Positions 1 to 64,000 of a stretch of 64,000 bases of DNA are shown one piece after another. Numbering within the stretch: position 1 is the stretch's first letter; every line of letters starts with the position of its first letter. This DNA comes from Actinotalea alkalitolerans (GTDB lineage Bacteria; Actinomycetota; Actinomycetes; Actinomycetales; Cellulomonadaceae): NCBI RefSeq assembly GCF_023369855.1, contig NZ_JAMBPP010000001.1:62001-126000 (forward strand). Direction: 5' to 3'. The position numbers and the translations under genes were made by a program. The notes beneath the pieces are model-generated. The model made no database searches. It was given only the letters and a program-made list of their open reading frames with translations, and was not told the DNA's origin.

Positions 1-19
1 GACGTGGTGACACTGGGGC

Positions 20-478
20 ATGGGAGCACTCAGCAGATCCGCCGTCCTGGGCCTGGCCACCGGGGGCCGTGCCACGCTCGCCCTGGCGGTGCCCGTCCTG
101 GCCGCGACCCGTGACCGGCGCGGCGTCGGCCCGTGGTTGGTGCGCGCCGCCGTCCGCGCCGCCGTGGTGGGTGAGCTCGTCGGCGACAAGCTGCCGACCA
201 CCCCCAGCCGCCTGGAGCGCCCGGTGCTCGTGGCCCGGGTGGGCGCCGGAGCGGCCGGTGCCCTCGGGCTGGCCCTGACCGAGGGACGTCCGGTGGGCCG
301 CACGATCGCCGCGACCCTGACCGGGGCGGCGGGGGCGTTCGTCGGTTCGCACGCCGGCCACGCGTGGCGGGGCTGGGCTGCGCAGGACGGACCGGAGTGG
401 CTCCGGCCCGACCTGCGTGCGGCCCTGGCCGAGGACGCCCTCGTGCTCTCGGCGGCTGCCCGGCTCACCCGGGGCTGA
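20..478 (+). CDS. small hydrophobic protein, DUF4126-like
   Basis: The 152-residue product is rich in Ala, Gly and Leu, with probable membrane segments near residues 7-30, 75-95 and 100-118. A conserved-looking stretch, GDKLPTTPSR, lies near residue 54. Glycine/alanine helices broken by a D-K-x-P motif resemble DUF4126-type membrane proteins, whose function is unknown. An in-frame stop at 8-10 shows that the ATG at 20 is the first possible start, so the gene is complete. It ends convergently 28 bases from the fucO stop, and no clear terminator hairpin was found between them. Family assignment is tentative. Confidence 0.55.
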   Translation: MGALSRSAVLGLATGGRATLALAVPVLAATRDRRGVGPWLVRAAVRAAVVGELVGDKLPTTPSRLERPVLVARVGAGAAGALGLALTEGRPVGRTIAATLTGAAGAFVGSHAGHAWRGWAAQDGPEWLRPDLRAALAEDALVLSAAARLTRG

Positions 479-506
479 CCCGCGCCTGCCGTGCCCGACC
501 CGCGCG

Positions 507-1658
507 TCAGTAGGCGGTCCGGTACAGCGCGAGGATCTCCTCGACCGTTGCGGGCCGCGGGTTCCCGCCGGCGCAGACGTCGTCGTGGGCCGCCTGGGCG
601 AGGGCTGGCAGGTCTACCTCGCGCACCCCGATCTCCCGCAGCTGCGCGGGCACGTCGAGCCTCGCGGCGAGCTCGGCCACGGCACGGACCGCCGCCTCGC
701 GGGCCTCGTCCAGGGTCAGGCCGCCGACACCGGCCACGCCCATCGCCCGGGCCACGGCGCGCAGCTTCTCACCGGTGTGCGTGGCGTTGAAGGCCATCAC
801 GTGGGGCAGCAGCACCCCGTTGGCGATGCCGTGCGGGGTGTCGTAGAACGCGCCGAGCGGGTGGGCCATCGCGTGGACCAGTCCGAGCCCGACGTTGGAG
901 AAGCCCATGCCCGCCATGTACTGCCCCAGCGCCATCCGCTCGACGCCGTCGGCCTCGCCGCGTGCCGCGGAGGGCAGCGCGGAGGCGATCATCTCGATCG
1001 CGGTCAGGTGCAGGGCGTCGGTCAGCTCCCAGGCGCCCAGGGTCGTGTACCCCTCGAGCGCGTGGGTCAGCGCGTCCATGCCGGTCGCGACGCACAGGCT
1101 GCGCGGCATACCGTCCATCAGGTCGGCGTCCACGACCGCGACCAAGGGGATGTCGTGCGGGTCGACGCACACGAACTTGCGCCGGTTCTGCACGTCGGTG
1201 ATGACGTAGTTGATCGTCACCTCGGCCGCGGTGCCCGCGGTGGTCGGCACCGCGATGATCGGGACGCTGGGTCGCGTGGTGGCGGCGACACCCTCGAGGC
1301 TGCGGACGTCGGCGAACTCGGGGTTGGCGATGATGATGCCCACGGCCTTGCAGGTGTCCTGCGGCGAGCCGCCGCCGATCGCGACCAGGCAGTCCGCCTC
1401 GGCGGCCTGGAAGGCCTTGACCCCTTGCTGGACGGCCTCGATGGTCGGGTTGGGCATCACACCGTCGAACAGCTCGTAGTCGATCCCGGCCTCGTCGAGC
1501 CTGCTGGTGACCCGGGCAGCGACCCCGTTGGCCACGAGCACCGCGTCGGTCACCACGAGCGCCTTGCGATAGCCCTTGGTGGTGATCTCGAGCGGGACGT
1601 TCGCGACCGCGCCCCGGCCGAAGTACGCGGTCTGGTTGAGGATCATGCGGTGAACCAT
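507..1658 (-). CDS. fucO: lactaldehyde reductase, iron-dependent alcohol dehydrogenase
   Basis: At 383 residues this is the size of Escherichia coli FucO and is recognisably collinear with it, including NPEFADVRSLEG, PTTAGTAAEVTINYVITD and KFVCVDPHDIP. The four metal ligands of the family are present as D195, H199, H262 and H276, and the dinucleotide-binding GGGSPQD lies at 95-101. The enzyme reduces L-lactaldehyde, made by aldolase cleavage of rhamnulose- or fuculose-1-phosphate, to 1,2-propanediol with NADH, chiefly under low oxygen. It lies 72 bases downstream of the fucA-like gene on the same strand and probably shares its operator-controlled transcript. It is an alternative fate to lactaldehyde oxidation by the RhaW domain. 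Confidence 0.93.
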   Translation of the reverse strand: MVHRMILNQTAYFGRGAVANVPLEITTKGYRKALVVTDAVLVANGVAARVTSRLDEAGIDYELFDGVMPNPTIEAVQQGVKAFQAAEADCLVAIGGGSPQDTCKAVGIIIANPEFADVRSLEGVAATTRPSVPIIAVPTTAGTAAEVTINYVITDVQNRRKFVCVDPHDIPLVAVVDADLMDGMPRSLCVATGMDALTHALEGYTTLGAWELTDALHLTAIEMIASALPSAARGEADGVERMALGQYMAGMGFSNVGLGLVHAMAHPLGAFYDTPHGIANGVLLPHVMAFNATHTGEKLRAVARAMGVAGVGGLTLDEAREAAVRAVAELAARLDVPAQLREIGVREVDLPALAQAAHDDVCAGGNPRPATVEEILALYRTAY

Positions 1659-1730
1659 GGTGGTGCCTCCTGGGTGACGGGACCGCGGTGCGCCTCGTCA
1701 CGCACAACGGCGGGTGGATTGATGCGGTGC

Positions 1731-2408
1731 TCAGGGAAGGCGGGCGCCCTCGGGGATGTCGATGTCGCCGTAGACCAGCACGGTCGGAGCCCCCGCACGC
1801 TCGGCGTGGAACAGCACCTCGGCGTTCTCCTCGACCGCGACGGCGACCTTGAAGGCGAGCTTGAGCGACACGCCGACGGCCAGCAGCCCGTGGTTGCCCC
1901 AGACGACGGCGTTGACGGCGTCACCCATGAGCTCGGCGCTGCGGCGACCGAAGTCGGCGTTGGTCGAGAACTCGAAGGGCATGATCTGCACCGGACCCTT
2001 GGCGTACAGGACCATGTTGAGCAGCACGGGGTCGATGGTGCGGCCCAGGGCGCCGAGCACGTTCACGAAGGTCGACTCGGTGTGCACGATCGCCTGCGCG
2101 TCGGGCCGACGGCGGTAGTGCGCCAGGTGCACGGGCAGCTCGGTCGAGGGCAGCAGGTCGCCCTCGAGGACGTTCCCGTCCATGTCGACCACGAGCATGT
2201 CTGCGGGCTCCATGGCGTCGTAGCGCACGTCGCTCGGGGTGATGACCACGGCGTCCTGGCCGTCGAGCACTCCGGGGAGGCGCACGCTGATGTTGCCCTG
2301 GGTGTTGAAGTTCAGGCCGCAGCGCACCGACTCGCGGCAGTAGTAGAGGATCTCCTCGCGGAGCGTCGGGCTGGCGAGGCTGGGACGGGTGGTCGTCTGC
2401 TGGCTCAT
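1731..2408 (-). CDS. fucA: class II aldolase, L-fuculose/L-rhamnulose-1-phosphate aldolase-like
   Basis: The 225-residue protein has the class II aldolase/adducin fold: QGNISVRL near residue 37, an acidic residue in STE (E90), and GNHGLLAVG near 171. These zinc enzymes split deoxyketose-1-phosphates into dihydroxyacetone phosphate and L-lactaldehyde. The second histidine of the usual VHxH zinc pair is replaced, giving V-H-T-E-S (H109, E111). This may therefore be a divergent subfamily, and the symbol marks similarity only. ATG 2408 is chosen because GGGAG sits just upstream. A GTG at 2438 would add ten residues translated from the operator itself. No fucI or fucK is nearby, so rhamnulose-1-phosphate is a plausible substrate. 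Confidence 0.75.
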   Translation of the reverse strand: MSQQTTTRPSLASPTLREEILYYCRESVRCGLNFNTQGNISVRLPGVLDGQDAVVITPSDVRYDAMEPADMLVVDMDGNVLEGDLLPSTELPVHLAHYRRRPDAQAIVHTESTFVNVLGALGRTIDPVLLNMVLYAKGPVQIMPFEFSTNADFGRRSAELMGDAVNAVVWGNHGLLAVGVSLKLAFKVAVAVEENAEVLFHAERAGAPTVLVYGDIDIPEGARLP

Positions 2409-2425
2409 GCTCTCTCCCGGAGTTC

Positions 2426-2437
2426 TGAATCGTTTCA
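2426..2437. promoter_or_regulatory. class A LacI-type operator before the fucA-like gene
   Basis: TGAATCGTTTCA is a palindrome with one mismatched pair and a central CG, as LacI-family proteins recognise. It lies 18 bases upstream of the fucA ATG on the minus strand. It matches the TGAA-N-CG-N-TTCA form found before five other glycan genes in this window. Binding by the regulator at 10343-11380 is inferred. Confidence 0.75.
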
Positions 2438-2594
2438 CCCAGGATGTCGCGAGAAGGCCAGAGGAACCAGGGACGTCGGTCCCACTGGTGGTGACCTTCG
2501 GAACGGGACGACAGGTGCTCGCCCTGGTCCAGGAGGGCGGTGTGGTTCGGTTCCGGCGGTCCGGTCGTGACCCAGGGCTGGCAGTCGAGACGGG

Positions 2595-3647
2595 TCAGAG
2601 GGAAGCGATCGTGGACAAGGACGCACCGGCCAGGGTGACGCCCGAAGGGCTGGCGTCGTGAGCCGATTCCCGCGGCGACCCGTAGGCACGGCAGGTGGCC
2701 TGGGCCTCGGCGACGATCTCGTCCCGCAGGCTGGTCGGCTCGACGACGAGGACATCGGGTCCGAAGCGGCGGAGCACCTCGACGGCGTGCGACCTGTCCG
2801 AGAACGAGAGCAGCACGCGGACGTACCCGGGCGGAAGGTCCGCGTCGGTGGGCAGGGCGTGCGCGGCCGGGAGCTGGAGGTTCTCGACGAGGCTGAGGAG
2901 CTCGCCGATCCGGCTCGAACGGGCGAAGGTGTCGACCGTCTCTGGGATGAACCGTGCACGGAACCTGCTGCGTGAGTCCTCCCACAGCTGACGCAGGTTC
3001 AGATCCCCGGGTCGGTCTGCCTGCTCGTCGAGGAGCTCGACCGATGAGATGCGGGCGAGGTGGTAGAACCGCGGCCGACCCTCGCACGCCGCTGCCAGGT
3101 ACCAGGTGCCCGCCGAGCAGATGAGGCCGTACGTGTCCAGGCAGCGTTCCTGGTTGCCGACGGTACCCCTGCTGCGGTAGCCGATCCGGACGCGGCGGTC
3201 CGCCATGACGGCGTGCTGCAGGGTGTCGAGGTGGGCCGACCGTCGAGCGGGTAGCCAGTCGCCGGCATCGATGACGACGCGCGCCGTGACCACGTCGACG
3301 GTGTCGCGCACGCCGGCCGGAAGCGCTGCAGTGAGCTTGCGCCGCGCGGAGGCGAGAGCGTCGTGCAGGCCGAGGTCGTAGGCCCCGCTGGTCGCTGCAG
3401 CAGTGAACAGGGCCTGCGACTCGTGTGGCGTCAGACCCGTGACGTCAGTGCGGAACCCCGGGTCGAGGTGGATCCCGCCGCCCCTGCCAGGCAGGCAGTA
3501 CACAGGCACGCCCGCTGTCGACAGGCTCTCGACGTCCCTGAGGATGGTACGGGTCGAGACGCCGAGCTCGAGCGCGGCGGCCGAGGCGGTGATGGATCCT
3601 CTGGCTCTGAGTATCCAGAGCAACGAGAGCAACCGGTCCGCTCGCAT
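2595..3647 (-). CDS. YafY-type transcriptional regulator, HTH plus WYL domain
   Basis: The product of about 350 residues begins MRADRLLSLLWILRARG, the usual start of YafY-family regulators. A DeoR-like helix-turn-helix covers roughly residues 1-60, with TRTILRDVESL as recognition region. A WYL effector domain in the middle contains GTWYLAAACEGRPRFYHLARI, and a WCX-like C-terminal domain follows. ATG 3647 is preferred; an ATG at 3686 would add 13 residues and overlap an inverted repeat. It is divergent from the VOC gene at 3744, which it may control together with itself. No ligand can be inferred. It is not obviously part of the rhamnose system. Confidence 0.85.
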   Translation of the reverse strand: MRADRLLSLLWILRARGSITASAAALELGVSTRTILRDVESLSTAGVPVYCLPGRGGGIHLDPGFRTDVTGLTPHESQALFTAAATSGAYDLGLHDALASARRKLTAALPAGVRDTVDVVTARVVIDAGDWLPARRSAHLDTLQHAVMADRRVRIGYRSRGTVGNQERCLDTYGLICSAGTWYLAAACEGRPRFYHLARISSVELLDEQADRPGDLNLRQLWEDSRSRFRARFIPETVDTFARSSRIGELLSLVENLQLPAAHALPTDADLPPGYVRVLLSFSDRSHAVEVLRRFGPDVLVVEPTSLRDEIVAEAQATCRAYGSPRESAHDASPSGVTLAGASLSTIASL

Positions 3648-3669
3648 GGCAGCAAGCCTGCCAGGAACC

Positions 3670-3686
3670 ATGACCAGAGATGTCAT
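3670..3686. promoter_or_regulatory. inverted repeat between divergent yafY-type and VOC genes
   Basis: ATGAC and GTCAT form a 5-base inverted repeat around a 7-base spacer. The repeat sits in the divergent gap, just upstream of the chosen regulator start and 57 bases before the VOC gene. It is a candidate operator for the neighbouring WYL regulator. The support is positional only. Confidence 0.35.
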
Positions 3687-3743
3687 GTTTGGGTGCCAGG
3701 CTCACGCACGGGGCCGATGGTCGGTTCCCGGAAGGAGTTCACC

Positions 3744-4157
3744 GTGAAAGCCGACCTCAGCCCGTACATCGCGTTCGAAGGCGTCGCGGGCGAGGTGCTG
3801 CGCTTCTACGCACGTGTCCTCGGTGGCGAGCCCTTGCTCGAGACCTACGGTGCCTACAACGCCAGCGACGACCCGCGCGACCAGGACAGGGTCCTGTACG
3901 GCGTCCTGCGCAGCCCCGACGGGTTCGTGGTCCGTGTCACCGACACCAAGGCGGACGAGAGCCTCACCCCGGGCGACAACCACTACCTGTGCCTGAACGG
4001 CGACGGTGAAGACCTGCTCCAGCGGTGCTGGGACGGACTCCGCGAGGGCGCAACGATCGTCACACCGCTGGAGAAGTCTCCGTGGGGTGACACCTACGGA
4101 CAGCTCGTCGACCGTTTCGGGGTCACGTGGCAGGTCAACATCGGCAGCTCGGAGTAG
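3744..4157 (+). CDS. VOC/PhnB-like glyoxalase superfamily protein
   Basis: The 137-residue protein starts at GTG 3744, seven bases after a good GGAAGGAG ribosome site at 3730-3737. It has the PhnB-like single-chain VOC pattern: SPYIAFEGVAGEVLRFYARVLGG near the N-terminus, and SPWGDTYGQLVDRFGVTWQVN at the C-terminus. The latter is the usual closing strand of this subgroup. Such proteins are metal-binding or substrate-binding dimers, and no reaction can be assigned. It is divergent from the WYL regulator and probably its target. Confidence 0.8.
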   Translation: MKADLSPYIAFEGVAGEVLRFYARVLGGEPLLETYGAYNASDDPRDQDRVLYGVLRSPDGFVVRVTDTKADESLTPGDNHYLCLNGDGEDLLQRCWDGLREGATIVTPLEKSPWGDTYGQLVDRFGVTWQVNIGSSE

Positions 4158-4226
4158 CTGCACTCGGCGTCCTTGCGGTGACAGCCGGCCGCGAAGGCAG
4201 GGCCCGACGGGCGACCGGACGCGCCG

Positions 4227-4847
4227 TCAGTCCCGGTCCGACGAGGGACGCCGTCGGGCGACGGCGGACCGGCGCGCCCGCACGACAGCGTCCAGCAGCG
4301 TGCCGATCACCAGACCCGCCACGACACCGACCCCGGCCCGCGCCATCGGGGGTACCTCGACGAGCTGGGCCACACCGAGCCCGAGCCCCACGACGTAGAT
4401 GGACCACACCGCCGAGGTGCCCGCCGTGACCAGCATGAAGCGGCGTCGCGGGAAGGACGCCGCCCCGGCGACCACGTTGACCGCGACCCGCACCACCGGC
4501 AGGAAGCGGGCCGTCACCAGCGCGGTGACCCCCCGCTCGTGCAGCGCCGCGCCCGCCCGCTCGAGCACCATCGCCGCACGCGGTCCACGCATCCCCGGCA
4601 CCGAGCGGCGCGCCCGGAGGCTCAGCACACCCAGGGAGTACGCCACCTGGTCGCCGACCCACGCCCCGGTCGCCGCCACGAACCAGAGCACGGCCGGCTG
4701 CGGGCCGTCCTCCACGTGGATCAGCGCTGCCAGTCCCGTGACCACGGCCTCGGAGGGCACCGCCGGGAAGACGCCGTCGAGCACCACCAGCACGAAGACC
4801 ACCGGGTAGGCCCACAACGACCACTCGACCCACAGGTCAGGGGACAC
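4227..4847 (-). CDS. DedA family membrane protein
   Basis: The 206-residue protein has a hydrophobic N-terminus, an E/D-bearing entry loop (FPAVPSEAVVTGLAAL near residue 27), and the DedA signature RFLPVVRVAVNVVAG near residue 117. Several helices follow. DedA (VTT/SNARE-associated) proteins are flippase-like inner-membrane proteins linked to lipid carrier recycling and envelope homeostasis. The start is GTG at 4847. It reads in the same direction as rhaB, 69 bases downstream of it, but its role is unrelated to sugar use and it may simply be read-through. Confidence 0.85.
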   Translation of the reverse strand: MSPDLWVEWSLWAYPVVFVLVVLDGVFPAVPSEAVVTGLAALIHVEDGPQPAVLWFVAATGAWVGDQVAYSLGVLSLRARRSVPGMRGPRAAMVLERAGAALHERGVTALVTARFLPVVRVAVNVVAGAASFPRRRFMLVTAGTSAVWSIYVVGLGLGVAQLVEVPPMARAGVGVVAGLVIGTLLDAVVRARRSAVARRRPSSDRD

Positions 4848-4916
4848 GCGGGGGCACCCCGACGTCGATGCCTCGGCAGGTCACCGGGACAGCATGGCGT
4901 ACCGGGCTGTCGGCGG

Positions 4917-6419
4917 TCAGCCCCGGATCCGCCCCTCGGCGGCCGCCCAGCGGTCGGGCGGCCCCGACGGCTCGTGCACGCGCCGTACCTCGTCGGGCAC
5001 CGTGGTGCGGCGCAGGTCGGCCAGGCTGCCCGCGAGCGCACCGGTCGCCCGGGCCTGCACCAGGACGTTGCCGAGCGCTGCGGCCTCGACGGGACCGGCG
5101 ACCACGCGCAGCCCGGTCGCGTCGGCGGTCAGCTGGCACAGCAGCTCGTTGCGCACCCCACCACCGACCAGGTGGATCACGTCGACGTGGCTGCCCGAGA
5201 GCTCCTGGGCGGTCCGCACCGCGCGACGGTAGGCCAGCGCCAGCGAGTCCAGGATGCAGCGCACCGTCTCGGCCTGGGACTGGGGCGGCACCTGACCGGT
5301 GGCCGCGACCGCGGCGGCGATCCGGCCGGGCATGTCCCCCGGGGGCAGGAACTGCGGGTCGTCCACGTCGAAGACGGCGCTCAGCACCGGCACACGCGAG
5401 GCGTCGGCGAGCAGGGTCGGCAGATCGGTCGGCAGACCCTGGTCGGCCCAGGTGCGCATCGACTCCTGCAGCAGCCACAGCCCCATGACGTTGCGCAGGT
5501 AGCGCACGGTGCCGTCCACCCCGAGCTCGTTGGTGAAGTTCGCGGCGCTGCTGGCCGGGGTGAGCACCGGGGCGGGCAGCTCGAGTCCCACGAGCGACCA
5601 GGTACCGCACGAGATGTACGCGAAGTGCTCACCCTCGGCGGCCGGCACCCCGACCACCGCCGAGGCGGTGTCGTGCGAGCCGACCGCGAGCACAGGGACC
5701 GGACCGCCCAGCCCGAGGGCCGCGGCGACGTCGGGCGAGATCTCGCCGATGCGCGTTCCCGGCTCGACCAGCCGCGGCAGGGTCAGCGCGTCGAGCCCCA
5801 GCCGCTCGACCAGCTCGGTGGCCCACGCCCGCCGCCGGACGTCGAGCAGCTGCGTGGTCGAGGCGTTGGTGACCTCTCCGACCTCCTGGCCGGTGAGCCA
5901 GTAGGCCAGCAGGTCGGGGATCATCAGCATCCGCCGCTGCGGACCGCTCAGGACCGCCCGTTCGGCCTCGAGCTGGAAGATCGTGTTGAACGGCTGCGTC
6001 TGCGCGCCGGTGACCCCGTACAGCTCGGCGGGCGGCACCAGGGCGTGCACGCGCTCGACCATCCCGGCGGTGCGGGCGTCCCGGTAGTGCACCGGGTTGC
6101 CGACCAGCTCGCCCGCCTGGTCCAGCAGGCCGTAGTCGACCGCCCACGAGTCGATGCCGATGCCCGCGGGGACCCCGTGCGAGCGCGCCGCCGCGCGGAT
6201 GCCCTCGAGGATCCCGGCGTACAGGCGCAGGACGTCCCAGTGCAGCTTCCCGCGGACCGTGACCGGACCGTTGGGGAAGCGGTTGACCTCGTGCAGGGTC
6301 ACCGACGCAGCGGCCGACCCCGCGGCAGGGTGCACCGTGCCGGCGATGACCCGACCGCTCGACGCCCCGAGGTCGACCGCGACGTGCGTGACCCCTTCGC
6401 CGGGCTGTGTGCGCTCCAT
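4917..6419 (-). CDS. rhaB: L-rhamnulose kinase
   Basis: The 500-residue FGGY-family kinase starts at ATG 6419 after a GGAAGGGGAG ribosome site. It has the N-terminal VAVDLGASSGRVIAG phosphate loop, the rhamnulokinase hallmark NRFPNGPV, GIDSWAVDYGLLD, and the SCGTWSLVGLEL region. The C-terminal ATP-binding LVGGGVRNELLCQ is also present. It phosphorylates L-rhamnulose at O-1 with ATP. It is the third gene of the rhaI-rhaEW-rhaB operon, 22 bases after rhaEW, and would be expressed from the operator-controlled promoter upstream of rhaI. Confidence 0.95.
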   Translation of the reverse strand: MERTQPGEGVTHVAVDLGASSGRVIAGTVHPAAGSAAASVTLHEVNRFPNGPVTVRGKLHWDVLRLYAGILEGIRAAARSHGVPAGIGIDSWAVDYGLLDQAGELVGNPVHYRDARTAGMVERVHALVPPAELYGVTGAQTQPFNTIFQLEAERAVLSGPQRRMLMIPDLLAYWLTGQEVGEVTNASTTQLLDVRRRAWATELVERLGLDALTLPRLVEPGTRIGEISPDVAAALGLGGPVPVLAVGSHDTASAVVGVPAAEGEHFAYISCGTWSLVGLELPAPVLTPASSAANFTNELGVDGTVRYLRNVMGLWLLQESMRTWADQGLPTDLPTLLADASRVPVLSAVFDVDDPQFLPPGDMPGRIAAAVAATGQVPPQSQAETVRCILDSLALAYRRAVRTAQELSGSHVDVIHLVGGGVRNELLCQLTADATGLRVVAGPVEAAALGNVLVQARATGALAGSLADLRRTTVPDEVRRVHEPSGPPDRWAAAEGRIRG

Positions 6420-6441
6420 CAGACTCCCCTTCCTGCGGTCG

Positions 6442-8520
6442 TCAGCGCAGGAAAGCCGCCGCGACACCCGAGTCGACGGGGACGTGCAGACCCGTGGTCT
6501 GCACCAGGTCCGGGCCGGTGAGGGCGAACACCGCGGCCGCGACGTGCTCGGGGAGCACCTCGCGCTTGAGCAACGTCCGCTGCGCGTAGTAGGCGCCCAG
6601 CTCCTCCTCGGGCACGCCGTACACCGCGGCCCGCTTGGCACCCCAGCCCCCGGCGAAGATGCCCGACCCGCGCACCACCCCGTCGGGGTTGACGCCGTTG
6701 ACCCGGATGCCGTGCTCGCCGAGCTCGGCCGCGAGCAGCCGCACCTGGTGGGCCTGGTCGGCCTTGGTCGCCGAGTAGGCGATGTTGTTGGGGCCGGCGA
6801 ACAGCGAGTTCTTCGAGGCGATGTAGACGATGTCCCCACCCATCTGCTGGGCGATCATCGCCCGGGCGGCCTCGCGCGCCACCAGGAACGACCCCCGGGC
6901 CATCACGTCGTGCTGCAGGTCCCAGTCCCTCGTGGTGGTCTCGAGCAGCGGCTTGGAGATCGACAGCCCGGCGTTGTTGACCACCAGGTCGACCCCGCCG
7001 AAGGCCAGTGCGGTCGCGTCGACCAGGGCGCGGACGTCGTCCTCGGAGGTCACGTCGGCCCGCACGGCGATCGCGACGTCGTCCCCACCGAGCGAGGCAG
7101 CGACCTCCTGGGCGCCCTCGAGGTTGAGGTCGGCGATCACCACGCACGCGCCCTCGGCGGCGAGCCGCTCGGCGATGGCCCGGCCGATGCCCGAGCCGGC
7201 CCCGGTGACCAGCGCGACCCGGGTCGCGAGCGGCTTGGGTGCGGGCATCCGCGCGAGCTTGGCCTCCTCGAGCGCCCAGTACTCGATCCGGAACTTCTCG
7301 GCCTCGTCGATCGGCGTGTAGGTGCTGATCGCCTCGGCGCCGCGCATCACGTTGATCGCGTTGACGTAGAACTCCGACGCGACCCGCGCGGTCTGCTTGT
7401 CCTTGCCGAAGGAGAACATGCCGACCCCGGGCACCAGCACGATCGCCGGGTCCGCGCCCCGCATGGCCGGGCTCTCGGGGGTCGCGTTGCGGTCGTAGTA
7501 GCCCGCGTAGTCCTCGCGGTAGGCCGTGTGCAGCTCGCCGAGCCGCGTGACGACGTCGGCCACGTCCGCATCGGCCGGCAGGTCCACGACCAGGGGCTTG
7601 ACCTTGGTCCGCAGGAAGTGGTCGGGGCACGAGGTGCCCAGCTCGGCCAGCGCGGTGAGCTTCTCGCGGGCCAGGAGGTCCAGCACGACGTCGGCGTCGG
7701 TGAAGTGGCCGACCTGCGGACGGTCCGCGCTGGCCAGACCACGGATCGTCGGGGCAAGCGCCGCGGCCTTGGCCCGGCGCTCCCCCGGGCTCAGGGCCTC
7801 GCGGCCCGGGACGACGGCGCCGAAGGGGTGCGTCCCCTGCGCGGCGAGGGCCTGGGTGCGCTCGGCGACGAAGGCCTCGGCGGCGGCGATGATCTCGAGC
7901 GAGCGGGCCTCGGCCTCCTCGCTCGTGTCCCCCCACGCGGTGATGCCGTGACCGCCGAGGATGCAGCCGATAGCCTGCGGGTTGGCCTTCTTGACCTCGG
8001 CGATGTCCAGCCCGAGCTGGAAGCCGGGCCGACGCCAGGGCACCCACACGACCCGCTCGCCGAAGCACTCGGCGGTCAGCGCCTCGCCGTCGGCCGCGGT
8101 CGCGATCGCGATGCCCGAGTCGGGGTGCAGGTGGTCCACGTGCGCGGCGTCGACCAGGGCGTGCATCGCGGTGTCGATCGACGGCGCGGCACCGCCCTTG
8201 CCGTGCAGGCAGTAGTCGAAGGCCGCGACCATCTCGTCCTCGCGGTCCACGCCGGGGTAGACGTCGACCAGGGCCTGGAGCCGGTCCAGGCGCAGCACCG
8301 CGAGGTTCTTCTCGGTCAGCGTGCCCAGGTCGCCGCCCGAGCCCTTGACCCAGAGCAGCTCGACCGGTCGGCCCGTCACCGGGTCGGTCTCGGTGCCCTT
8401 GGCCGAGGTGTTGCCCCCGGCGTAGTTGGTGTTGCGCGGGTCGGCTCCCAGCCGGTTGGACCGGCCGATCAGGTCCGCTGCGGTACTGCTCGGCGAGGTC
8501 GCGCTCGTCGGGTTAGGCAT
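6442..8520 (-). CDS. rhaD: bifunctional rhamnulose-1-phosphate aldolase / lactaldehyde dehydrogenase (RhaEW type)
   Basis: The 692-residue fusion has a class II aldolase domain (about residues 10-420; zinc-site regions DHLHPDSG and GGHGITAWGD). This is followed by a short-chain dehydrogenase domain from about residue 430, with VTGAGSGIGRAIAERL, NNAGLS, and Ser then YSATK as catalytic residues. The first half splits rhamnulose-1-phosphate to DHAP and L-lactaldehyde; the second oxidises lactaldehyde to L-lactate with NAD(P). Fusion would pass the reactive aldehyde directly between sites. ATG 8520 follows the rhaI stop by four bases, so translation is probably coupled. The name RhaEW is used for this fused form in actinobacteria. 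Confidence 0.93.
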   Translation of the reverse strand: MPNPTSATSPSSTAADLIGRSNRLGADPRNTNYAGGNTSAKGTETDPVTGRPVELLWVKGSGGDLGTLTEKNLAVLRLDRLQALVDVYPGVDREDEMVAAFDYCLHGKGGAAPSIDTAMHALVDAAHVDHLHPDSGIAIATAADGEALTAECFGERVVWVPWRRPGFQLGLDIAEVKKANPQAIGCILGGHGITAWGDTSEEAEARSLEIIAAAEAFVAERTQALAAQGTHPFGAVVPGREALSPGERRAKAAALAPTIRGLASADRPQVGHFTDADVVLDLLAREKLTALAELGTSCPDHFLRTKVKPLVVDLPADADVADVVTRLGELHTAYREDYAGYYDRNATPESPAMRGADPAIVLVPGVGMFSFGKDKQTARVASEFYVNAINVMRGAEAISTYTPIDEAEKFRIEYWALEEAKLARMPAPKPLATRVALVTGAGSGIGRAIAERLAAEGACVVIADLNLEGAQEVAASLGGDDVAIAVRADVTSEDDVRALVDATALAFGGVDLVVNNAGLSISKPLLETTTRDWDLQHDVMARGSFLVAREAARAMIAQQMGGDIVYIASKNSLFAGPNNIAYSATKADQAHQVRLLAAELGEHGIRVNGVNPDGVVRGSGIFAGGWGAKRAAVYGVPEEELGAYYAQRTLLKREVLPEHVAAAVFALTGPDLVQTTGLHVPVDSGVAAAFLR

Positions 8521-8524
8521 CTGA

Positions 8525-9721
8525 TCAGGCTCCCCATCCGGCCTGCGCGCCACCGACGCGCTCGGCCACGATCGTGTCGGTGTACCCCGAGGCCGCGAAC
8601 GCGCGCATCGGGTCAGGGTCCAGACCCTGGGACTCGCGCAGCTGGGCCAGCAGCGGGCGCACGTCGGTGTTGTAGGCGTCCATCAGCACGCCGTTGGACG
8701 CCAGCACGTCGCCGGCCTGCTGGGCGGCGACCAGGGCGTCACGGTCGACCAGGAGGGCCTTGGCAGTGGCCTCCTGGATGTTCATGACCGAGCGGATCTG
8801 CGCGGGGATCTTGGGCTCGATGTTGTGGCACTGGTCGAGCATGAAGTTGACCCCCGAGTCGGGGCGCAGGGCGTCGGCGCCGACGATCTCGTGCATGATC
8901 CGGAACAGCTGGAACGGGTCGGCCGCCCCAACCATGAGGTCGTCGTCGGCGTAGAAGCGCGAGTTGAAGTCGAAGGCCCCCAGGCGTCCGACCCGCAACA
9001 GCTGCGCGACGATGAACTCGATGTTGGTGCCCGGGGCGTGGTGGCCCGTGTCGAGCACGACCATGGCCTGCTCGCCGAGGGCGAGGCAGTGCAGCAGCGA
9101 GGTGCCCCAGTCGGGGACGTCCATCGAGTAGAAGGCCGGCTCGAAGAACTTGTACTCCAGGATGATCCGGTGGTCGGGGTCCAGGCCTGCGTAGACCTGG
9201 GCCAGGCCCTCGGCGAGGCGGTCCTGACGGGCACGCAGGTCGTCCTGACCGGGGTAGTTGAGGCCGTCGGGCAGCCAGATCTTGAGGTCCTTCGAGCCGG
9301 TGGCCCGCATGATGTCGAGGCACTCGAGGTGGTGGGCCACGGCCTTGGCCCGCACCCGGGCATCGGGGTGGGTCAGGGAGCCGAGCATGTAGTCGTCGTC
9401 CTGGAACAGGTTGGAGTTGATCGCGCCGATGGTCACGCCGTGGTCCTTGGCGTGGGCGGCCAGCGCCGCGTAGTCCTCGACCTTGTCCCAGGGGATGTGC
9501 AGCGAGACGCGGGGGGCCACGCCGGTGTGGCGGTGCACCTGCGCGGCGTCGGCGATCTTCTCGAAGGGGTCGCGCGGCACCCCGGCCTGCGCGAAGACCT
9601 TGAAGCGGGTCCCGGAGTTGCCGAACGCCCAGCTGGGCAGCTCGATGGTCTGTGCCGACAGGGCGGCCAGCGCTGCGTCGCGCCGGGCATCGCTGGTCGA
9701 CGTCGTCGTCCCCGTGCTCAC
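8525..9721 (-). CDS. rhaI: L-rhamnose isomerase, xylose-isomerase-like type
   Basis: The 398-residue TIM-barrel isomerase is of the Pseudomonas stutzeri type rather than E. coli RhaA. Visible landmarks are SWAFGNSGTRFKVF near the start, ILEYKFFEPAFYS and VLDTGHHAPGTNIEF (metal-site Glu, Asp and His), and DFNSRFYADDDL. It converts L-rhamnose to L-rhamnulose using divalent metal. It is first in the rhaI-rhaEW-rhaB operon. The -35/-10 pair at 9784-9812 and the operator at 9767-9778 lie directly upstream, so it is likely repressed without rhamnose or a derivative. Confidence 0.93.
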   Translation of the reverse strand: MSTGTTTSTSDARRDAALAALSAQTIELPSWAFGNSGTRFKVFAQAGVPRDPFEKIADAAQVHRHTGVAPRVSLHIPWDKVEDYAALAAHAKDHGVTIGAINSNLFQDDDYMLGSLTHPDARVRAKAVAHHLECLDIMRATGSKDLKIWLPDGLNYPGQDDLRARQDRLAEGLAQVYAGLDPDHRIILEYKFFEPAFYSMDVPDWGTSLLHCLALGEQAMVVLDTGHHAPGTNIEFIVAQLLRVGRLGAFDFNSRFYADDDLMVGAADPFQLFRIMHEIVGADALRPDSGVNFMLDQCHNIEPKIPAQIRSVMNIQEATAKALLVDRDALVAAQQAGDVLASNGVLMDAYNTDVRPLLAQLRESQGLDPDPMRAFAASGYTDTIVAERVGGAQAGWGA

Positions 9722-9766
9722 GTTGTGTCCCTCTGATCGCCGATGGTCTGCCGTCCCACCTCGTTG

Positions 9767-9778
9767 TGAAACGTTTCA
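9767..9778. promoter_or_regulatory. class A LacI-type operator before rhaI
   Basis: TGAAACGTTTCA is a perfect 12-base palindrome, the best copy in the window. It lies 45 bases upstream of the rhaI start and only five bases downstream of the proposed -10, where a bound repressor would block initiation. Confidence 0.85.
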
Positions 9779-9783
9779 GGGAC

Positions 9784-9812
9784 ACGCTACCCCCGCCTCG
9801 GGGGGCGGTCAA
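9784..9812 (-). promoter_or_regulatory. promoter of the rhaI-rhaEW-rhaB operon
   Basis: On the minus strand TTGACC (9807-9812) and TAGCGT (9784-9789) are separated by 17 bases, a sigma-70-like spacing. The spacer is itself a GC-rich inverted repeat, CCCCG-CCT-CGGGG on the plus strand. The operator follows immediately downstream. Confidence 0.65.
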
Positions 9813-9852
9813 CCGGCCCTGAGGGGGTCGCCGAGGCATCGACCGCGAGACG

Positions 9853-10197
9853 TCAGCCGGTGAGCCCGACCGCGGCCCGCTGCGCATCAAGGTCGAAGAC
9901 GCACTCGAGCGTCACGAACCCCTCGTCCGGCGGGCCGTCGCTGCCGAAGAGCACGGCCATCTCGGCCTGCCACCGGGCGTTGACCTCCCGGGCGGCCATC
10001 GCCTCGCGGGCCGCGTCGAAGTCGTCGACGTCGACCACGCCGACCAGCAGGCCGTCCGGCGCGAGGTGCAGCGTGTAGTCCCGCCAGCCCGTCTCGTGCA
10101 GGGCCTGGAGCATCTCGGGCCAGACCTCGGCGTGGCGACGCCGGTAGGTCTCGGCCTGGTCGGGACGGATGCGGGAGATGAAGCAGACGCGGGCCAC
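9853..10197 (-). CDS. rhaM: L-rhamnose mutarotase
   Basis: The 114-residue product from GTG 10197 follows AGGAGG by six bases, which decides the start over an upstream codon at 10221. It is a ferredoxin-like RhaM: CFISRIRPDQAETYRRRHAEVWPEM contains the conserved His after YRRR and the W-P-E motif, with GWRDYTLHL and a C-terminal aromatic/acidic segment following. It interconverts alpha- and beta-L-rhamnopyranose and supplies the anomer used by RhaI. It is divergent from the LacI gene, and a class A operator lies between them. Confidence 0.93.
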   Translation of the reverse strand: MARVCFISRIRPDQAETYRRRHAEVWPEMLQALHETGWRDYTLHLAPDGLLVGVVDVDDFDAAREAMAAREVNARWQAEMAVLFGSDGPPDEGFVTLECVFDLDAQRAAVGLTG

Positions 10198-10261
10198 GGG
10201 TTCCTCCTGAGCGGTCCGCACGGGGCATCGGTGACCCTGCGTGAGCGCGCCTTCTCGTCAG

Positions 10262-10273
10262 TGAATCGCTTCA
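10262..10273. promoter_or_regulatory. class A LacI-type operator between rhaM and lacI-type gene
   Basis: TGAATCGCTTCA matches TGAA-N-CG-N-TTCA and sits centrally in the divergent gap. For the rightward gene, CAGAAT (10278-10283) is a possible -10 and TCGTCA (10255-10260) a weak -35, so the operator would lie between them. This placement fits autoregulation plus control of rhaM. Confidence 0.7.
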
Positions 10274-10342
10274 CAGGCAGAATGACCGTACGAGGCGGCC
10301 CGATCAGCGTCAACTGTCCCGCCCCGCAGCCGAGAGGAACCC

Positions 10343-11380
10343 GTGACCACCACCTCGGGGCGCAAGCGTGCCCCCCGCACCAGCATCAGCGACGTCGCCC
10401 GGCACGCCGGCGTCTCCCTGGGCACGGTCTCCAACGTCCTGAACCGCCCCGAGCGCGTCTCCCCCGTCACCCGCGACAAGGTGCTGGCCGCGATCGAGGA
10501 GCTCGCCTTCGTCCCCAACGGCTCGGCGCGGCAGCTGCGCGCCGGGACGATCACCACGGTCGGTGCGGTGCTGCTCGACATCGCCAACCCGTTCTTCACC
10601 GAGGTGGCCCGCGGCATCGAGGACCGCCTCGCCGAGGACGACTACACCCTCATGCTCGCGAGCTCGGACGAGGACCCGACCCGCGAGGCCCGCTACCTGC
10701 GTCTCTTCGAGGAGCACGGGGTGCACGGCATGCTGGTCACCCCTGCCGGGCCCGACGTCGACCACCTCCTGGCGCTGCGCGAACGCGGGGTCGAGGTCGT
10801 GCTGCTCGACCGCACCTCACCCTCCCCCGACCTGTCCTCGGTCGCGGTCGACGACGTCGCGGGTGCCGCCATGGCCGTGCGGCACCTCATCGGGCTGGGT
10901 CACCGCCGGGTCGGGCTGATCAACGGCCCGACCACCATCAAGCAGTGCGTGGACCGTCGCGCAGGCACCGTGCGCGCCCTGACCGAGGCCGGGCTCGACC
11001 CCGACGAGGCGATGATCGAGGTCACCGTCTCCTCGCTGAACGCCGAGGGCGGCGAGGCCGGAGCGACCGAGCTGCTGGCCCTGGGGGAACCTCCCACTGC
11101 CCTGTTCTGCGTCAACGACCTCACCGCGCTGGGCGCGATGCAGGCGTTGCGCGCGCACGGCATGACCATCGGCCAGGACATGGCCGTGGTGGGCTACGAC
11201 GACGTCAACTTCGCCTCGATGCTGATGACCCCGCTCACCTCGGTGCGCCAGCCGACCCGGCGCCTGGGCCACGTCGCGGCCGACCTGCTGCTCGGCCGCG
11301 CGGGCAAGGATGTCGGGGCCCAGCAGGTCGAGTTCCAGCCCGAGCTCGTGGTGCGGGCGTCCTCGGGCCCGCACCGTTGA
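10343..11380 (+). CDS. LacI-family repressor, probable rhamnose/RG-I regulator
   Basis: The 345-residue protein starts at GTG 10343. The helix-turn-helix SISDVARHAGVSLGTVSNVLN covers residues 14-34, and the hinge ends near RQLRAGTI. A periplasmic-binding-protein-like effector domain follows, with the usual SLGTVSNVLNRPE DNA-reading helix and C-terminal GYDDVNFASMLMTPLTSVRQP. It is divergent from rhaM and 10 bases upstream of the GH43-like gene. It is the only LacI protein in the window and is therefore inferred to bind the TGAA-N-CG-N-TTCA sites. The inducer is probably L-rhamnose or a phosphorylated intermediate; nothing in the sequence decides this. Confidence 0.88.
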   Translation: MTTTSGRKRAPRTSISDVARHAGVSLGTVSNVLNRPERVSPVTRDKVLAAIEELAFVPNGSARQLRAGTITTVGAVLLDIANPFFTEVARGIEDRLAEDDYTLMLASSDEDPTREARYLRLFEEHGVHGMLVTPAGPDVDHLLALRERGVEVVLLDRTSPSPDLSSVAVDDVAGAAMAVRHLIGLGHRRVGLINGPTTIKQCVDRRAGTVRALTEAGLDPDEAMIEVTVSSLNAEGGEAGATELLALGEPPTALFCVNDLTALGAMQALRAHGMTIGQDMAVVGYDDVNFASMLMTPLTSVRQPTRRLGHVAADLLLGRAGKDVGAQQVEFQPELVVRASSGPHR

Positions 11381-11390
11381 GGCCCCCGAG

Positions 11391-12389
11391 GTGATCGACG
11401 CCCCGCTGTTCCGTGACCCGGTGCACGACGGCGCGACCGACCCGGTCCTGGTACCCCACCCCGACGGCTCGTGGTGGCTCTTCTACACCCAGCGTCGGGC
11501 CACCGCCCCCGGGCCAGGGGTCGCCTGGGTGCACGGCACCGACATCGGGGTCGCGGTCTCGCACGACGGCGGCGCGAGCTTCCTGTACCGCGGCACCCTG
11601 GACCTGGCGACCGGCTGGGGGCGGGACACGTTCTGGGCCCCCGAGATCCTGTGGGCAGCCGGCGAGGCACACATGTTCGTCTCGGTGATCACGGGGGTCC
11701 CGGTCCGGTGGGCCGGGCACGACCGGCGGATCGTGCACTACGTCAGCGACGACCTGGTGCACTGGCGCCACGTCGGTCCCGTGCCGCTCAGCAGCGACCG
11801 GGTGATCGACGCGTGCGTCGCCGCGCTGCCCTCGCACGCCGACGGCACGACCGGCGGGTGGCGCATGTGGTTCAAGGACGAGGCCCACGGCTCCCTGACC
11901 TGGGCCGCCGACTCGCCCGACCTGCACCGGTGGGACGTCGTGGGACCGGTGGTCACCGGGCGTCCGCACGAGGGCCCCAAGGTGTTCAGCCTGGGCGGGT
12001 GGCACTGGATGATCGTCGACGAGTGGCGCGGGCAGGGCGTCTACCGCTCGACCGACCTGACCACCTGGGAGCGGGACGGACTGATCCTCGACCGCGGGGG
12101 CACCCGGCCCGACGACGGCGCGATCGGGCTGCACGCCGACGTCGTCGTCGGCGACGGAGCCGACGGGTCGGGCCGCGGCGACAGCGCCCACGTCGTGTAC
12201 TTCACGCACCCCGGCCGGACCGAGGAGTGGCAGGCGGGGCCGGACGGTCCCGAGATGACCCCGGGCCCGATGGAGACGCCGGCCGACCGTCGTTCGTCCA
12301 TCCAGCTCGCGCTGCTCCGGGTGGTGGACGACCACCTGGTCTGCGACCGCGACGAGCCGGTGCCCCCGCTGCCCCCAGCTGTCGTTTGA
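11391..12389 (+). CDS. GH43-like five-bladed beta-propeller glycoside hydrolase
   Basis: The 332-residue product starts at GTG 11391, ten bases after the LacI stop. Candidate GH43-type catalytic residues are an Asp in GATDPVLVP (D17, base), an Asp in RVIDACVAAL, and a Glu in MWFKDEAHG (acid). The SWWLFYTQRR and TFWAPEI blade motifs fit the fold. No signal peptide is seen, so it acts inside the cell on imported oligosaccharides. Its substrate is unknown; a rhamnose- or arabinose-containing RG-I fragment is suggested by the neighbours. It probably shares a transcript with lacI. Confidence 0.7.
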   Translation: MIDAPLFRDPVHDGATDPVLVPHPDGSWWLFYTQRRATAPGPGVAWVHGTDIGVAVSHDGGASFLYRGTLDLATGWGRDTFWAPEILWAAGEAHMFVSVITGVPVRWAGHDRRIVHYVSDDLVHWRHVGPVPLSSDRVIDACVAALPSHADGTTGGWRMWFKDEAHGSLTWAADSPDLHRWDVVGPVVTGRPHEGPKVFSLGGWHWMIVDEWRGQGVYRSTDLTTWERDGLILDRGGTRPDDGAIGLHADVVVGDGADGSGRGDSAHVVYFTHPGRTEEWQAGPDGPEMTPGPMETPADRRSSIQLALLRVVDDHLVCDRDEPVPPLPPAVV

Positions 12390-12398
12390 AACGTTTTA
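12387..12398. promoter_or_regulatory. class A operator before Gfo/Idh/MocA gene
   Basis: TGAAACGTTTTA has one base off the perfect palindrome. It overlaps the stop of the GH43-like gene and lies 100 bases before the oxidoreductase start. It would cover the proposed -35 of that gene. Confidence 0.65.
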
Positions 12399-12424
12399 CG
12401 GATGGCTGTCCCACGCGCTACCGT
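12396..12424 (+). promoter_or_regulatory. candidate promoter of first Gfo/Idh/MocA gene
   Basis: TTACGG (12396-12401) and TACCGT (12419-12424) are 17 bases apart. The -35 is weak, but it is overlapped by the operator, as expected for a repressed promoter. Confidence 0.4.
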
Positions 12425-12497
12425 GCGCTCCAGGAACGACGACGACGCCATCGGCCCGCTGCGGGTCGCCGGCCCCACCCCGAGCGAAGGAGCTCCC

Positions 12498-13580
12498 GTG
12501 ACCCTCAGAGCAGCGATCGTCGGCACGGGCGCGGTCGCGCACCTGCACGCCCAGGCCCTCGTCGCCGACCCGCGCGTCGACCTGGTCGCGGTGAGCAACC
12601 GCAGCGCCGAGCGCCGCGAGGCCTTCGCCGACCGCTACGGCGTCCCGGGACGCCACGCGACGCACACCGAGCTCCTCGCCGCCGAGCAGCTCGACGTGGT
12701 CATCCTGTGCACCCCGCCCGACCTGCACCGCGAGCAGACCCTCGACGCCTTCGCCGCAGGCGTCCACGTCATCTGCGAGAAGCCACCGGCCCTGTCGCTG
12801 GCCGAGCTCGACGACATGCAGCACGCGGCCGACACCGCCGGGCTGGCCTTCGCGATCGTCTTCCAGCAGCGCACCGGGACCGCCGCGGCCCACGTCAAGG
12901 GCCTGCTCGACGACGGCGCCCTGGGCCGCCCCCTGCTCGCCCAGTGCCAGACGCTGTGGCTGCGTCAGGACGACTACTACGACGTCGACTGGCGCGGCAC
13001 CTGGGACGGCGAGGGTGGCGGCACGACCCTGGGTCACGGCATCCATCAGATGGACCTGCTCGCCCACCTGATGGGCGACTGGGCCGAGGTCGACGCCAGG
13101 CTGTGGCGCCTGGCCCGCGACATCGAGATGGAGGACGTCTCGACCGCGACCATCCGCTTCGCCAACGGCGTGGTCGCGACCGCGGTGTCGAGCGTGCTCA
13201 GCCCTCGCGAGACCAGCTACGTGCGGATCGACACCGAACTCGCGACCGTGGAGGTCGAGCACCTGTACGGGCACAGCGGCGACTCGTGGCGCATCACCCC
13301 GGCCCGTGGGGTCAGCGACGAGCTCGCCGCGTCGTGGGCCTTCCCCGAGGTCGACGAGCCGAGCGGTCACGAGCCACTGGTCCGCGCCGTGATCGACGCC
13401 CTGGTCGCCGGCGAGCCCCTGCCGGACCTGGTGACCTTCGCCCGTCGTCCGCTCGAGCTGGTCACGGCGATCTACGCCTCGGCGACCCACGGCCGCCCGG
13501 TCACCCACGCCTCCCTCGACGCCGACGACCGCTTCCGCACCGCGCTGCGCGCCGAGGTGACCGACCTCAGGCCGAGGTGA
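12498..13580 (+). CDS. Gfo/Idh/MocA family oxidoreductase (paralog of 28499-29713)
   Basis: The 360-residue protein starts at GTG 12498 after GAAGGAG. It has an N-terminal Rossmann fold (AAIVGTGAVAHLHAQAL), the E-K-P motif in VICEKPPALSLAELDD near residue 95, and a C-terminal domain with GHGIHQMDLLAHLMGDWAEV carrying the usual catalytic-region histidine. Family members oxidise or reduce sugars, inositols or their glycosides with NAD(P). The substrate is unknown. It is clearly a paralog of the enzyme at 28499-29713, sharing EKPPALSLAE, WRGxWExEGGG and VEHLYG blocks. It has its own class A operator, which links it to rhamnose use. Confidence 0.85.
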   Translation: MTLRAAIVGTGAVAHLHAQALVADPRVDLVAVSNRSAERREAFADRYGVPGRHATHTELLAAEQLDVVILCTPPDLHREQTLDAFAAGVHVICEKPPALSLAELDDMQHAADTAGLAFAIVFQQRTGTAAAHVKGLLDDGALGRPLLAQCQTLWLRQDDYYDVDWRGTWDGEGGGTTLGHGIHQMDLLAHLMGDWAEVDARLWRLARDIEMEDVSTATIRFANGVVATAVSSVLSPRETSYVRIDTELATVEVEHLYGHSGDSWRITPARGVSDELAASWAFPEVDEPSGHEPLVRAVIDALVAGEPLPDLVTFARRPLELVTAIYASATHGRPVTHASLDADDRFRTALRAEVTDLRPR

Positions 13581-13686
13581 CGTGCTGAGGTTCGCGCTCT
13601 GCCGCACGGGTGCACGCCGAGGTCCGCGGCCCTGAACACTCGGTCCGGGCTCGCTTCACCGGCCCGGGCGCGGCAGGATCGCAGCC

Positions 13687-14325
13687 ATGCCCGACGCCAC
13701 GCGTGAGCTAGCGATGTTCCCGCTCGGCTCCGTGCTGTTCCCCGGCATGCCCTTGCCTCTGCGCGTCTTCGAGCCCCGCTACGTCGCGATGCTCTCGTCG
13801 GTGCTCGCAGACACCGAGCGCGAGTTCGGCGTGGTGCTGATCGAACGGGGCTGGGAGGTGGGCGGTGGTGACGTCCGGTTCGGGGTGGGAACGGTGGCCC
13901 ACATCGCCTCGGTCGACATCAGCGAGGGGTTGATCGTGCTGCTCGCCACCGGCACCGAGCGGTTCGAGGTGGTGCGATGGCTCCAGGACGACCCCTTCCC
14001 CCGCGCCGAGGTGCGGGTGCTCGACGCGCTGGAGATCGACGCACCGACCCTCTCCGCCCTGGACACCGCAGAGGCCCTGGTGCGTGCGACCCTGAGGCGC
14101 GCGAGCGAGTTCGTCGAGCTGCCGTGGTCCCCTGACATCGAGCTGTCGCCCGAGCCCGCGAAGCGCCTCTGGCAGGTCGCCGGCATCGCGCCCCTCGGTG
14201 CTCTCGACCAGTTCACCCTGCTGCGCTCACAGACCGCCACCGAGCTGCTCGCCACGCTCGTGGAGGAGACGCAGGCGGCCGAGCTCCATCTCACCGCCGA
14301 CTGGGGCGACGACCAGCCGGACTGA
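13687..14325 (+). CDS. LON peptidase substrate-binding domain protein
   Basis: The 212-residue protein consists only of the PUA-like N-terminal domain of Lon: MFPLGSVLFPGMPLPLRVFEPRYVAML near residues 11-37, FGVVLIERGWEVG, and a helical tail. It lacks the AAA+ and peptidase domains. Stand-alone LON-N proteins are common in actinobacteria and of unknown role, possibly protein-binding adaptors. It begins the stretch of genes that interrupts the glycan loci. The 106 bases before it hold only a weak GC-rich inverted repeat. Confidence 0.88.
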   Translation: MPDATRELAMFPLGSVLFPGMPLPLRVFEPRYVAMLSSVLADTEREFGVVLIERGWEVGGGDVRFGVGTVAHIASVDISEGLIVLLATGTERFEVVRWLQDDPFPRAEVRVLDALEIDAPTLSALDTAEALVRATLRRASEFVELPWSPDIELSPEPAKRLWQVAGIAPLGALDQFTLLRSQTATELLATLVEETQAAELHLTADWGDDQPD

Positions 14326-14395
14326 CGACGGCGTCGCGCGGCGCCCCTGGCAGATCCGCGGACCGGTAGCCTCCCGGTTCAACGGTGAGCGCGAG

Positions 14396-14638
14396 GTGCT
14401 GAACGTGTTCCTACCCGTCTGGTACGACGTCCTCTGGAGCCTGGTGGTCCTGGCTCAGGTTGGTCTGCTCGCTGCGGCGCTGACCCTGTGGTTCCGGAGG
14501 CGGCACGATCACGCCGGTGGGCTGCTCGACCTCGTCGTCATCCTCGTCGTCCCCCTCATCGGGCCTGCCGCGTACCTGGCGGGCAGCGCACCCTTCCGCA
14601 CCGCGGTCAGGTCGAGAGCAGAGTCCGGTTCGGTGTGA
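14396..14638 (+). CDS. small PLDc_N-like membrane protein
   Basis: The 80-residue protein from GTG 14396 has two hydrophobic helices (about residues 12-33 and 45-67) separated by the basic loop WFRRRHDHAGG. This is the pattern of the phospholipase D N-terminal (PLDc_N) small membrane family, including the VVPLIGPAAYL segment. A longer in-frame extension upstream lacks hydrophobic or conserved character and overlaps the preceding gene, so it was not used. Function is unknown. Confidence 0.6.
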   Translation: MLNVFLPVWYDVLWSLVVLAQVGLLAAALTLWFRRRHDHAGGLLDLVVILVVPLIGPAAYLAGSAPFRTAVRSRAESGSV

Positions 14639-14669
14639 AGGACGACCAGGCAGCTTGCCGCGGCCGCGA

Positions 14670-15200
14670 TCAGCCGGGGCAGCTGCGGTCGGTCGACGTC
14701 TGTAGCGTCACCGGGCTGGGGAGAAGCGGCAGCTCGAGGCGGCGCGTGATCCCCAACGTCGTCACGTCGACGAGGACATGGTCGGCCACCACGCCGCTGC
14801 CGGCGGTGAGGTCGACACACGGGAAGCCCAGGGTCTGCCACACGGCGACGGAGCCACCCCGCGGAACGGTCACTCGAGGTGCCGCATGCTCCGGCCGGAG
14901 GACGTCACGTTCGTCGACAACACTGACCCCCGAGTGCAGGACCATCGCCTGGTCGAGCACGGTGGACACGCTGACGGGAACCAGTCCGGTGCTGCGGTAG
15001 GACACCATGATCCGCGCCTCACCCGGCGCGGGATCGACAGCCGTCCACCCCAGGTCGACGTCGCTCTGGTCGATCACCTCGGACGCCCAGGCGACGCTGC
15101 CCTGCTCCAGCTGAGGGCTGAGCCCCACCGCGAGCCACGCTCCGCCCAGCGCCGCGAGCGCGCCCGTGATGGTCAAGGCGTACGTCCGGCGTCTGACCAT
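14670..15200 (-). CDS. membrane-anchored or secreted protein of unknown function
   Basis: The 176-residue product from ATG 15200 (GGGGAGC upstream) begins MVRRRTYALTITGALAALGG, an N-terminal signal anchor. The following extracellular part is beta-rich and contains two cysteines (FPCVDL and a C-terminal DRSCPG). I do not recognise the family. An ATG at 15338 would add an arginine-rich leader unlike a signal. It is divergent from the gene at 15308. Confidence 0.5.
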   Translation of the reverse strand: MVRRRTYALTITGALAALGGAWLAVGLSPQLEQGSVAWASEVIDQSDVDLGWTAVDPAPGEARIMVSYRSTGLVPVSVSTVLDQAMVLHSGVSVVDERDVLRPEHAAPRVTVPRGGSVAVWQTLGFPCVDLTAGSGVVADHVLVDVTTLGITRRLELPLLPSPVTLQTSTDRSCPG

Positions 15201-15307
15201 CGCCTGCTCCCCTGGGTTCACCGCCGGCGTGACGGCGCGGGAGGCACGATACGCATGCGGATCTCGCCATGCGATCCTGGCGCGAAGGACAGCGATGGGC
15301 GACGGAC

Positions 15308-15763
15308 ATGAGCGAGCGGTGGCAGGGATGGGCGACACGGCTGGACGACCCGGCCCTGCCCCCGTTGATCGCAGCGGGCGTGGCCAGCCGAGGGACCCTC
15401 GAGGAACGTCATGCCCTCACGGCGAACCGTGCCCTGCCCCACGACGTCCTGCTCACCATCATCACCACGAACGAGCCTGAGGTCGCGGGCGGGCTCCTGC
15501 TCAACTACGACCTCCCCTCGGAGATGGTCGACCTCCTTGCCGAGCGCCTGTCGCTTCCCGACGCGCTCGCCTCGGGCCATCCGAACGCCTCGCTGGTGCG
15601 CAAGATGCGTCACCCGGTGGGTGAGCTGACCGGGTTGGCGTTGCACCGCTTCTTCCTGGCGGTCCGCGCGACCGACGACGAGCAGCAGCACCTCCACACG
15701 GTGATCGACGAGGAGCCTCGGGCGAGGCTCGCAGCAGCGTGGGAGAAGGTGCGTCCGACGTAG
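15308..15763 (+). CDS. hypothetical helical protein
   Basis: The 151-residue soluble, mostly helical product (ERWQGWATRLDDPALPPLIAAGVAS at its start) has no recognised domain. Repeated phrases such as HALTANRALP, HPNASLVRKMRHPVG and LPSEMVDLLAERL resemble HEAT-like or leucine-rich-variant helices. ATG 15308 is a weakly supported start, and an upstream one at 15269 is possible. No functional link to its neighbours is visible. Confidence 0.45.
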   Translation: MSERWQGWATRLDDPALPPLIAAGVASRGTLEERHALTANRALPHDVLLTIITTNEPEVAGGLLLNYDLPSEMVDLLAERLSLPDALASGHPNASLVRKMRHPVGELTGLALHRFFLAVRATDDEQQHLHTVIDEEPRARLAAAWEKVRPT

Positions 15764-15812
15764 GGCGCGCCCACCGGCCCGGTCGAGCCGGCCCAGCCGC
15801 CTGAGGTGTCCC

Positions 15813-16655
15813 TCAGCCCTGGACCGTCGCGGGGGCGGGGTCGGTGTCGAGGAACGTCGTCACGGCGTCGGCGACCATCGTCGTGCGGCTCAGGCCGAAG
15901 AAGTGGGTCGTGCCGGGGAAGACGGCGAGCTGCGAGGACGGCACGCCCTCGAAGTCCCCGTTGACGTCCCCGCCGCGCAGCTGGAGGAAGCGGACCGCGT
16001 GCTCGAGCCGGACCATGTCGCAGTCGCCGACGGTGATCAGCGTGGGTGCGGCGATCCCGCGGATGTCGTCGTCCGACCACCCCGGGAAGCCCTCGTCGAA
16101 GTGGCTGAGCTTGGTCAGCAGGTCCTGCAGCCTGTCGGGGTGCGGGGACTTCGCTCGGTACGCCTCCTCCATCGGCGTCCCGGCGATCATGTCGACCGTC
16201 ATCTCGGCGACGGCCTCGGCGTTCTCACCGCGGTCTCCGTCCGGGTGGAACGAGACCGAGGAGACCACGAGCCGCCGCACGAGCTCGGGGTGATCGATGG
16301 CCAGCCGGAGGGCGACCGCGCCACCCACGCTGAAGCCGAACACGTCGACCTGGGCGAGATCCAGGTGCTCGAGCAGACCGATCACGTCCGACGCCAGTCC
16401 TTCGGCGGTCAGGGGGCGGTCGACGTCGTTGGTCCGTCCGTGACCCTGGAGGTCCACCGCGAGAACCTTCCGGTCCCGCGACAGGTGCGGCAGCAGCGCG
16501 CCGAACTGCTGGTCGATGTCGAACAGACCACCGTGGAGCAGGAGCAGCGGGATGCCGCCCGCGCCGTGGATCTCGTAGTACATCTGCATGCCGTTCACGG
16601 GGGCGTACCCGGTGGTCGGCAACTGCTCGGCGATCGCGCTGGTCTGCTGGGTCAC
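15813..16655 (-). CDS. alpha/beta hydrolase
   Basis: The 280-residue protein starts at GTG 16655 with AGGAGG six bases upstream. The alpha/beta-hydrolase landmarks are HGGLFDIDQQ (oxyanion region), nucleophile S109 in GFSVGG, an Asp in VGDCDMV, and a His in PGTTHFF. This class includes esterases, C-C hydrolases and haloperoxidase-like enzymes; the substrate is unknown. There is no signal peptide. It stands alone among unrelated genes. Confidence 0.85.
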   Translation of the reverse strand: MTQQTSAIAEQLPTTGYAPVNGMQMYYEIHGAGGIPLLLLHGGLFDIDQQFGALLPHLSRDRKVLAVDLQGHGRTNDVDRPLTAEGLASDVIGLLEHLDLAQVDVFGFSVGGAVALRLAIDHPELVRRLVVSSVSFHPDGDRGENAEAVAEMTVDMIAGTPMEEAYRAKSPHPDRLQDLLTKLSHFDEGFPGWSDDDIRGIAAPTLITVGDCDMVRLEHAVRFLQLRGGDVNGDFEGVPSSQLAVFPGTTHFFGLSRTTMVADAVTTFLDTDPAPATVQG

Positions 16656-16710
16656 TGCGTCCTCCTCGCTCGGCTGGTGCATCAGGTCAGACCATCGCCC
16701 GCGCGTGAAC

Positions 16711-17136
16711 TCATCGGCCTGGTCGCAACCTCCCGGGCTGCGGGCCACCGAACGTCTCGCCGCTCAACGGGGCGTAGGCCGTCCACTCCTGAGCACCGGG
16801 CAGGGGCCGGTCGGGTGCGGTCGGCGCGTCACCGTCTCCGCCGGGCGGGTAGACGACGTCGATGCCCAGCTCCCGACGCAACTCTTCGGCGAGCTCTGAA
16901 CCTGTTGCGATGAAGGCGGACTCGGCGGTGCGGTTCGGCCACTCGTAGCTGTTGGCGCTCAACGTCACGTCAGCGAACTCGTTCCACGCGACGAGGCGTT
17001 CACGGAGGTGGCTCGAGATGGGCAGCGACGCCAGGTCCACCCAGCCGGAGTCACCGGGGGTGCGATACCACACGGGAGACTCGGTCCATCCGTGGAAGAG
17101 CGCCACACGGGCAGGCACTTCTGCTCTGGGTCCCAT
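16711..17136 (-). CDS. hypothetical protein
   Basis: The 141-residue soluble product (VALFHGWTESPVWYRTPGDSG near the N-terminus, VYPPGGDGD further on) has no recognised domain. ATG 17136 lacks a strong ribosome site, so the start is uncertain. The codon third-position bias is coding-like. It lies 55 bases upstream of the alpha/beta hydrolase on the same strand. Confidence 0.45.
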   Translation of the reverse strand: MGPRAEVPARVALFHGWTESPVWYRTPGDSGWVDLASLPISSHLRERLVAWNEFADVTLSANSYEWPNRTAESAFIATGSELAEELRRELGIDVVYPPGGDGDAPTAPDRPLPGAQEWTAYAPLSGETFGGPQPGRLRPGR

Positions 17137-17212
17137 CAGGTCATCGTGCCGCCAGGCCCCGTCGTTGGCGACTCTTCGCAGCCTCCGACCAACAGGCAGG
17201 GCGCGCGACGCG

Positions 17213-17653
17213 TCAGGCGGTCCGCAGCACCAGCAGGAACTGGCCGCCGCCCGGCTCGACCTGCGTCGTGACGGCCAGGTCGGGAGCGAAACGGGACAAC
17301 CGGTCGACCAGCCAGGTGGCGGCCTGGTCGGCGTCCGCACGGCTCGGGCAGCGCGCGACCACCTCGCGCCCTCCCTTGCGCCCGAGGCGCTCCACGGTTG
17401 CGGCGATCGGTGCCGGGTCGACGACGAAGAGCTCTGGGGACCACGCCACCACCGGCTTGACCGCGCCCTTGCGCGTGTTGCAGGCACGGTGGGCAAGCCT
17501 CTCGGTACCTGCCGCCGCCTTCTTGGACTTCGCGATGCCGAGGTCGACGCTGGGGCCGCGGTCGGAGTTGACCGAGCCCTCGGGGTCGACCGGCTCGTCG
17601 CAGAGCCAGCAGCGCCACGCGTCCCGGTCGCCCACTTCGTTGAGGTTGCTCAT
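17213..17653 (-). CDS. small protein with HNH-like zinc finger motif
   Basis: The 146-residue product carries RCWLCDEPVDPEG near residue 13 and HRACNTRKG near residue 53. This CxxC...HxxC spacing is like the zinc-binding shell of HNH proteins. The remainder is an alpha/beta region (REVVARCPSRADADQAATWL). A catalytic HNH histidine-asparagine core is only partly recognisable, so nuclease activity is uncertain. It is divergent from the XRE regulator at 17802. Confidence 0.5.
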   Translation of the reverse strand: MSNLNEVGDRDAWRCWLCDEPVDPEGSVNSDRGPSVDLGIAKSKKAAAGTERLAHRACNTRKGAVKPVVAWSPELFVVDPAPIAATVERLGRKGGREVVARCPSRADADQAATWLVDRLSRFAPDLAVTTQVEPGGGQFLLVLRTA

Positions 17654-17720
17654 GCGCGCACCGTAGCCCGCAAAGGGGCCGGCCTCGTCGTCGGCCCAGA
17701 CCAGGAGGCGACAAGGACGC

Positions 17721-17749
17721 TTGACACTCCCGATCGGGCGGCCTACCTT
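17721..17749 (+). promoter_or_regulatory. promoter of XRE regulator operon
   Basis: TTGACA (17721-17726) and TACCTT (17744-17749) are separated by 17 bases, one of the best sigma-70-like promoters in the window. Initiation would fall inside the palindrome at 17751-17772. Confidence 0.65.
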
Positions 17750-17750
17750 G

Positions 17751-17772
17751 CATGTCAAGGGTACTTGTCATG
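17751..17772. promoter_or_regulatory. palindromic operator upstream of XRE gene
   Basis: CATGTCAAG and CTTGTCATG form inverted arms with 8 of 9 bases matching around GGTA. The site straddles the expected transcription start of the XRE gene, which suggests autorepression. Confidence 0.55.
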
Positions 17773-17801
17773 TCGTCACCATGCAGAGACCGGAGGCGCG
17801 G

Positions 17802-17996
17802 GTGCGCAACGACGTCAGACAGCGGCGGGTGGCCGCCGGGCTCTCGCAGCGAGAGCTGGGTGAGCAGCTGTCCGTGTCGCGCCAGACCGTCAACTCGATC
17901 GAGACCGGTCGCTACGACCCGTCCCTGCCGCTGGCCATCGCCATCGCGCGTCGCTTCCAGACCACCGTCGAGGAGATCTTCCATGTGGACCCGTGA
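17802..17996 (+). CDS. XRE-family HTH regulator
   Basis: The 64-residue protein is little more than one Cro/C1 helix-turn-helix: RQRRVAAGLSQRELGEQLSV then SRQTVNSIETGRYDPSLPLA. GTG 17802 is chosen because GGAGG (17792-17796) lies five bases ahead; an ATG at 17781 lies upstream of it. Its stop overlaps the start of the membrane protein at 17983, so the two are translationally coupled. Such pairs of a tiny XRE repressor and a membrane partner are frequent in Gram-positive bacteria. Confidence 0.85.
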   Translation: MRNDVRQRRVAAGLSQRELGEQLSVSRQTVNSIETGRYDPSLPLAIAIARRFQTTVEEIFHVDP

Positions 17997-18411
17997 CCTG
18001 ACCTCCCGCCAGAAGGCCGCCGCCCTGTTGGCGACCATGCTCCTGCTCGCCGCTGTCGTCGGCGTGGGCCTGCTGCTCCAGGAGCACGGGCCGGGCAACA
18101 TGGGCACCGGCTTCCTCCAGGGTGCCGCCGTCGGTCTCGCGGCGGCCACGGTGATGCTCTGGCGGTCCGCACGCACACCGCAGCGAGCCACCACCTTCGA
18201 GCGCGCCTTCACCCTCACCGGGGACGAGCGAGACGACCGGGTGCTGACCCGAGCACTCGCGGTGCTCGGCCTGGCCGCCCTCCCGCTCACCGGCGCCGCG
18301 GCCATCGCGATCGGCCTGGGTGCCGACGTGCCGATGCTGCTGTTCTTCCTGCTCGTAGCTCAGCTGGCGGTGGGGGCGACCGCCTTCGCCGTGATCGCCC
18401 GACGCAGCTGA
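17983..18411 (+). CDS. four-helix membrane protein partner of XRE regulator
   Basis: The 142-residue protein has two N-terminal hydrophobic helices (about 12-32 and 43-58), a charged cytosolic loop with FERAFTLTGDERDD, and two C-terminal helices. It overlaps the XRE stop by 14 bases. The layout resembles the DUF2178/DUF2975-type partners of small XRE proteins, which may relay membrane signals. No assigned function. Confidence 0.65.
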   Translation: MWTRDLTSRQKAAALLATMLLLAAVVGVGLLLQEHGPGNMGTGFLQGAAVGLAAATVMLWRSARTPQRATTFERAFTLTGDERDDRVLTRALAVLGLAALPLTGAAAIAIGLGADVPMLLFFLLVAQLAVGATAFAVIARRS

Positions 18412-18470
18412 CCAGTGGTGCCTGGCATGTCCGTGTGTCCGGGAGCCGTGCCGGACGTAGGTTCTTCCGT

Positions 18471-18875
18471 GTGCGCTGGATCGTGTCGGTGAAGGGTGTC
18501 ATCCAGGACGAGGGCCGTGTTCTGCTCGCCCGCAACGACCGTGACGAGTGGGAGCTACCCGGCGGTCAGCTGGAAGCCGGCGAGTCCCCCGAAGCGTGCC
18601 TGGTCCGCGAGATCCTGGAGGAGTCGGGTCTGGCGGTGAGGGTCGGGCCCCTGATCGACTGCTACGTCTTCGATGTCGTCCCCGGTCGGTCGGTGCTCAT
18701 CCTGGCTTATGGCTGCGACCTGATCTCCGCCGCCGCTGAGGCGCGGTTGTCCGAGGAGCACGTCGACCTGCGCTTCATCGCTCAAGCGGAGCTGGCGAGC
18801 CTGTCCTTGCCGATCGGCTACCGAGCCGCGATCGCCCAGTGGGCGCAGCGTCAGGTGCACACCGAGAACCCCTGA
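18471..18875 (+). CDS. Nudix hydrolase
   Basis: The product of about 134 residues has a complete Nudix box: GGQLEAGESPEACL continuing into VREILEESGL, matching GX5EX7REUXEEXGU. It hydrolyses a nucleoside diphosphate linked to another group. The substrate is unknown. GTG 18471 is the likely start; GTG 18435 is an alternative. It converges on the DinB-like gene, with only five bases between the stops. Confidence 0.85.
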   Translation: MRWIVSVKGVIQDEGRVLLARNDRDEWELPGGQLEAGESPEACLVREILEESGLAVRVGPLIDCYVFDVVPGRSVLILAYGCDLISAAAEARLSEEHVDLRFIAQAELASLSLPIGYRAAIAQWAQRQVHTENP

Positions 18876-18880
18876 CTGCC

Positions 18881-19615
18881 TCAGCGCAGGAGAGCGAGGT
18901 CCCGTCGGACGTAGCGCAGGTGCGCCCACTCTTCCTCGAGGATCACGCGCACGCAGTCACCGACGCTCGGATGCCAGTCGTCACCGCCACCCCACGGGTT
19001 GTCGCGTTCCTCCGCGAGGAGCTCCGCCGTGGCCGTGGCCAGGAAGTCGGTCACCATCCGCTGGCGCTCGGCACGCACCGCGAGGATCTCCTCGTAGGTC
19101 GGTGGGTCGACGCGGAAGATCGACATGTCGAAGCCCATCTCCTCCGCGCCGGTGAAGATCTGGCCGATCTCGTGGAGCGGCTGCTCCATCCGCAGGATCC
19201 CGCCCCGGAGCCAGGCGTCGGTCGCCAGGACGAGGTGCCGCAGGGTCTGGGCCAAGGACCACTCGTCCTCGACGTGGGCGTCCACCAGCTCGGGCGGCGT
19301 CCCAGCCACAGTCGTCTGCCACGCGGCCTGCACCGCGACCCAACCCTCGCGCAGGCCCTCTGGGGTCTCCGCCTTCTGCAGCTCGCGTCCAGGGAACTGC
19401 CGGTTGAGCTCGGCGTCCACGAGCGGCACCACGTCGACCCCGTTGACGAGAAGGCTGCCGAAGAACAGGTCATGGCTGTCGATGTCGAGCCCGTTCACAT
19501 CGACGCCGCGCATGGTCACACCGCTGACATCGGAGAATCGCAGGGTCGCGCCCTTGAAGCTCGCCCTGACGAAGGTCGCGCCCTCGAACTCCTTCGTGCG
19601 GGAGTAGGTCGTCAT
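18881..19615 (-). CDS. DinB-family protein with pentapeptide-like N-terminus
   Basis: The 244-residue protein begins with short A(T/S)F/ATLRFSDVS repeats typical of pentapeptide-repeat coils (residues 8-45). A four-helix DinB-like domain with DEWSLAQTLRHLVLATDAWL and DCVRVILEEEWAHLRYV follows, containing the metal-ligand type histidines. DinB domains act as metal-dependent thiol transferases or remain uncharacterised. The fusion is known in actinobacteria, but no substrate can be named. Confidence 0.75.
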   Translation of the reverse strand: MTTYSRTKEFEGATFVRASFKGATLRFSDVSGVTMRGVDVNGLDIDSHDLFFGSLLVNGVDVVPLVDAELNRQFPGRELQKAETPEGLREGWVAVQAAWQTTVAGTPPELVDAHVEDEWSLAQTLRHLVLATDAWLRGGILRMEQPLHEIGQIFTGAEEMGFDMSIFRVDPPTYEEILAVRAERQRMVTDFLATATAELLAEERDNPWGGGDDWHPSVGDCVRVILEEEWAHLRYVRRDLALLR

Positions 19616-19728
19616 CGCCCCATCATCACACCGCGGCCTGACACGGCCCCTGACCAGCGGGGTCGTCCGACCTTGCCAGTGCCTCCGTCACGCTGCACGC
19701 TGTAGCCCTCGTCCTGGCGGAGGCACTC

Positions 19729-20295
19729 ATGGGCAAGCTCATCTACGCAGCCAACGCCTCGCTCGACGGCTACCTCGAGGACGAGACCGGCTCCTTCGAC
19801 TGGTCCGTGCCTGACGACGAGGTGCACGCGTTCTGGAACGAGCACGAGCGCGCCATCGGCACGTCGCTCTACGGCCGCCGCATGTACGAGACGATGCGGG
19901 TCTGGGAGAGCGACGACTGGTTGACGGACGAGCCCCCCGTTGTCCGCGAGTACGCGGAGATCTGGCGCGACGCCGACAAGGTCGTCTACTCCTCGACGCT
20001 CGACGAGGTGTCGACGGCACGCACGAGGATCGAGCGTCAGTTCGAGCCCGAGGCGGTACGACAGCTCAAGGAGACGTCCAGCTCGGACCTGAGCATCGGC
20101 GGCGCGACCATCGGAGCTGAGGCGTTCCGGCACGGGCTGGTCGACGAGTGCGTGCTGCTCCTGTGTCCCGTGACGGTGGGCGGCGGCAAGCCCGCACTGC
20201 CGCGGGGCGTCCGACTCGACCTCGAGCTGCTGGACAGCCGACGGTTCGACAACGGTGTGATCTACGTGCGCCACGCGGTTCTAGGCGCCACCTGA
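19729..20295 (+). CDS. dihydrofolate reductase family protein (RibD C-terminal type)
   Basis: The 188-residue protein starts GKLIYAANASLDGYLEDETG, the usual opening of RibD_C/YyaP-like reductases. GTSLYGRRMYETM and LSIGGATIGAEAFRHGLVDE contribute to an NADPH-binding fold. It probably reduces an unknown small molecule using NADPH; true folate reduction is unlikely because the active-site set differs from FolA. Isolated among unrelated genes. Confidence 0.85.
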   Translation: MGKLIYAANASLDGYLEDETGSFDWSVPDDEVHAFWNEHERAIGTSLYGRRMYETMRVWESDDWLTDEPPVVREYAEIWRDADKVVYSSTLDEVSTARTRIERQFEPEAVRQLKETSSSDLSIGGATIGAEAFRHGLVDECVLLLCPVTVGGGKPALPRGVRLDLELLDSRRFDNGVIYVRHAVLGAT

Positions 20296-20385
20296 CTGGT
20301 GGCGCGACCATCGCGCTCGCCGCCGAGAGAGGGCAGCCAGGCTCGGGACCTGACGACCCCGTCCGGACTCGGTAGCGTGCAACGC

Positions 20386-20823
20386 ATGCCCATCACGCTG
20401 GAGAACGTCGGCATCGCCGTCCGCGACCTCGAGGCGACGATCGCCTTCTTCACCGACCTGGGGATGACCGTCCTGGGCCGCGACACGGTCAGCGGGGAGT
20501 GGGCCGACACCGCGGTCGGCCTCGACGGCAACCACGTCAGGATCGCCATGCTCCAGACGCCCGACGGCAACGGACGCCTCGAGCTCTTCGAGTACATCCA
20601 CCCCGACGCCATCGAGACCGAGCCCACCCGACCGAACGAGATCGGCATGCACCGCGTCGCCTTCTCGGTCGACGACATCGAGGAGTCCCTCAAGATCGCC
20701 GCAGCCCACGGCTGCCATCCGCTACGCGGCGTCGCGACCTACGGGGACGTCTACAAGCTGACCTACGTCCGCGGACCCAGCGGCATCATCGTGATGCTCG
20801 CGGAGGCGCTCAACCAGAGCTGA
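20386..20823 (+). CDS. VOC family protein (glyoxalase/dioxygenase superfamily)
   Basis: The 145-residue protein has paired beta-alpha-beta-beta-beta modules. ITLENVGIAVRDLEATIAFFTDLGM opens the first, and MHRVAFSVDDIEESL opens the second. RGPSGIIVMLAE closes with the common metal-ligand type Glu. Such proteins are lyases, isomerases or resistance proteins; the activity here is unknown. ATG 20386 is chosen because the upstream extension is not VOC-like. Confidence 0.8.
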   Translation: MPITLENVGIAVRDLEATIAFFTDLGMTVLGRDTVSGEWADTAVGLDGNHVRIAMLQTPDGNGRLELFEYIHPDAIETEPTRPNEIGMHRVAFSVDDIEESLKIAAAHGCHPLRGVATYGDVYKLTYVRGPSGIIVMLAEALNQS

Positions 20824-20897
20824 TCGCGGAAGATCGGGCCACGGGAAGCACGACACGGCTGGCCGAGGTGTTCACATGCCCAGGAGGGAGACTGCGG

Positions 20898-21656
20898 ATG
20901 CACACGGCGCTCGAGCAGCTTCCCTTCAAGGTCCGCATGGAGTGGGGTCTCGACGGCGCGGAGGCGATCGGTCGCACCGACGTCGCGATCGTGGTCGATG
21001 TCCTGTCATTCTCCACCTGCGTCTCGGTCGCGGCGGATGCGGGCATCAGCGTGCTGCCCTACCGGTGGGCCGCCGACGGCGCTGCCGCCTACGCCACGAA
21101 GCACGGGGCTGTCCTGGCGGTGGGACGGTCGCAGGCCGGGCCGGGGCAGATCAGCCTGTCACCCGGTTCGATCCGAGCCGCCGAGGGTGTCACCCGGCTG
21201 GTCCTCCCGTCCCCCAACGGGTCGACCATCGCCGCCCACCTGTTCGAGCGAGGCTCAAGAGTCCTGGCCGGGTCACTACGAAACGCAGGCGCTCTGGCCG
21301 AGTGGCTGACCGAAGCTCACGGGCCCGACGGCGCAACGGTCGCGGTCATCGCCGCCGGTGAGCGCTGGCCAGGCGGGGGGATGCGGCCCGCCGTCGAAGA
21401 CCTCTGGGGAGCCGGGGCCGTGGTGTCGGCGCTGCACGCCGCAGGCTGGACGAGCGCATCCCCCGAAGCCACCACCGCCGCCGGCGCCTTCCACGACGTC
21501 CGGTCGGACCTGGTGGCACGGCTCGTGGCCTGCGCCAGCGGTGCAGAGCTCCTCGCCATGGGTTACCCCGACGACATCGCCGTCGCCGCCGAGCTCGGCA
21601 CGAGCCGCTCCGTCCCGCTGCTCGACGAGACCGGGTTCCGGCCCTCGGCTCCGTAA
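20898..21656 (+). CDS. comB: 2-phosphosulfolactate phosphatase family protein (ComB)
   Basis: The 252-residue ComB-like protein starts at ATG 20898 after AGGAGGGAG. Landmarks are AIVVDVLSFSTCVSVAADAG, PSPNGSTIAAHL, VLAGSLRNAGALA, and AAGERWPGGGMRPAVEDLWGAGAV. ComB removes phosphate from 2-phosphosulfolactate in coenzyme M synthesis in archaea. Bacterial members usually occur without that pathway, and their substrate is uncertain. No other CoM genes are nearby. Confidence 0.82.
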   Translation: MHTALEQLPFKVRMEWGLDGAEAIGRTDVAIVVDVLSFSTCVSVAADAGISVLPYRWAADGAAAYATKHGAVLAVGRSQAGPGQISLSPGSIRAAEGVTRLVLPSPNGSTIAAHLFERGSRVLAGSLRNAGALAEWLTEAHGPDGATVAVIAAGERWPGGGMRPAVEDLWGAGAVVSALHAAGWTSASPEATTAAGAFHDVRSDLVARLVACASGAELLAMGYPDDIAVAAELGTSRSVPLLDETGFRPSAP

Positions 21657-21694
21657 CCGCCCGCGCCGCACGGACCTCTCGCTAGGGTCCGACA

Positions 21695-22141
21695 GTGCCT
21701 GCCGAACCGTTCCGCCTTGCCGCTGCCGTGTACGGCATCCTCCACGACGGCGAGCGGATCCTCATGATCCGACGGGCGCGCACGGGCTACCGCGACGGGC
21801 AACTGAGTCTGCCCGCTGGGCACCTGGACGGTGACGAGGACGCCGTCACCGGGTTGGTTCGGGAACTGCGCGAGGAGGTAGGGGTCGAGGCCGACCCGGA
21901 CAGCTGTCGGCTGGCGTTGCTGATGCACGCCGCGCCCGAGCACGCCGCCGACCGTGAGTATCTGCACTTGTTCTTCACGGTCGGCAGGTGGCATGGCAAG
22001 CCAACCGTTGCCGAGCCGGACAAGTGTGACGATCTCCTGTGGACGTCACGAACCACCATGCCGAACGACGTCGTCGACTACGTCGCAGAGGCCCTGGATG
22101 CCATCGCCCGTGGCGAGCAGCTGGCCCTGCGCGGCTGGTAA
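21695..22141 (+). CDS. Nudix hydrolase next to IS remnant
   Basis: The 148-residue protein starts at GTG 21695. Its Nudix box reads GHLDGDEDAVTGLVRELREE followed by VG, all catalytic Glu residues present. It is MutT-like in size, substrate unknown. The TAA stop abuts the transposase fragment that begins at 22142, so the last few residues (ALRGW) or the stop may come from the insertion junction rather than the original gene. Confidence 0.82.
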   Translation: MPAEPFRLAAAVYGILHDGERILMIRRARTGYRDGQLSLPAGHLDGDEDAVTGLVRELREEVGVEADPDSCRLALLMHAAPEHAADREYLHLFFTVGRWHGKPTVAEPDKCDDLLWTSRTTMPNDVVDYVAEALDAIARGEQLALRGW

Positions 22142-22411
22142 GCCCGCTTGCGGGCGGCGATCTCGTCGGACTTCTGCGGGATGACGACGGTGATCCCGCA
22201 GGCGCGCAGCGCGCGCCGATAGGTCCCGGCCGAATACGCCTTGTCCGCGATCACGGCGTCGGGATGGGTGCGCGGGGGTTCCGCTTCCGGGCCGTCTGCC
22301 AGGGCCGACCTCCTCGCGCGGCAGGTCACGCCGCGCGATCCCCGTGCAGTACTGGTAGGCGATCGCCTCGACCGACCGGCGGTTGTCGCCGAGAAGACGT
22401 CCTCCCGTCAC
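22142..22411 (-). pseudogene. IS5-type transposase remnant
   Basis: Read on the minus strand, two transposase pieces lie in different frames. An N-terminal piece contains RLLGDNRRSVEAIAYQYCTG and RRDLPREE; after a deleted middle comes DAVIADKAYSAGTYRRALRACGITVVIPQKSDEIAARK. These are typical IS5-family sections. The ends, most of the DDE core and the terminal repeats are gone, so the element is dead. It marks an old insertion or rearrangement point within the gene patchwork at 13.7-26.8 kb. Confidence 0.75.
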
Positions 22412-22453
22412 ACTGCCGCGAGCCTCACCCCAGCTATGGGTGACACGCCCTGG

Positions 22454-22924
22454 TCACGGACGAGGAGCGACATCCCGGTTCGTTGACGCGATGGCGGCTC
22501 CCACTGCTTGCGCGTCGCTGTCACGCAGTGACTTCTCGCGTTCGTGAGTCTCGACCTTGAAGGGTTCTCCCAAGCCATCTCCTGGGTAGCGAGGGATGAC
22601 GTGCAGGTGAAAATGGAAGACCGTCTGCAAGGCGGCTTCACCGTCGCAGACGACGAAGTTGATCCCCCGGCAGTCCAGGCTCGAGCGCCGCAGGGCCCTT
22701 GCCATGTCCTGACCAACCGACCACACGTGAGCGCTCGTGACTGCATCAAGGTCTTCGAGACCGGCAGCATGCCTACGTGGCACAACGAGAAGGTGCCCGT
22801 GTGTGACGGGGTTCAGGTCCATCCAGACCACAACGGTCTCGTCCTCGAAGACCATGCTGGCTTCCGCACGGCGCGCCACGATGGCGCAGAAGACACACTC
22901 CTTGGCCACCACTTCCTCGGTCAT
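22454..22924 (-). CDS. HIT family hydrolase
   Basis: The 156-residue protein has the histidine triad H104-F-H106-L-H108 followed by VIPR. Upstream elements are CVFCAIVARR with two zinc-type cysteines and NPVTHGHLLVVPRRH. HIT proteins hydrolyse nucleotide conjugates such as AMP-amine or dinucleoside polyphosphates. ATG 22924 is chosen from alignment with family N-termini. Base composition here looks somewhat less GC-rich than in neighbouring genes, consistent with acquisition near the IS scar. Confidence 0.88.
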   Translation of the reverse strand: MTEEVVAKECVFCAIVARRAEASMVFEDETVVVWMDLNPVTHGHLLVVPRRHAAGLEDLDAVTSAHVWSVGQDMARALRRSSLDCRGINFVVCDGEAALQTVFHFHLHVIPRYPGDGLGEPFKVETHEREKSLRDSDAQAVGAAIASTNRDVAPRP

Positions 22925-23337
22925 GTGCGGTGATGCTTCCAGCGCGCCCAGACGGCGTGCCACCACGTTCCATCCCGAGGACCGATCATCCACGCTCACC
23001 GATTGATCAGGCCACGCACGCCGTCGACACACTGGTCCTGTGGACGCCACGTAGAGCAGCCCTTCCGCCCGTGGTGGTTGCGGCGATGTCCTGCTGCGCC
23101 AAGCCCAGCACCGAGCCGCCCGGCCCGACGCCTTGGACAGGCAAGACGGACGTGGGTCGGGGACGTGGTCGAGGTGTGGATCGAAGACGGATGCGGTGAG
23201 TCCTATCCCGTGCAGTGCGAGGTAGTCGCGATCCGCGTTGCGGTACGAGCCAGCTGAGACGTCCCCCGGCCGCTGCTGCCGCTGCTCCGGCCGACCGCAC
23301 GCGACGCGAGCGTCGGGTCCGTTCCTATGCTGAGCAC
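22925..23337. other. 413-base region without a supported gene
   Basis: Several short open frames exist on both strands, but none has a ribosome site, a recognisable domain or steady coding bias. A tail reading DVVEVWIEDGCGESYPVQCEVVAIRV at 23162-23239 looks protein-like and could be the end of a decayed gene. No strong promoter, terminator or repeat was found. Confidence 0.45.
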
Positions 23338-23790
23338 ATGCCCACCCGGCCCGTCACCCGCTCGGTCGGTCTTGCAGTCCTCGCGTTCCTCTTCGCAGGG
23401 TGCAGCGCGACCCATGGCGACGGCAGGCCGCCGACGACGGTCGAGGTCGACGTGTTCTCGGGACGGGAGAACCCTCGCTGGACGATGACCGATCCGGAGA
23501 TCGACGAGCTGGTCGAGGCGATCCAGCGGCTGGGCGAGCCATCGGCTGGCGCCCTGCCGGACGACGCCGGCCTGGGTTTCCGAGGATTCCTGGTGCACGA
23601 CGTGGTGCTCACCGACGCAGCAGGCCCGGTGGAGCTGACAGTGGTCGACGGTGCGGTGATCCGAACGTCGGGAGAACCGGAGACCTGGTCCGACCCGGGC
23701 TCGAGCGTCCACTCCCTCCTCCTCGACGATGCGAGGGACCACCTCGACGCGGCCGGCCTGCGTGCCGTCGAGGAAGGCATCGCGCGCTGA
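23338..23790 (+). CDS. small lipoprotein of unknown function
   Basis: The 150-residue product begins MPTRPVTRSVGLAVLAFLFAGCS, a lipoprotein signal with lipobox LFAGC. The mature part starts with a flexible SATHGDGRPP stretch, then VEVDVFSGRENPRW and a hydrophilic domain of mixed alpha/beta character. No known domain is recognised. It stands alone, with a short gap before the aldo/keto reductase. Confidence 0.7.
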   Translation: MPTRPVTRSVGLAVLAFLFAGCSATHGDGRPPTTVEVDVFSGRENPRWTMTDPEIDELVEAIQRLGEPSAGALPDDAGLGFRGFLVHDVVLTDAAGPVELTVVDGAVIRTSGEPETWSDPGSSVHSLLLDDARDHLDAAGLRAVEEGIAR

Positions 23791-23849
23791 GGGGCGCCGT
23801 GCTGGGCCTCGAGCCGCCGGGGAGGCGCCCGGCCCGCTCCCGGAGCACC

Positions 23850-24827
23850 ATGGGCACCATGCGCTACCTCGACCTCCCCGACACCCCCCGCATCAGCCGT
23901 CTCGGGCTGGGCACCTGGCAGTTCGGCTCCCGTGAGTGGGGCTACGGCGGCGAGTACGCCGACTCGCGTGCGGCGCAGATCGTGCACCGGGCGCTCGACC
24001 TGGGCGTGACGACCATCGACACCGCCGAGGCCTACGGCATGGGCCGCTCCGAGCGGATCCTGGGGAAGGCACTCGTCGGCCGACGCGACGAGGCGTACGT
24101 GGCGACCAAGTACCTGCCGCTGCTGCCCGTCCAGGGTCTGGTGGAGCGTCAGGGCCGAGCGAGCCGGGACCGACTGGGCATCGACCGCATCGACCTGTAC
24201 CAGGTGCACCAGGCCAACCCGGTGACACCGGACACCGTGCTGATGACGGGGATGGAGGCCCTGCAGGACGCCGGGGTGATCCGGGACGTGGGGGTGAGCA
24301 ACTACGACCTGCGCCGCTGGCGGGTCGCCGAGGCCGCGCTGGGCCGACGGGTCCTGAGCAACCAGGTGCGCTACAGCCTCGTCGACCGCCAGCCGGAGAC
24401 CGACCTGCTGCCCTACGCCCAGCAGAACGACCGCGTGATCATCGCGTACAGCCCGCTGGCGATGGGCTTCCTGTCGACCCGCTACGACGAGTCGAACCGT
24501 CCCTCGGGACCCGTGCGCAAGGCGAACCCGCTGTTCCTGCCGGACAACCTGCGCGCCGCCCGGCCGCTCTTCGCGACCCTGCGGGATGTCGCGTCACGGC
24601 ACGACGCCCAGCCCGCGCAGGTGGCCCTGGCGTGGCTGCTGCACCAGCCGAACGTCGTCGTGATCCCTGGGGCGTCGAGCGTCGAGCAGCTCGAGCGCAA
24701 CGTCGAGGCGGCCGAGCTGGACCTCACCCTCGACGAGGTCGTCGAGCTGCGGGCGGCCGCCGAGGCCTTCCACCCGGTCACCGGGGCGGCGGCGGTCCCC
24801 GAGGTGCTGCGGAACCTGCGCGGCTGA
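23850..24827 (+). CDS. aldo/keto reductase
   Basis: The 325-residue TIM-barrel reductase has the catalytic set: Asp and Tyr in DTAEAYGMG, Lys in YVATKYLP, and His in YQVHQANP. The NADPH-site segment VIPGASSVEQLERN lies near the C-terminus. ATG 23850 follows GGAG closely. The substrate is unknown; the subgroup resembles AKR11/YhdN-type general aldehyde or sugar reductases. Confidence 0.88.
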   Translation: MGTMRYLDLPDTPRISRLGLGTWQFGSREWGYGGEYADSRAAQIVHRALDLGVTTIDTAEAYGMGRSERILGKALVGRRDEAYVATKYLPLLPVQGLVERQGRASRDRLGIDRIDLYQVHQANPVTPDTVLMTGMEALQDAGVIRDVGVSNYDLRRWRVAEAALGRRVLSNQVRYSLVDRQPETDLLPYAQQNDRVIIAYSPLAMGFLSTRYDESNRPSGPVRKANPLFLPDNLRAARPLFATLRDVASRHDAQPAQVALAWLLHQPNVVVIPGASSVEQLERNVEAAELDLTLDEVVELRAAAEAFHPVTGAAAVPEVLRNLRG

Positions 24828-24869
24828 CGGCTCCCCGATCCGCTGCGCCCGGCCGTCGACGTCGGAGAC

Positions 24870-24890
24870 GTCGATGTCCCGTCGATGTCC
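24870..24890. repeat. 10-base direct repeat upstream of ogt/ada-like gene
   Basis: GTCGATGTCC occurs twice with one base between (24870-24879 and 24881-24890), preceded by two GACGTC hexamers. The period of 11 bases, about one helical turn, could place protein contacts on one DNA face. It lies 47 bases before the methyltransferase gene. Function is unproven. Confidence 0.3.
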
Positions 24891-24936
24891 GGAAACGGAG
24901 TGCCCCGCACCCCCGGGGCTCCGTAGCCTCATCCCC

Positions 24937-25830
24937 ATGACCACCGACACGACCACGACACCTGGCCTCGACCGTGTGGTCCGCGCCTGCCGCGCCATGA
25001 TCGAGGCCGGCGGTCCGGTGCCCGCGGCCGACCTGGCCACCCTGACGGGATGCGGCCAGCGTCAGCTCGCGCGCCTCTTCGCCACCCACGCGGGCACCAC
25101 CCCGCGGGCGTTCGGTCACGCGGTCCGTGCCGGTGAGGTGCGTCGCCTGCTCCGCGAGCACGAGCAGGTCACCGACGCGGTCTTCGCAGCGGGCTTCGGC
25201 TCGGTCCGCTCCTTCTACGAGACCGCGAGCCCCACCCTGGGCATGAACCCCCACCAGTACGCCACCGGTGCCGCGGGCCAGACCCTGCGGTGGACGACCG
25301 TGACCACCGACCTCGGCCCGGTGCTGGCCGTCGCAGGGGACCTCGGCCTCGCGGCGGTCCGCATCGGGCCCGACGTCGACCTCCTCCTCGAGCAGGTGCG
25401 GCGGGAGTTCCCGGCCGCGCACCTCGAGCGCGACGACACCGGGCTCGCCGAGCTCGCCGACGGCCTGCGCGCGTTGGCGCGCGGTGATCGGCCGCGCACC
25501 GACCTGCCCGTCGACCTGCACGGCACGGCGTTCCAGGCCCGGGTGTGGGACGCCCTGCGTCGCATCCCCGCCGGCCAGACGCGCTCGTACACCGAGGTCG
25601 CCGAGGCCATCGGGGCACCGGCGGCGGTGCGGGCGGTCGCGAGCGCCTGCGGTGCGAACCCGGTGGCCCTGGTGATCCCCTGCCACCGGGTGGTGCGCAG
25701 CGACGGGAGCCTTGGCGGCTACCGCTGGGGCCTGGAGGTCAAGCGGCGGCTGCTCGAGACCGAGCAGGCCGAGCACGCCACCGAAGACGCCGTCGAGCAG
25801 TCGATGCACCTCGCCGAGCAGCCCGCGTGA
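24937..25830 (+). CDS. AraC-HTH / O6-methylguanine-DNA methyltransferase fusion
   Basis: The 297-residue protein joins an AraC-like helix-turn-helix (residues 10-108; PVPAADLATLTGCGQRQLAR and VTDAVFAAGFGSVRSFYE) to a complete methyltransferase domain with acceptor C249 in IPCHRVVR. It lacks the N-terminal zinc methylphosphotriester domain of full Ada. It therefore repairs O6-methylguanine, but may not be switched on by phosphotriester methylation. The stop overlaps the next gene's GTG start, so the transporter may be co-translated. Confidence 0.9.
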   Translation: MTTDTTTTPGLDRVVRACRAMIEAGGPVPAADLATLTGCGQRQLARLFATHAGTTPRAFGHAVRAGEVRRLLREHEQVTDAVFAAGFGSVRSFYETASPTLGMNPHQYATGAAGQTLRWTTVTTDLGPVLAVAGDLGLAAVRIGPDVDLLLEQVRREFPAAHLERDDTGLAELADGLRALARGDRPRTDLPVDLHGTAFQARVWDALRRIPAGQTRSYTEVAEAIGAPAAVRAVASACGANPVALVIPCHRVVRSDGSLGGYRWGLEVKRRLLETEQAEHATEDAVEQSMHLAEQPA

Positions 25831-26801
25831 GCCGCCGTCCGCCCACCTGGGTGCTGGCCTACCTCGTGCTCGCCGTGGTGTGGGGCTGCTCGTTCGCCTT
25901 CGTCCAGGTGGGTCTGCGGTCGCTGACCCCGGTGCAGGTCGCCTTCGGTCGGTTGTTCCTCGGCGCCCTGGCCCTGCTCGTGCTCTCGGCGGTGCTGCGC
26001 TCCCCGCTCCCCCGACGGCGGCGCACCTGGGGTCACCTCCTGGTGGTCGGGGCGATCCTCAACGCGGTGCCGTTCACGCTGTTCGCGGTGGGTCAGCAGC
26101 ACGTGTCCTCGATCCTCGCGGGGATCATCAACGCCGCGACCCCGTTGACCACCCTCGCGGTGATCCTGGTGGCCTACCCCGAGGAGCAGCCCACGCGACG
26201 CCGGGTGATGGGGCTGCTGCTCGGCTTCCTGGGTGTGGCCGTCGTCCTCGGTGTCTGGGAGGGCTTCGCGGCGGGCCAGTGGACCGGTGTCCTGGCCTGC
26301 CTGGGGGCGGTGACCTGCTACGGCATCGGCCTGCCCTACTCGAGGCGTCACCTGACCGGGTCCGGTGAGGGGCCGGTGGCGCTCGCGACGGGTCAGGTCA
26401 GCCTGGGCTGCCTGCTCATGGTCCCCGTCCTGCTCGTCTCAGGGGTCACCCCGCATGCCCCGGTCACCGCCGTGGTGGTGTGGGCGATGGTCGCCCTCGG
26501 CGCGCTCGGATCGGGGTTCGCCTTCGTCCTGAACTACCACGTGATCAAGCACGCCGGCGCGAGCACCGCCAGCACCGTCACCTACCTCACACCGCTGGTC
26601 GCGACGGTCGTCGGCATCGCGGTGCTGGGTGAGGGCATCACCTGGCACGAGCCCGTGGGCGGGCTTGTGGTGCTGGCCGGTGTGGCCCTCGCCCAGGGCC
26701 GGGGTCGACGACGCGGCGTCGAACCCGAGGTCCCGGTCGCGGCGGACGGCGTACCGGTCACAGCTGCCATGTCTGAAGCCGACCGCACATCCCGTACCTG
26801 A
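25827..26801 (+). CDS. EamA/DMT-family transporter
   Basis: The 324-residue protein has ten predicted helices in two EamA halves (VVWGCSFAFVQVGLRSLTPVQVAFGR in the first; TYLTPLVATVVGIAVLGEGITWHE in the second). GTG 25827 overlaps the preceding stop. Members export amino acids, nucleosides or other metabolites; the substrate is unknown. Its last 44 bases overlap the convergent cupin gene. Confidence 0.88.
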   Translation: MSRRPPTWVLAYLVLAVVWGCSFAFVQVGLRSLTPVQVAFGRLFLGALALLVLSAVLRSPLPRRRRTWGHLLVVGAILNAVPFTLFAVGQQHVSSILAGIINAATPLTTLAVILVAYPEEQPTRRRVMGLLLGFLGVAVVLGVWEGFAAGQWTGVLACLGAVTCYGIGLPYSRRHLTGSGEGPVALATGQVSLGCLLMVPVLLVSGVTPHAPVTAVVVWAMVALGALGSGFAFVLNYHVIKHAGASTASTVTYLTPLVATVVGIAVLGEGITWHEPVGGLVVLAGVALAQGRGRRRGVEPEVPVAADGVPVTAAMSEADRTSRT

Positions 26802-27516
26802 GCGGGCCGGGCCGGGCCGACGTCGAGTCGACGCTCGCCCCGGCCAGGTGGGTCCCCTCACCGCGCGCGAGGCCCGCGAGCGCCCCGAGGGTCTCGGCGG
26901 TGGACCGCTCGACACCCTCGTGCACGATCCTCTGCCACTGGGGGACGCGGTCGGAGACGAGCCGGGCGGCAGCCGCGTGCAGGGCGGTCAGCCCCGCGCC
27001 ACCGTCGCGCTCCACCCGATCTCGCAGCTCGGCGTACCCCGCCAGGGCCAGGTCGCGCCGGGTCCGGGCGGCCGCGGCGACCCGCTCGTCGTCGGGGGCG
27101 TCGTCGTCCTGGACGGGCAGGGTCACCGCCTCGCGGTAGCGCTCAGGGTCGGCCAGGACCTCCGCCGGGAAGGTCAGCACGGCGTCCCCGGCCTCGGGCA
27201 GCCCCGCGTTGGACATGATCACCACGAGGTCCAGCCCGCCGTCGTTGACCAGGCGGTGCACCACCCCGGGACTGAACCACACCACGACCCCGGGCGACAG
27301 GGGCGTCTCGGTGAAGCCCTCGGCGCTCAGCGTCTGCACCGACCCGCTGCCGCCGAGCACCACGTACCCCTCGGCCGAGGCCGTGTGCAGGTGCGGGGTG
27401 CCGCTGCCGACCAGCCCGGCGCCGTCGGGCGAGGGCCAGTCGTAGACCCGCAGCCGGCTCACCGAGGTGCCGCCGGGGAACGGCGTGCGGCTCACCGGGT
27501 CACCCGGTGCACCCAC
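26758..27516 (-). CDS. cupin-domain protein, last gene of oxidoreductase operon
   Basis: The 252-residue product has one cupin core: HLHTASAEGYVVLGGSGSVQTL (likely metal-site His and Glu) and SPGVVVWFSPGVVHRLVNDGGLDLVVIMSN. A helical C-terminal domain follows. It may be a sugar epimerase, isomerase or binding protein. GTG 27516 follows the DUF6807 stop by five bases, placing it in the same operon. The 3' end overlaps the convergent transporter gene by 44 bases, so the exact C-terminus deserves care. Confidence 0.72.
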   Translation of the reverse strand: MGAPGDPVSRTPFPGGTSVSRLRVYDWPSPDGAGLVGSGTPHLHTASAEGYVVLGGSGSVQTLSAEGFTETPLSPGVVVWFSPGVVHRLVNDGGLDLVVIMSNAGLPEAGDAVLTFPAEVLADPERYREAVTLPVQDDDAPDDERVAAAARTRRDLALAGYAELRDRVERDGGAGLTALHAAAARLVSDRVPQWQRIVHEGVERSTAETLGALAGLARGEGTHLAGASVDSTSARPGPLRYGMCGRLQTWQL

Positions 27517-27521
27517 GCCGA

Positions 27522-28502
27522 TCAGCCCTCACGTCCCGCGGACCAGGCCGCGAGCGCCTGCCGACCCCACGCCGCGAGCTCCTCGCCCCGGGCGGGGTCC
27601 GCGGCGCCGTCGGCGATCACCACGGCGTAGCGGAAGGTCAGCGACTCCCCTGGGCCGAAGGGCACCTCCTCGCTGAAGAACGGTGCCGGGTTGACCCCTG
27701 CGAACCACTCGTTGCGCATGAACCACTGCGGGGGGTGCTGCGGGTTCGTGGTGTCGTCGACCATCACCAGGGTCGAGTGACGCGCCGTCTGGTCGTGCTG
27801 GCCGGTGAAGCCCATCCACTCGGCCCGGGTGCCCCGGACCTCCTCGCCGCCGGCCGTCCCGGGCGCCAGGATCGTGCCCCCGGTGAAGGACCGCGGGCCG
27901 CGCCAGAACAGCCCGCCGTACCCGGCGTTCTCGCGGCCCTTCGTGGTGGGCGAGCCGATGTCGAGCTGCTCGTCGCTGACGTTGGTGATCGTCGAGGAGA
28001 AGGTCAGCACCCACACGTCGTCGGCGGGCACCGTGACCGCGAAGGCGCGCGCCTCGTGCACCACCTCCGTGCCGGTCTCCTGGCCCTCGGCGGGCTGGGT
28101 GCGCCACACCAGGTCGTGGGCGACGTGCACGCGGTCGTCGGTCACGTCCATCGCGGTGAACCGCTCGTGGTCCATCGAGCCGTCGTTGTCGAGCTGGACG
28201 TAGCCCTGCCCGTGGACGTAGTTGGGCCCGCCCCAGAAGTTGTGCGGCCCCACGTTGGGCAGCGACCACGCGATGCCCTTGTGCCACACGTGGTCGTGCG
28301 GACGGAACAGGCTCACCAGGTCACCACCCACGGTGTGCAGGGGGTGGAAGTAGGGCCGCGGCGACTCGAGCTGCACGTCGTCGGGTGCGTAGACGTAGGT
28401 GAGCAGGTCCTGCCCCTGGTGGGCGACCTGCACCGACCAGCCGACGTCGTGCCGCACGGTCAGGGCGGTGCGCTCGCGCCGCGGCGCGGGGGTGGTGCTC
28501 AT
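27522..28502 (-). CDS. DUF6807 (PmoA-like) protein
   Basis: The 326-residue protein matches the DUF6807 family, once labelled methane oxygenase PmoA although it is no methane enzyme. Landmarks are RPYFHPLHTVGGDLVSLFRPHDHVWHKGI near the N-terminus, GRENAGYGGLFWRGPRSF, and GFTGQHD further on. Conserved histidines (PLH, HDHVWH) suggest a metal or sugar site on a beta-sandwich. Function is unknown. Members often sit with Gfo/Idh/MocA oxidoreductases, as here, where ATG 28502 overlaps the upstream stop (ATGA). Confidence 0.82.
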   Translation of the reverse strand: MSTTPAPRRERTALTVRHDVGWSVQVAHQGQDLLTYVYAPDDVQLESPRPYFHPLHTVGGDLVSLFRPHDHVWHKGIAWSLPNVGPHNFWGGPNYVHGQGYVQLDNDGSMDHERFTAMDVTDDRVHVAHDLVWRTQPAEGQETGTEVVHEARAFAVTVPADDVWVLTFSSTITNVSDEQLDIGSPTTKGRENAGYGGLFWRGPRSFTGGTILAPGTAGGEEVRGTRAEWMGFTGQHDQTARHSTLVMVDDTTNPQHPPQWFMRNEWFAGVNPAPFFSEEVPFGPGESLTFRYAVVIADGAADPARGEELAAWGRQALAAWSAGREG

Positions 28503-29713
28503 GCGTGGTCCTCCTCGGTGGGTGCGGCCCAGGGTGCCCCGGTGCCGTCCATGCGCGGGTAGAAGGGGTGCCCGGGGCCGATGTCGCCGCGGCGCACCAC
28601 CTGCCCGGTGAACGCCGAGGCGTAGATCGCCGCGACCAGCTCCAGGGTGTCGCGCGCCTCGGCCAGGGTGACCGGGAGCGGGGCGTCGTCGTCCATCGCG
28701 TCGAGCAGCGCACCGACCTGGCTCGAGTGGCTGCTGCGCGGGGCCGCAGGGTCGGTGATCCACAGCGCGGCGAGGTCCTCGTGGCCGGGGGCAGGGGTGA
28801 AGGTCCAGTCCTCGTCGCCGTAGCCGTACAGGTGCTCGACCTCGAGGGTCGCGCGCTCGGTGTCGATCCGCAGCGAGGAGGTCTGACGCGGTGAGACCAC
28901 CGAGTTGACCACGGTGGCGAGCGCTCCCCCGGCGAACCGCACCACGGCCATCGACACGTCCTCGGTGGCGGTGTCACGGGCCTGGCGCCCGGCCATCGCG
29001 GTGACCTCCGCCCACGGACCGAGCAGCGCGAGCAGCAGGTCGAACTGGTGGATGCCGTGGCCCATCGTCGGACCGCCACCCTCGATCTCCCAGCGCCCGC
29101 GCCACGGCACCGCGAAGTAGTCGGCGTCGCGGTACCAGAGCGTGTGGCAGGTCGCGACGAGCGGTCGGCCGATCCCCGTGGGCACCCCGGGCTCCTCGCC
29201 CAGCCCACGGGTTCCGGCCGCCTCGAGCAGCGCACGGGCGCGCAGGGCCCCCGAGCCGAAGCGGTGCTGGAAGACCACGGCGACGTCCACCCCGGTGCGC
29301 TGCGAGACGGCGAGCAGCTCGTCGACCTCGGCGAGGCTGAGCGCGGGAGGCTTCTCGAGCAGCACAGGGACGCCCGCCTCGAGGCACTGGACGGCCAGCG
29401 GGACGTGCGAGCCGGGCGGGGTGCAGATGTGCGCGAGGTCCGGGCGGGGGTCGACGGGGGTCGACGGTGCGTCGTCGGTCCCGGTGGTGCTCGCGGTCCA
29501 GGTCCCCTGCAGTGCCGCGGCGAGGTCGGTGCTCCACCCCGCCAGGCCGTGCTGCACCGCGAAGGCCTCGGCGCGCGCGGGGTCCAGGTCGACCCCGCAC
29601 ACGACGTCGGCCCGCCCGGCGTGCGCGGCCACGGCCGCTGCGTGGGCACCGGCGATGCCGCCCGTGCCGACCACGAGGGTGCGGCGGCGCGGGAGGGTGG
29701 GTGTCCGGCTCAC
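28499..29713 (-). CDS. Gfo/Idh/MocA oxidoreductase (paralog of 12498-13580)
   Basis: The 404-residue protein has LVVGTGGIAGAHAAAV as nucleotide fold, EKPPALSLAEVDELL, and WRGRWEIEGGGPTMGHGIHQFDLLLALL. It is about 40 residues longer than its paralog at 12498-13580, partly through an insert near EAAGTRGLGEEPGVPTG. GTG 29713 overlaps the upstream stop. It is an NAD(P)-dependent sugar or glycoside oxidoreductase of unknown substrate, in one transcript with a second family member and DUF6807. Confidence 0.85.
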   Translation of the reverse strand: MSRTPTLPRRRTLVVGTGGIAGAHAAAVAAHAGRADVVCGVDLDPARAEAFAVQHGLAGWSTDLAAALQGTWTASTTGTDDAPSTPVDPRPDLAHICTPPGSHVPLAVQCLEAGVPVLLEKPPALSLAEVDELLAVSQRTGVDVAVVFQHRFGSGALRARALLEAAGTRGLGEEPGVPTGIGRPLVATCHTLWYRDADYFAVPWRGRWEIEGGGPTMGHGIHQFDLLLALLGPWAEVTAMAGRQARDTATEDVSMAVVRFAGGALATVVNSVVSPRQTSSLRIDTERATLEVEHLYGYGDEDWTFTPAPGHEDLAALWITDPAAPRSSHSSQVGALLDAMDDDAPLPVTLAEARDTLELVAAIYASAFTGQVVRRGDIGPGHPFYPRMDGTGAPWAAPTEEDHA

Positions 29714-31059
29714 AGCTCGATCCCCAGGTCCAGGTCGGCGATGGCGACGGCCTGCCGGGTCGCCATCGATCGGTTCGCGGCGATCCCGACCGCGACCGCC
29801 CGCACCCCGTCGACGTAGCCCGCCGGGCGTCCCAGGGGGTCGGGGCCTGCGCCGCGGAAGACGTCCGCGAGCAGGATGGCGTCGCCACCACCGTGACCGC
29901 CGATGCCGTCGGGGATGGGGTGCTCGGTGGCCCGCTCCCAGTGCTTCTGCACCAGCAGCCGGTCCCCGATCGGGCGAAGGGTGTCGCCCGCGAAGGCCTC
30001 GGGGGTGGCGCTGGGGTCCAGGATCGCGCGGCCGTGCTCGTCGAGCTCGACCGAGCCCCGTTCGACGACCTCGAGCTCGGCTCGGCCCGCGGTGCCGTTG
30101 ACGGTGACCCGGTAGCCCTCCCAGGGGGAGTGCGCGTTGAGGGAGTAGGTCAGGGTCGCGCCGCCGCGGTAGTCCACGAGCACGGCCATGGTGTCCTCGA
30201 TGGTGATGCCGGGGCCGAAGACGTCCTGGTCGCGCAGGTAGCCGTCGTGGTGCTCGGTGTCCAGGTAGAGGGCCTTGAGCCGGGGGTCGGCGTTGAGGTC
30301 GAGGCACCACGGGTCCTCGGGGGCGTCGGTGCCGCGCGCGGGCCTGGGGCCCATGCCCCGCTCGGCAGCCGCCTCGGCGCCGTAGAACCGCAGCGCACCG
30401 CTCGCGTAGACCCGCTCGGGGGTGTCGCCGAGCCACCAGTTGACCAGGTCGAAGTGGTGCGAGGACTTGTGGATCAGCAGGCCGCCGGACCTGTCCTTGA
30501 GCCGGTGCCAGCGGCGGAAGTAGTCGGCCCCGTGCACGGTGTCCAGCGCCCACTCGAAGTGCACCGAGGTCACGGTGCCGATCTGGCCCGAGGCGATGAC
30601 CTCCTTGAGCGAGCTGTTGCGCGGGGCGTAGCGGTAGTTGAACGTCATGACGACGTCACGGCCGGTGGACGAGACCGCACCGGTGATGGTGCGGCACCCC
30701 TCGGCGTCGATGGTCAGCGGCTTCTCGACCACGGCGTCGGCCCCGGCGGCGAGCGTGCGCGAGACCATCTCGGCGTGGGTGTCGTCGGGGCTCGTGACCA
30801 CCACGACGTCGACCCGGTGGTCGCCGATCATCTGCTCGAGCCCGTCGGGGGCGTAGCGGGGCAGGGTCCGCTCCGCCCGCCCTGCTGCGGCGTCTGCGAG
30901 GGCCACCTGGGCGTCGTAGTGGTCGATGCGACCGGGGTTGGGCTCGCACCAGGCGACCAGCTCGGCGACGTCGGCGTGCTCGCCGAGGATCGCGTCGATG
31001 TACATCTGTGCCCGGTGGCCGGTGCCGGCCACCGCGTACCTGCGTCGTCGGTGAGTCAC
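29710..31059 (-). CDS. Gfo/Idh/MocA oxidoreductase, long type
   Basis: The 449-residue product has the Rossmann start YAVAGTGHRAQMYIDAI, the VEKPLTID motif near residue 116, MTFNYRYAPRNSSLKEVIASGQIG, and the catalytic-region GGLLIHKSSHHFDLVNWWLG. A long C-terminal domain covers ATLTYSLNAHSPWEGYRVTVNGTAG. It is first of four genes ending with the cupin. A class B operator at 31100-31115 lies 41 bases upstream. The substrate is unknown; an imported pectic oligosaccharide or rare sugar is likely from context. Confidence 0.85.
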   Translation of the reverse strand: MTHRRRRYAVAGTGHRAQMYIDAILGEHADVAELVAWCEPNPGRIDHYDAQVALADAAAGRAERTLPRYAPDGLEQMIGDHRVDVVVVTSPDDTHAEMVSRTLAAGADAVVEKPLTIDAEGCRTITGAVSSTGRDVVMTFNYRYAPRNSSLKEVIASGQIGTVTSVHFEWALDTVHGADYFRRWHRLKDRSGGLLIHKSSHHFDLVNWWLGDTPERVYASGALRFYGAEAAAERGMGPRPARGTDAPEDPWCLDLNADPRLKALYLDTEHHDGYLRDQDVFGPGITIEDTMAVLVDYRGGATLTYSLNAHSPWEGYRVTVNGTAGRAELEVVERGSVELDEHGRAILDPSATPEAFAGDTLRPIGDRLLVQKHWERATEHPIPDGIGGHGGGDAILLADVFRGAGPDPLGRPAGYVDGVRAVAVGIAANRSMATRQAVAIADLDLGIEL

Positions 31060-31099
31060 GCGCGTCCTTGGTCGTGAGGGGTGGGTGGGCTCGGCGGCT

Positions 31100-31115
31100 G
31101 GGAAAGCGCCTTCCC
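31100..31115. promoter_or_regulatory. class B LacI-type operator before DUF6807 operon
   Basis: GGGAAAGCGCCTTCCC is a 16-base near-palindrome with a GCGC centre. It lies 41 bases before the minus-strand operon. A possible -10 (TAGGGT on the minus strand, 31126-31131) is just upstream, so the layout again puts the operator after the promoter. Confidence 0.65.
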
Positions 31116-31145
31116 GCGGAGTCTCACCCTACAGGTGCCCACCGT

Positions 31146-31178
31146 TTGACATCGATGTAAACGAATCGATTGAATCGA
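31146..31178 (+). promoter_or_regulatory. promoter and ATCGAT repeats before GH51 gene
   Basis: TTGACA (31146-31151) and TTGAAT (31170-31175) form an 18-base-spaced promoter. It overlaps the perfect palindrome ACATCGATGT (31149-31158) and further ATCGAT or ATCGA copies at 31165-31170 and 31174-31178. These could bind a separate regulator for the arabinofuranosidase. This motif is unlike classes A and B. Confidence 0.5.
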
Positions 31179-31212
31179 GGTCCACCGACCGGTCGCACCG
31201 AACGAGGCCCCG

Positions 31213-32787
31213 ATGACGAACGCCCGCGCCACCGTCCTGCTGCATCCCGGGTACACGGTGGGCGAGGTCGACCGACGGCTCTTCGGCTCGTTCGTCGAGC
31301 ACCTCGGTCGGGCGGTGTACACCGGCATCTACGAACCGGGCCACCCCACCGCCGAGGAGCACGGCTTCCGGCGCGACGTGGCCGACCTGACCCGCGAGCT
31401 GGGCGTCACGATGGTCCGCTACCCGGGCGGCAACTTCGTCTCCAACTACGTCTGGGAGGACGGCGTCGGCCCGCGCGCGGAGCGCAAGCCGTTCATCGAC
31501 CTCGCCTGGCGCACCATCGAGCCCAACGAGGTCGGCACCGACGAGTTCCTGCAGTGGGCCGAGCGCGAGGGCATCGAGCCGATGATGGCGGTCAACCTCG
31601 GCACCCGCGGGGTCGCCGCTGCCGCAGCCCTGGTCGAGTACTGCAACGGCGAGGCCGGGTCACGCTGGGCCGACCTGCGCATCGCCAACGGCCGCACCGA
31701 GCCCTACGGTGTGCGGCTCTGGTGCCTGGGCAACGAGATGGACGGCCCCTGGCAGATCGGCCACAAGGACGCCCACGAGTACGGCAAGCTCGCCGCCGAG
31801 GCCGGCAAGGCCATGAAGCTCGTCGACCCGAGCATCGAGCTCGTGGCCTGCGGCTCGTCCTCGATGGAGATGGACACCTTCGGCGACTGGGAGCGGGTCG
31901 TGCTGTCCCACACCTGGGACGTCGTGGACCACCTCTCGATGCACGCCTACTACGAGGAGCACGACGGCGACCGCGCGAGCTTCCTGGCCTCGGGCACGTC
32001 GATGGACCGGTTCATCCGACGCGTGGTGGCGTCGGCCGACGCCGTGGCCGCCCAACGCCGCTCCGACAAGCAGATCACCCTCTCGTTCGACGAGTGGAAC
32101 GTCTGGTACCTCCAGTCGCGCTTCGTCGGCGAGAAGAACCTGCCCCTGCAGCGGGACGCCCCGCGCATCATCGAGGACGTCTACTCGGCCCTGGACGGCG
32201 TGGTCGTCGGCGACCTGCTGGTCACGCTGCTCAACCACGCCGACCGCGTCCCGGTGGCCTGCCTGGCCCAGCTGGTCAACGTCATCGCCCCGATCATGAC
32301 CGAGCCCGGCGGCCCGGCCTGGCGCCAGCCGACCTTCCACCCCTTCGCGGTCACCGCCCGGCACGCGCGTGGCCGGGCCATGGACCTGCGGGTCCAGGCA
32401 CCCACCGTGACCACCGCCCGGCACGGCGAGGTACCGCTCGTCACCGCCGCCGCGACCTGGGACGGGCCGCGCGAGGGTGCGGCTGGTCACCAGGACGCCG
32501 ATCAGGAGGCGAGCGGAGCGTTCGCCCTCTTCCTGGTCAACCGCTCGGCCGAGCCCGTCGAGGTCACCGTCGAGCACCCCGGCCTGGTCGTCGAGCTCGA
32601 GGGCGGCACCGAGCTCCTCGCCGACCACGAGCCCGCGGTCGAGGGACCCGAGCACGCCGCCAAGGTCGCGGTCGCGTGCCTGGGCGAGCCGGCCGAGCCG
32701 TCGGCCCGGACCGACGGATCGACCACCCTGGTGCTGGCCGCCGAGTCCTGGACCGCCTGGCACGGGACCGCGACCCGCACCCCCTGA
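31213..32787 (+). CDS. abfA: GH51 alpha-L-arabinofuranosidase
   Basis: The 524-residue enzyme has the GH51 retaining pair: acid/base E175 in WCLGNEMDGPWQ and nucleophile E294 in LSFDEWNVWY. RYPGGNFVSNYVWEDGVGP marks the substrate pocket. It removes terminal arabinofuranosyl units from arabinan, arabinogalactan or arabinoxylan oligosaccharides. No signal peptide is present, so it acts in the cytoplasm. The GH51 C-terminal beta-domain runs from about residue 380. It is divergent from the DUF6807 operon and probably handles RG-I side-chain fragments. Confidence 0.93.
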   Translation: MTNARATVLLHPGYTVGEVDRRLFGSFVEHLGRAVYTGIYEPGHPTAEEHGFRRDVADLTRELGVTMVRYPGGNFVSNYVWEDGVGPRAERKPFIDLAWRTIEPNEVGTDEFLQWAEREGIEPMMAVNLGTRGVAAAAALVEYCNGEAGSRWADLRIANGRTEPYGVRLWCLGNEMDGPWQIGHKDAHEYGKLAAEAGKAMKLVDPSIELVACGSSSMEMDTFGDWERVVLSHTWDVVDHLSMHAYYEEHDGDRASFLASGTSMDRFIRRVVASADAVAAQRRSDKQITLSFDEWNVWYLQSRFVGEKNLPLQRDAPRIIEDVYSALDGVVVGDLLVTLLNHADRVPVACLAQLVNVIAPIMTEPGGPAWRQPTFHPFAVTARHARGRAMDLRVQAPTVTTARHGEVPLVTAAATWDGPREGAAGHQDADQEASGAFALFLVNRSAEPVEVTVEHPGLVVELEGGTELLADHEPAVEGPEHAAKVAVACLGEPAEPSARTDGSTTLVLAAESWTAWHGTATRTP

Positions 32788-32796
32788 CCCGCCCGG

Positions 32797-33750
32797 TCAG
32801 CGCCCGGCGAGGCGGGCGAGGGCCCCGACCAGGGTCTCCGCGAACCCAGGCCCGCCGTGCCCGGCGTCCTCGATCACGTGCAGCTCGCTGCCCGTCCACG
32901 CCCGGTGCAGGTGCCAGGCGACGTCGAGCGGGCCGGAGATGTCGTGGCGGCCATGGATGAGGACCCCGGGGATGCCGGCCAGACGGTGAGCCTCGCGCAG
33001 CAGCTGACCCTCACGCAGGAAGGCCCCGTGGCTCCAGTAGTGGGTCACGAGCCGCGCGAACAGCAGCCGGAACTCGGCGTCGTCGAACCGTGGGTCGGGT
33101 CCCGCACCGGGGGCCAACGAGACGTGCACGTCCTCCCAGTCGCACCAGGCCCGGGCCGCGCTCTCGCGGACGGCACGGTCCGGGTGGGCCAGCCGGCGGG
33201 AGTAGGCGCCCGCCAGGTCGCCGTCGCGGTCGCCCTCGGGCAGCTCGGTCACGAACCGCTCCCACGCCTCGGGGAAGATCCTGCCCATCGAGCGGGTGAT
33301 CCACTCGACCTCGGCGCGCGTCGTGGTGGTCACCGCCGCGAGCACCAGCTCACTGACCCGGTCGGGGTGCTGCTGCGCGTACGCCAGGGCGAGCGTCGAG
33401 CCCCAGGAGACCCCGATCACGAGCCAGCGCTCGATGCCGAGGTGCACGCGGAGCGCCTCGAGGTCGGCGATCAGGTGGGCCGTGGTCTGCGTGGAGAGGT
33501 CGACGTCGTCCGCACCGGCCGACGGCCGGCTGCGCCCGCTCCCCCGCTGGTCCAGGACGACCATCCGGTAGACGGTCGGGTCGGTGTTGCGGTGCGCCCC
33601 GGCCGAGCTACCCGTGCCGGGTCCGCCGTGCAGGAAGACCGCGGGCTTGCCCGACGGGTTGCCCGAGACCTCCCAGTGGATCTCGTGCCCGTCCCCGACG
33701 GGGAGCATCCCGGTGTCGTAAGGCTCGATCGGAGGGAAGCGGGTGATCAT
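32797..33750 (-). CDS. pip: proline iminopeptidase
   Basis: The 317-residue S33 peptidase has HGGPGTGSS (residues 41-49, oxyanion), LDQRGSGRS, nucleophile S115 in GVSWGS, and C-terminal Asp and His in IHGRHDISGPL and EDAGHGGPG. It releases N-terminal proline from peptides in the cytoplasm. It ends nine bases from the convergent GH51 stop. It is not obviously linked to glycan use. The 125-base gap beyond its start holds no recognised signal. Confidence 0.92.
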   Translation of the reverse strand: MITRFPPIEPYDTGMLPVGDGHEIHWEVSGNPSGKPAVFLHGGPGTGSSAGAHRNTDPTVYRMVVLDQRGSGRSRPSAGADDVDLSTQTTAHLIADLEALRVHLGIERWLVIGVSWGSTLALAYAQQHPDRVSELVLAAVTTTTRAEVEWITRSMGRIFPEAWERFVTELPEGDRDGDLAGAYSRRLAHPDRAVRESAARAWCDWEDVHVSLAPGAGPDPRFDDAEFRLLFARLVTHYWSHGAFLREGQLLREAHRLAGIPGVLIHGRHDISGPLDVAWHLHRAWTGSELHVIEDAGHGGPGFAETLVGALARLAGR

Positions 33751-33875
33751 CAGCCCATCCTCACCCCGTGCGCGGAGGGCTGCTAGCGCGCGACCCCCGG
33801 GGCCTGAGCTGCTTCTCGAAGCGCATCACCGGCAGCAGCCCGACCGCAGGAGCAGCCCGGTCAGCAGTGGTCCGG

Positions 33876-34475
33876 TCAGGGGGGGGTGAGTGCCCAGCGG
33901 TTCTCGACGGCCAGCACCGCCAGGACGAGCAGCCCGCCGACGACGAGCAGCAACGGCGTGAGCATCCAGACCAGGACCCCGCACATGCCCATCGCGACCA
34001 CGAGCAGCAGCGATCCGACCGGGTCGCGCACCGTGCGACGCGCAGCGGCCCGCACCGTGGGGATCACCTTCTGCCCGGGCGCCCACGCCCCGGCGGTCCG
34101 CAGCGCGACGACGGTCACGGCGGTCGCCACCACCGCGTTCACCGTGGCGACGGCTGACCCGCCCGGCAGCACGCCCGTCCCGGCGAGCCACAGGTTGTAG
34201 CCCAGCAGCAGCAGGACACCGGGCAGCAGCACGCCCACCGGCCACAGGTCGCGCACGGCCTTGACCAGGTCGCCCGCGAGGTCACCCAGCGAGTCGGCGC
34301 CACCGAGCAGGTGCCGGCGCAGGTGCACGACCCCGGCAGCGACCGCCGGCACCGCCGTGACCAGCGGCAGCGATGCCAGGAGCACCACGACCCCCACGAG
34401 CAGCACCTCGCCGAAGAGCGCGAAGCGTGCTCCGCGCCCCACGAGTGCGCCCTGGGGCGCGGACGGCTCGGTCAC
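33876..34475 (-). CDS. YesL-like DUF624 membrane protein
   Basis: The 199-residue protein begins (GTG 34475, overlapping the permease stop) with ALVGRGARFALFGEVLLVGVV. It has about five hydrophobic helices, with PAVAAGVVHLRRHL after the second as in DUF624/YesL proteins. YesL genes accompany CUT1 oligosaccharide transporters, including the B. subtilis RG-I yes operon; their role is unclear. As the last gene of this transporter operon it supports an RG-I oligosaccharide substrate. Confidence 0.78.
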   Translation of the reverse strand: MTEPSAPQGALVGRGARFALFGEVLLVGVVVLLASLPLVTAVPAVAAGVVHLRRHLLGGADSLGDLAGDLVKAVRDLWPVGVLLPGVLLLLGYNLWLAGTGVLPGGSAVATVNAVVATAVTVVALRTAGAWAPGQKVIPTVRAAARRTVRDPVGSLLLVVAMGMCGVLVWMLTPLLLVVGGLLVLAVLAVENRWALTPP

Positions 34476-35389
34476 CCCTTCAGGCCCTGGGTGGCGACGC
34501 CGCCGACGAGGTAGCGCTGGAAGACCAGGAAGAACAGCAGGACGGGGATCAGGGCGAGCACGGCCATGGCCATCTGCGCACCGTAGTCGGAGGTCGAGGT
34601 CTGGTCCACGAAAAGCCGCAGCGCGATGGGCAGCGGGTACAGGGCCGGGTCCTTGAGGTAGAGCAGGGGACCGAAGAAGTCGTTCCACGACCAGATGAAC
34701 GCGAAGATCGAGGAGGTGACCAGGGCGGGCTTCATCAGGGGCAGCATGATCGCGGTGAAGATGCGGATGTGCCCCGCGCCGTCGATGCGTGCGGCCTCGT
34801 CGAGCTCGCGGGGCAGGTTGCGCATGAACTGGACCATGAGGAAGACGAAGAACGCCTCGGCGGCCAGGAACTTGCCGATCAGCAGCGGCACGAAGGTGTT
34901 CACCAGGCCGAGATTGTTGAAGATGATGTACTGCGGAATGATCACGACGTGGAAGGGCAGCAGGAGCGTGGCGATCATCAGTGAGAACCACACCTTGCGC
35001 CCGGGGAACTCGATGCGTGCGAAGGCGTAGGCGCTGACCGAGGCCGAGAGCGTGATCCCGATGACCGAGGCCACGGCCAGGATCATCGAGTTCTTGAAGA
35101 AGGTCCAGAACGAGACCCCCCCGATGCCTTCGAGGGCCTTGGCGAAGTTGGCCAGGGACGCGTTGTCGGGGATGAGGCTGACGTTGCCGACGATGTCCGA
35201 CGTGGGCTTGAGCGAGGACATGAACATCCACAGCGCCGGGTAGAGCACCACCGCGGTGACCGCCAGGACGCCGATGTGGAACAGCACGGACTTGGTGCGC
35301 TCGGTCGAGCGGTTGCGACGGCGCAGTGCCGCGCTGCGCTCCTCGGACGTCGGCTCGACCGAACCGACCGGGACGTTGGCGATGGTCAC
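34472..35389 (-). CDS. carbohydrate ABC transporter permease, MalG type
   Basis: The 305-residue CUT1 permease has six helices and the EAA loop ELDEAARIDGAGHIRIFTAI, which docks the ATPase. The N-terminal 35 residues are polar, before VLFHIGVLAVTAVVLYPALWM. GTG 35389 overlaps the upstream permease stop. No ATPase gene is in the operon, as in many CUT1 systems that share one MsmX-like ATPase encoded elsewhere. Confidence 0.92.
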   Translation of the reverse strand: MTIANVPVGSVEPTSEERSAALRRRNRSTERTKSVLFHIGVLAVTAVVLYPALWMFMSSLKPTSDIVGNVSLIPDNASLANFAKALEGIGGVSFWTFFKNSMILAVASVIGITLSASVSAYAFARIEFPGRKVWFSLMIATLLLPFHVVIIPQYIIFNNLGLVNTFVPLLIGKFLAAEAFFVFLMVQFMRNLPRELDEAARIDGAGHIRIFTAIMLPLMKPALVTSSIFAFIWSWNDFFGPLLYLKDPALYPLPIALRLFVDQTSTSDYGAQMAMAVLALIPVLLFFLVFQRYLVGGVATQGLKG

Positions 35390-36345
35390 TTCGTCTCCCC
35401 CGAGTAGTGGACCCACGACTTCGAGGTCTTGAAGAACACGAAGGTGATGATGCCGACCACCAGGACCAGCACCCAGGCCATGGCCGAGGCGTAGCCCATG
35501 CGGAAGTCCACGAAGCCGCGCTGGTAGAGGTACAGGGTGTAGAAGAGTGTCGAGCCCGCCGGGCCACCCGTCCCGCCCGAGATGATGAACGCCGAGGCGA
35601 AGATCTGGAACGAGTGGATGGTCTCCAGGAGCAGGTTGAAGAAGAGCACCGGGGACAGCATCGGCAGGGTGATCTTGAGGAACTTGCGCACCGGTCCGGC
35701 GCCGTCCACCGCGGCGGCCTCGTAGAGCTCTGCCGGGACCTGCTTCAGGCCCGCCAGGAAGATGACCATCGGGGCGCCGAACTGCCACACGGTCAGCAGC
35801 ACGAACATCGGCATGGTCATGCTGGGGTTGCCCACCCAGCCGCCCCAGCTGATCCCGAGCTGCTGCCCGATGCGGTCCACGATGCCCTGGTCGATGAACA
35901 TCGCCTTCCACACGATGGCGATCGAGACGCTCGCGCCGATCAGCGAGGGGGCGTAGAACACCGAGCGGTACAGGCCCTGACCCCTGCGGGTGTTGTTGAG
36001 CAGCATCGCGACCGCCAGCGCCGCGGCGAGCTTGACCGGGGTGCCGACCAGCACGTAGATGCCGGTGACCTTGGCCGACTGGATGAACCGGGGGTCGTCG
36101 AACATCAGCCGGAAGTTGTCCAGGCCGATCCACTCCGGTGAGGAGAACAGGTTGTAGTTGGTGAACGCCAGGTACAGCGAGGCGAGCATGGGGCCGGCCG
36201 TCAGGGCGAAGAAGCCCAGCAGCCACGGTGTCAGGAAGGCGTAACCGGCCCGGGTCTCCGCCGCCCGCCGCCGCCGTCGGGTGACGGCGGGCGGCGGGAC
36301 GGTGGACAGACCTCCGGACCCGGTCACCTCACGTGTGAGGCTCAC
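35386..36345 (-). CDS. carbohydrate ABC transporter permease, MalF type
   Basis: The 319-residue permease has a polar, arginine-rich N-terminus (PAVTRRRRRAAETRAGYAFL), six helices, and the EAA motif in ELYEAAAVDGAGPVRKFLKI. It pairs with the MalG-type permease to form the channel for an imported oligosaccharide. It starts 45 bases after the binding-protein stop, and its own stop overlaps the next start. Confidence 0.92.
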   Translation of the reverse strand: MSLTREVTGSGGLSTVPPPAVTRRRRRAAETRAGYAFLTPWLLGFFALTAGPMLASLYLAFTNYNLFSSPEWIGLDNFRLMFDDPRFIQSAKVTGIYVLVGTPVKLAAALAVAMLLNNTRRGQGLYRSVFYAPSLIGASVSIAIVWKAMFIDQGIVDRIGQQLGISWGGWVGNPSMTMPMFVLLTVWQFGAPMVIFLAGLKQVPAELYEAAAVDGAGPVRKFLKITLPMLSPVLFFNLLLETIHSFQIFASAFIISGGTGGPAGSTLFYTLYLYQRGFVDFRMGYASAMAWVLVLVVGIITFVFFKTSKSWVHYSGETK

Positions 36346-36390
36346 GGTGATGTCCGATCAGTGGTGGTGGCAGGTGCTCGGAGGTAGGTG

Positions 36391-37713
36391 CTACTGCGTC
36401 ATCATGGCGGCCTCGGCGAACCACGAGTCGACGAACTGCTCGATCGTGACGGTGCCGTAGGCGAGCTCCTCGGCGAGGCGCTTGTACTCGGCCTCGATCG
36501 AGCCGAAGCCCTTGACCGGGACCGGGACGGGCTCGGTCACGTGCTCGGCGACAGCGTCCTCGTACTCCACGACGGTGGCGTCGATGCTGCCCTCCTCGAG
36601 GACCATCGCGTCGCGCTGGGCCTGGTCGGCCGGCACGCCCTTGGAGGTGCCGAAGATCGCACCGACCTCGGGGTCGGTCAGCAGGAAGTCGATCAGCGTC
36701 GCGGCCGCCTCGGGGTGCTCGGTGTTCGCGCCGCTGGACAGCAGCATCGAGGGCTTGAAGAACATCGCCTTGTCGCCGCCGCTGCCGGTGGGGACGGGCA
36801 GCATCTGGATGTCCTCGGTGCCCGAGTCGGCGGTGTAGCCGGCCAGGAAGTTGTCCCAGCTGAACTCCGACGCGGACTCGTTGACCGTGAAGCCGCCCAG
36901 GGGGAGCAGCTGGATGCCGCGGTCGACCGGGTAGACCTGGCCGGCCTCGCGCAGGTCGGTGGTCAGCGCGAGGAAGTCGCTCATGTGCGACTCGTCGAAG
37001 CCGAAGGTGCCGTCGTCGTTGAACGGGGTGACGCCCTCCTGGACGAGCCACTGCAGGAAGAACCAGAAGGTGTTGGTGTAGTCGGCACCGCCGTAGATGG
37101 CCTGCCCGTCGGGCGTGGTCTCACCGGCGTCGGACACCGCGGCGAGGAACTCGTTGTAGTCCTCCCAGGTGTAGTCCTCGGCGGGGGCCTCGACGCCGGT
37201 CTGCTCGAGCAGACCGGGGTTGTAGAAGAGCGCGAGGGTGTTGGTGCTGGTCGGGATGCCGACCTGCTGGCCCTCCAGGACGCCGGACTGGACCAGCGCG
37301 TCGTCGAAGCCGCTCAGGTCGATCTCGTTGCCGATGTGAGTGCTGAGGTCAGCGAGGTGCCCGTTCTCGCTGTACTCGCGCAGGTAGGACAGGTCGAACT
37401 GCATGACGTCGGGCAGGGACCTGCTGGCGGCCTCGGTGGCGCGGGCCGTCCAGTAGTTGGGGAAGTCCTGGAAGCTGGTCTGCACGGTGATGTGGGGGTA
37501 CTCCTCGGTGAACAGCGCGAGGGACTCCTCGTAGCGCGACGCGCGGTCGTCGTTGCCCCACCAGGTGAAGGTGATGGTGACGGGCGTGGTGTCGTCGCCA
37601 CCGGTGGTGGGATCGGGCTCGGCGGCGGGGTCGTCGCCACCACCGGCACACGCGGTCAGGGTCAGGGCCGCTGCGGCGGCCAGCCCTACGGCCTTGAGTG
37701 TGAATCGATTCAT
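36391..37713 (-). CDS. carbohydrate ABC transporter substrate-binding lipoprotein
   Basis: The 440-residue family 1 solute-binding protein begins MNRFTLKAVGLAAAAALTLTAC, with lipobox LTAC at residue 22. It continues with the acidic linker AGGGDDPAAEPDP, then TFTWWGNDDRASRYEE and the usual closed-cleft core. It captures an oligosaccharide outside the membrane. The specific ligand is not visible; the YesL partner and PL11/GH42 neighbours suggest unsaturated RG-I oligosaccharides. A class B operator and promoter lie directly upstream. Confidence 0.92.
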   Translation of the reverse strand: MNRFTLKAVGLAAAAALTLTACAGGGDDPAAEPDPTTGGDDTTPVTITFTWWGNDDRASRYEESLALFTEEYPHITVQTSFQDFPNYWTARATEAASRSLPDVMQFDLSYLREYSENGHLADLSTHIGNEIDLSGFDDALVQSGVLEGQQVGIPTSTNTLALFYNPGLLEQTGVEAPAEDYTWEDYNEFLAAVSDAGETTPDGQAIYGGADYTNTFWFFLQWLVQEGVTPFNDDGTFGFDESHMSDFLALTTDLREAGQVYPVDRGIQLLPLGGFTVNESASEFSWDNFLAGYTADSGTEDIQMLPVPTGSGGDKAMFFKPSMLLSSGANTEHPEAAATLIDFLLTDPEVGAIFGTSKGVPADQAQRDAMVLEEGSIDATVVEYEDAVAEHVTEPVPVPVKGFGSIEAEYKRLAEELAYGTVTIEQFVDSWFAEAAMMTQ

Positions 37714-37740
37714 CGTGATGAGCCTCCTTGCTCAGTGGGT

Positions 37741-37752
37741 GAAAGCGCTTTC
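37741..37752. promoter_or_regulatory. class B LacI-type operator before ABC transporter
   Basis: GAAAGCGCTTTC is a perfect 12-base palindrome with a GCGC centre. It lies 28 bases before the binding-protein start and just downstream of the proposed -10. Confidence 0.75.
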
Positions 37753-37754
37753 CG

Positions 37755-37784
37755 AAGGTAGGTGCCTGTCGCGGGTGCAGTCAA
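37755..37784 (-). promoter_or_regulatory. promoter of the ABC transporter operon
   Basis: On the minus strand TTGACT (37779-37784) and TACCTT (37755-37760) are 18 bases apart. The class B operator follows within three bases. Confidence 0.6.
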
Positions 37785-37793
37785 CAGGGGATC

Positions 37794-37805
37794 TGAAACG
37801 TTACA
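37794..37805. promoter_or_regulatory. class A operator before lldD
   Basis: TGAAACGTTACA matches 11 of 12 bases of the class A palindrome and overlaps TACAAT (37802-37807), a strong -10-like hexamer for lldD. A second AACGTT follows at 37808-37813, giving a short direct repeat. Confidence 0.6.
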
Positions 37806-37869
37806 ATAACGTTGTGCAGGTCACCTGACCAGCCCCCTGCCCACTCGCCACGTGCCGACGGAGCCACAG

Positions 37870-39081
37870 ATGACCGAGCGACAGATTCCCAAGTGGTCCG
37901 ACCTCAAGCCGCTGCTGCGGGTCAAGCCCCTCGAGCTCGATCCCACCACCCGGCGCCTGCAGAACGCCCTGTCGATCGCCGACCTGCGCACAGCCGCCCG
38001 TCGACGCACCCCCCGGTCGGTCTTCGACTACACCGACGGTGCCGCCGACGCCGAGATCAGCCTGCGCCGCGCCCGCATGCTGTTCCGCAACCTCGAGCTG
38101 CGGCCCTCGATCCTGCACGACGTGTCGTCGGTCGACACCACCACGCAGATGCTCGGCAGCCCGGCCGCCGTGCCGTTCTCCTTCGCCCCCACGGGCTTCA
38201 CCCGGATGATGCACCACGAGGGCGAGGGCGCCGTGGCCCGGGTCGCCGGGCGACGGGGCATCCCCTACGCGCTGTCCACCATGGGCACCACCTCGATCGA
38301 AGGGGTCGCCGAGGCCTCCCCCGAGGCCCGCAAGTGGTTCCAGCTCTACGTCTGGAAGGACCGCAGCGCCGGTGAGGACCTCATGGCCCGCGCCAAGGCC
38401 GCCGGCTACGAGGCACTCATGCTCACGGTGGACGTGCCGGTCGCCGGAGCCCGCTTGCGCGACGTGCGCAACGGCTTCTCGATCCCCCCGGCCCTGACCC
38501 TCAAGACGCTGCTCGACATCGGCACCAAGCCCGCCTGGTGGGTCAACATGCTCACCACCGAGCCGCTGACCTTCGCCTCACTCTCGAGCTGGGAGGGGAC
38601 CGTCGCCGAGCTGCTCGACCAGCTCTTCGACCCCTCGATGACGCTGGCCGACCTCGAGTGGCTGCGTGCCAGCTGGGACGGACCGCTGATCATCAAGGGG
38701 ATCCAGACCGTCGAGGACGCCCAGCGCGTGACCGACGCCGGCGCGGACGCGATCGTCCTGTCCAACCACGGCGGACGCCAGCTCGACCGCGCCCCCGTGC
38801 CGCTGCGCCTGCTCCCGGACGTCGCCGAGGCCGTCGGCGACCGCACCGAGGTGTGGGTCGACACCGGCATCATGAGCGGGGCCGACATCGTCGCGGCACT
38901 GGCCCTGGGCGCCGACGCGACCATGGTCGGGCGCGCCTACCTGTACGGCCTGATGGCCGGCGGCGAGCGCGGCGTGGACCGCGCCGCCGAGATCCTCACC
39001 CGTGAGGTGCAGCGGACCATGGCCCTGCTCGGTGTCAGCTCGGTCACCGAGCTCGGACCCCAGCACGTCCGACTCCCCTGA
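37870..39081 (+). CDS. lldD: FMN-dependent L-lactate dehydrogenase / alpha-hydroxy acid oxidase
   Basis: The 403-residue TIM-barrel flavoprotein has RSVFDYTDGAADAE, FSFAPTGFTRMMHHEGE, KWFQLYVWKDRS, LTVDVPVAGARLRD, and active-site GADAIVLSNHGGRQLD with the catalytic His. ATG 37870 follows GGAG by six bases. It oxidises L-lactate to pyruvate at the membrane or with oxygen. Here it probably consumes lactate made from rhamnose by RhaEW; a class A operator in its promoter supports that. L-lactate rather than another hydroxy acid is inferred. Confidence 0.88.
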   Translation: MTERQIPKWSDLKPLLRVKPLELDPTTRRLQNALSIADLRTAARRRTPRSVFDYTDGAADAEISLRRARMLFRNLELRPSILHDVSSVDTTTQMLGSPAAVPFSFAPTGFTRMMHHEGEGAVARVAGRRGIPYALSTMGTTSIEGVAEASPEARKWFQLYVWKDRSAGEDLMARAKAAGYEALMLTVDVPVAGARLRDVRNGFSIPPALTLKTLLDIGTKPAWWVNMLTTEPLTFASLSSWEGTVAELLDQLFDPSMTLADLEWLRASWDGPLIIKGIQTVEDAQRVTDAGADAIVLSNHGGRQLDRAPVPLRLLPDVAEAVGDRTEVWVDTGIMSGADIVAALALGADATMVGRAYLYGLMAGGERGVDRAAEILTREVQRTMALLGVSSVTELGPQHVRLP

Positions 39082-40337
39082 CCGGCCGCACCGGCCCACC
39101 AGGACCGCACGACCCCCCGGGCCGCGACCTGCCGCTGCTGCGCAGGCGCGGGTTCCGGCTCTACATCTCCGCCCAGCTGCTCGGCAGCAGCGGCATGTGG
39201 ATGCTGCGCATGGCCAAGGACTGGCTGGTACTGGAGATCACCGGCAGCCCGGCGGCCGTGGGGGTCGTGGTCGCGCTGCAGTTCCTGCCGCTGCTGCTGG
39301 TCGGCCCGCTCGGCGGGGTGATCGCCGACCGGCACGACAAGCGCCGGCTGGTCATCGGTGCACAGGCCGCCTCGGTGCTGGTCGCACTGACCCTCGCGGG
39401 ACTGACCCTCAGCGGCGCCGTCGTCCTGTGGCACCTGTGGGTCATGGCGGTGGTGCTCGGCCTGATCGCGGCCGTCGAGATGCCCGCACGCCAGGTGCTG
39501 GTCAACGAGGTGGTCGGCGACTCGCGGCTGCGCTCGGCGATCAGCATGAACAACGCCGTGAACCAGGGCGGCGGGATGATCGGCCCGGCCCTGGCCGGCA
39601 TCGTCATCGCCGAGGTCGGCCAGGGGTGGGCCTTCGGGGTCAACGCCGCGGTCTGCGTCGCGGTGATCCTGGTGATCTCCTCGATCCGGCCGTCCGAGCT
39701 GCACCGGGTACCGACCGTCGTACGGGCCCGCGGCCAGCTGCGCGAGGGCTTCGCGTTCGTCGCGGCCCGCCCGCACCTGCTGTGGGTCGTGGTCCTGGCG
39801 GGCCTGATGGGCGCTCTGGGCCTCAACGGACCGGTGGTGCTCGCCGCCTTCGCCGACGGCGTCTGGGAGACCGGCGCACGCGGCTTCGGCCTGTACAACT
39901 CGATCGCGGCGGTCGGCGCCCTGGGCGGTGCGCTGGTCGCGGCGCGGCTGCGTCGGTTGCGGATGCGCACCGTCGTGCTCGGCGCGGCGGTCTTCGGGCT
40001 CACCGAGATGGTCGCGGCCTGGATGCCGACCCATGCGAGCTTCCTGGTGATGCTCGCCGTCGTCGGCGGGGCGACGCTGTTCTTCCTGACCAGCGCTGCG
40101 ACCTACGTCCAGCTCGCCGCGGCCCCGGAGGTGCGCGGCCGGGTGCTCGCGATCTACTCGCCCGTGCTGCTCGGCGGGCACGCCTGCGGTGGGCTCCTGC
40201 AGGGGTGGCTCGCCGAGGAGCTCGGGGTGCGCGCGGGACTGGCGGTCACCGGGGCGCTGGCCCTGGTCGCGACCGCCGTCGTGGGGGTCTGCCTCGTGGT
40301 GCAGGGGCGCCGCCCGCCGCGCGTCACGGCGGGCTGA
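39078..40337 (+). CDS. MFS transporter, enterobactin-exporter-like, possible CTG start
   Basis: The 12-helix MFS protein has GFRLYISAQLLGSSGMWMLR and KDWLVLEITGSPAAVG at its first helix. The loop 2-3 motif GGVIADRHDKRRLV and EMPARQVLVNEVVGDSRL follow. The first ATG or GTG in frame (39195) would remove most of helix 1. The reading frame stays open upstream to a CTG at 39078 that overlaps the lldD TGA, giving 419 residues; that codon is the proposed start. Export of a small metabolite is usual for the family. Confidence 0.7.
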   Translation: MTGRTGPPGPHDPPGRDLPLLRRRGFRLYISAQLLGSSGMWMLRMAKDWLVLEITGSPAAVGVVVALQFLPLLLVGPLGGVIADRHDKRRLVIGAQAASVLVALTLAGLTLSGAVVLWHLWVMAVVLGLIAAVEMPARQVLVNEVVGDSRLRSAISMNNAVNQGGGMIGPALAGIVIAEVGQGWAFGVNAAVCVAVILVISSIRPSELHRVPTVVRARGQLREGFAFVAARPHLLWVVVLAGLMGALGLNGPVVLAAFADGVWETGARGFGLYNSIAAVGALGGALVAARLRRLRMRTVVLGAAVFGLTEMVAAWMPTHASFLVMLAVVGGATLFFLTSAATYVQLAAAPEVRGRVLAIYSPVLLGGHACGGLLQGWLAEELGVRAGLAVTGALALVATAVVGVCLVVQGRRPPRVTAG

Positions 40338-40398
40338 GCCCGGCCCGACGGCGGGCACGGGGCTCGCCATCGTCCGGGCCGTCTGCTACGACAGGGTG

Positions 40399-40764
40399 AT
40401 GAGCACGCACGACGACGTCATCGGCGTCGAGAGGGCCGGATGGAGGGCCTTGGCGACGAGCGGCGCCGCGGCGACCTCCTTCTACGACGAGGTGCTCGAC
40501 GACGAGGTCGTCATGCTCCTCCCGGGTGGTCTGGTGCTCACCGAACGGTCACAGGTCGTGGCCTCGATGGGGGGTGAGCCATGGGGCTCCTACGAGATCG
40601 AGGACCTCGAGGCGCTGGAGGTCGGGCCGGACACCGTGCTGGTCCACTACCGGGTGCGGGCCACGCGCGGCGACGAGCCCGCGTACTCGGCGCTGGTCAG
40701 CAGCCTCTACGCGCGACGCGGTGCCGGCTGGCGGCTGGTCGCGCACCAGCAGACCCCGCGCTGA
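40399..40764 (+). CDS. SnoaL/DUF4440-like NTF2-fold protein
   Basis: The 121-residue protein has the cone-shaped NTF2 pattern: ERAGWRALATSG helix, FYDEVLDDEVVMLLPGG, then strands ending YARRGAGWRLVAHQQTP. That ending is the typical closing strand of DUF4440 proteins. Members are small ketosteroid-isomerase-like proteins of varied use. ATG 40399 is immediately preceded by an in-frame GTG. No link to the glycan genes is apparent. Confidence 0.72.
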   Translation: MSTHDDVIGVERAGWRALATSGAAATSFYDEVLDDEVVMLLPGGLVLTERSQVVASMGGEPWGSYEIEDLEALEVGPDTVLVHYRVRATRGDEPAYSALVSSLYARRGAGWRLVAHQQTPR

Positions 40765-40771
40765 ACCCTTT

Positions 40772-40783
40772 CAACGCCGTCGT
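40772..40783. promoter_or_regulatory. degenerate class A-like site before GH42 gene
   Basis: TGAACCCTTTCA keeps both outer TGAA and TTCA arms but has CC instead of the central CG. It lies 64 bases before the beta-galactosidase. It may be a weak operator or chance. Confidence 0.35.
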
Positions 40784-40846
40784 CGGCGCCCGTAGGGTGG
40801 TGCCGACGTCACCCGCCACCGTCCGCCGGAAGGACCTCCCCACCTC

Positions 40847-42877
40847 ATGACCTCCCCTCGCACCCGCCCGTGGCCCGTCGACCTCGAGGGGCTCGGGTAC
40901 GGCGGCGACTACAACCCCGAGCAGTGGCCGGTCCAGACCCAGCTCGAGGACGTCGAGCTGATGCAGCAGGCGGGCGTGAACATCGTCAGCGTCGGGATCT
41001 TCTCGTGGGCGATGCTCGAGCCCCGCGAGGGCGAGTACGACTTCGACTGGCTCGACGCCGTCCTGGACCGGCTGCACGCCGCCGGGATCCGGGTCGCCCT
41101 GGCCACCGCGACCGCCTCGCCCCCGCCGTGGCTGACCCGCTACCACCCCGAGATCCTGCCCGAGCTCGCCGACGGCACCGTGCTGGGCCAGGGCGGCCGC
41201 CAGGCGTACTCGGTCTCCTCACCGGTGTTCCGCGACTACGCGCTGCGGATGACCCGCACCATGGCCGAGCGCTACGCCGACCACCCGGCCCTCGCGCTGT
41301 GGCACGTCGACAACGAGCTGGGCTGCCACGTGCCGCACGACTTCTCGCAGGACGCCGCGGTCGCGTTCCGTCGCTGGCTCGAGGCCCGCTACGGGACGGT
41401 CGAGGCGCTCAACGCGGCCTGGGGCACTGCCTTCTGGTCCCAGCGCTACGACACCTTCGACGAGGTGCTCCCCCCACGCACCGCCCCCACCTACGCCAAC
41501 CCGACCCAGCAGCTCGACTTCGCGCGGTACTCCTCGGACGAGCTGCTCACCCACTACCGGGCCCTGCGCGACGTGCTGCGCGAGGTCACCCCGCAGGTGC
41601 CCACCACGACGAACCTGATGGCCTCCACGGGCACCAAGTGGATGGACTACTTCTCCTGGGCCGATGACCTCGACGTCGTCGCGAACGACCACTACACCCG
41701 CGCCCACGACCCGGCCGCCCACATCGAGCTGGCCTTCAGCGCCGACCTCACCCGGGGCATCGCCGGCGGTGACCCGTGGATCCTCATGGAGCACTCGACC
41801 TCGGCCGTGAACTGGCAGCCGCGCAACCGCACCAAGGCCCCCGGTGAGATGCTGCGGCACTCGCTGTCCCACGTGGCTCGTGGCGCCGACTCGGTGATGT
41901 TCTTCCAGTGGCGGCAGTCGGCCGCGGGGGCCGAGAAGTTCCACTCGGCGATGCTCCCCCACGCCGGCACCGACACCGACGTCTGGCGCAACACCCTCAC
42001 CCTGGGGCAGGCGCTCAAGGCGCTCGCACCGGTGCGTGGCAGCCGGGTCCAGGCTGACGTCGCGATCCTGTTCGACTACCCGGCGTGGTGGGGCACCGAG
42101 CTCGACTCCCACCCGTCCCAGGACGTCACCTACGTCGACCAGGTGACGGCCTGGTACCGCCAGCTGTGGCACCGCGGGGTCACGGCGGACATCGTCTCGC
42201 CCCGCGAGGACCTGTCGTCCTACCGACTGGTCATCGTCCCCACCCTCTACCTGGTGACCGACGACGGCGCCGCCCGCGTGGCGGCCGCGGCAGCAGCCGG
42301 TGCCACGGTGCTGGTCACCTACTTCAGCGGGATCGTCGACGAGCACGACCGGGTCCGCCTGGGCGGGTACCCGGGGGCCTTCCGTGAGCTGCTCGGGGTG
42401 CGCACCGAGGAGTTCTACGCGCTCCAGGCCGGTGAGCGACTCACCCTGGACGACGGCGCGACCGCCGACCTGTGGAGCGAGAAGACCCACCTGGTGGGGG
42501 CCGAGGCGATGAGCACCTACACCGACGGGCTGCTCGCCGGATGGCCCGCGGTGACCCGTCACGCCGTCGGCACCGGTCACGCCTGGTACGTGGGAACCCG
42601 GCTCGACGAGGTCGGCGCCTCACGGCTGGCCGACACGCTGCTGCTGGAGTCCGGCGTGCAGCCCGTGGTCGACGCCGTCCCCGAGGGTGTCGAGGTGGTG
42701 CGGCGACGCGGCGGGGAGGTCGGTGGCGGTGCCGACGCGAGCTTCCTCTTCGTGCTCAACCACACCCCCGAGGAGGCGGTGGTCACCGCCCGCGGTGTCG
42801 ACCTGCTCACCGGCACCGCGGCCGACGGCGAGGTGCGGGTCGCCCCCCACGGCGTCGCCGTCGTGCAGGAGAGCTGA
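40847..42877 (+). CDS. GH42 beta-galactosidase
   Basis: The 676-residue enzyme has the GH42 retaining pair: acid/base E157 in WHVDNELGC and nucleophile E315 in ILMEHSTS. GYGGDYNPEQWP at the start is the family signature. A glutamine-amidotransferase-like trimer domain begins near residue 400, and a small beta-domain closes the chain. It is intracellular and releases galactose from galactan side-chain oligosaccharides; B. subtilis YesZ is the RG-I counterpart. It is convergent with the PL11 lyase, with a hairpin terminator between. Confidence 0.93.
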   Translation: MTSPRTRPWPVDLEGLGYGGDYNPEQWPVQTQLEDVELMQQAGVNIVSVGIFSWAMLEPREGEYDFDWLDAVLDRLHAAGIRVALATATASPPPWLTRYHPEILPELADGTVLGQGGRQAYSVSSPVFRDYALRMTRTMAERYADHPALALWHVDNELGCHVPHDFSQDAAVAFRRWLEARYGTVEALNAAWGTAFWSQRYDTFDEVLPPRTAPTYANPTQQLDFARYSSDELLTHYRALRDVLREVTPQVPTTTNLMASTGTKWMDYFSWADDLDVVANDHYTRAHDPAAHIELAFSADLTRGIAGGDPWILMEHSTSAVNWQPRNRTKAPGEMLRHSLSHVARGADSVMFFQWRQSAAGAEKFHSAMLPHAGTDTDVWRNTLTLGQALKALAPVRGSRVQADVAILFDYPAWWGTELDSHPSQDVTYVDQVTAWYRQLWHRGVTADIVSPREDLSSYRLVIVPTLYLVTDDGAARVAAAAAAGATVLVTYFSGIVDEHDRVRLGGYPGAFRELLGVRTEEFYALQAGERLTLDDGATADLWSEKTHLVGAEAMSTYTDGLLAGWPAVTRHAVGTGHAWYVGTRLDEVGASRLADTLLLESGVQPVVDAVPEGVEVVRRRGGEVGGGADASFLFVLNHTPEEAVVTARGVDLLTGTAADGEVRVAPHGVAVVQES

Positions 42878-42897
42878 CCCGGCGCGGTGCCGACGTG

Positions 42898-42929
42898 CGT
42901 CGGGGGTGGGGCTGACCCCACCCCCGACG
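42898..42929. terminator. bidirectional hairpin between GH42 and PL11 genes
   Basis: CGTCGGGGGTGGGG pairs perfectly with CCCCACCCCCGACG across a CTGA loop, a 14-base stem between two convergent stops. There is no T-tract, as is common for actinobacterial terminators. Confidence 0.8.
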
Positions 42930-42943
42930 GACACCTCGTCCCG

Positions 42944-45900
42944 CTAGCGGTCCACGCGCACGTCGACGGACCTCGTCTCGGTGACGCCCGCGGCGTTCTC
43001 GAGCTCGGCCGTGTAGGTGTACGTGCCGGGTGACCTGCCCTCGAGCAGGGTCCTGGCCTGCTGCGCGCGCGGGGTCGCCGCGGTCAGCTGCTGGGTGTCG
43101 ACCAGCCGGCCGTCCTCGAACAGCCGGTACACGGTCGCGTTGGTCCCCCACCACAGGTTCATGGTGACGGTGTAGCGACCGTCGCGGTCCCAGTTGTCGT
43201 GGGACAGCACCCCCTGGCCCGGGTTGGCGTCCCGGACCGTCACGGTGTGCGGCTGCGTGGCCGTCGTGCCGGCCGCGTTGACCAGCTCGCCGGTGTACAC
43301 GTACGTGCCGTTGGTACGGCCGGTCACCGGGACCGCGACCCGCTGGGCCGCGGGCGTGGCGTCGGTGAGCAGCTGGGAGTGGATCAGCGTCCCGTTCTCG
43401 TAGAGGCGGTACGTGGTGCCGTTCTGCCCCCACCACAGGTTCGCGGTGACGGTGAAGTCGCCGTCGCGCAACCCGGTGCCGTGGCCGTTGTCGTCGCTCA
43501 GGACGGCTCGGCCGGGTGCCGCGGCGGGCACCTGCGGTCCGGCGTGCTCGCCCACGGTGCGGATGCTGGGCGCCGGTGGCGTCTGCATGCCCTCACCGAG
43601 GAAGAAGCTGGTGTGCGGCGGCTGGTTGTAGCTGACGTTCTGCCAGGCCACCCCCAGGCGGTAGAGCGGGTCGTGCATCAGCGTGCGGATGCGGTGCTCG
43701 GTGACGTCGGTGGTCGTGAAGATGCGCAGGGCCGTGGAGTCGGTCGTGCGGTACATCAGCTCCTCGCGCCAGTCGCCGAAGAGATCGGCCTGCAGGGACG
43801 GGTTCCCCTTGGTGGTGTTGTTGGTCAGCACGCCTTCGGGTCGAAGGATCTCGACCTGCTCGGCGTTCTCCCAGTCCCACTTCGAGACCGTCGGGACACC
43901 GGTGGCCGTCGTCGCGTCGTAGTCGTGGTCGGCGATCTCCCGCAGGAGGTCCCCGTCCCACCAGGCGAGGTGGTTGGCCGCCGGGATGCTCTCGCCGATC
44001 AGCGTGCCGTCCGCCGCCCGGAGCTGCCCGACGGTCGAGTTCCAGGCGTAGTCGCCGCCGATGGCCCACGACTCGGCGCCCTCGTGACGCGGGTCGATGT
44101 CCCCCGCGGCGCCGCGGCCGGTGTCACGGCCCCCGGCGATGTCCCAGATGATCTCGCCCGTGGCGAGGTCCCGCATGGCGCCGGCCCGGTTGCCCGAGCA
44201 GCTCATGCACTCGAAGACGCTGAAGACCTCCAGGCCCGGACGTGAGGGGATCAGGTCACCCACGTGCATGGCGTCCCCGTGCCCCAGACCCGAGCTGTAG
44301 AGGACGCTGCCGTCGTCGTCGATGGTCAGCGCACCGAAGATGATCTCGTCCTTGCCGTCGCCGTCGGCGTCGGCCACCGAGAGCTGGTGGTTGCCCTGGC
44401 CCGCGTACTGGCGGCCGGCCACGTCGGAGTCGAAGACCCACCGCTGGACGAGCTTGCTGTCCACGACGTCCCACGCCGCGATGACGGTCCGGGTGTAGTA
44501 GCCGCGCGAGAAGATCACGCTCGGGCTCTCGCCGTCGAGGTAGGCCACGCCCGCGAGGAAGCGGTCGACCCGGTTGCCGTAGGTGTCGCCCCACGCCCCC
44601 ACGTTGCCGCGGCCCGGGACGTAGTCCACGGTGTCCAGGGCCTCACCCGTGAGGCCGTCGAACAGGGTCAGGTACTCGGGTCCGGACAGGATGTACCCGC
44701 CGGAGTTCCGGAAGTCCGCGTCGGGGTCGCCGATGACCGTGCCGACACCGTCGACCGTGCCGTCGGCGGTCTTGACGGTGACCTCGGCCCGACCGTCGCC
44801 GTCGAGGTCGAAGACCATGAGCTGGGTGTAGTGCGCCCCGGCCCGGATGTTGCGGCCCAGGTCGATGCGCCACAGCTTCTCGCCGGTGAGCGTGTAGGCG
44901 TCGATGTAGACGTTCCCGGTGGTTCCGGACTGGGAGTTGTCCCGGGCGTTGCTCGGGTTCCACAGCAGGACGACCTCGTACGTGCCGTCACCGTCGAGGT
45001 CACCGACGCTCGCGTCGCTCGCGATGTAGGTGTACTCCTGGCCGCCCGGGGTCACGCCGTCGGCCGGCTTGTCGAGCGGGATGTCGAGGTGCTGCTCGCC
45101 CCAGACGCCGAAGTCCTCGGTGGCGTCGACCTCGGTGGCCTCACCGACGACGGTGACCCGGTAGACCGAGTCGCCCGTGCCGGCGGGGTCGTGCAGGTTG
45201 GTCGAGCCGGTGAGCGGCTCGGGGGTGACCAGGGTGCCGTCGCGGTAGACGTTGAAGGCGATGGTGTCGGGGTCGGTGCCGAGCTGACGCCAGCCCACGT
45301 AGACACCGTCGTCGACGGACACGGCCACCGGGGCGCGGTCGAGGTGCTCGGCCTCGCGGACCAGCGTGGTCACGGCCGGCGTGGTCAGCACCTCGGAGAA
45401 GCCGCTCGAGCCGCCTGCGTTGATCGCCGCGACCCGGTAGTGGTACTCGACCGTGGTGAGCACGTCGGTGTCGGTGTAGGTCGGTGCGTCGACCCGGGCC
45501 AGCGGGGTGAACGGCCCGTCGGCGCTGCGGGACCGCTCGACGTCGTAGGCCAGAGCGGTCGGGTCACCCTGCCAGGTGAAGGTGAGCTGGTCCTTGGAGA
45601 TGTCCTCCAGGGTGAGCTCGGTGGGGATCGCCGGGGCGGCGACGCCCTCCTCGACGACCGCGACGGCGACGGCGGCTGACACCGCGCCCTCACGGCCGGT
45701 CGCGTCCAGGCCGGTCACGGTGTACTCGTAGCTGCCGGCGAGCAGGACGTCGGTGTCGGTGGCGGTGGTGCCGGTCTGCTCGACGACCAGCACCGGCTCA
45801 CCACCCGGTGTCGCGCGGTAGAGCCGGTAGGCGGCGAACTGGTCCGAGGCGTCCCACGCGAGAGCGACCGACGGCGCCGCGGTGTCCACACCCGTGACGA

Positions 45901-46480
45901 CCAGGCCGGTCGGGGCGGGCAGAGCCGAGAGGATCTGGATGCCGTTGAGCCGCGGCGAGCTCCCGGCGACGTGGATGGTCATCTGGCCGTCCTCGACCAG
46001 GACCGGGTCGAAGACCCGCTCGTTGATGACCCCGCTGCCCGCACCCTGGTCGCCGTAGGCGACCCCCTCGATCGTGTAGGTGGTGCGGCTCGAGGCGATC
46101 TGGTCCCCCGACCAGGTGGTGACCTGGTACTCGCCGTCGGGCACGTCGACGACGAACTCGGTCCCGGTCCCGACGGGCGGCAGGACGAAGTCCCGGCGCA
46201 GCGCGTCGGTGGCAGATCCGCGGTCGCGGTCGTTGAGCGAGGCGAGGTCGGTGAACCCGAACCCCGCCTCGGGCGAGTAGGCCATGGTGCGGGTGACCTC
46301 GGTGAAGCCCTCGGCCACCGGCGCGCCGGCGGGTTGGAAGTCGAAGCGCAGGGCCACGGGTTCGGCGGCGGGCTCGGCCGAGGCGGTCGGAGCGACCAGC
46401 GCGGACAGGACCAGCGCCCCGGCCGCGGAGAGTGCGACGGGCAGGGCGCGTGCCCTGCGTCGCGGGATGGAAGGTGACAT
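42944..46480 (-). CDS. secreted rhamnogalacturonan lyase, PL11, multidomain
   Basis: The 1178-residue protein starts at ATG 46480, with GGGAG eight bases upstream. A Sec signal ends near ASA-EPAAEP (residue 35). A malectin-like beta-sandwich (about 36-165) and two fibronectin type III domains (about 168-350) precede the PL11 beta-propeller (about 355-965). Propeller landmarks are VYVGWRQLGTDPDTIAFNVYRDG, DLDGDGTYEVVLLW and GDWREELMYRTTD. Two C-terminal repeats follow (near 985-1178), each with TVTxNLWWG and TYRLYENG-like cores, probably glycan-binding. It cleaves the rhamnose-galacturonate backbone by beta-elimination outside the cell. Class A and class B operators both precede it. Confidence 0.9.
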   Translation of the reverse strand: MSPSIPRRRARALPVALSAAGALVLSALVAPTASAEPAAEPVALRFDFQPAGAPVAEGFTEVTRTMAYSPEAGFGFTDLASLNDRDRGSATDALRRDFVLPPVGTGTEFVVDVPDGEYQVTTWSGDQIASSRTTYTIEGVAYGDQGAGSGVINERVFDPVLVEDGQMTIHVAGSSPRLNGIQILSALPAPTGLVVTGVDTAAPSVALAWDASDQFAAYRLYRATPGGEPVLVVEQTGTTATDTDVLLAGSYEYTVTGLDATGREGAVSAAVAVAVVEEGVAAPAIPTELTLEDISKDQLTFTWQGDPTALAYDVERSRSADGPFTPLARVDAPTYTDTDVLTTVEYHYRVAAINAGGSSGFSEVLTTPAVTTLVREAEHLDRAPVAVSVDDGVYVGWRQLGTDPDTIAFNVYRDGTLVTPEPLTGSTNLHDPAGTGDSVYRVTVVGEATEVDATEDFGVWGEQHLDIPLDKPADGVTPGGQEYTYIASDASVGDLDGDGTYEVVLLWNPSNARDNSQSGTTGNVYIDAYTLTGEKLWRIDLGRNIRAGAHYTQLMVFDLDGDGRAEVTVKTADGTVDGVGTVIGDPDADFRNSGGYILSGPEYLTLFDGLTGEALDTVDYVPGRGNVGAWGDTYGNRVDRFLAGVAYLDGESPSVIFSRGYYTRTVIAAWDVVDSKLVQRWVFDSDVAGRQYAGQGNHQLSVADADGDGKDEIIFGALTIDDDGSVLYSSGLGHGDAMHVGDLIPSRPGLEVFSVFECMSCSGNRAGAMRDLATGEIIWDIAGGRDTGRGAAGDIDPRHEGAESWAIGGDYAWNSTVGQLRAADGTLIGESIPAANHLAWWDGDLLREIADHDYDATTATGVPTVSKWDWENAEQVEILRPEGVLTNNTTKGNPSLQADLFGDWREELMYRTTDSTALRIFTTTDVTEHRIRTLMHDPLYRLGVAWQNVSYNQPPHTSFFLGEGMQTPPAPSIRTVGEHAGPQVPAAAPGRAVLSDDNGHGTGLRDGDFTVTANLWWGQNGTTYRLYENGTLIHSQLLTDATPAAQRVAVPVTGRTNGTYVYTGELVNAAGTTATQPHTVTVRDANPGQGVLSHDNWDRDGRYTVTMNLWWGTNATVYRLFEDGRLVDTQQLTAATPRAQQARTLLEGRSPGTYTYTAELENAAGVTETRSVDVRVDR

Positions 46481-46571
46481 CAGTAGGGCTCCCAGGGGTT
46501 GACCGCTGGGGACGGGCACTGCCGGTGGGGCGGCGCCGTCCCTCCTCGGTGATCGACGGTGATGGACCGAG

Positions 46572-46583
46572 TGAATCGTTTCA
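46572..46583. promoter_or_regulatory. class A operator before PL11 lyase
   Basis: TGAATCGTTTCA is identical to the site before the fucA-like gene. It lies 92 bases upstream of the lyase start, downstream of the proposed transcription start. Confidence 0.8.
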
Positions 46584-46588
46584 AGAGC

Positions 46589-46609
46589 ATCGGGAAGCGC
46601 ATTCCCGAT
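46589..46609. promoter_or_regulatory. class B operator before PL11 lyase
   Basis: ATCGGGAA and TTCCCGAT are perfect inverted arms around GCGCA, with core GGGAA-GCGC-A-TTCCC. It sits five bases from the class A site and seven bases from the -10, so a second LacI-type protein could block initiation independently. Confidence 0.75.
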
Positions 46610-46615
46610 GGGTGA

Positions 46616-46644
46616 TGTCTAGCAAGGCCCAGTCACGGCGTCAA
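46616..46644 (-). promoter_or_regulatory. promoter of PL11 lyase gene
   Basis: On the minus strand TTGACG (46639-46644) and TAGACA (46616-46621) are 17 bases apart. The two operators follow in order class B, then class A. Confidence 0.6.
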
Positions 46645-46657
46645 TGACCGGCGTGGG

Positions 46658-47518
46658 TCAGTAGCTGTCGACGAGGTGGGTGCGGGCTTCGAGGACGTCG
46701 AGGGGCTCGGTGGTGGCGGTGGTGGTGGCGTGGCCGTCGATGGTGAGCCAGGGGCCGGTGGGGGTGGTCTGGTAGGTGCCGGTCCAGGTGGTGGTCAGGG
46801 TGATGGGGTACTGGCCGGTGGTGGGGTAGGTGTGGGCCAGGGTGTGGTGGGGCCAGGGCAGGCCGGGGTCGGTGGTGACCAGGGGTGGGGTGCCGTCGCC
46901 GAAGTCCCAGGTGTAGGTGGTGGGGGTGGCCACCACGGTGATGGGGGTCTCCAGCACGGTGGTGGTCAGGGTCTGGGGGGTGGGCTGGGTGGAGACGATG
47001 GTCTCGATGTTGACCAGGGTCCAGCCGTGGGGTGGTTGGACGGTGATCGGGGAGGGTTCCAGGGGCAGGCGTTGGAAGTCCTCGGCGCTGAGGATGATCG
47101 GGGTCTGGGTCTGGTCGCAGTTCTCTCCGCCGTCGCTGAGGCGTTGCCACCCCGACCAGGAGCCGTCGGGTTGCTGGGTGCGTCGGTAGAGCGGGAAGTC
47201 GGCCTGCGTCCCGTCGGGGCAGAACCGGATCACCGGGCCGGAGTCCACCCCCTCCACACACCACGTCGTGGTCGGAGCGGTGTCATTCGTCCCGCAGAAG
47301 GTATCGGCGGCCCGCCGATACTCAGCCGGTGTGGCCGACGTGGAGGCCGATCGAGCTGAGATCTCCCTGGAGCTGCCCCTGACCAGGACCGCGTCGCCGT
47401 CTGCTCCTGCACCCCAACCACCGTCGCCCGGAGGAGAAGGCGCCAGAGCGTTGCCGGCGATCAACGGGCATGCTGTGAGGCTGAGCGCGAGGACGCTGGC
47501 GGTCGCTAGGCGACCCAC
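46658..47518 (-). CDS. lipoprotein or secreted protein with C-terminal PKD domain
   Basis: The 286-residue product starts at GTG 47518, one base after the upstream DUF6318 stop. Its leader GRLATASVLALSLTACPLIAG has lipobox-like LTAC at C17. A disordered stretch, a cysteine-bearing middle region (FCGTNDTAPTTTWCVEG, RFCPDGTQ), and a PKD fold (YTWDFGDGTPP and TTGQYPITLTTTWTG) follow. The last 100 residues are rich in Thr and Pro, and their coding strand is unusually poor in G. It pairs with the DUF6318 gene; such exported pairs are widespread in Micrococcales and uncharacterised. Confidence 0.72.
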   Translation of the reverse strand: MGRLATASVLALSLTACPLIAGNALAPSPPGDGGWGAGADGDAVLVRGSSREISARSASTSATPAEYRRAADTFCGTNDTAPTTTWCVEGVDSGPVIRFCPDGTQADFPLYRRTQQPDGSWSGWQRLSDGGENCDQTQTPIILSAEDFQRLPLEPSPITVQPPHGWTLVNIETIVSTQPTPQTLTTTVLETPITVVATPTTYTWDFGDGTPPLVTTDPGLPWPHHTLAHTYPTTGQYPITLTTTWTGTYQTTPTGPWLTIDGHATTTATTEPLDVLEARTHLVDSY

Positions 47519-47519
47519 G

Positions 47520-48131
47520 TCAGTCCTCGCTCGAGTCGGCCAGCGCCACGGCGAGCACATGCCAGCCTGTGCCGTCGTAGTGAAGCATGTCCACCTGCGC
47601 GAGGGACGTGGAGTCCTCCGACGTCGCGACGAGGTTCCCCGAGCCGTCGGTCTCGGACGAAGGGAACTGTCGCACCACCAGGTCGACCGGATATCCACCC
47701 ACGAGATCGTCGAGCGGATGCACGATCGGCTCAGAGAGCTCGAACGCCCCACCCGTGTACGAGCCGCCTGACTGCTGGATCCTCGCGGCGCGGTCCCGCG
47801 TGCTGGTGCAGAACCCGCAGGTGGCGGCGGTCATCGCGTCCCACTCGGTGAGGTCGCCGGTCTGCAGCACGTAGGGGTAGAGGGACATGAAGTACTCGGC
47901 TGCCGCGGCCGCACCGACCTCGTCGGTGCGGTCCATCTCGGCGGGTCGCTCGGGCTTGGTCACCGGTTCGACGGTGGGTGTCGGCGAGGGGGTGGGGAGG
48001 GGGTCGAGGGTGGCGAAGGTCGGTTGTGGTCGCGGCTCCTGGGCGCATCCGGCCAGCAGCACCGCCACCGCCACCGCGGCACCCGTCGCCCGGCAAGCAC
48101 CACGAATCACCACAAAGCCCCCCGCTCGCAT
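47520..48131 (-). CDS. DUF6318 family lipoprotein
   Basis: The 203-residue lipoprotein has lipobox LLAGC (residues 25-29) and a proline/threonine spacer (PTPSPTPTVEP). The DUF6318 core AAAEYFMSLYPYVLQTGDLTEWDAMTAATCGFC follows. The paired cysteines near C109 and C112 may form a redox or structural bridge. GTG codons at 48113 and 48110 have a GGGGGG site and are alternative starts. The family is actinobacterial and of unknown role. It is translationally close to the PKD gene. Confidence 0.8.
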   Translation of the reverse strand: MRAGGFVVIRGACRATGAAVAVAVLLAGCAQEPRPQPTFATLDPLPTPSPTPTVEPVTKPERPAEMDRTDEVGAAAAAEYFMSLYPYVLQTGDLTEWDAMTAATCGFCTSTRDRAARIQQSGGSYTGGAFELSEPIVHPLDDLVGGYPVDLVVRQFPSSETDGSGNLVATSEDSTSLAQVDMLHYDGTGWHVLAVALADSSED

Positions 48132-48212
48132 GCGGGGACCCTAGCAACGCGCCACCTCGCGGGTCAGCCGTTCGCGCACCTCTGTGGACAGCGGCTCGTC
48201 CGTCTGACCGGA

Positions 48213-49235
48213 CTACGACGCAGGGCGCGCCGTGCGCCGCCACCGCGCGAACACGTCCGGGTTGAGCGGGTGCGCCGGGCGCCGGCCGTGCGCGCCGTCG
48301 ATGATCGCCTCGATGACGCTGGTCGCGACCTCCCGGGTGAAGTCCGCGGTCCAGCACAGCGCGTGCGGGGTGAGGATGACGCTGTCCAGGGTGAGCAGCG
48401 GCTCGTCGGCCGACGGTGGCTCGGGGTCCAGCACGTCGAGCCCCGCCCCCGCGATCCGACCCTCGACCAGCGCTGCTGTGAGGGCCGCCTGGTCGACGAG
48501 CCCACCACGCGCGACGTTGATGACGTAGGCGGTGGGCTTCATGGCGGCCAGGAACGCCGCGTCGACCAGGTGGTACGAGGAGTCGGTGAGCGCGGCGGTG
48601 AGGATGACGTAGTCGGACTCCGCGGCGAGCTGCTCGAGGCCGAGCACCTCGACGCCGAGAGCGGCAGCGCGCTCGTGCACGCCGGCCCGTTCGTTGGTCA
48701 CCACCCGGACCCCGAGCGGCGCGACCAGACCGGCGAGGTCTCCCCCGACGCTGCCGAGCCCGACGATCCCTACGGTCCGGCCGGCGAGCCCCAGACCCCG
48801 GTGCTGCCCGCGGTCGGACCACCGGCCCGAGGTCGCGGCGCGGTGGTTGTCCATCAGCCGGTGGCTGAGCGCCAGCAGGAGCGTCAGGGCCGAGAGCGCC
48901 AGGGGTCGACGGACCGCGACCGGCGTGTTCGTCACGAGCACGCCTGCCCGGGCGAGGCCGTCGAGGTCGATGCCGTCGTGGCCCGCACCGAAGCGGGCCA
49001 CGTGCGTCAGGCGGGGCGTGGCCTCGACCAGGTCCCGGCTGAAGTGCAGGTGACCGAAGGACAGCACGGCGTCGTACCCGTCGAGGTCCGCGGGCGAGGG
49101 GGCGTGCCCGACGGCGGGCGCCATGACCTCCCACTCGAGCCCGGCCGCGGTGAGCCGGTCGATCCCGACGTCACCGAAGATGGTCGAGCCGTCGGGTCGG
49201 GCACAGTCGGCGGTCAGGCCAACGCGGTAGGTCAT
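48213..49235 (-). CDS. D-2-hydroxyacid dehydrogenase (NAD-dependent)
   Basis: The 340-residue enzyme starts at ATG 49235 after GGGAG. It has the NAD fold VGIVGLGSVGGDLAGLV, catalytic Arg in NVARGGLVD, Glu in DPEPPSADEP, and His in LTPHALCW. It reduces a 2-keto acid or oxidises the D-hydroxyacid. It is divergent from fucD and may share a GntR-controlled region with it, which suggests a role with the 2-keto-3-deoxy acid made by FucD. The exact substrate is unknown. Confidence 0.85.
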   Translation of the reverse strand: MTYRVGLTADCARPDGSTIFGDVGIDRLTAAGLEWEVMAPAVGHAPSPADLDGYDAVLSFGHLHFSRDLVEATPRLTHVARFGAGHDGIDLDGLARAGVLVTNTPVAVRRPLALSALTLLLALSHRLMDNHRAATSGRWSDRGQHRGLGLAGRTVGIVGLGSVGGDLAGLVAPLGVRVVTNERAGVHERAAALGVEVLGLEQLAAESDYVILTAALTDSSYHLVDAAFLAAMKPTAYVINVARGGLVDQAALTAALVEGRIAGAGLDVLDPEPPSADEPLLTLDSVILTPHALCWTADFTREVATSVIEAIIDGAHGRRPAHPLNPDVFARWRRTARPAS

Positions 49236-49319
49236 CAGGCGCTCCCATCGGTGAGACATCGGATCTATCCGCAGCCTACCGCCCTCTGGATCGCCGAAGG
49301 GCCCATCGGGATCCAGGAT

Positions 49320-49330
49320 TCATCTGATGA
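49320..49330. promoter_or_regulatory. palindrome in fucD / hydroxyacid dehydrogenase gap
   Basis: TCATC-T-GATGA is a perfect 5-base-arm palindrome, of a type bound by FCD-class GntR regulators. It lies 41 bases before fucD and in the divergent promoter region. The GntR gene downstream of fucD is the likely reader. Confidence 0.45.
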
Positions 49331-49371
49331 CTGATACGGTGAGACTCTCATCGTCACGACGGAGGAAACCC

Positions 49372-50703
49372 ATGAAGATCACCAGCGTCGAGATCGAGGA
49401 CGTCCGCTTCCCCACGTCCCTCACCGCCGACGGCTCGGACGCCATGAACAAGGACGGCGACTACTCCGCGGCCTACGTCGTGCTGCGCACCGACGGCACC
49501 GACGCCGCCGGTGCACCCCTCGCGGGCTTCGGCCTGACCTTCACCACAGGTCGTGGCAACGACATCGTCGCCGTCGCGGCCCGCCAGCAGGCCGACCACC
49601 TCGTCGGCATGGACGTGCACGAGATGACCGCCGACATGGGCGCCGTCTACCGCTACCTCACCTCGGACGCGCAGATCCGGTGGCTCGGCCCCGAGAAGGG
49701 CGTGGTCCACCTGTCGCTGTCCGCGGTGATGAACGCCGCCTGGGACCTGGCCGGCAGGCTCGCGGGCAAGCCCGTGTGGCGCCTGCTCGCCGACATGACC
49801 CCCGAGCAGCTGGTCGACGTCGCCGACCTGCGCTACCTGTCCGACGCGTTGACCCGCGACGAGGCGATCGAGCTGCTGCGCGCCAAGGAGCCGGGCAAGG
49901 CCGAGCGGATCGCCGAGCTCGAGGCCACCGGCTACCCCTGCTACACCACCTCCGCCGGGTGGCTCGGGTACAGCGACGAGAAGCTGCGTCGGCTGTGCCA
50001 GGAGGCCGTCGACGAGGGCTACAACCACATCAAGCTCAAGGTCGGGGCGAACCTCGCCGACGACATCCGCCGCTGCTCGATCGCCCGTGAGGTGATCGGC
50101 CCGGACCGCACCCTGATGATCGACGCGAACCAGGTGTGGGACGTGGACCAGGCCATCGAGTGGACCAACGCCCTGGCCCAGTTCGACCTGCTGTGGATCG
50201 AGGAGCCCACCAGCCCCGACGACGTGCTCGGGCACGCCGCCATCAAGCGCGGCGTGGCACCCATCGGCGTCGCGACCGGCGAGCACTGCCACAACCGCGT
50301 CATGTTCAAGCAGTTCATGCAGGCCGGGGCCCTGGACTTCTGCCAGCTCGACGCCGGCCGCCTGGGCAGCCTCAACGAGATCGTCGCGGTGCTCCTGCTG
50401 GCCGCCAAGTTCGACGTCCCGGTGTGCCCGCACGCGGGCGGGGTGGGCCTGTGCGAGATGGTCCAGCACGTCTCGATGCTCGACTTCGTCGCGGTCTCCG
50501 GCTCGCGCGAGGGGCGGGTCACCGAGTTCGTCGACCACCTGCACGAGCACTTCACCGACCCGTGCCTGGTCACCGACGCGGCGTACGCGCTGCCCTCCCG
50601 CCCGGGGTACTCGACCGAGATGCACGCCGCCTCGATCGAGGAGTTCCGCTTCCCCGACGGCACCTACTGGGCAGGGCGTCTGGCCGCCGACGCCGTCCGG
50701 TGA
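49372..50703 (+). CDS. fucD: L-fuconate dehydratase, enolase superfamily
   Basis: The 443-residue enzyme starts at ATG 49372 after GGAGG. It has the fuconate-dehydratase set: K221 and K223 in KLK, metal ligands D251, E277 and E304, D327, and H354 in PHAGGVG, each three positions from the published Xanthomonas residues as I recall them. [12 protein letters not shown] and [16 protein letters not shown] are family blocks. It dehydrates L-fuconate (and often L-galactonate) to the 2-keto-3-deoxy acid. No fucose dehydrogenase, lactonase or fuconate transporter gene is seen nearby. Confidence 0.92.
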
Positions 50704-50744
50704 CCCTGGCCGACGTCCTCGAGCCGGTCCGGGATACTCCTCGC

Positions 50745-51476
50745 ATGTCACGCACGGACCACGTGGTCGACGGGATCACCCGGATGATCCTCGACGGGGA
50801 GCTCTCGCCGGGCGACCGGCTGCCCGTCGAGAAGGACCTCGCGACCCGGCTCGAGGTGTCCCGCGGCTCGTTGCGCGAGGGGGTGCGGGCTCTGTCGGTG
50901 CTCGGTGTCGTGGAGTCCCGGCAGGGCGACGGCACCTACGTGACGAGCCTCGACCCGAGCCTGCTCGCGGGTCCGCTCGGCCTGGTCGTCGAGCTCCAGG
51001 GTGCGGGCCACGCGCTGCACGTCCATGCCGTGCGACGCATGCTCGAGACCGAGGCCGCAGGTCTGGCCGCCTCCCGCACGCAGGCGGCGGGCCCCAGCCT
51101 CGTCCGGGCGCGGGCGGCCCTCGACGACGCCGCCCGCGTCCTGGCCGAGGCCCCCGGCCCCGACGCCGACGCCGGGGTCGACCACCACGAACGGCTGCTC
51201 GACGCCGACGTCGCCTTCCACCGCGCGGTCGCCGACGCCGCGGGCAACCCGGTGCTGGCTGCCCTGATCGAGGCGCTGGCCGGACGCACCGCCCGCCACC
51301 GCCTGTGGCGCGGCATCACCCAGGCGGGCGCCGACGAGCGGACCCAGGGTGAGCACGAGGCGATCCTGGCGGCGGTCACCGACGGTGACACCGGACGCGC
51401 GCGCGTGCGCATGGCAGCCCACCTGCTCGAGGTCGAGGACTTCCTGCGCTCGCGTCAGGACCCGACGGGGCCCTGA
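50745..51476 (+). CDS. GntR-family regulator, FCD (FadR-like) type
   Basis: The 243-residue regulator has an N-terminal winged helix (VVDGITRMILDGELSPGDRL then LEVSRGSLREGVRALSVLGVV). An FCD effector domain follows, with metal-binding-type DADVAFHRAVADAAGN and a late His in MAAHLLEVE. It lies 41 bases after fucD. Such proteins often sense the hydroxy or keto acid handled by the neighbouring dehydratase, so fuconate or its product is the likely effector. Confidence 0.88.
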   Translation: MSRTDHVVDGITRMILDGELSPGDRLPVEKDLATRLEVSRGSLREGVRALSVLGVVESRQGDGTYVTSLDPSLLAGPLGLVVELQGAGHALHVHAVRRMLETEAAGLAASRTQAAGPSLVRARAALDDAARVLAEAPGPDADAGVDHHERLLDADVAFHRAVADAAGNPVLAALIEALAGRTARHRLWRGITQAGADERTQGEHEAILAAVTDGDTGRARVRMAAHLLEVEDFLRSRQDPTGP

Positions 51477-51507
51477 CGGGTGCTCCGGCCACGCGCTGCG
51501 CCGACGG

Positions 51508-52275
51508 CTACCGCGAGCGGTCGGGCTTACGCGCCTCGACCAGGAACCGCCCGGTGTGCGCGACAAGCTCGCCCGACTCCTCGATCTGCTGGTGCAGCGT
51601 CAGCAGCTGGGGGCGGAAGCGCTCGACGCTGAACCCGGGCACGATCCACACGACCTTGCGCAGGTAGTGCACCACTGCGGCGACGTCGACGAAGGCCAGC
51701 CGCAGCTCCTGGGTGCGCAGGTCCACGACGTCGAGCCCGGCCTCGCGCGCCGCAGTCACCGCGACACCCGGGCTGCGCGGTGTGAGCGTGACGTCCTGCC
51801 CGAGCATCGCGCGGGTCAGCTCGGGCGCCGTGAGCGGCCCCACCTGCTGCGAGAGGTAGGTGCCGCCGGGCTCGAGCACCCGCGCGATCTCGGACCACAC
51901 GGTGACGGTCGGGTGCCGGCTGACGACCAGGTCGAAGGACCCGTCGTCGAAGGGCAGCGGCGCGTCGTCGGCCACCTGGTGGACGCTCGCCCCCAGCGGG
52001 GCCAGGGCTCGCCGCGCGATCGGCACGTTCGGCGGCCAGGACTCCGTCGCGGCGAGGCGGGGCGGCACGACCTCGATCCCGGCCAGCACCTCCCCGCCGC
52101 CGGTCTGGACGTCCAGGGCCGAGCGGGCGTGCGCCATCCGCTGCGAGACCAGGCGCGAGTACCCCCAGGCCGGGCGCTCCTCGGTCGCGCGACCGTCGAA
52201 CCACGAGAAGTCCCAGCCGTCGACCGGGACGGCGGCCCCCTCGGCCAGCAGCTCCTCGAAGGCGCTCGTCACCAT
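51508..52275 (-). CDS. SAM-dependent methyltransferase
   Basis: The 255-residue protein has ALDVQTGGGEVLAGI as the glycine-rich SAM loop (D-x-Q-T-G-G-G), DDAPLPFDDGSFDLVVSRHP as the post-motif region, and a closing YLRKVVWIVPGF segment. The methyl acceptor is unknown. ATG 52275 is chosen because the upstream extension is low in complexity and arginine-rich. It ends convergently with the GntR gene and starts 25 bases beyond the ABC-F stop. Confidence 0.82.
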   Translation of the reverse strand: MVTSAFEELLAEGAAVPVDGWDFSWFDGRATEERPAWGYSRLVSQRMAHARSALDVQTGGGEVLAGIEVVPPRLAATESWPPNVPIARRALAPLGASVHQVADDAPLPFDDGSFDLVVSRHPTVTVWSEIARVLEPGGTYLSQQVGPLTAPELTRAMLGQDVTLTPRSPGVAVTAAREAGLDVVDLRTQELRLAFVDVAAVVHYLRKVVWIVPGFSVERFRPQLLTLHQQIEESGELVAHTGRFLVEARKPDRSR

Positions 52276-52300
52276 GGCCTCGATCGTGGCACGAGGCCGG

Positions 52301-54091
52301 TCACCGGTCCGCAGCCCGTGGGTCGGACGCCGCTCGGACCGCGGTCGTGAGGTCGAGCCGACGTCCTGCCCAGGCACGCCGCAACCACCGGTCGTGCGAG
52401 GCGACCACGACGGTGCCGGGGTAGTCGGGGATCGCCGCCTCGAGCTGGGTGACCAGCAGCAGCGACAGGTGGTTGGTGGGTTCGTCGAGCAGCAGCACGT
52501 CCGGCGGGTCAGCGAGGAGGGCAGCGAGGGCCAGCCGGCGCTGCTGCCCGACGCTCAGAACCGTGACCGGCCGGCTCTCGTCACGCCCGCCGATCAACCC
52601 GAAGGTCGCGAGCGGCACCTCGTCCGCACGCGCGGTGCCGACCAGGTCCGCGTAGGCCTCACCGGCGGTGCGGTCGGGCCCGCGCCCTGCCGGGTCGGGC
52701 AGGTCGCCGTCCTGGGAGAGCAGCCCGATACGCAGCCCTCGCGGGTGGTCCACCGAGCCGGACGTCGGTCGCAGGTCACCGGCGAGCACGCTCAGCAGGG
52801 TGGACTTGCCCGACCCGTTCGCACCGGTGACCAGCCACTTCTCCCTCGCCCCCAGGGTGATCGACGTCGTCGCGAGGCGTCCCGCGACCTCGACACCGGT
52901 GGCGGCGAGCACGGGCCCGGCCGCGGTGCGCGCACGGCGCGGAGGGCCGTCGGGGGTGAGCCCACGAAGCACCAGGTCTCGCGGTGGTCGGCGGACCTGC
53001 CGCTCGTGCAGGTCCTCGAGCCGCGAGCGCGCGTCGTTCACCCGACGGGAGACCACCGTGGCGTTGCGGTCGGCGTAGAACTTCTTGGCGGCGCGTCCCT
53101 CGGTGCGGGGAGCACGCCCCGGGTGCCCGACCTGGTGGTGGTCACGGACCGCTGCGTGCAGCCGACCGAGCTCGGCCTGCTCGTCGCGGTACTGCCGGTC
53201 CCACCGGTCACGGGCGTCCAGCCGCGCCAGGAGGTAGTCCGTGTAGGCACCCGAGAACCGGGTCACGCCGATCCCCGCGCCCTCCCCGTCACCGACCAGC
53301 GGGCCCGTCACCGCGTGCGGCCTGGCCGCGGGGTCCAGGTCGACCAGCGACGTGACGCTCTCGTCGAGGAACGCGCGGTCGTGGCTGGCGAGCAGCACCG
53401 GACCCCGCCACCGGGTGAGCACCTCGCGCAGGTGCGCGGCGGCGTCGTCGTCGAGGTGGTTGGTGGGCTCGTCCAGCAGCAGCACGTCGGGGGCGTTGAG
53501 CAGCAGCCAGGCGAGCGCCAACCGTGACCGCTCGCCGCCCGAGAGCGTCCCGGTGGACCGGTCGCGGGGCAGGTCGGCCAGACCGAGCCCGGCGAGCATC
53601 TCCTCCACCCGGGTGTCGATCGTCCAGACCCCCAGGTGCTCCGCGTCCGCGAGCGCACGTTCGAAGGCACGTGCGGCGGACGGGTCGTCCGGGGTCCGGC
53701 CCAGGGCGTCGGCCGTCGTGCTCACGGCGCGCTCGGCTGCCCGTACCGGTGCGACGGCCAGCTCAAGGGCCGCGCCGACGGTCGCCGAGGCGGAGAAGGG
53801 CGGCACCTGGTGCAGCAGACCGACGCGCGCCGGTCCGCCGTCGGGGGCGACCGCGGTCACGGCGCCGGCGTCAGGGAGGACGAGCCCGGCAGCGGCCCGT
53901 AGCAGGGTGGACTTGCCCGAGCCGTTCTCGCCGATCAGCCCGGTGCAGGTACCGCCCGGGACGACGAAGGACACGTCGGTCAGCACGCGGCGGTCGGCGA
54001 AGGAGACCGACAGGCCCTCGACCCGCAGGTGGGCGAGGTCGGGCGACCCCGCGCGCGGCGAGCCGAGCACTGGGGGTGGGGTGGTGGTCAT
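52301..54091 (-). CDS. ABC-F family ATPase
   Basis: The 596-residue protein has two ATPase domains without membrane helices. The first has Walker A GENGSGKST near residue 53 and signature LSGGERSRLALAWLLL. The second has GANGSGKST and a signature in VGQQRRLALAALL. A charged linker between them has the ABC-F type PtIM-like helices. These proteins act on the ribosome in translation or antibiotic protection; specificity is not predictable. It is divergent from the TetR gene, whose operator lies 151 bases upstream. Confidence 0.9.
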   Translation of the reverse strand: MTTTPPPVLGSPRAGSPDLAHLRVEGLSVSFADRRVLTDVSFVVPGGTCTGLIGENGSGKSTLLRAAAGLVLPDAGAVTAVAPDGGPARVGLLHQVPPFSASATVGAALELAVAPVRAAERAVSTTADALGRTPDDPSAARAFERALADAEHLGVWTIDTRVEEMLAGLGLADLPRDRSTGTLSGGERSRLALAWLLLNAPDVLLLDEPTNHLDDDAAAHLREVLTRWRGPVLLASHDRAFLDESVTSLVDLDPAARPHAVTGPLVGDGEGAGIGVTRFSGAYTDYLLARLDARDRWDRQYRDEQAELGRLHAAVRDHHQVGHPGRAPRTEGRAAKKFYADRNATVVSRRVNDARSRLEDLHERQVRRPPRDLVLRGLTPDGPPRRARTAAGPVLAATGVEVAGRLATTSITLGAREKWLVTGANGSGKSTLLSVLAGDLRPTSGSVDHPRGLRIGLLSQDGDLPDPAGRGPDRTAGEAYADLVGTARADEVPLATFGLIGGRDESRPVTVLSVGQQRRLALAALLADPPDVLLLDEPTNHLSLLLVTQLEAAIPDYPGTVVVASHDRWLRRAWAGRRLDLTTAVRAASDPRAADR

Positions 54092-54241
54092 GCGGGCGTC
54101 CTGGAGGTCGGTCGGCCTCCCACCGGGTCGGGGCCACGGGCGCGGGAGCGGATCGCTGGTCACAGGAGCACGTCACGATGCTAGGTGCCGGACGTGATGA
54201 CAGGCACGCGAATATCGGTCACCAGCCCCCACCGATCCCGT

Positions 54242-54261
54242 TCTTGACCGATCGACCAAGT
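54242..54261. promoter_or_regulatory. TetR operator and promoter region, site 1
   Basis: TCTTGACCGATCGACCAAGT is a 20-base inverted repeat overlapping TTGACC (54244-54249), which with TACGCT (54268-54273) forms an 18-base-spaced promoter for the TetR gene. The site closely resembles that at 54936-54955. Confidence 0.65.
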
Positions 54262-54306
54262 CACGCCTACGCTCGTGGCCTGTCGACCACGACGAGGGAG
54301 GACCTG

Positions 54307-54897
54307 GTGGGTGCCGAGACGAAGGAGCGCGTGCTGCAGGTCGCACGCGACCTGATCCACGCCTCCTCCTACACCGAGGTGAGCCTGCAGGACATCTGCG
54401 ACGCGGCAGGCGTGCGCAAGGGCAGCCTGTTCCACTTCTTCCCCTCCAAGGAGGCCCTCGGCCTGGCGGTCGCCGGACGCAACCGGGAGCTGCTCGCGGC
54501 ACTCCTGGACGAGACGCTCGGCACCGAGGCGCCGCCCCTCGAGCGGCTCACCACCTTCTTCCACGCCTTCGCCCGCATGCTCGCGACGATGCGGCAGCCG
54601 ATGGGCTCGACCCCCGGGTGCCCGCTGGGCGGGTTGGCGGCCGAGCTCGGCCCCGGTCCGAGCGACCTGCGGGCCGCGGTGACCCGCGACCTCGAGGCGT
54701 GGGCCGGCCGCTTCGAGGGTGCCGTCCGCGAGGCGCAGGCCCGCGGTGAGGTCGACGCCGCGACCGATCCGCGCGCGGGGGCCCTGGCCCTGCTCGCCCA
54801 CCTCCAGGGAGCCGCCCTGCTCGCCCACGCGCTGGACGACCCCGACGTCGTCCACCAGGCGGCGGGCGCCGTCCCGCACCTGCTCGCACCCCGCTGA
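54307..54897 (+). CDS. TetR-family regulator
   Basis: The 196-residue protein starts at GTG 54307, six bases after GGAGG. The helix-turn-helix EVSLQDICDAAGVRKGSLFHFF covers residues 22-43. The C-terminal ligand domain includes GCPLGGLAAELGP, found in the TetR_C 'YjgJ/LitR-like' group. Matching inverted repeats before this gene and before the peroxiredoxin-like gene point to autoregulation and control of that neighbour. Confidence 0.9.
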   Translation: MGAETKERVLQVARDLIHASSYTEVSLQDICDAAGVRKGSLFHFFPSKEALGLAVAGRNRELLAALLDETLGTEAPPLERLTTFFHAFARMLATMRQPMGSTPGCPLGGLAAELGPGPSDLRAAVTRDLEAWAGRFEGAVREAQARGEVDAATDPRAGALALLAHLQGAALLAHALDDPDVVHQAAGAVPHLLAPR

Positions 54898-54935
54898 GCG
54901 CCATCGACCCTCACCGCACCGAGCCGCCCCTGACC

Positions 54936-54955
54936 ACTTGGCCGAACGACCAAGT
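54936..54955. promoter_or_regulatory. TetR operator, site 2
   Basis: ACTTGGCCGAACGACCAAGT is a 20-base inverted repeat with ACTTGG/CCAAGT arms, in the gap between the TetR and peroxiredoxin-like genes. It shares arms and spacing with site 1. Confidence 0.65.
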
Positions 54956-54989
54956 ACGAGCCCGCACCACGACCCACGAGGAGACACCC

Positions 54990-55580
54990 GTGCCCGCCAC
55001 CCGCACCGCTCGCAGACTCACCCCCGGCGACGTCGTCCCACCCCGCGCACTGACCACCATGACTGGCCGGACCGTCGACCTGACCAGCCCTGGGGCCCTC
55101 ACTCACCTGCAGCTGCGTCGCTTCGCCGGGTGCCCGATCTGCAACCTGCACCTGCGGTCGGTCGTCGGCCGGCTCGAGGAGATCACCGCCGCCGGGGTGC
55201 GCGAGGTCGTGGTGTTCCACTCGACCGCGCAGGACCTCCTCGCCTACGAGGCCGACCTGCCTCTCGACGTCATCCCCGACCCGGACCGTCGGCTGTACTC
55301 CGAGCTCGGGGTCGAGCCCGCCGTGCGCGCGCTGCTCGACCCCCGGGCCGTGCTCGCGATGCTGCGCGGGACGGTCCACGACGTCGTGGCGGCGCTCCGC
55401 GGTCGCGGCAAGGTCCCGCCGGTCACGCCCGACGGCGGCATGCTCGGGCGCCCCGCCGACCTGCTGCTGGCTCCGGACGGCACCGTGGTCGCGGTCCGCT
55501 ACGGGGCCCACGCCGCCGACCAGTGGTCGGTCGACGAGCTCCTCGACCACGCGCGCAGGGCGCGACCGGCCCTCGGGTGA
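54990..55580 (+). CDS. AhpC/TSA peroxiredoxin-like protein
   Basis: The 196-residue thioredoxin-fold protein starts at GTG 54990 after GAGGAG. The likely active site GCPICNLHLR has a CxxC pair near residue 48, where classical peroxiredoxins have one peroxidatic Cys in PxxxTxxC. VVFHSTAQDLLAYEADLPLDVIPDP follows the family pattern. It is best called peroxiredoxin-like; reductase partner and substrate are unknown. Paired TetR operators suggest induction by a small molecule or stress. Confidence 0.78.
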   Translation: MPATRTARRLTPGDVVPPRALTTMTGRTVDLTSPGALTHLQLRRFAGCPICNLHLRSVVGRLEEITAAGVREVVVFHSTAQDLLAYEADLPLDVIPDPDRRLYSELGVEPAVRALLDPRAVLAMLRGTVHDVVAALRGRGKVPPVTPDGGMLGRPADLLLAPDGTVVAVRYGAHAADQWSVDELLDHARRARPALG

Positions 55581-55594
55581 GGCGCCGGGCCGCG

Positions 55595-55645
55595 CGAGAC
55601 GGCTCAGCGTCCGAGACGGCTCAGGCTCCGAGACCGCTCAGCGTG
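55595..55645. repeat. 17-base tandem repeat, three copies
   Basis: Three adjacent copies of a CGAGACNGCTCAG-N4 unit occupy 55595-55611, 55612-55628 and 55629-55645, with few differences. The last copy contains the stop codon of the minus-strand SDR gene, so the array is a local duplication of the gene end into the gap. Confidence 0.75.
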
Positions 55646-56393
55646 CGAGCCAGCCCCCGTCGACCGCGAGCACCTGACCGTGGATGTAGCCCGCGGCCGG
55701 GGAGGCCAGGAAGACCACGACGTTGCCGATGTCCTCGGGGTTGCCCCATCGTCCGGCAGGGATGCGCACCGAGAGCTGCTCGAGGCGCACCGGGTCGGCG
55801 AGCAGCGCGGTGTTCATGTCGGTGGCCATGTAGCCCGGAGCCACCGCGTTGACGTTGACGCCCTTGGCCGACCACTCGTTGCACAGCGCCTTGGTGAGCT
55901 GTGCGACGGCGCCCTTGCTCGCGGCGTACGCAGGGACGGTCAGGCCGCCCTGGAAGCTCAGGAGCGAGGCGAAGTTCACGATCTTGCCCTCGCCACGCTC
56001 GAGCATCGGGCGCCCGAACAGCTGGCACAGCTGGAAGGTCGACCGCAGGTTGATGTCGATCACGCGGTCCCACGCCTCGAGCGGGAAGTCCACGGCCGGG
56101 TACCGGTCCTGCGTGCCGGCGTTGTTCACCAGGATGTCCACGCGGTGGTCGGCCAGCACCTGCGCGGCGGTGGCCGCGATCGCGTCGCCGTCGGCCAGGT
56201 CCACGGGGTAGAAGTGCACGGACCGGCCCAGGTCCTCGGCGTGGGCGACCAGCTCGGCCGGCACCTCGGTGCGGGCCAGCACGACGACGTCGGCCCCGGC
56301 CTCGAGCAGCGCGGTGCTGATGCCGTGGCCCAGCCCGCGGCCACCACCGGTGACCACGGCCGTCCTGCCGGTCAGGTCGAAGGGGTTGCTCAT
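55638..56393 (-). CDS. kduD: KduD-like short-chain dehydrogenase
   Basis: The 251-residue SDR has the cofactor loop TGGGRGLGHG (15-24), NNAG at 90-93, and catalytic S143, Y156 and K160. KIVNFASLLSFQGG and VPAYAASKGAV are KduD/gluconate-dehydrogenase blocks. With KduI upstream in the same convoy, reduction of 2,5-diketo-3-deoxygluconate to KDG is the expected reaction. It is the last gene of the convoy, and its ATG overlaps the upstream stop. Confidence 0.82.
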   Translation of the reverse strand: MSNPFDLTGRTAVVTGGGRGLGHGISTALLEAGADVVVLARTEVPAELVAHAEDLGRSVHFYPVDLADGDAIAATAAQVLADHRVDILVNNAGTQDRYPAVDFPLEAWDRVIDINLRSTFQLCQLFGRPMLERGEGKIVNFASLLSFQGGLTVPAYAASKGAVAQLTKALCNEWSAKGVNVNAVAPGYMATDMNTALLADPVRLEQLSVRIPAGRWGNPEDIGNVVVFLASPAAGYIHGQVLAVDGGWLAR

Positions 56394-57421
56394 GCGTCTG
56401 CCTTTCCATCCAGGGGGGTGACCAGGACCTTGAGGCAGTCCTGGCCGGTGGTCGCGGCGCTGAAGGCGGCGTCGACGTCGGCCAGGTCGAAGGCCTTGGT
56501 CGGGAAGCGGTCCAGGCCCAGCGCGTCCTGCGCGATGAGCTCGATCGCCCGCGTCATGTCGGCCGAGGTGTAGACGCGCACGCCCACCATCGACTGCTCC
56601 TTGAAGCAGATGCCCTGCAGGTCCAGTGGCGTGGGCTGCTTGTAGACGCCCACGACGACGATCCGACCGAGCACCCGGGTGGTGGCCGACAGCTCGGCGG
56701 CCACCGACGGATGGGCCGCGGAGTCGAACGTGGTGTCCGCACCCTCGCCGTCGGTCAGCGGGGCCAGTGTCTGTGCCATGGTCGAGCCCTCGGGCACGAC
56801 CGTGAAGCCCAGGCCCTCGGCGACCTCGCGCCGCCACGTACTGGGCTCGGTGATGACGACGGTCCCGGCACCGGCGTGGCGCGCGACCAGCGCGGTCAGC
56901 ACCCCGATCGGGCCCGCCCCGTACACGGCGACCGTGTCCCCGGCCTCCATGCCGGACAGGTCCACCGCGTGCACCGCGACGGCGAGCGGCTCGGCGAGGC
57001 TCGCGGTCCGCGGGTCCACGCCGTCGGGCACCGCGTGCAGCACCTCGGGCGGGAGCGCGACGTACTGCGCCATGCCCCCCGGGGCGTCGATGCCGTACAG
57101 GCCGAGCCGACGGCACACGTGCGAGCTGCCCGCACGGCAGGCCCGGCACTCCCCGCAGGAGATGAGCGGCTCGACCGTCACCAGGGCGCCGACCGGCGGT
57201 CCGCTCGCCCCCGCGACCTCGACCCAGCCGGACATCTCGTGACCCATGATCAGCGGCGCCTGGGCGCGCGGGTGCTTGCCGTGGAAGATCGACAGGTCCG
57301 TGCCGCAGATCCCGTTGTAGGCGACCTTGACCAGTGCCCAGCCCTGCGGGACCTCGGGCAGCGGGACGTCGGTGACCTCGAGCTCGTCGACCGCGGTCCA
57401 CCGGGCTGCGCGCATGCTCAT
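56390..57421 (-). CDS. zinc-dependent alcohol dehydrogenase
   Basis: The 343-residue MDR protein starts at ATG 57421 after AGGAG. Catalytic zinc ligands are in GICGTD and MGHEMSGWVE. Structural zinc cysteines are in CGECRACRAGSSHVC, and the NAD fold is VAVYGAGPIGVLTAL. It resembles threonine, sorbitol and L-gulonate/altronate 5-dehydrogenases. In this uronate convoy an onate or polyol substrate is likely but unproven. One base separates it from the preceding gene. Confidence 0.88.
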   Translation of the reverse strand: MSMRAARWTAVDELEVTDVPLPEVPQGWALVKVAYNGICGTDLSIFHGKHPRAQAPLIMGHEMSGWVEVAGASGPPVGALVTVEPLISCGECRACRAGSSHVCRRLGLYGIDAPGGMAQYVALPPEVLHAVPDGVDPRTASLAEPLAVAVHAVDLSGMEAGDTVAVYGAGPIGVLTALVARHAGAGTVVITEPSTWRREVAEGLGFTVVPEGSTMAQTLAPLTDGEGADTTFDSAAHPSVAAELSATTRVLGRIVVVGVYKQPTPLDLQGICFKEQSMVGVRVYTSADMTRAIELIAQDALGLDRFPTKAFDLADVDAAFSAATTGQDCLKVLVTPLDGKADA

Positions 57422-57422
57422 C

Positions 57423-58436
57423 TCAGGCTCCTGTCATGCCGTCGGCGGGGGCGCACCCCGCGTTGCGACCCGGGGCGCCGAGCACCTCGGGGTTGACGAT
57501 GTTGCGGGGCGCGCGGCCGGCGCACACGTCCACGACGTTCGCGACCGTGCGTCGCTTGAGCTCGTCGTAGGACTCCTCGGTGTACCAGGCCAGGTGGGGG
57601 GTCAGCACCACGTTGTCGAAGTCCATCAGCGGGTGGCCGACAGGCAGCGGCTCGGTCTCGTGCACGTCGATGGCGGCCGCGAGGATCCCCCCGCTGCGCA
57701 GCGCCTCGACCAGCGCCGGGACGTCGACCACACCACCGCGGCTGGTGTTGACCAGGATCGCATCGCGGCGCATGCGTGCGAGCTGTGCGGCGCCGATCAT
57801 GCCGCGGGTCTGGTCGGTGAGCGGCGTGTGCAGCGACAGGACCTGCGAGCGTTCGAGCACCTCGTCCAGACTCACCGAGGTGACGCCGTGGAAGGTGGGC
57901 TCACCGGGCTGCGCGGCGACGTCGTAGCCGATCACCTCGTAGCCCAGGCCGGCGGCCTTGCGTGCGGTGGCCGTACCGATCAGACCCATCCCGATGATGC
58001 CGAAGACCCGACCTCGGGTCTGGTAGAGCGGACGCACGACGGGCAGGTCGAAGGACCCGGCCCGCACACCCCTGTCCAGGCGTGGGATGCCGCGGGCTGC
58101 GGCCAGAGCCATCCCGATCGCGTGGTCCGAGACCGACTCCGTGCCGTAGTCGGGCACGTTGCAGACCGCGATGCCGCGCTCGCTCGCTGCCGCGACGTCC
58201 ACCGAGTCCACGCCCACCCCGTACCGGCCGATGGCCTTGAGCCGGGGCAGGGCGTCCATCACCTCGGCGGTGATCGACGCGTACTGCACGAGCACGGCGT
58301 CCGCCCCGGCCGCGTTGGCCACGAGCTCTTCGGCGGTCCGCGACTGGGTCAGCACCAGCTCGGCACCGACGGGGTCGACGACCTCGTGCTCGGCGGTGAA
58401 CGAGTCGTGGTCGCACTCGGTGATGACGATCCGCAT
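57423..58436 (-). CDS. D-2-hydroxyacid dehydrogenase (PGDH-like)
   Basis: The 337-residue enzyme has VFGIIGMGLIGTATA as NAD fold, Arg in NTSRGGVVD, Glu in DVHETEPLPVGHP, and His in LTPHLAWYT. The C-terminal-binding-protein subgroup pattern is visible (AIGRYGVGVDSVDV). It may reduce a keto acid formed in uronate breakdown, such as hydroxypyruvate or glyoxylate. Start and stop both touch neighbouring SDR and ADH genes, so it is firmly in the operon. Confidence 0.87.
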   Translation of the reverse strand: MRIVITECDHDSFTAEHEVVDPVGAELVLTQSRTAEELVANAAGADAVLVQYASITAEVMDALPRLKAIGRYGVGVDSVDVAAASERGIAVCNVPDYGTESVSDHAIGMALAAARGIPRLDRGVRAGSFDLPVVRPLYQTRGRVFGIIGMGLIGTATARKAAGLGYEVIGYDVAAQPGEPTFHGVTSVSLDEVLERSQVLSLHTPLTDQTRGMIGAAQLARMRRDAILVNTSRGGVVDVPALVEALRSGGILAAAIDVHETEPLPVGHPLMDFDNVVLTPHLAWYTEESYDELKRRTVANVVDVCAGRAPRNIVNPEVLGAPGRNAGCAPADGMTGA

Positions 58437-59224
58437 CAGCGGGCCAGCCAGCCACCGTCGACCGGCAGGATCGCCCCGTGGATGTAGGTGGCGGCGTTCG
58501 AGCAGAGGAACAGCACGGCGTCGCCGATGTCGGACGGCTCGGCCCAGCGGGCGGCCGGGATGCGGCCGAGGATCGCCTGGCTGCGCTCGGGGTCCTGACG
58601 CAGGTCGTGGGTGTTGGCCGTCGCCACGTACCCGGGGGCGACGGCGTTGACGTTGACGCCCTTGTCGGCCCACTCGTTGGCCAGCGCCTTGGTGAGTCCG
58701 GCGACGGCCGACTTCGACGAGGTGTACCCCGGGACGTTGATGCCGCCCTGGAAGCTGAGCATCGAGGCGGTGTTGACGATCTTGCCGAAGCCGCGCTCGA
58801 TCATGCCGCGGCCGACCTCACGGGACAGGATGAAGGTCGCGCGCAGGTTGACGTCCACGACGTAGTCGAAGTCCTCGTCGGAGTGCACGGCCGCGGGGGT
58901 GCGACGGATCGTGCCACCGTTGTTGACCAGGATGTCCACCTCGCGGGCGACCAGCTCGGCGGCCAGCGCGGTGACCTGCTCGCGCACCGAGAAGTCGGTG
59001 CGCAGCGGGGTGAAGGTGCGCCCCAGGCCCTCGACGAGCGTCCGGACCTCGCTGTCCCCCTCGGGCATGTCGTGGCTGACGCCGATGATGTCCGCGCCGG
59101 CCGAGGCCAGGGACTCCGCGATGGCCAGGCCGATGCCCTGACTGGCCCCGGTCACGACGGCGAGCCGGCCCTCGAGGCTGAGGAGACGCTCCGCGTAGGA
59201 GGCGGGGGTGATGGGGTTCGTCAT
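58436..59224 (-). CDS. KduD-like short-chain dehydrogenase, second copy
   Basis: The 262-residue SDR has TGASQGIGLA (25-34), NNGG at 101-104, and catalytic S154, Y167 and K171. It shares KIVNxASxLSFQGG and the closing GWLAR with the SDR at 55638-56393. One of the two probably makes KDG. The other may act on a different keto-deoxy acid, such as that from L-fuconate, or have the opposite cofactor preference. It lies 61 bases downstream of the IclR gene. Confidence 0.85.
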   Translation of the reverse strand: MTNPITPASYAERLLSLEGRLAVVTGASQGIGLAIAESLASAGADIIGVSHDMPEGDSEVRTLVEGLGRTFTPLRTDFSVREQVTALAAELVAREVDILVNNGGTIRRTPAAVHSDEDFDYVVDVNLRATFILSREVGRGMIERGFGKIVNTASMLSFQGGINVPGYTSSKSAVAGLTKALANEWADKGVNVNAVAPGYVATANTHDLRQDPERSQAILGRIPAARWAEPSDIGDAVLFLCSNAATYIHGAILPVDGGWLAR

Positions 59225-59285
59225 GGTCGGGTGCTCCCTGTATGAGTGCTGATGGGTTGCGGCGTGGTGGTCGTGGCCGCGTCGG

Positions 59286-60176
59286 TCAGGTGGTGTGGCC
59301 CAGTGCCGCCGAGATGCGGTCGGCGGTCTCGACGGCCAGGGCCGCCATCGCCTCGATCTGCTCGACGCTGTGCTCGAGCGTGAGGGTCGAGATGCTCAGG
59401 CCGTACTTGATGGTTCCGGTGTGGTCCCGGATGGGGGCCGCGACGCAGCCCACGCCGGGGACGTTCTCCTCCCGGTCCAGGGCGTAGCCGAGCCTGCGCA
59501 CCGAGGCGATCTCCTCACGCAGACCCTCGATCGTGGTGATGGTGTGCTCGGTGCGGTACGGCAGCCCTGCCCGGGCCACGAAGCGTTGCAGGCCGTCGTC
59601 GGTGTACCCGCTGAGCACGACCTTGCCGATGCCCGAGGAGTGCATCGGGATGGCGTGGCCGACCCTCGAGGGCATCTGGTAGGGCTTGTCGGAGTCGCTG
59701 CGGATCAGGTAGACGATCTCGTCGCCGTTGACCGCCCCGACGTGCACGGTGCAGTGCACCCTCTCGACGAGGTCGTCGACGAAGGGCTGCGCGATGGCCG
59801 AGATGTCGATGCGCTGGAGGGCGCGCCCGGCCAGGGCCAGGATCTTGGGCCCCGGGAGGTAGCCCCCGTCGCTGCTCAGGCTCACGAACTGCCGGTCCAG
59901 CAGGGTGCTCAGGATCCGGTGCGTGGTGGCCTTGGCGAGCCCGGTCGCCTCGACCACGTCGGTGAAGCGGGAGTGCATCAGTGCCGCCTCGAGCACCAGC
60001 AGGGTCTTCTCGCTCGCGCTGGTGGTCGAGGTGACCCGTGCGTCGGCCTCCTGCGCGGGTGCCCCGACGGGCAGGACGCCCGTAGGTGCCCCGACGGGCG
60101 GGACGCCGTCGTGCGAACCGCCGTCGTGCGAACCGCCGTCGTGCATCCCCTGCGGGGGCACCGTCTGCGTGGCCAT
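59286..60176 (-). CDS. IclR-family regulator (KdgR-like)
   Basis: The 296-residue regulator starts at ATG 60176. An unusual 45-residue Gly/Pro/His/Asp-rich N-terminal tail, encoded by tandem repeats, precedes the winged helix (SEKTLLVLEAALMHSRFT then TGLAKATTHRILSTLLDRQ). The IclR effector domain follows (MPSRVGHAIPMHSSGIGKVVL and APIRDHTG). KdgR, the usual pectin regulator in proteobacteria, is an IclR protein that senses KDG, so a similar ligand is plausible. It is embedded in the operon it probably controls. Confidence 0.88.
   Translation of the reverse strand: MATQTVPPQGMHDGGSHDGGSHDGVPPVGAPTGVLPVGAPAQEADARVTSTTSASEKTLLVLEAALMHSRFTDVVEATGLAKATTHRILSTLLDRQFVSLSSDGGYLPGPKILALAGRALQRIDISAIAQPFVDDLVERVHCTVHVGAVNGDEIVYLIRSDSDKPYQMPSRVGHAIPMHSSGIGKVVLSGYTDDGLQRFVARAGLPYRTEHTITTIEGLREEIASVRRLGYALDREENVPGVGCVAAPIRDHTGTIKYGLSISTLTLEHSVEQIEAMAALAVETADRISAALGHTT
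60058..60148. repeat. coding tandem repeats in IclR N-terminus
   Basis: A 15-base core GGTGCCCCGACGGGC recurs at a 27-base period (60058-60072, 60085-60099). GTCGTGCGAACCGCC is repeated in tandem (60108-60122, 60123-60137) with a third partial copy. All periods are multiples of three, so copy-number change would keep frame and alter only tail length. Confidence 0.7.
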
Positions 60177-60199
60177 GGTCGTCTGTCCGTCTCTCGCGC

Positions 60200-61039
60200 T
60201 CAGCGCATGTCCGCGATGGCGAAGCCATCCATGTCGTCGAAGGACTGGTTCTCGCCGGCCATCGCCCACACGAAGCTGTAGCTCGCGGAGCCGACCCCGG
60301 AGTGGACCGACCAGCTCGGGGAGATGATCGCCTCCTCGTTGCCGACCACCAGGTGCCGGGTCTCGGTGGGCTGGCCGAGCAGGTGGATCACGCGCGCGTC
60401 GGCAGGCAGGTCGAAGTAGAGGTAGGCCTCCATGCGGCGGTCGTGCGTGTGCGCGGGCATGGTGTTCCACATGCTGCCCGGGTGCAGGGTGGTGACCCCC
60501 ATGACCACCTGGCAGCTGCGGACGCCGTTCTCGTGGATGTACTGGTTGAGGGTGCGCCGGTTGGAGGTGAGACCGTCGCCGAGCTCACGGATGGTGCCTG
60601 TGCCGGCCTCGACCAGCGTGGTCGGGTAGGCGGTGTGCGCCGGGGCGGAGACCACGTAGAACCGCGCGGGACCCTGCTCTCCGGAGGTGTCGGTCGAGGA
60701 GAACACGACCTCGACCGCGCCGCGCCCGACGTACAGGCACGAGCCGTGGCCGACGTCGTAGGTGGTGCCGTCGACCGTGATCTGGCCGGGGCCTCCGACG
60801 TTGACGATGCCCGCCTCGCGGTGCTCGAGGAAGAACTCCGAGCGGATCTCGGGGAAGGTCGGCAACGGCAGCGGGCCGGTGACGGGCTTGGCCCCGAGCA
60901 GCACCACGCGGTCGTGGTGGGTGTAGACCGCGGTCGCCTCGTCGTCCACGAACAGGTCCTGGACGAGGTAGCGCCGCCGGAGCTCGGCGGTGTCCATCCC
61001 GGGGACGTGCTCCGGGCTGGTCGCGTAACGCTGTTCCAT
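60200..61039 (-). CDS. kduI: 5-dehydro-4-deoxy-D-glucuronate isomerase
   Basis: The 279-residue double cupin matches KduI: VQDLFVDDEATAVYTHHDRVVLLGA near residue 27, FFLEHREAGIVNVGG, and zinc-site MPAHTHDRRMEAYLYFDL (residues about 193-210). ISPSWSVHSGVGSASYSFVWAMAGEN closes the fold. It isomerises 5-keto-4-deoxyuronate, formed from unsaturated galacturonate, to 2,5-diketo-3-deoxygluconate. It lies between the TRAP transporter and the IclR gene and is the clearest marker of a pectin/uronate function for the convoy. Confidence 0.95.
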   Translation of the reverse strand: MEQRYATSPEHVPGMDTAELRRRYLVQDLFVDDEATAVYTHHDRVVLLGAKPVTGPLPLPTFPEIRSEFFLEHREAGIVNVGGPGQITVDGTTYDVGHGSCLYVGRGAVEVVFSSTDTSGEQGPARFYVVSAPAHTAYPTTLVEAGTGTIRELGDGLTSNRRTLNQYIHENGVRSCQVVMGVTTLHPGSMWNTMPAHTHDRRMEAYLYFDLPADARVIHLLGQPTETRHLVVGNEEAIISPSWSVHSGVGSASYSFVWAMAGENQSFDDMDGFAIADMR

Positions 61040-61130
61040 GGTGGGCCTTTCGGTGACGAGATCGAGGTCGTGACGAAGGTCGGGACCACCGGCCGGCGGC
61101 GCGAGGGGGGTCGGCGCCGGCCGGTGGGGA

Positions 61131-62441
61131 CTAGAAGGCGACCAGGCCGAGCACGCTCGGCAGCCACATCGACAGGGCCGGTGTGAAGATCACCATGATC
61201 AGCAGCAGGATCAGGGCCCCGAAGAACGGCATGAGGCGTCGGACGACGTCCTCGATGCCGAGCCCGGCGACCTTGGCCCCGACGAAGAGGATGGGACCCA
61301 CGGGCGGGGTGATGGTCCCGACCGACAGGGCGAACACCATCATGATCCCGAAGTGCACCGGGTGGATCCCGAACGCCGCGACGATCGGCAGGAAGATCGG
61401 CGTGAAGATCAGCACGGCCGGCGTCGGATCCATGAAGAGCCCGACGACGAGCAGCACCAGGGCGATCAGCAGGAGCAGGATCACCGGGTTGGAGCTGATC
61501 GTGAACAGCGCCTCGGAGACCAGCGCGGGCACCTTGGCGAAGGACATCACGAAGCCCATCACCGAGGAGACCCCGATGAGGAACATCACGACCGAGGTGG
61601 TGCGGGCCGCGTCCATGAGGATGCGCGGGATCTGCTTGATCGTGATCGACTTGTAGATCGCGGACAGCACGAGCGAGTAGATGACCGCGATGTTGGAGGC
61701 CTCGGTCGCGGTGAAGATCCCACCGAGGATGCCACCGATGACGACCACGATGAGGAACAGCGCCGGAAGGGCGATGACGATGGTCTTGAGCCCCTGGGCG
61801 AAGCCCACCCGCTCGGTGATCTTGAGCTCGGGGCGCTTGCGGGCGTACAGGTAGACGATGACCATGCACGAGAACGCCCACAGCAGGCCCGGGACGTAGC
61901 CGGCCACGAAGAGCGCTGCGATCGAGGCGCTCGAGACCAACGAGTAGACGATCATCAGGTTGCTCGGCGGGATGAGCATGCCGGCCGGGGCCGAGGCGAT
62001 GTTGGTCGCTGCGGAGAAGCCTCGGTTGTAGCCCTCCTTGGCCTGCAGCGGCCCCATGGTCGAGCCGATCGCCGCTGCCGCGGCCACGCCGGACCCGCTG
62101 ACCGCGCCGAAGAGCGCGTTCGCGGCGACGTTCGTCTGGGCCAACGAGCCCGGGGTGCGGCCCACCATGACCTTGGCGGCGTTGATCAGCCGGATGGCTA
62201 TCCCGCCGTTGTTCATGATGACGCCGGCCAGGACGAAGAACGGGATGGCCAGCAGCGGGAACGAGTTGATCCCGCGGAAGATCTGCTGGGCAGAGGTCAG
62301 GACGCCGTTCTCGACGCCGAGGATGACGAACAGCGCCGTCATCGAGGACAGGCCCACGGCGATGCTGATCGGCGCGCCGATGATCAGGAAGATCGCGATG
62401 CCTACGAGGAGGATGAGTGCTGCGAGTGCTGCTGGATCCAT
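61131..62441 (-). CDS. TRAP transporter large permease, DctM type
   Basis: The 436-residue protein has about 12-13 helices with DctM motifs: IPFFVLAGVIMNNGGIAIRL, NALFGAVSGSGVAAAAAIGS, and IPPSNLMIVYSL, and a C-terminal GTITPPVGPILFVGA. It is the ion-coupled transport subunit. With KduI downstream, a sialate/uronate-type acidic sugar is the expected cargo. It lies 14 bases after DctQ. Confidence 0.95.
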   Translation of the reverse strand: MDPAALAALILLVGIAIFLIIGAPISIAVGLSSMTALFVILGVENGVLTSAQQIFRGINSFPLLAIPFFVLAGVIMNNGGIAIRLINAAKVMVGRTPGSLAQTNVAANALFGAVSGSGVAAAAAIGSTMGPLQAKEGYNRGFSAATNIASAPAGMLIPPSNLMIVYSLVSSASIAALFVAGYVPGLLWAFSCMVIVYLYARKRPELKITERVGFAQGLKTIVIALPALFLIVVVIGGILGGIFTATEASNIAVIYSLVLSAIYKSITIKQIPRILMDAARTTSVVMFLIGVSSVMGFVMSFAKVPALVSEALFTISSNPVILLLLIALVLLVVGLFMDPTPAVLIFTPIFLPIVAAFGIHPVHFGIMMVFALSVGTITPPVGPILFVGAKVAGLGIEDVVRRLMPFFGALILLLIMVIFTPALSMWLPSVLGLVAF

Positions 62442-62455
62442 GGGTCAGCCCTCCT

Positions 62456-62959
62456 TCACAGGACGTCGGGCTCGGAGTCCTCGACGGGGCGCTCGGCGCC
62501 CGTCAGGATCCGGACCAGGTGGTAGACGGTGTAGAGGGCGATGAGCACGCCCGAGATCGGCAGCGCGAGGTACAGCGGGCCGACGTTGACCGGTAGACCG
62601 GTGAGGTTCTGGGCCCAGGCCAGCTGGACGACCAGGTAGCCACCCCAGATCAGCACCAGGCCGGTGAAGGTCAGGATGGCGAGCTGCACGATGACCGAGA
62701 AGACGGTCTGCGCGGCCCGTGGGAGCTTGCGGACGGCGATCTCGACCGCGATGTGGCCGCGTTCGCCGAAGACGAGCGCCGCCCCGAAGAGGCCCAACCA
62801 GATGAACAGGTACTTGGCGAGCTCCTCGGACCAGCCGCTGGGCTGGTTGAGGACCTGCCGGGCGAACACCTGCCACGCGACGTCGACCACGAGGGCTGCG
62901 AACAGCACCACGCAGAACCACGTCAGCACACGATCGAGCACGTTCTTTGCTGTGGTCAT
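62456..62959 (-). CDS. TRAP transporter small permease, DctQ type
   Basis: The 167-residue protein has four helices, with WQVFARQVLNQPSGWSEELAKYLFIWLGLFGA, the classic DctQ segment, near residue 29. It bridges DctM and the binding protein. It lies 27 bases downstream of the DctP-type gene. Confidence 0.93.
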   Translation of the reverse strand: MTTAKNVLDRVLTWFCVVLFAALVVDVAWQVFARQVLNQPSGWSEELAKYLFIWLGLFGAALVFGERGHIAVEIAVRKLPRAAQTVFSVIVQLAILTFTGLVLIWGGYLVVQLAWAQNLTGLPVNVGPLYLALPISGVLIALYTVYHLVRILTGAERPVEDSEPDVL

Positions 62960-62986
62960 GTCGGACCTCTTCGGGACGGGCAGCCG

Positions 62987-64000
62987 TTACTCGGCTGCGG
63001 CGCGGACCTGGTCGTAGATACCGCGGGTGACGTCGTTCGAGAGCTTCTGCTCGGTCAGCGGGGCGATGACCGCGGCGAAGGCCTCGGCGTCGACCTCGTT
63101 GAACATGGCGCCCTCGGCCTCGGCGGCGTCCTTGGCCGCGCTGACCTGCTCGGTCCACAGCTCGGCCTCGTGGACGCGGGCCTCGGCGAGGAGCTCGGCG
63201 AAGATCTCCTGGTGCTCGGCCGACATGGCGTCGTAGATCGCCGGGTTGATGATCAGGTAGTCCGGGAACATCAGGTGACGCGTGTAGCTGTAGTACGGGG
63301 CGACCTCGTGCTGCTTCAGGTTGTAGAAGATCAGCTCGTTGTTCTCGCCGCCCTCGAGCAGGCCGGACTGGATGGCGGTGTAGACCTCACCCTGACCCAT
63401 CGGGGTCCCGGTGCCGCCCATGAGGCTCATCATCTCGATGTTGGTGTCCGACTCGATGACGCGGATCTTCATGCTCGCGAGGTCCGCGGGGGTGTTGATC
63501 GGCTTGACCGAGTTGTAGACGTTCCGGACGCCGCCGTGGAAGGCGCTGAGCACCTTGATGTTCTGCCCCTCGAGGGACGAGTACAGCTCGGTGGTGATGT
63601 CGGGGTCGTTGGTGACCTGGCTCTGGTGCTCCGGGGAGTCGAAGACGAAGGGCAGGTTGAAGACCACGAAGTCCGGGTTGAAGTTCTCGAGCAGCGGGCC
63701 GCCGACGTAGGCCATCTCGATCGTGCCGGCCTGGAGGAGCTCGATCGTCTCGCGCTGGGCACCGAGCGTCTCGTTGGGGAAGACCTCGACGTCGTACGCG
63801 CCGTCGGTCGCCTCGAAGAGCTTGTCACCGAGCTCGTCCATGACGATGTACTGCGGGTGGGTCTCGGGCTGGTTGAACGCGACCTTCATGACGAGGGTGT
63901 CCGCGTTGGCCTCGGGGGCGGCAGCGGTCTCGCCGGCCTCGGGGGCGGTCTCGGGGGTGGTGGTGCCGGTTCCGGCGCTGCACGCTGTCAGTGCGAGCAG
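62987..64000 (-). CDS. TRAP transporter substrate-binding protein, DctP type (5' end cut off)
   Basis: The visible part is about 337 residues and runs off the right edge. Read inward from the edge it starts within a lipoprotein signal (LLALTAC, lipobox LTAC). An acidic Thr/Glu/Ala linker (TTTPETAPEAGE) and the mature DctP domain MKVAFNQPETHPQY then follow. The TRAP carboxylate-binding Arg region is present: ADLASMKIRVIESDTNIEMM. It captures an acidic sugar or other carboxylate. Only the first few signal-peptide residues and the promoter are missing. Confidence 0.92.
   Translation of the reverse strand: MLALTACSAGTGTTTPETAPEAGETAAAPEANADTLVMKVAFNQPETHPQYIVMDELGDKLFEATDGAYDVEVFPNETLGAQRETIELLQAGTIEMAYVGGPLLENFNPDFVVFNLPFVFDSPEHQSQVTNDPDITTELYSSLEGQNIKVLSAFHGGVRNVYNSVKPINTPADLASMKIRVIESDTNIEMMSLMGGTGTPMGQGEVYTAIQSGLLEGGENNELIFYNLKQHEVAPYYSYTRHLMFPDYLIINPAIYDAMSAEHQEIFAELLAEARVHEAELWTEQVSAAKDAAEAEGAMFNEVDAEAFAAVIAPLTEQKLSNDVTRGIYDQVRAAAE

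Follow-up and report, generated by a model that had tools for sequence, protein, structure and literature searches.

A Gfo-DUF6807-cupin operon that looks like an unusual, oxidation-based means of splitting acidic sugars from pectin fragments

How are RG-I oligosaccharides taken apart in a bacterium that carries a PL11 lyase and seems to be missing the enzyme for the step that follows? That step belongs to GH105, the unsaturated rhamnogalacturonyl hydrolase, whose fold and chemistry are unlike those of the Gfo operon described here. A search of this genome, for which a completeness of 100 percent is listed, gave no match to GH88/GH105 (PF07470) at E 0.001, while three control genomes were positive, so that the absence of a GH105-type hydrolase supposed by the earlier note stands. 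GH4, GH28 and GH106 had no match in the genome either. The window, that is, the whole 64-kb stretch of DNA analysed, contains four genes that look, from their sequences, like an unusual, oxidation-based system for splitting acidic sugars from pectin fragments.

All four genes lie on the minus strand and were assigned by Pfam. They encode two Gfo/Idh/MocA oxidoreductases, GFO1 (449 aa; 29710..31059) and GFO2 (404 aa; 28499..29713), a DUF6807 protein (PF14100, 326 aa; 27522..28502) and a Cupin_2 protein (26758..27516, alternative start 27495). The tight coupling of these genes, already pointed out in the earlier note, is confirmed: GFO1 and GFO2 overlap by GTGA (29710-29713), GFO2 and DUF6807 by ATGA (28499-28502), and a gap of 5 bases, or of 26 bases with the GTG start at 27495, precedes the cupin gene. 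The four-gene operon is real, and its link to pectin holds.

One strand of this link is regulatory. A search with the LacI-type pattern GGGAAAGCGCTTTCCC at up to 3 mismatches returned three sites in the window, where 0.18 are expected and three were reached in 1 of 100 shuffles. The first, GGGAAAGCGCCTTCCC with 1 mismatch (31100..31115), lies between the operon and a divergent GH51 arabinofuranosidase gene (31213..32787, plus strand; above the NCBIfam ArfA cut-off). The second (2 mismatches; 37739..37754) stands upstream of the gene for an extracellular solute-binding protein (36391..37713, minus strand, Pfam), the third (3 mismatches; 46591..46606) upstream of the PL11 rhamnogalacturonan lyase gene (42944..46519, minus strand; RGL11_C at E 2.1e-241). 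The proposed operator common to operon, ABC transporter and PL11 is thus recovered, and the operon is apparently switched together with PL11. The transporter further comprises two permeases (BPD_transp_1 in Pfam; 35386..36345 and 34472..35389, both minus strand), downstream of which a 199-aa protein is encoded (33876..34475, minus strand) that has no Pfam match at E 0.1 over the 198-aa stretch scanned. A GH42 beta-galactosidase is also encoded in the window (40847..42877, plus strand). Among 80 named relatives, 41 have operator sites of up to 4 mismatches upstream of their operons.

A second strand comes from genome content, surveyed in two actinobacterial samples, one drawn from the order and one from the class outside the order. 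DUF6807 occurs in 79 of the 95 PL11-bearing genomes of both samples, which bears out the expected co-occurrence with pectin genes, and a strong GH88/GH105 match in 7 of the 95. Within the order the figures are 42/50 PL11 genomes against 25/198 without PL11 (40/46 against 27/202 when four weak or partial PL11 matches are left out), and outside the order DUF6807 is present in 37 of 45 PL11 genomes. That DUF6807 excludes GH105 is only suggested by these data. In PL11 genomes of the order, strong GH88/105 matches occur in 2/42 with DUF6807 and in 4/8 without (p 0.004), a contrast weakened because it fades to 2/40 against 2/6 (p 0.08) once the doubtful PL11 matches are dropped; it was not repeated in the second sample (1/37 against 0/8). 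Where a genome holds both genes, PL11 and DUF6807 are at most 25 kb apart in 13 of 42 cases (order) and 3 of 37 (outside the order), and on different contigs in 17 and 20, respectively.

What surrounds DUF6807 elsewhere? Gene maps of the relatives were made with a custom ORF caller, by which genes may be missed or misplaced, and some locus labels derive from blast to the genes of the window or of the loci themselves together with our own naming. Within these limits, a Gfo gene lies no more than two genes from DUF6807 in 74 of the 80 named relatives, and a cupin gene is equally close in 66. PL11 shares the locus in 9 of 80, among them six Nonomuraea in which it directly follows DUF6807 and cupin, counts that come from gene labels, as a DNA-level count that required 50 percent coverage detected no PL11 at all, labelled loci included. 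Putative uronate catabolism genes appear in 18/41 order loci against 0/40 control regions, with a marker list drawn from the very loci counted, and in 7 of the 80 named loci. Near other DUF6807 loci these genes are mostly for saturated uronates, not for the unsaturated form, which is the one released by GH105. The assignments differ in firmness: UxaC is above its NCBIfam cut-off and the UxuB-like protein below; the tested member of the set called altronate dehydratase belongs to the galactarate/altronate dehydratase family in Pfam and lies below the NCBIfam galactarate cut-off; the epimerase of the set called oxidative meets generic models only.

The DUF6807 protein itself is a clear member of PF14100 (267.1 bits against a curated cut-off of 27, E 2.6e-79, profile positions 2-269 of 270). 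Its conserved histidines, noticed earlier, proved to be H71 and H74 of a DHxxH motif, invariant across 38 sequences and part of an invariant D, H, H, E, Y, R set. Structures were predicted for GFO1 and DUF6807 and compared with Foldseek. For DUF6807 a beta supersandwich is predicted that weakly resembles galactose mutarotase, a match at the level of fold class only (best E 1.3e-5; TM by query 0.26-0.46 over 26 rows at E <=0.001). Assignment as the aldose 1-epimerase GalM was rejected, with this weak likeness and with PF14100 as the sole Pfam family listed at E 0.1, and so was assignment as a Mn-dependent 3-keto-glycoside eliminase (OGE/CGE), no such title being among the best 50 of 649 Foldseek rows. 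A profile search against the PDB gave no relative (best E 1.3), and a search of literature lacking most subscription journals and all preprints found no function or activity for DUF6807/PF14100. According to the accessible part of one report, a PF14100 gene of the metagenomic clone Lac161 shares a putative operon with genes for two proteins reported as beta-galactosidases (PMC5342196), which is only a hint. The cupin keeps its His/Glu motif in relatives, and its profile search against the PDB returned no informative relative (best E 0.023).

For GFO1, the best 11 Foldseek rows are all sulfoquinovosidase chains, namely the 8qc entries (GH188) and 8zn9, titled as novel sulfoquinovosidases, and its sequence profile matches 8qc2 at E 2.5e-26. 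By predicted fold and by profile the nearest neighbours of GFO1 are thus GH188, in the sense of nearness and not of membership, at 20-21 percent identity. By a manual count of residue offsets, Y142 falls opposite Tyr136 of ArSqgA and H201 opposite His193; H201 is not diagnostic of GH188, because it also aligns with the inositol dehydrogenase 4hkt. Glu163 of ArSqgA does not fall on a Glu in GFO1, by a count that is one residue off Glu in the solved chain itself and so perhaps imperfect. H389, in the motif GGHGGGD, is invariant, and the His321 stretch of ArSqgA lies outside the alignment. Could GFO1 then be a complete, GH188-like NAD-dependent uronosidase by itself, leaving GFO2, DUF6807 and cupin to work on a different stretch of the imported oligosaccharide or on the sugar set free, with a mutarotase-like DUF6807 converting anomers or C-epimers, for instance? 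The sulfoquinovosidase folds and the weakly GalM-like DUF6807 would fit, as would ten Cellulomonas loci with GFO1 and no GFO2 beside DUF6807. Yet the identity to GH188 is low, and DUF6807 is paired with GFO2 in 59 of the 80 named relatives while GFO1 is in the locus in only 16, so that we consider this reading unlikely. Most other relatives have GFO2 without GFO1 nearby; set beside the Cellulomonas loci, this means that the locus need not supply both Gfo steps.

For GFO2 the profile search against solved structures gave 3q2i (1.8e-57), DgpA (1.4e-41) and glucuronide-3-dehydrogenase (2.1e-31), and glucose-fructose oxidoreductase is also among its nearest solved relatives. The kinship of the two Gfo proteins points to glycoside C3 oxidation and NAD-dependent glycosidases, not to inositol dehydrogenase: against the TIGR04380 cut-off of 355 bits for inositol 2-dehydrogenase (IolG), GFO1 scores 92.1 and GFO2 63.2. 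Neither reaches the NCBIfam cut-offs of the BT2158/BT2159 families; for the glycoside 3-dehydrogenase BT_2158 (NF058561, cut-off 750) GFO1 has 27.5 bits and GFO2 is not listed at E 0.1. These scores also bear on the idea that the operon cleaves no glycoside and instead acts, by oxidation or isomerisation, on a sugar that is already free (rhamnose, galactose, arabinose or an inositol-type polyol). Free sugars are common substrates of Gfo enzymes, rhamnose genes share the locus in 8 of 80 relatives, and the neighbouring GH42 and GH51 would free galactose and arabinose. But the window already has a rhamnose isomerase and aldolase, and GFO2's nearest solved relatives include glycoside 3-dehydrogenases and, presumably, nucleotide-sugar 3-dehydrogenases, though glucose-fructose oxidoreductase too; together with the distance from IolG, this makes the free-sugar idea improbable.

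DUF6807 also occurs in fusions, to Gfo (at two or more loci) and to a LacI regulator, the latter suggesting a sensing role in some members. That DUF6807 is in general a sugar-binding sensor or carrier domain, with the Gfo enzymes alone catalytic, is quite improbable, for although LacI fusions occur in 5 of 42 loci and 48 of the 80 named loci include a LacI-family gene at some position, the deepest split of the tree separates the LacI fusions from the window's DUF6807, and the invariant residues, the Gfo fusions and the coupling to enzyme genes look catalytic. Since DUF6807 is found in uronate loci free of PL11 and in LacI- or Gfo-fused forms, the operon theme seems wider than RG-I.

Our preferred reading, to which we give a probability of roughly 45 percent, is that the operon cleaves uronosyl linkages by C3 oxidation and elimination. 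PL11 would cut RG-I and the neighbouring ABC system import the oligosaccharides. With NAD, one Gfo enzyme or both would then oxidise C3 of the uronic acid, either galacturonate or 4,5-unsaturated galacturonate. The glycosidic bond would be lost by elimination, with DUF6807 most likely the lyase or hydratase, and cupin and the second Gfo may finish hydration, isomerisation and re-reduction. The net products would be a free uronate that enters uronate catabolism, plus rhamnose or a shorter oligosaccharide; users of these expected products are present in the window, as RhaI, a fused RhaD and KduI are all above their NCBIfam cut-offs. The analysis shows gene order, common operator, co-occurrence, four glycosidase families without a match, folds and kinships; all the catalytic steps and their protein assignments we infer. 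Rather tentatively, one may go further and see in DUF6807 the founder of a new family of mutarotase-fold 3-keto-uronoside lyases or hydratases that, with Gfo, would be the usual actinobacterial answer to PL11, replacing GH105. In its boldest form, the allylic C3 of an unsaturated galacturonosyl residue would be oxidised, and elimination would yield an aromatic hydroxypyrone (according to our own drawing, comenic acid) whose ring the cupin would then open.

Why would this matter? With DUF6807 in 79 and strong GH88/GH105 in 7 of 95 PL11 genomes, the known enzyme for that step accounts poorly for the intracellular half of RG-I breakdown in these genomes. If the oxidative reading is true, DUF6807 acquires a function, oxidation-based glycan cleavage extends to pectin, and predictions of pectin utilisation in actinobacteria will have to be revised. 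In the accessible part of one paper (PMC10291797), PF14100 serves as the methane marker PmoA, a use that would then also need correcting.

Among known systems, the best full-length relatives of GFO2 are 3q2i and 3q2k, which we take to be WlbA. WlbA-type dehydrogenases are biosynthetic nucleotide-sugar enzymes that oxidise UDP-uronates at C3. The P2B11 glucuronide-3-dehydrogenase (PDB 8tdi), on which our literature search found no paper, acts by its title on a uronoside and is related to both Gfo proteins at a distance (18 percent identity to GFO1 by Foldseek). NAD-dependent glycosidases offer a closer parallel: the accessible part of PMC10755693 names families GH4, 109, 177 and 179 and adds 188. 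GH109, cited by the earlier note as the known case, is therefore a precedent though not the sole one, and GH188 is the nearest here. Its sulfoquinovosidases (SqgA) share the Gfo fold with GFO1, act on a C6-anionic substrate and stand in for a missing hydrolase (PMC10755693, in part); GFO1 is longer and is accompanied by a second Gfo, DUF6807 and cupin. The whole operon has a parallel in the oxidation-elimination-hydration-reduction operons of A. tumefaciens (GlycDH/AtOGE/AtHYD/Gfo) and PUE, which, as far as the available text of PMC10628242 goes, likewise combine a dehydrogenase and a second oxidoreductase with two further proteins; the kinship of DgpA with GFO2 adds to this likeness. The eliminases of those operons share a Mn2+ active site, AtOGE being of the sugar-phosphate-isomerase type, and in their place the operon described here has DUF6807 and cupin.

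The four genes form a compact unit on the minus strand: the Gfo/Idh/MocA oxidoreductases GFO1 (29710-31059) and GFO2 (28499-29713), DUF6807 (PF14100; 27522-28502; 267.1 bits, cut-off 27) and a Cupin_2 cupin (26758-27516), all assigned by Pfam. GFO1 overlaps GFO2 by GTGA and GFO2 overlaps DUF6807 by ATGA; the gap from DUF6807 to the cupin is 5 bases, or 26 with a later GTG as the cupin start. These coordinates match the closely coupled operon of an earlier note, and the operator that it assigned jointly to the operon, the ABC transporter and the rhamnogalacturonan lyase PL11 is also recovered. A LacI-type palindrome occurs three times in the 64-kb window: at 31100 upstream of the operon and common to a divergent GH51 gene (1 mismatch), at 37739 upstream of the transporter's solute-binding protein (2 mismatches), and at 46591 upstream of PL11 (3 mismatches). 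The number expected by chance is 0.18 sites, and three were reached in 1 of 100 shuffles. Among 80 relatives, 41 have an operator-like site with at most four mismatches upstream of the operon; of 2000 size-matched random stretches from the same loci, 61 have one.

What would follow PL11 in this genome? It has two PL11 genes, one on C11, which is the gene in the window, and one on C29. The search for uronosidases and release enzymes covered four families, and at E 0.001 none of them, GH88/GH105 (PF07470), GH4 (PF02056), GH28 (PF00295) or GH106 (PF17132), has a match in the genome; among 14 control genomes, each profile had matches in 2 to 6. At 4.9-10.2 kb of the window, rhamnose isomerase and a fused rhamnulose-phosphate aldolase score over their NCBIfam cut-offs, and rhamnulokinase and rhamnose mutarotase are best matches under their own. 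At 58.4-61.0 kb, KduI passes (397 bits, cut-off 250) and KduD falls just under (320 bits, cut-off 339). Given these NCBIfam results and the four null searches, the genome seems equipped to use rhamnose and unsaturated uronate, with the searched release families absent. The rhamnose genes and a LacI gene have two further neighbours, a protein with a weak, under-cut-off GH43 match (11391-12389) and a third Gfo (12423-13580); similar pairs adjoin DUF6807 in several relatives (loci L037, L044, L047, L066).

The co-occurrence of DUF6807 with pectin genes, on which the earlier reading leaned, is borne out by two genome draws. Among 248 genomes of the order, DUF6807 occurs in 67 (in G005 as a fragment), PL11 in 50, and GH88/105 in 47 at any strength or 15 at E <1e-40, our threshold for a strong match. 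DUF6807 is present in 42 of 50 genomes with PL11 versus 25 of 198 without (Fisher p 5e-22, kinship ignored), or in 40/46 versus 27/202 when four genomes with weak or partial PL11 matches (G126, G154, G167, G200) are reclassified. By our own count, 20 of the 25 PL11-bearing genera have both genes in at least one member. The actinobacterial class draw of 394 genomes gives 48/56 versus 36/338, and 37/45 PL11 genomes outside the order. Of the 95 PL11 genomes in both draws together, 79 carry DUF6807 and 7 a strong GH88/105. In the surveyed genomes PL11 thus goes usually with DUF6807 and seldom with GH105. Co-presence by itself could also stem from a plant-polymer life-style. Among genomes with both, the two lie within 25 kb in 13/42 (order) and 3/37 (outside it), and on separate contigs in 17/42 and 20/37.

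The GH105-type hydrolase called missing by the earlier note is indeed without a match in this genome; that DUF6807 excludes GH105 more generally is suggested at best. Strong GH88/105 occurs in 2/42 PL11 genomes of the order with DUF6807 versus 4/8 without (p 0.004), two of these four having weak PL11 calls. The exclusion stays a suggestion because p rises to 0.08 once doubtful PL11 genomes are dropped (2/40 versus 2/6) and the pattern is not repeated outside the order (1/37 and 0/8). At E <1e-5 the corresponding figures are 9/42 versus 5/8 in the order and 5/37 versus 0/8 outside.

Gene neighbourhoods were compared in two sets, which share four loci. The first holds 42 loci. Besides the window and the locus of the genome's second copy, it has 40 picked from DUF6807 matches of the order draw, the first 20 from the top of the match list, which biases the sample. 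Within eight genes of DUF6807, GFO2-like genes occur in 31/42, cupins in 18/42 and GFO1 in 16/42. The second set is the best 80 of 548 relatives in named genomes, the nearest being Actinotalea soli (87 percent). Here 74/80 have a Gfo, and 66/80 a cupin, at most two genes from DUF6807 on its own strand, and the loci contain ABC genes (58/80), PL11 (9/80) or rhamnose genes (8/80), with one or other of the last two in 14/80. Four Nonomuraea loci read permeases, binding protein, GFO2, DUF6807, cupin, PL11, LacI, and two more read GFO2, DUF6807, cupin, PL11, LacI; two Isoptericola loci read binding protein, permeases, small gene, PL11, GFO2, DUF6807, cupin, followed by GH42 and rhamnose genes. Beside DUF6807 in ten Cellulomonas loci there is GFO1 but no GFO2 (one holds a more distant GFO2), the reverse of most other genera.

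Uronate catabolism was scored as glucuronate isomerase with fructuronate-reductase-like and galactarate/altronate-dehydratase-family genes, or an epimerase-like with a DHDPS-type gene. So taken, it occurs near DUF6807 in 18/41 loci (window left out) versus 0/40 control stretches taken from 20 of these genomes. The count is partly circular, the markers having been chosen from the loci themselves; among the named loci it is 7/80.

The 62 DUF6807 sequences placed on a tree split at depth into two groups (support 100/100). One is made up of 40 stand-alone proteins, the window's among them; the 22 sequences of the other include the genome's second copy and all the fused forms that the tree contains. 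This copy (G000:C11:16968-17810, locus L003) has GFO1-like, GFO2-like, ABC transporter, LacI, galactarate/altronate-dehydratase-family, UxaC-like and UxuB-like genes nearby. The fused proteins (632-703 aa) cluster with DUF6807 and join it to Gfo in 7/42 loci and to LacI in 5/42; both parts are visible by blast in 6/7 and 5/5, and Pfam confirmed one of each. The LacI fusions (L057, L058, L063, L064, L071, e.g. L071:9339-11303) appear to be regulators bearing an enzyme-like sugar domain. The Gfo fusions are L049:7981-10026 and its relatives L050, L052, L053, L054 (by cluster only), L055 and L060, plus L031; those of L049, L050 and L055 adjoin an AXE1-like esterase gene and a gene set that may encode an oxidative route for uronate.

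Other neighbours recur. A module of GfoX, DUF993 (of unknown function in Pfam) and a xylose-isomerase-like TIM barrel, with clusters spanning 9, 8 and 8 loci, adjoins DUF6807 (L067:12798-16050, L038:16220-17401). A conserved protein (355 aa in L048:13502-14569) stands beside DUF6807 in L048 and six more loci; neither Pfam (E 0.001) nor NCBIfam (E 1e-5) gives it a match. Several loci also have large right-handed beta-helix proteins close to the operon (L103:3113-5860, L104:11579-14101, L107:11643-15368, L119:12010-14217, L113:11825-15913), which are possible unlisted pectin lyases or hydrolases.

Turning to the proteins, the 11 best fold matches of the GFO1 model are sulfoquinovosidase chains (the 8qc entries, which are GH188, and 8zn9, whose title speaks of novel sulfoquinovosidases; identity 20-21 percent, E as low as 5e-29), and 8qc2 also leads its sequence profile list; in both lists ordinary dehydrogenases come close behind. 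The EKP lysine is retained in GFO1. An invariant segment of GFO1 with many basic residues, HGADYFRRWHR, lies next to the part that aligns with the sulfonate-binding loop of the GH188 NAD-dependent sulfoquinovosidase ArSqgA, and may form an anion site. The best profile relatives of GFO2 are 3q2i and 3q2k (WlbA, an enzyme that oxidises C3 of a UDP-uronate), then DgpA, glucose-fructose oxidoreductase and glucuronide-3-dehydrogenase. The high-confidence DUF6807 model (pLDDT 95.7) matches a GH174 fucanase best in the PDB (E 1.3e-5), with galactose mutarotases among the weak matches. D70, H71, H74, E150, Y195, R201, R263 and several G and W are invariant across 38 sequences, a set that resembles an active site and includes the conserved histidines noticed earlier. 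In the cupin, H35, H37 and E42 are nearly invariant and H80 is invariant; these are the residues of the usual cupin metal site. In PMC10291797, PF14100 serves as the methane-oxidation marker PmoA; the present Pfam name is DUF6807, so tallies of this kind may be counting sugar genes.

The simplest sum of the evidence, and the most likely reading, is a pathway that would split uronosyl-rhamnose bonds by oxidation and elimination, because of the Gfo kinship, the operator common to the rhamnogalacturonan I lyase and importer, and the lack of any searched uronosidase family. These points and the co-occurrence partly support the oxidative glycan operon of the earlier note. The substrate may be a saturated or an unsaturated uronate: PL11 leaves an unsaturated uronate end, whereas the uronate genes beside relatives' DUF6807 mainly serve saturated uronates. 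DUF6807 is the best candidate for the eliminating protein, since it is constant while its Gfo partner varies, and there is a real chance that it represents a new enzyme family.

The chemistry would be of a known type in a new form. According to PMC10755693, one NAD enzyme carries out C3 oxidation, elimination, hydration and reduction in GH4, 109, 177, 179 and 188, and PMC10628242 describes the same sugar-removal chemistry split over a four-enzyme operon. Here two Gfo enzymes belonging to these parts of their family are joined by DUF6807, with its sugar-enzyme-like fold, and a cupin.
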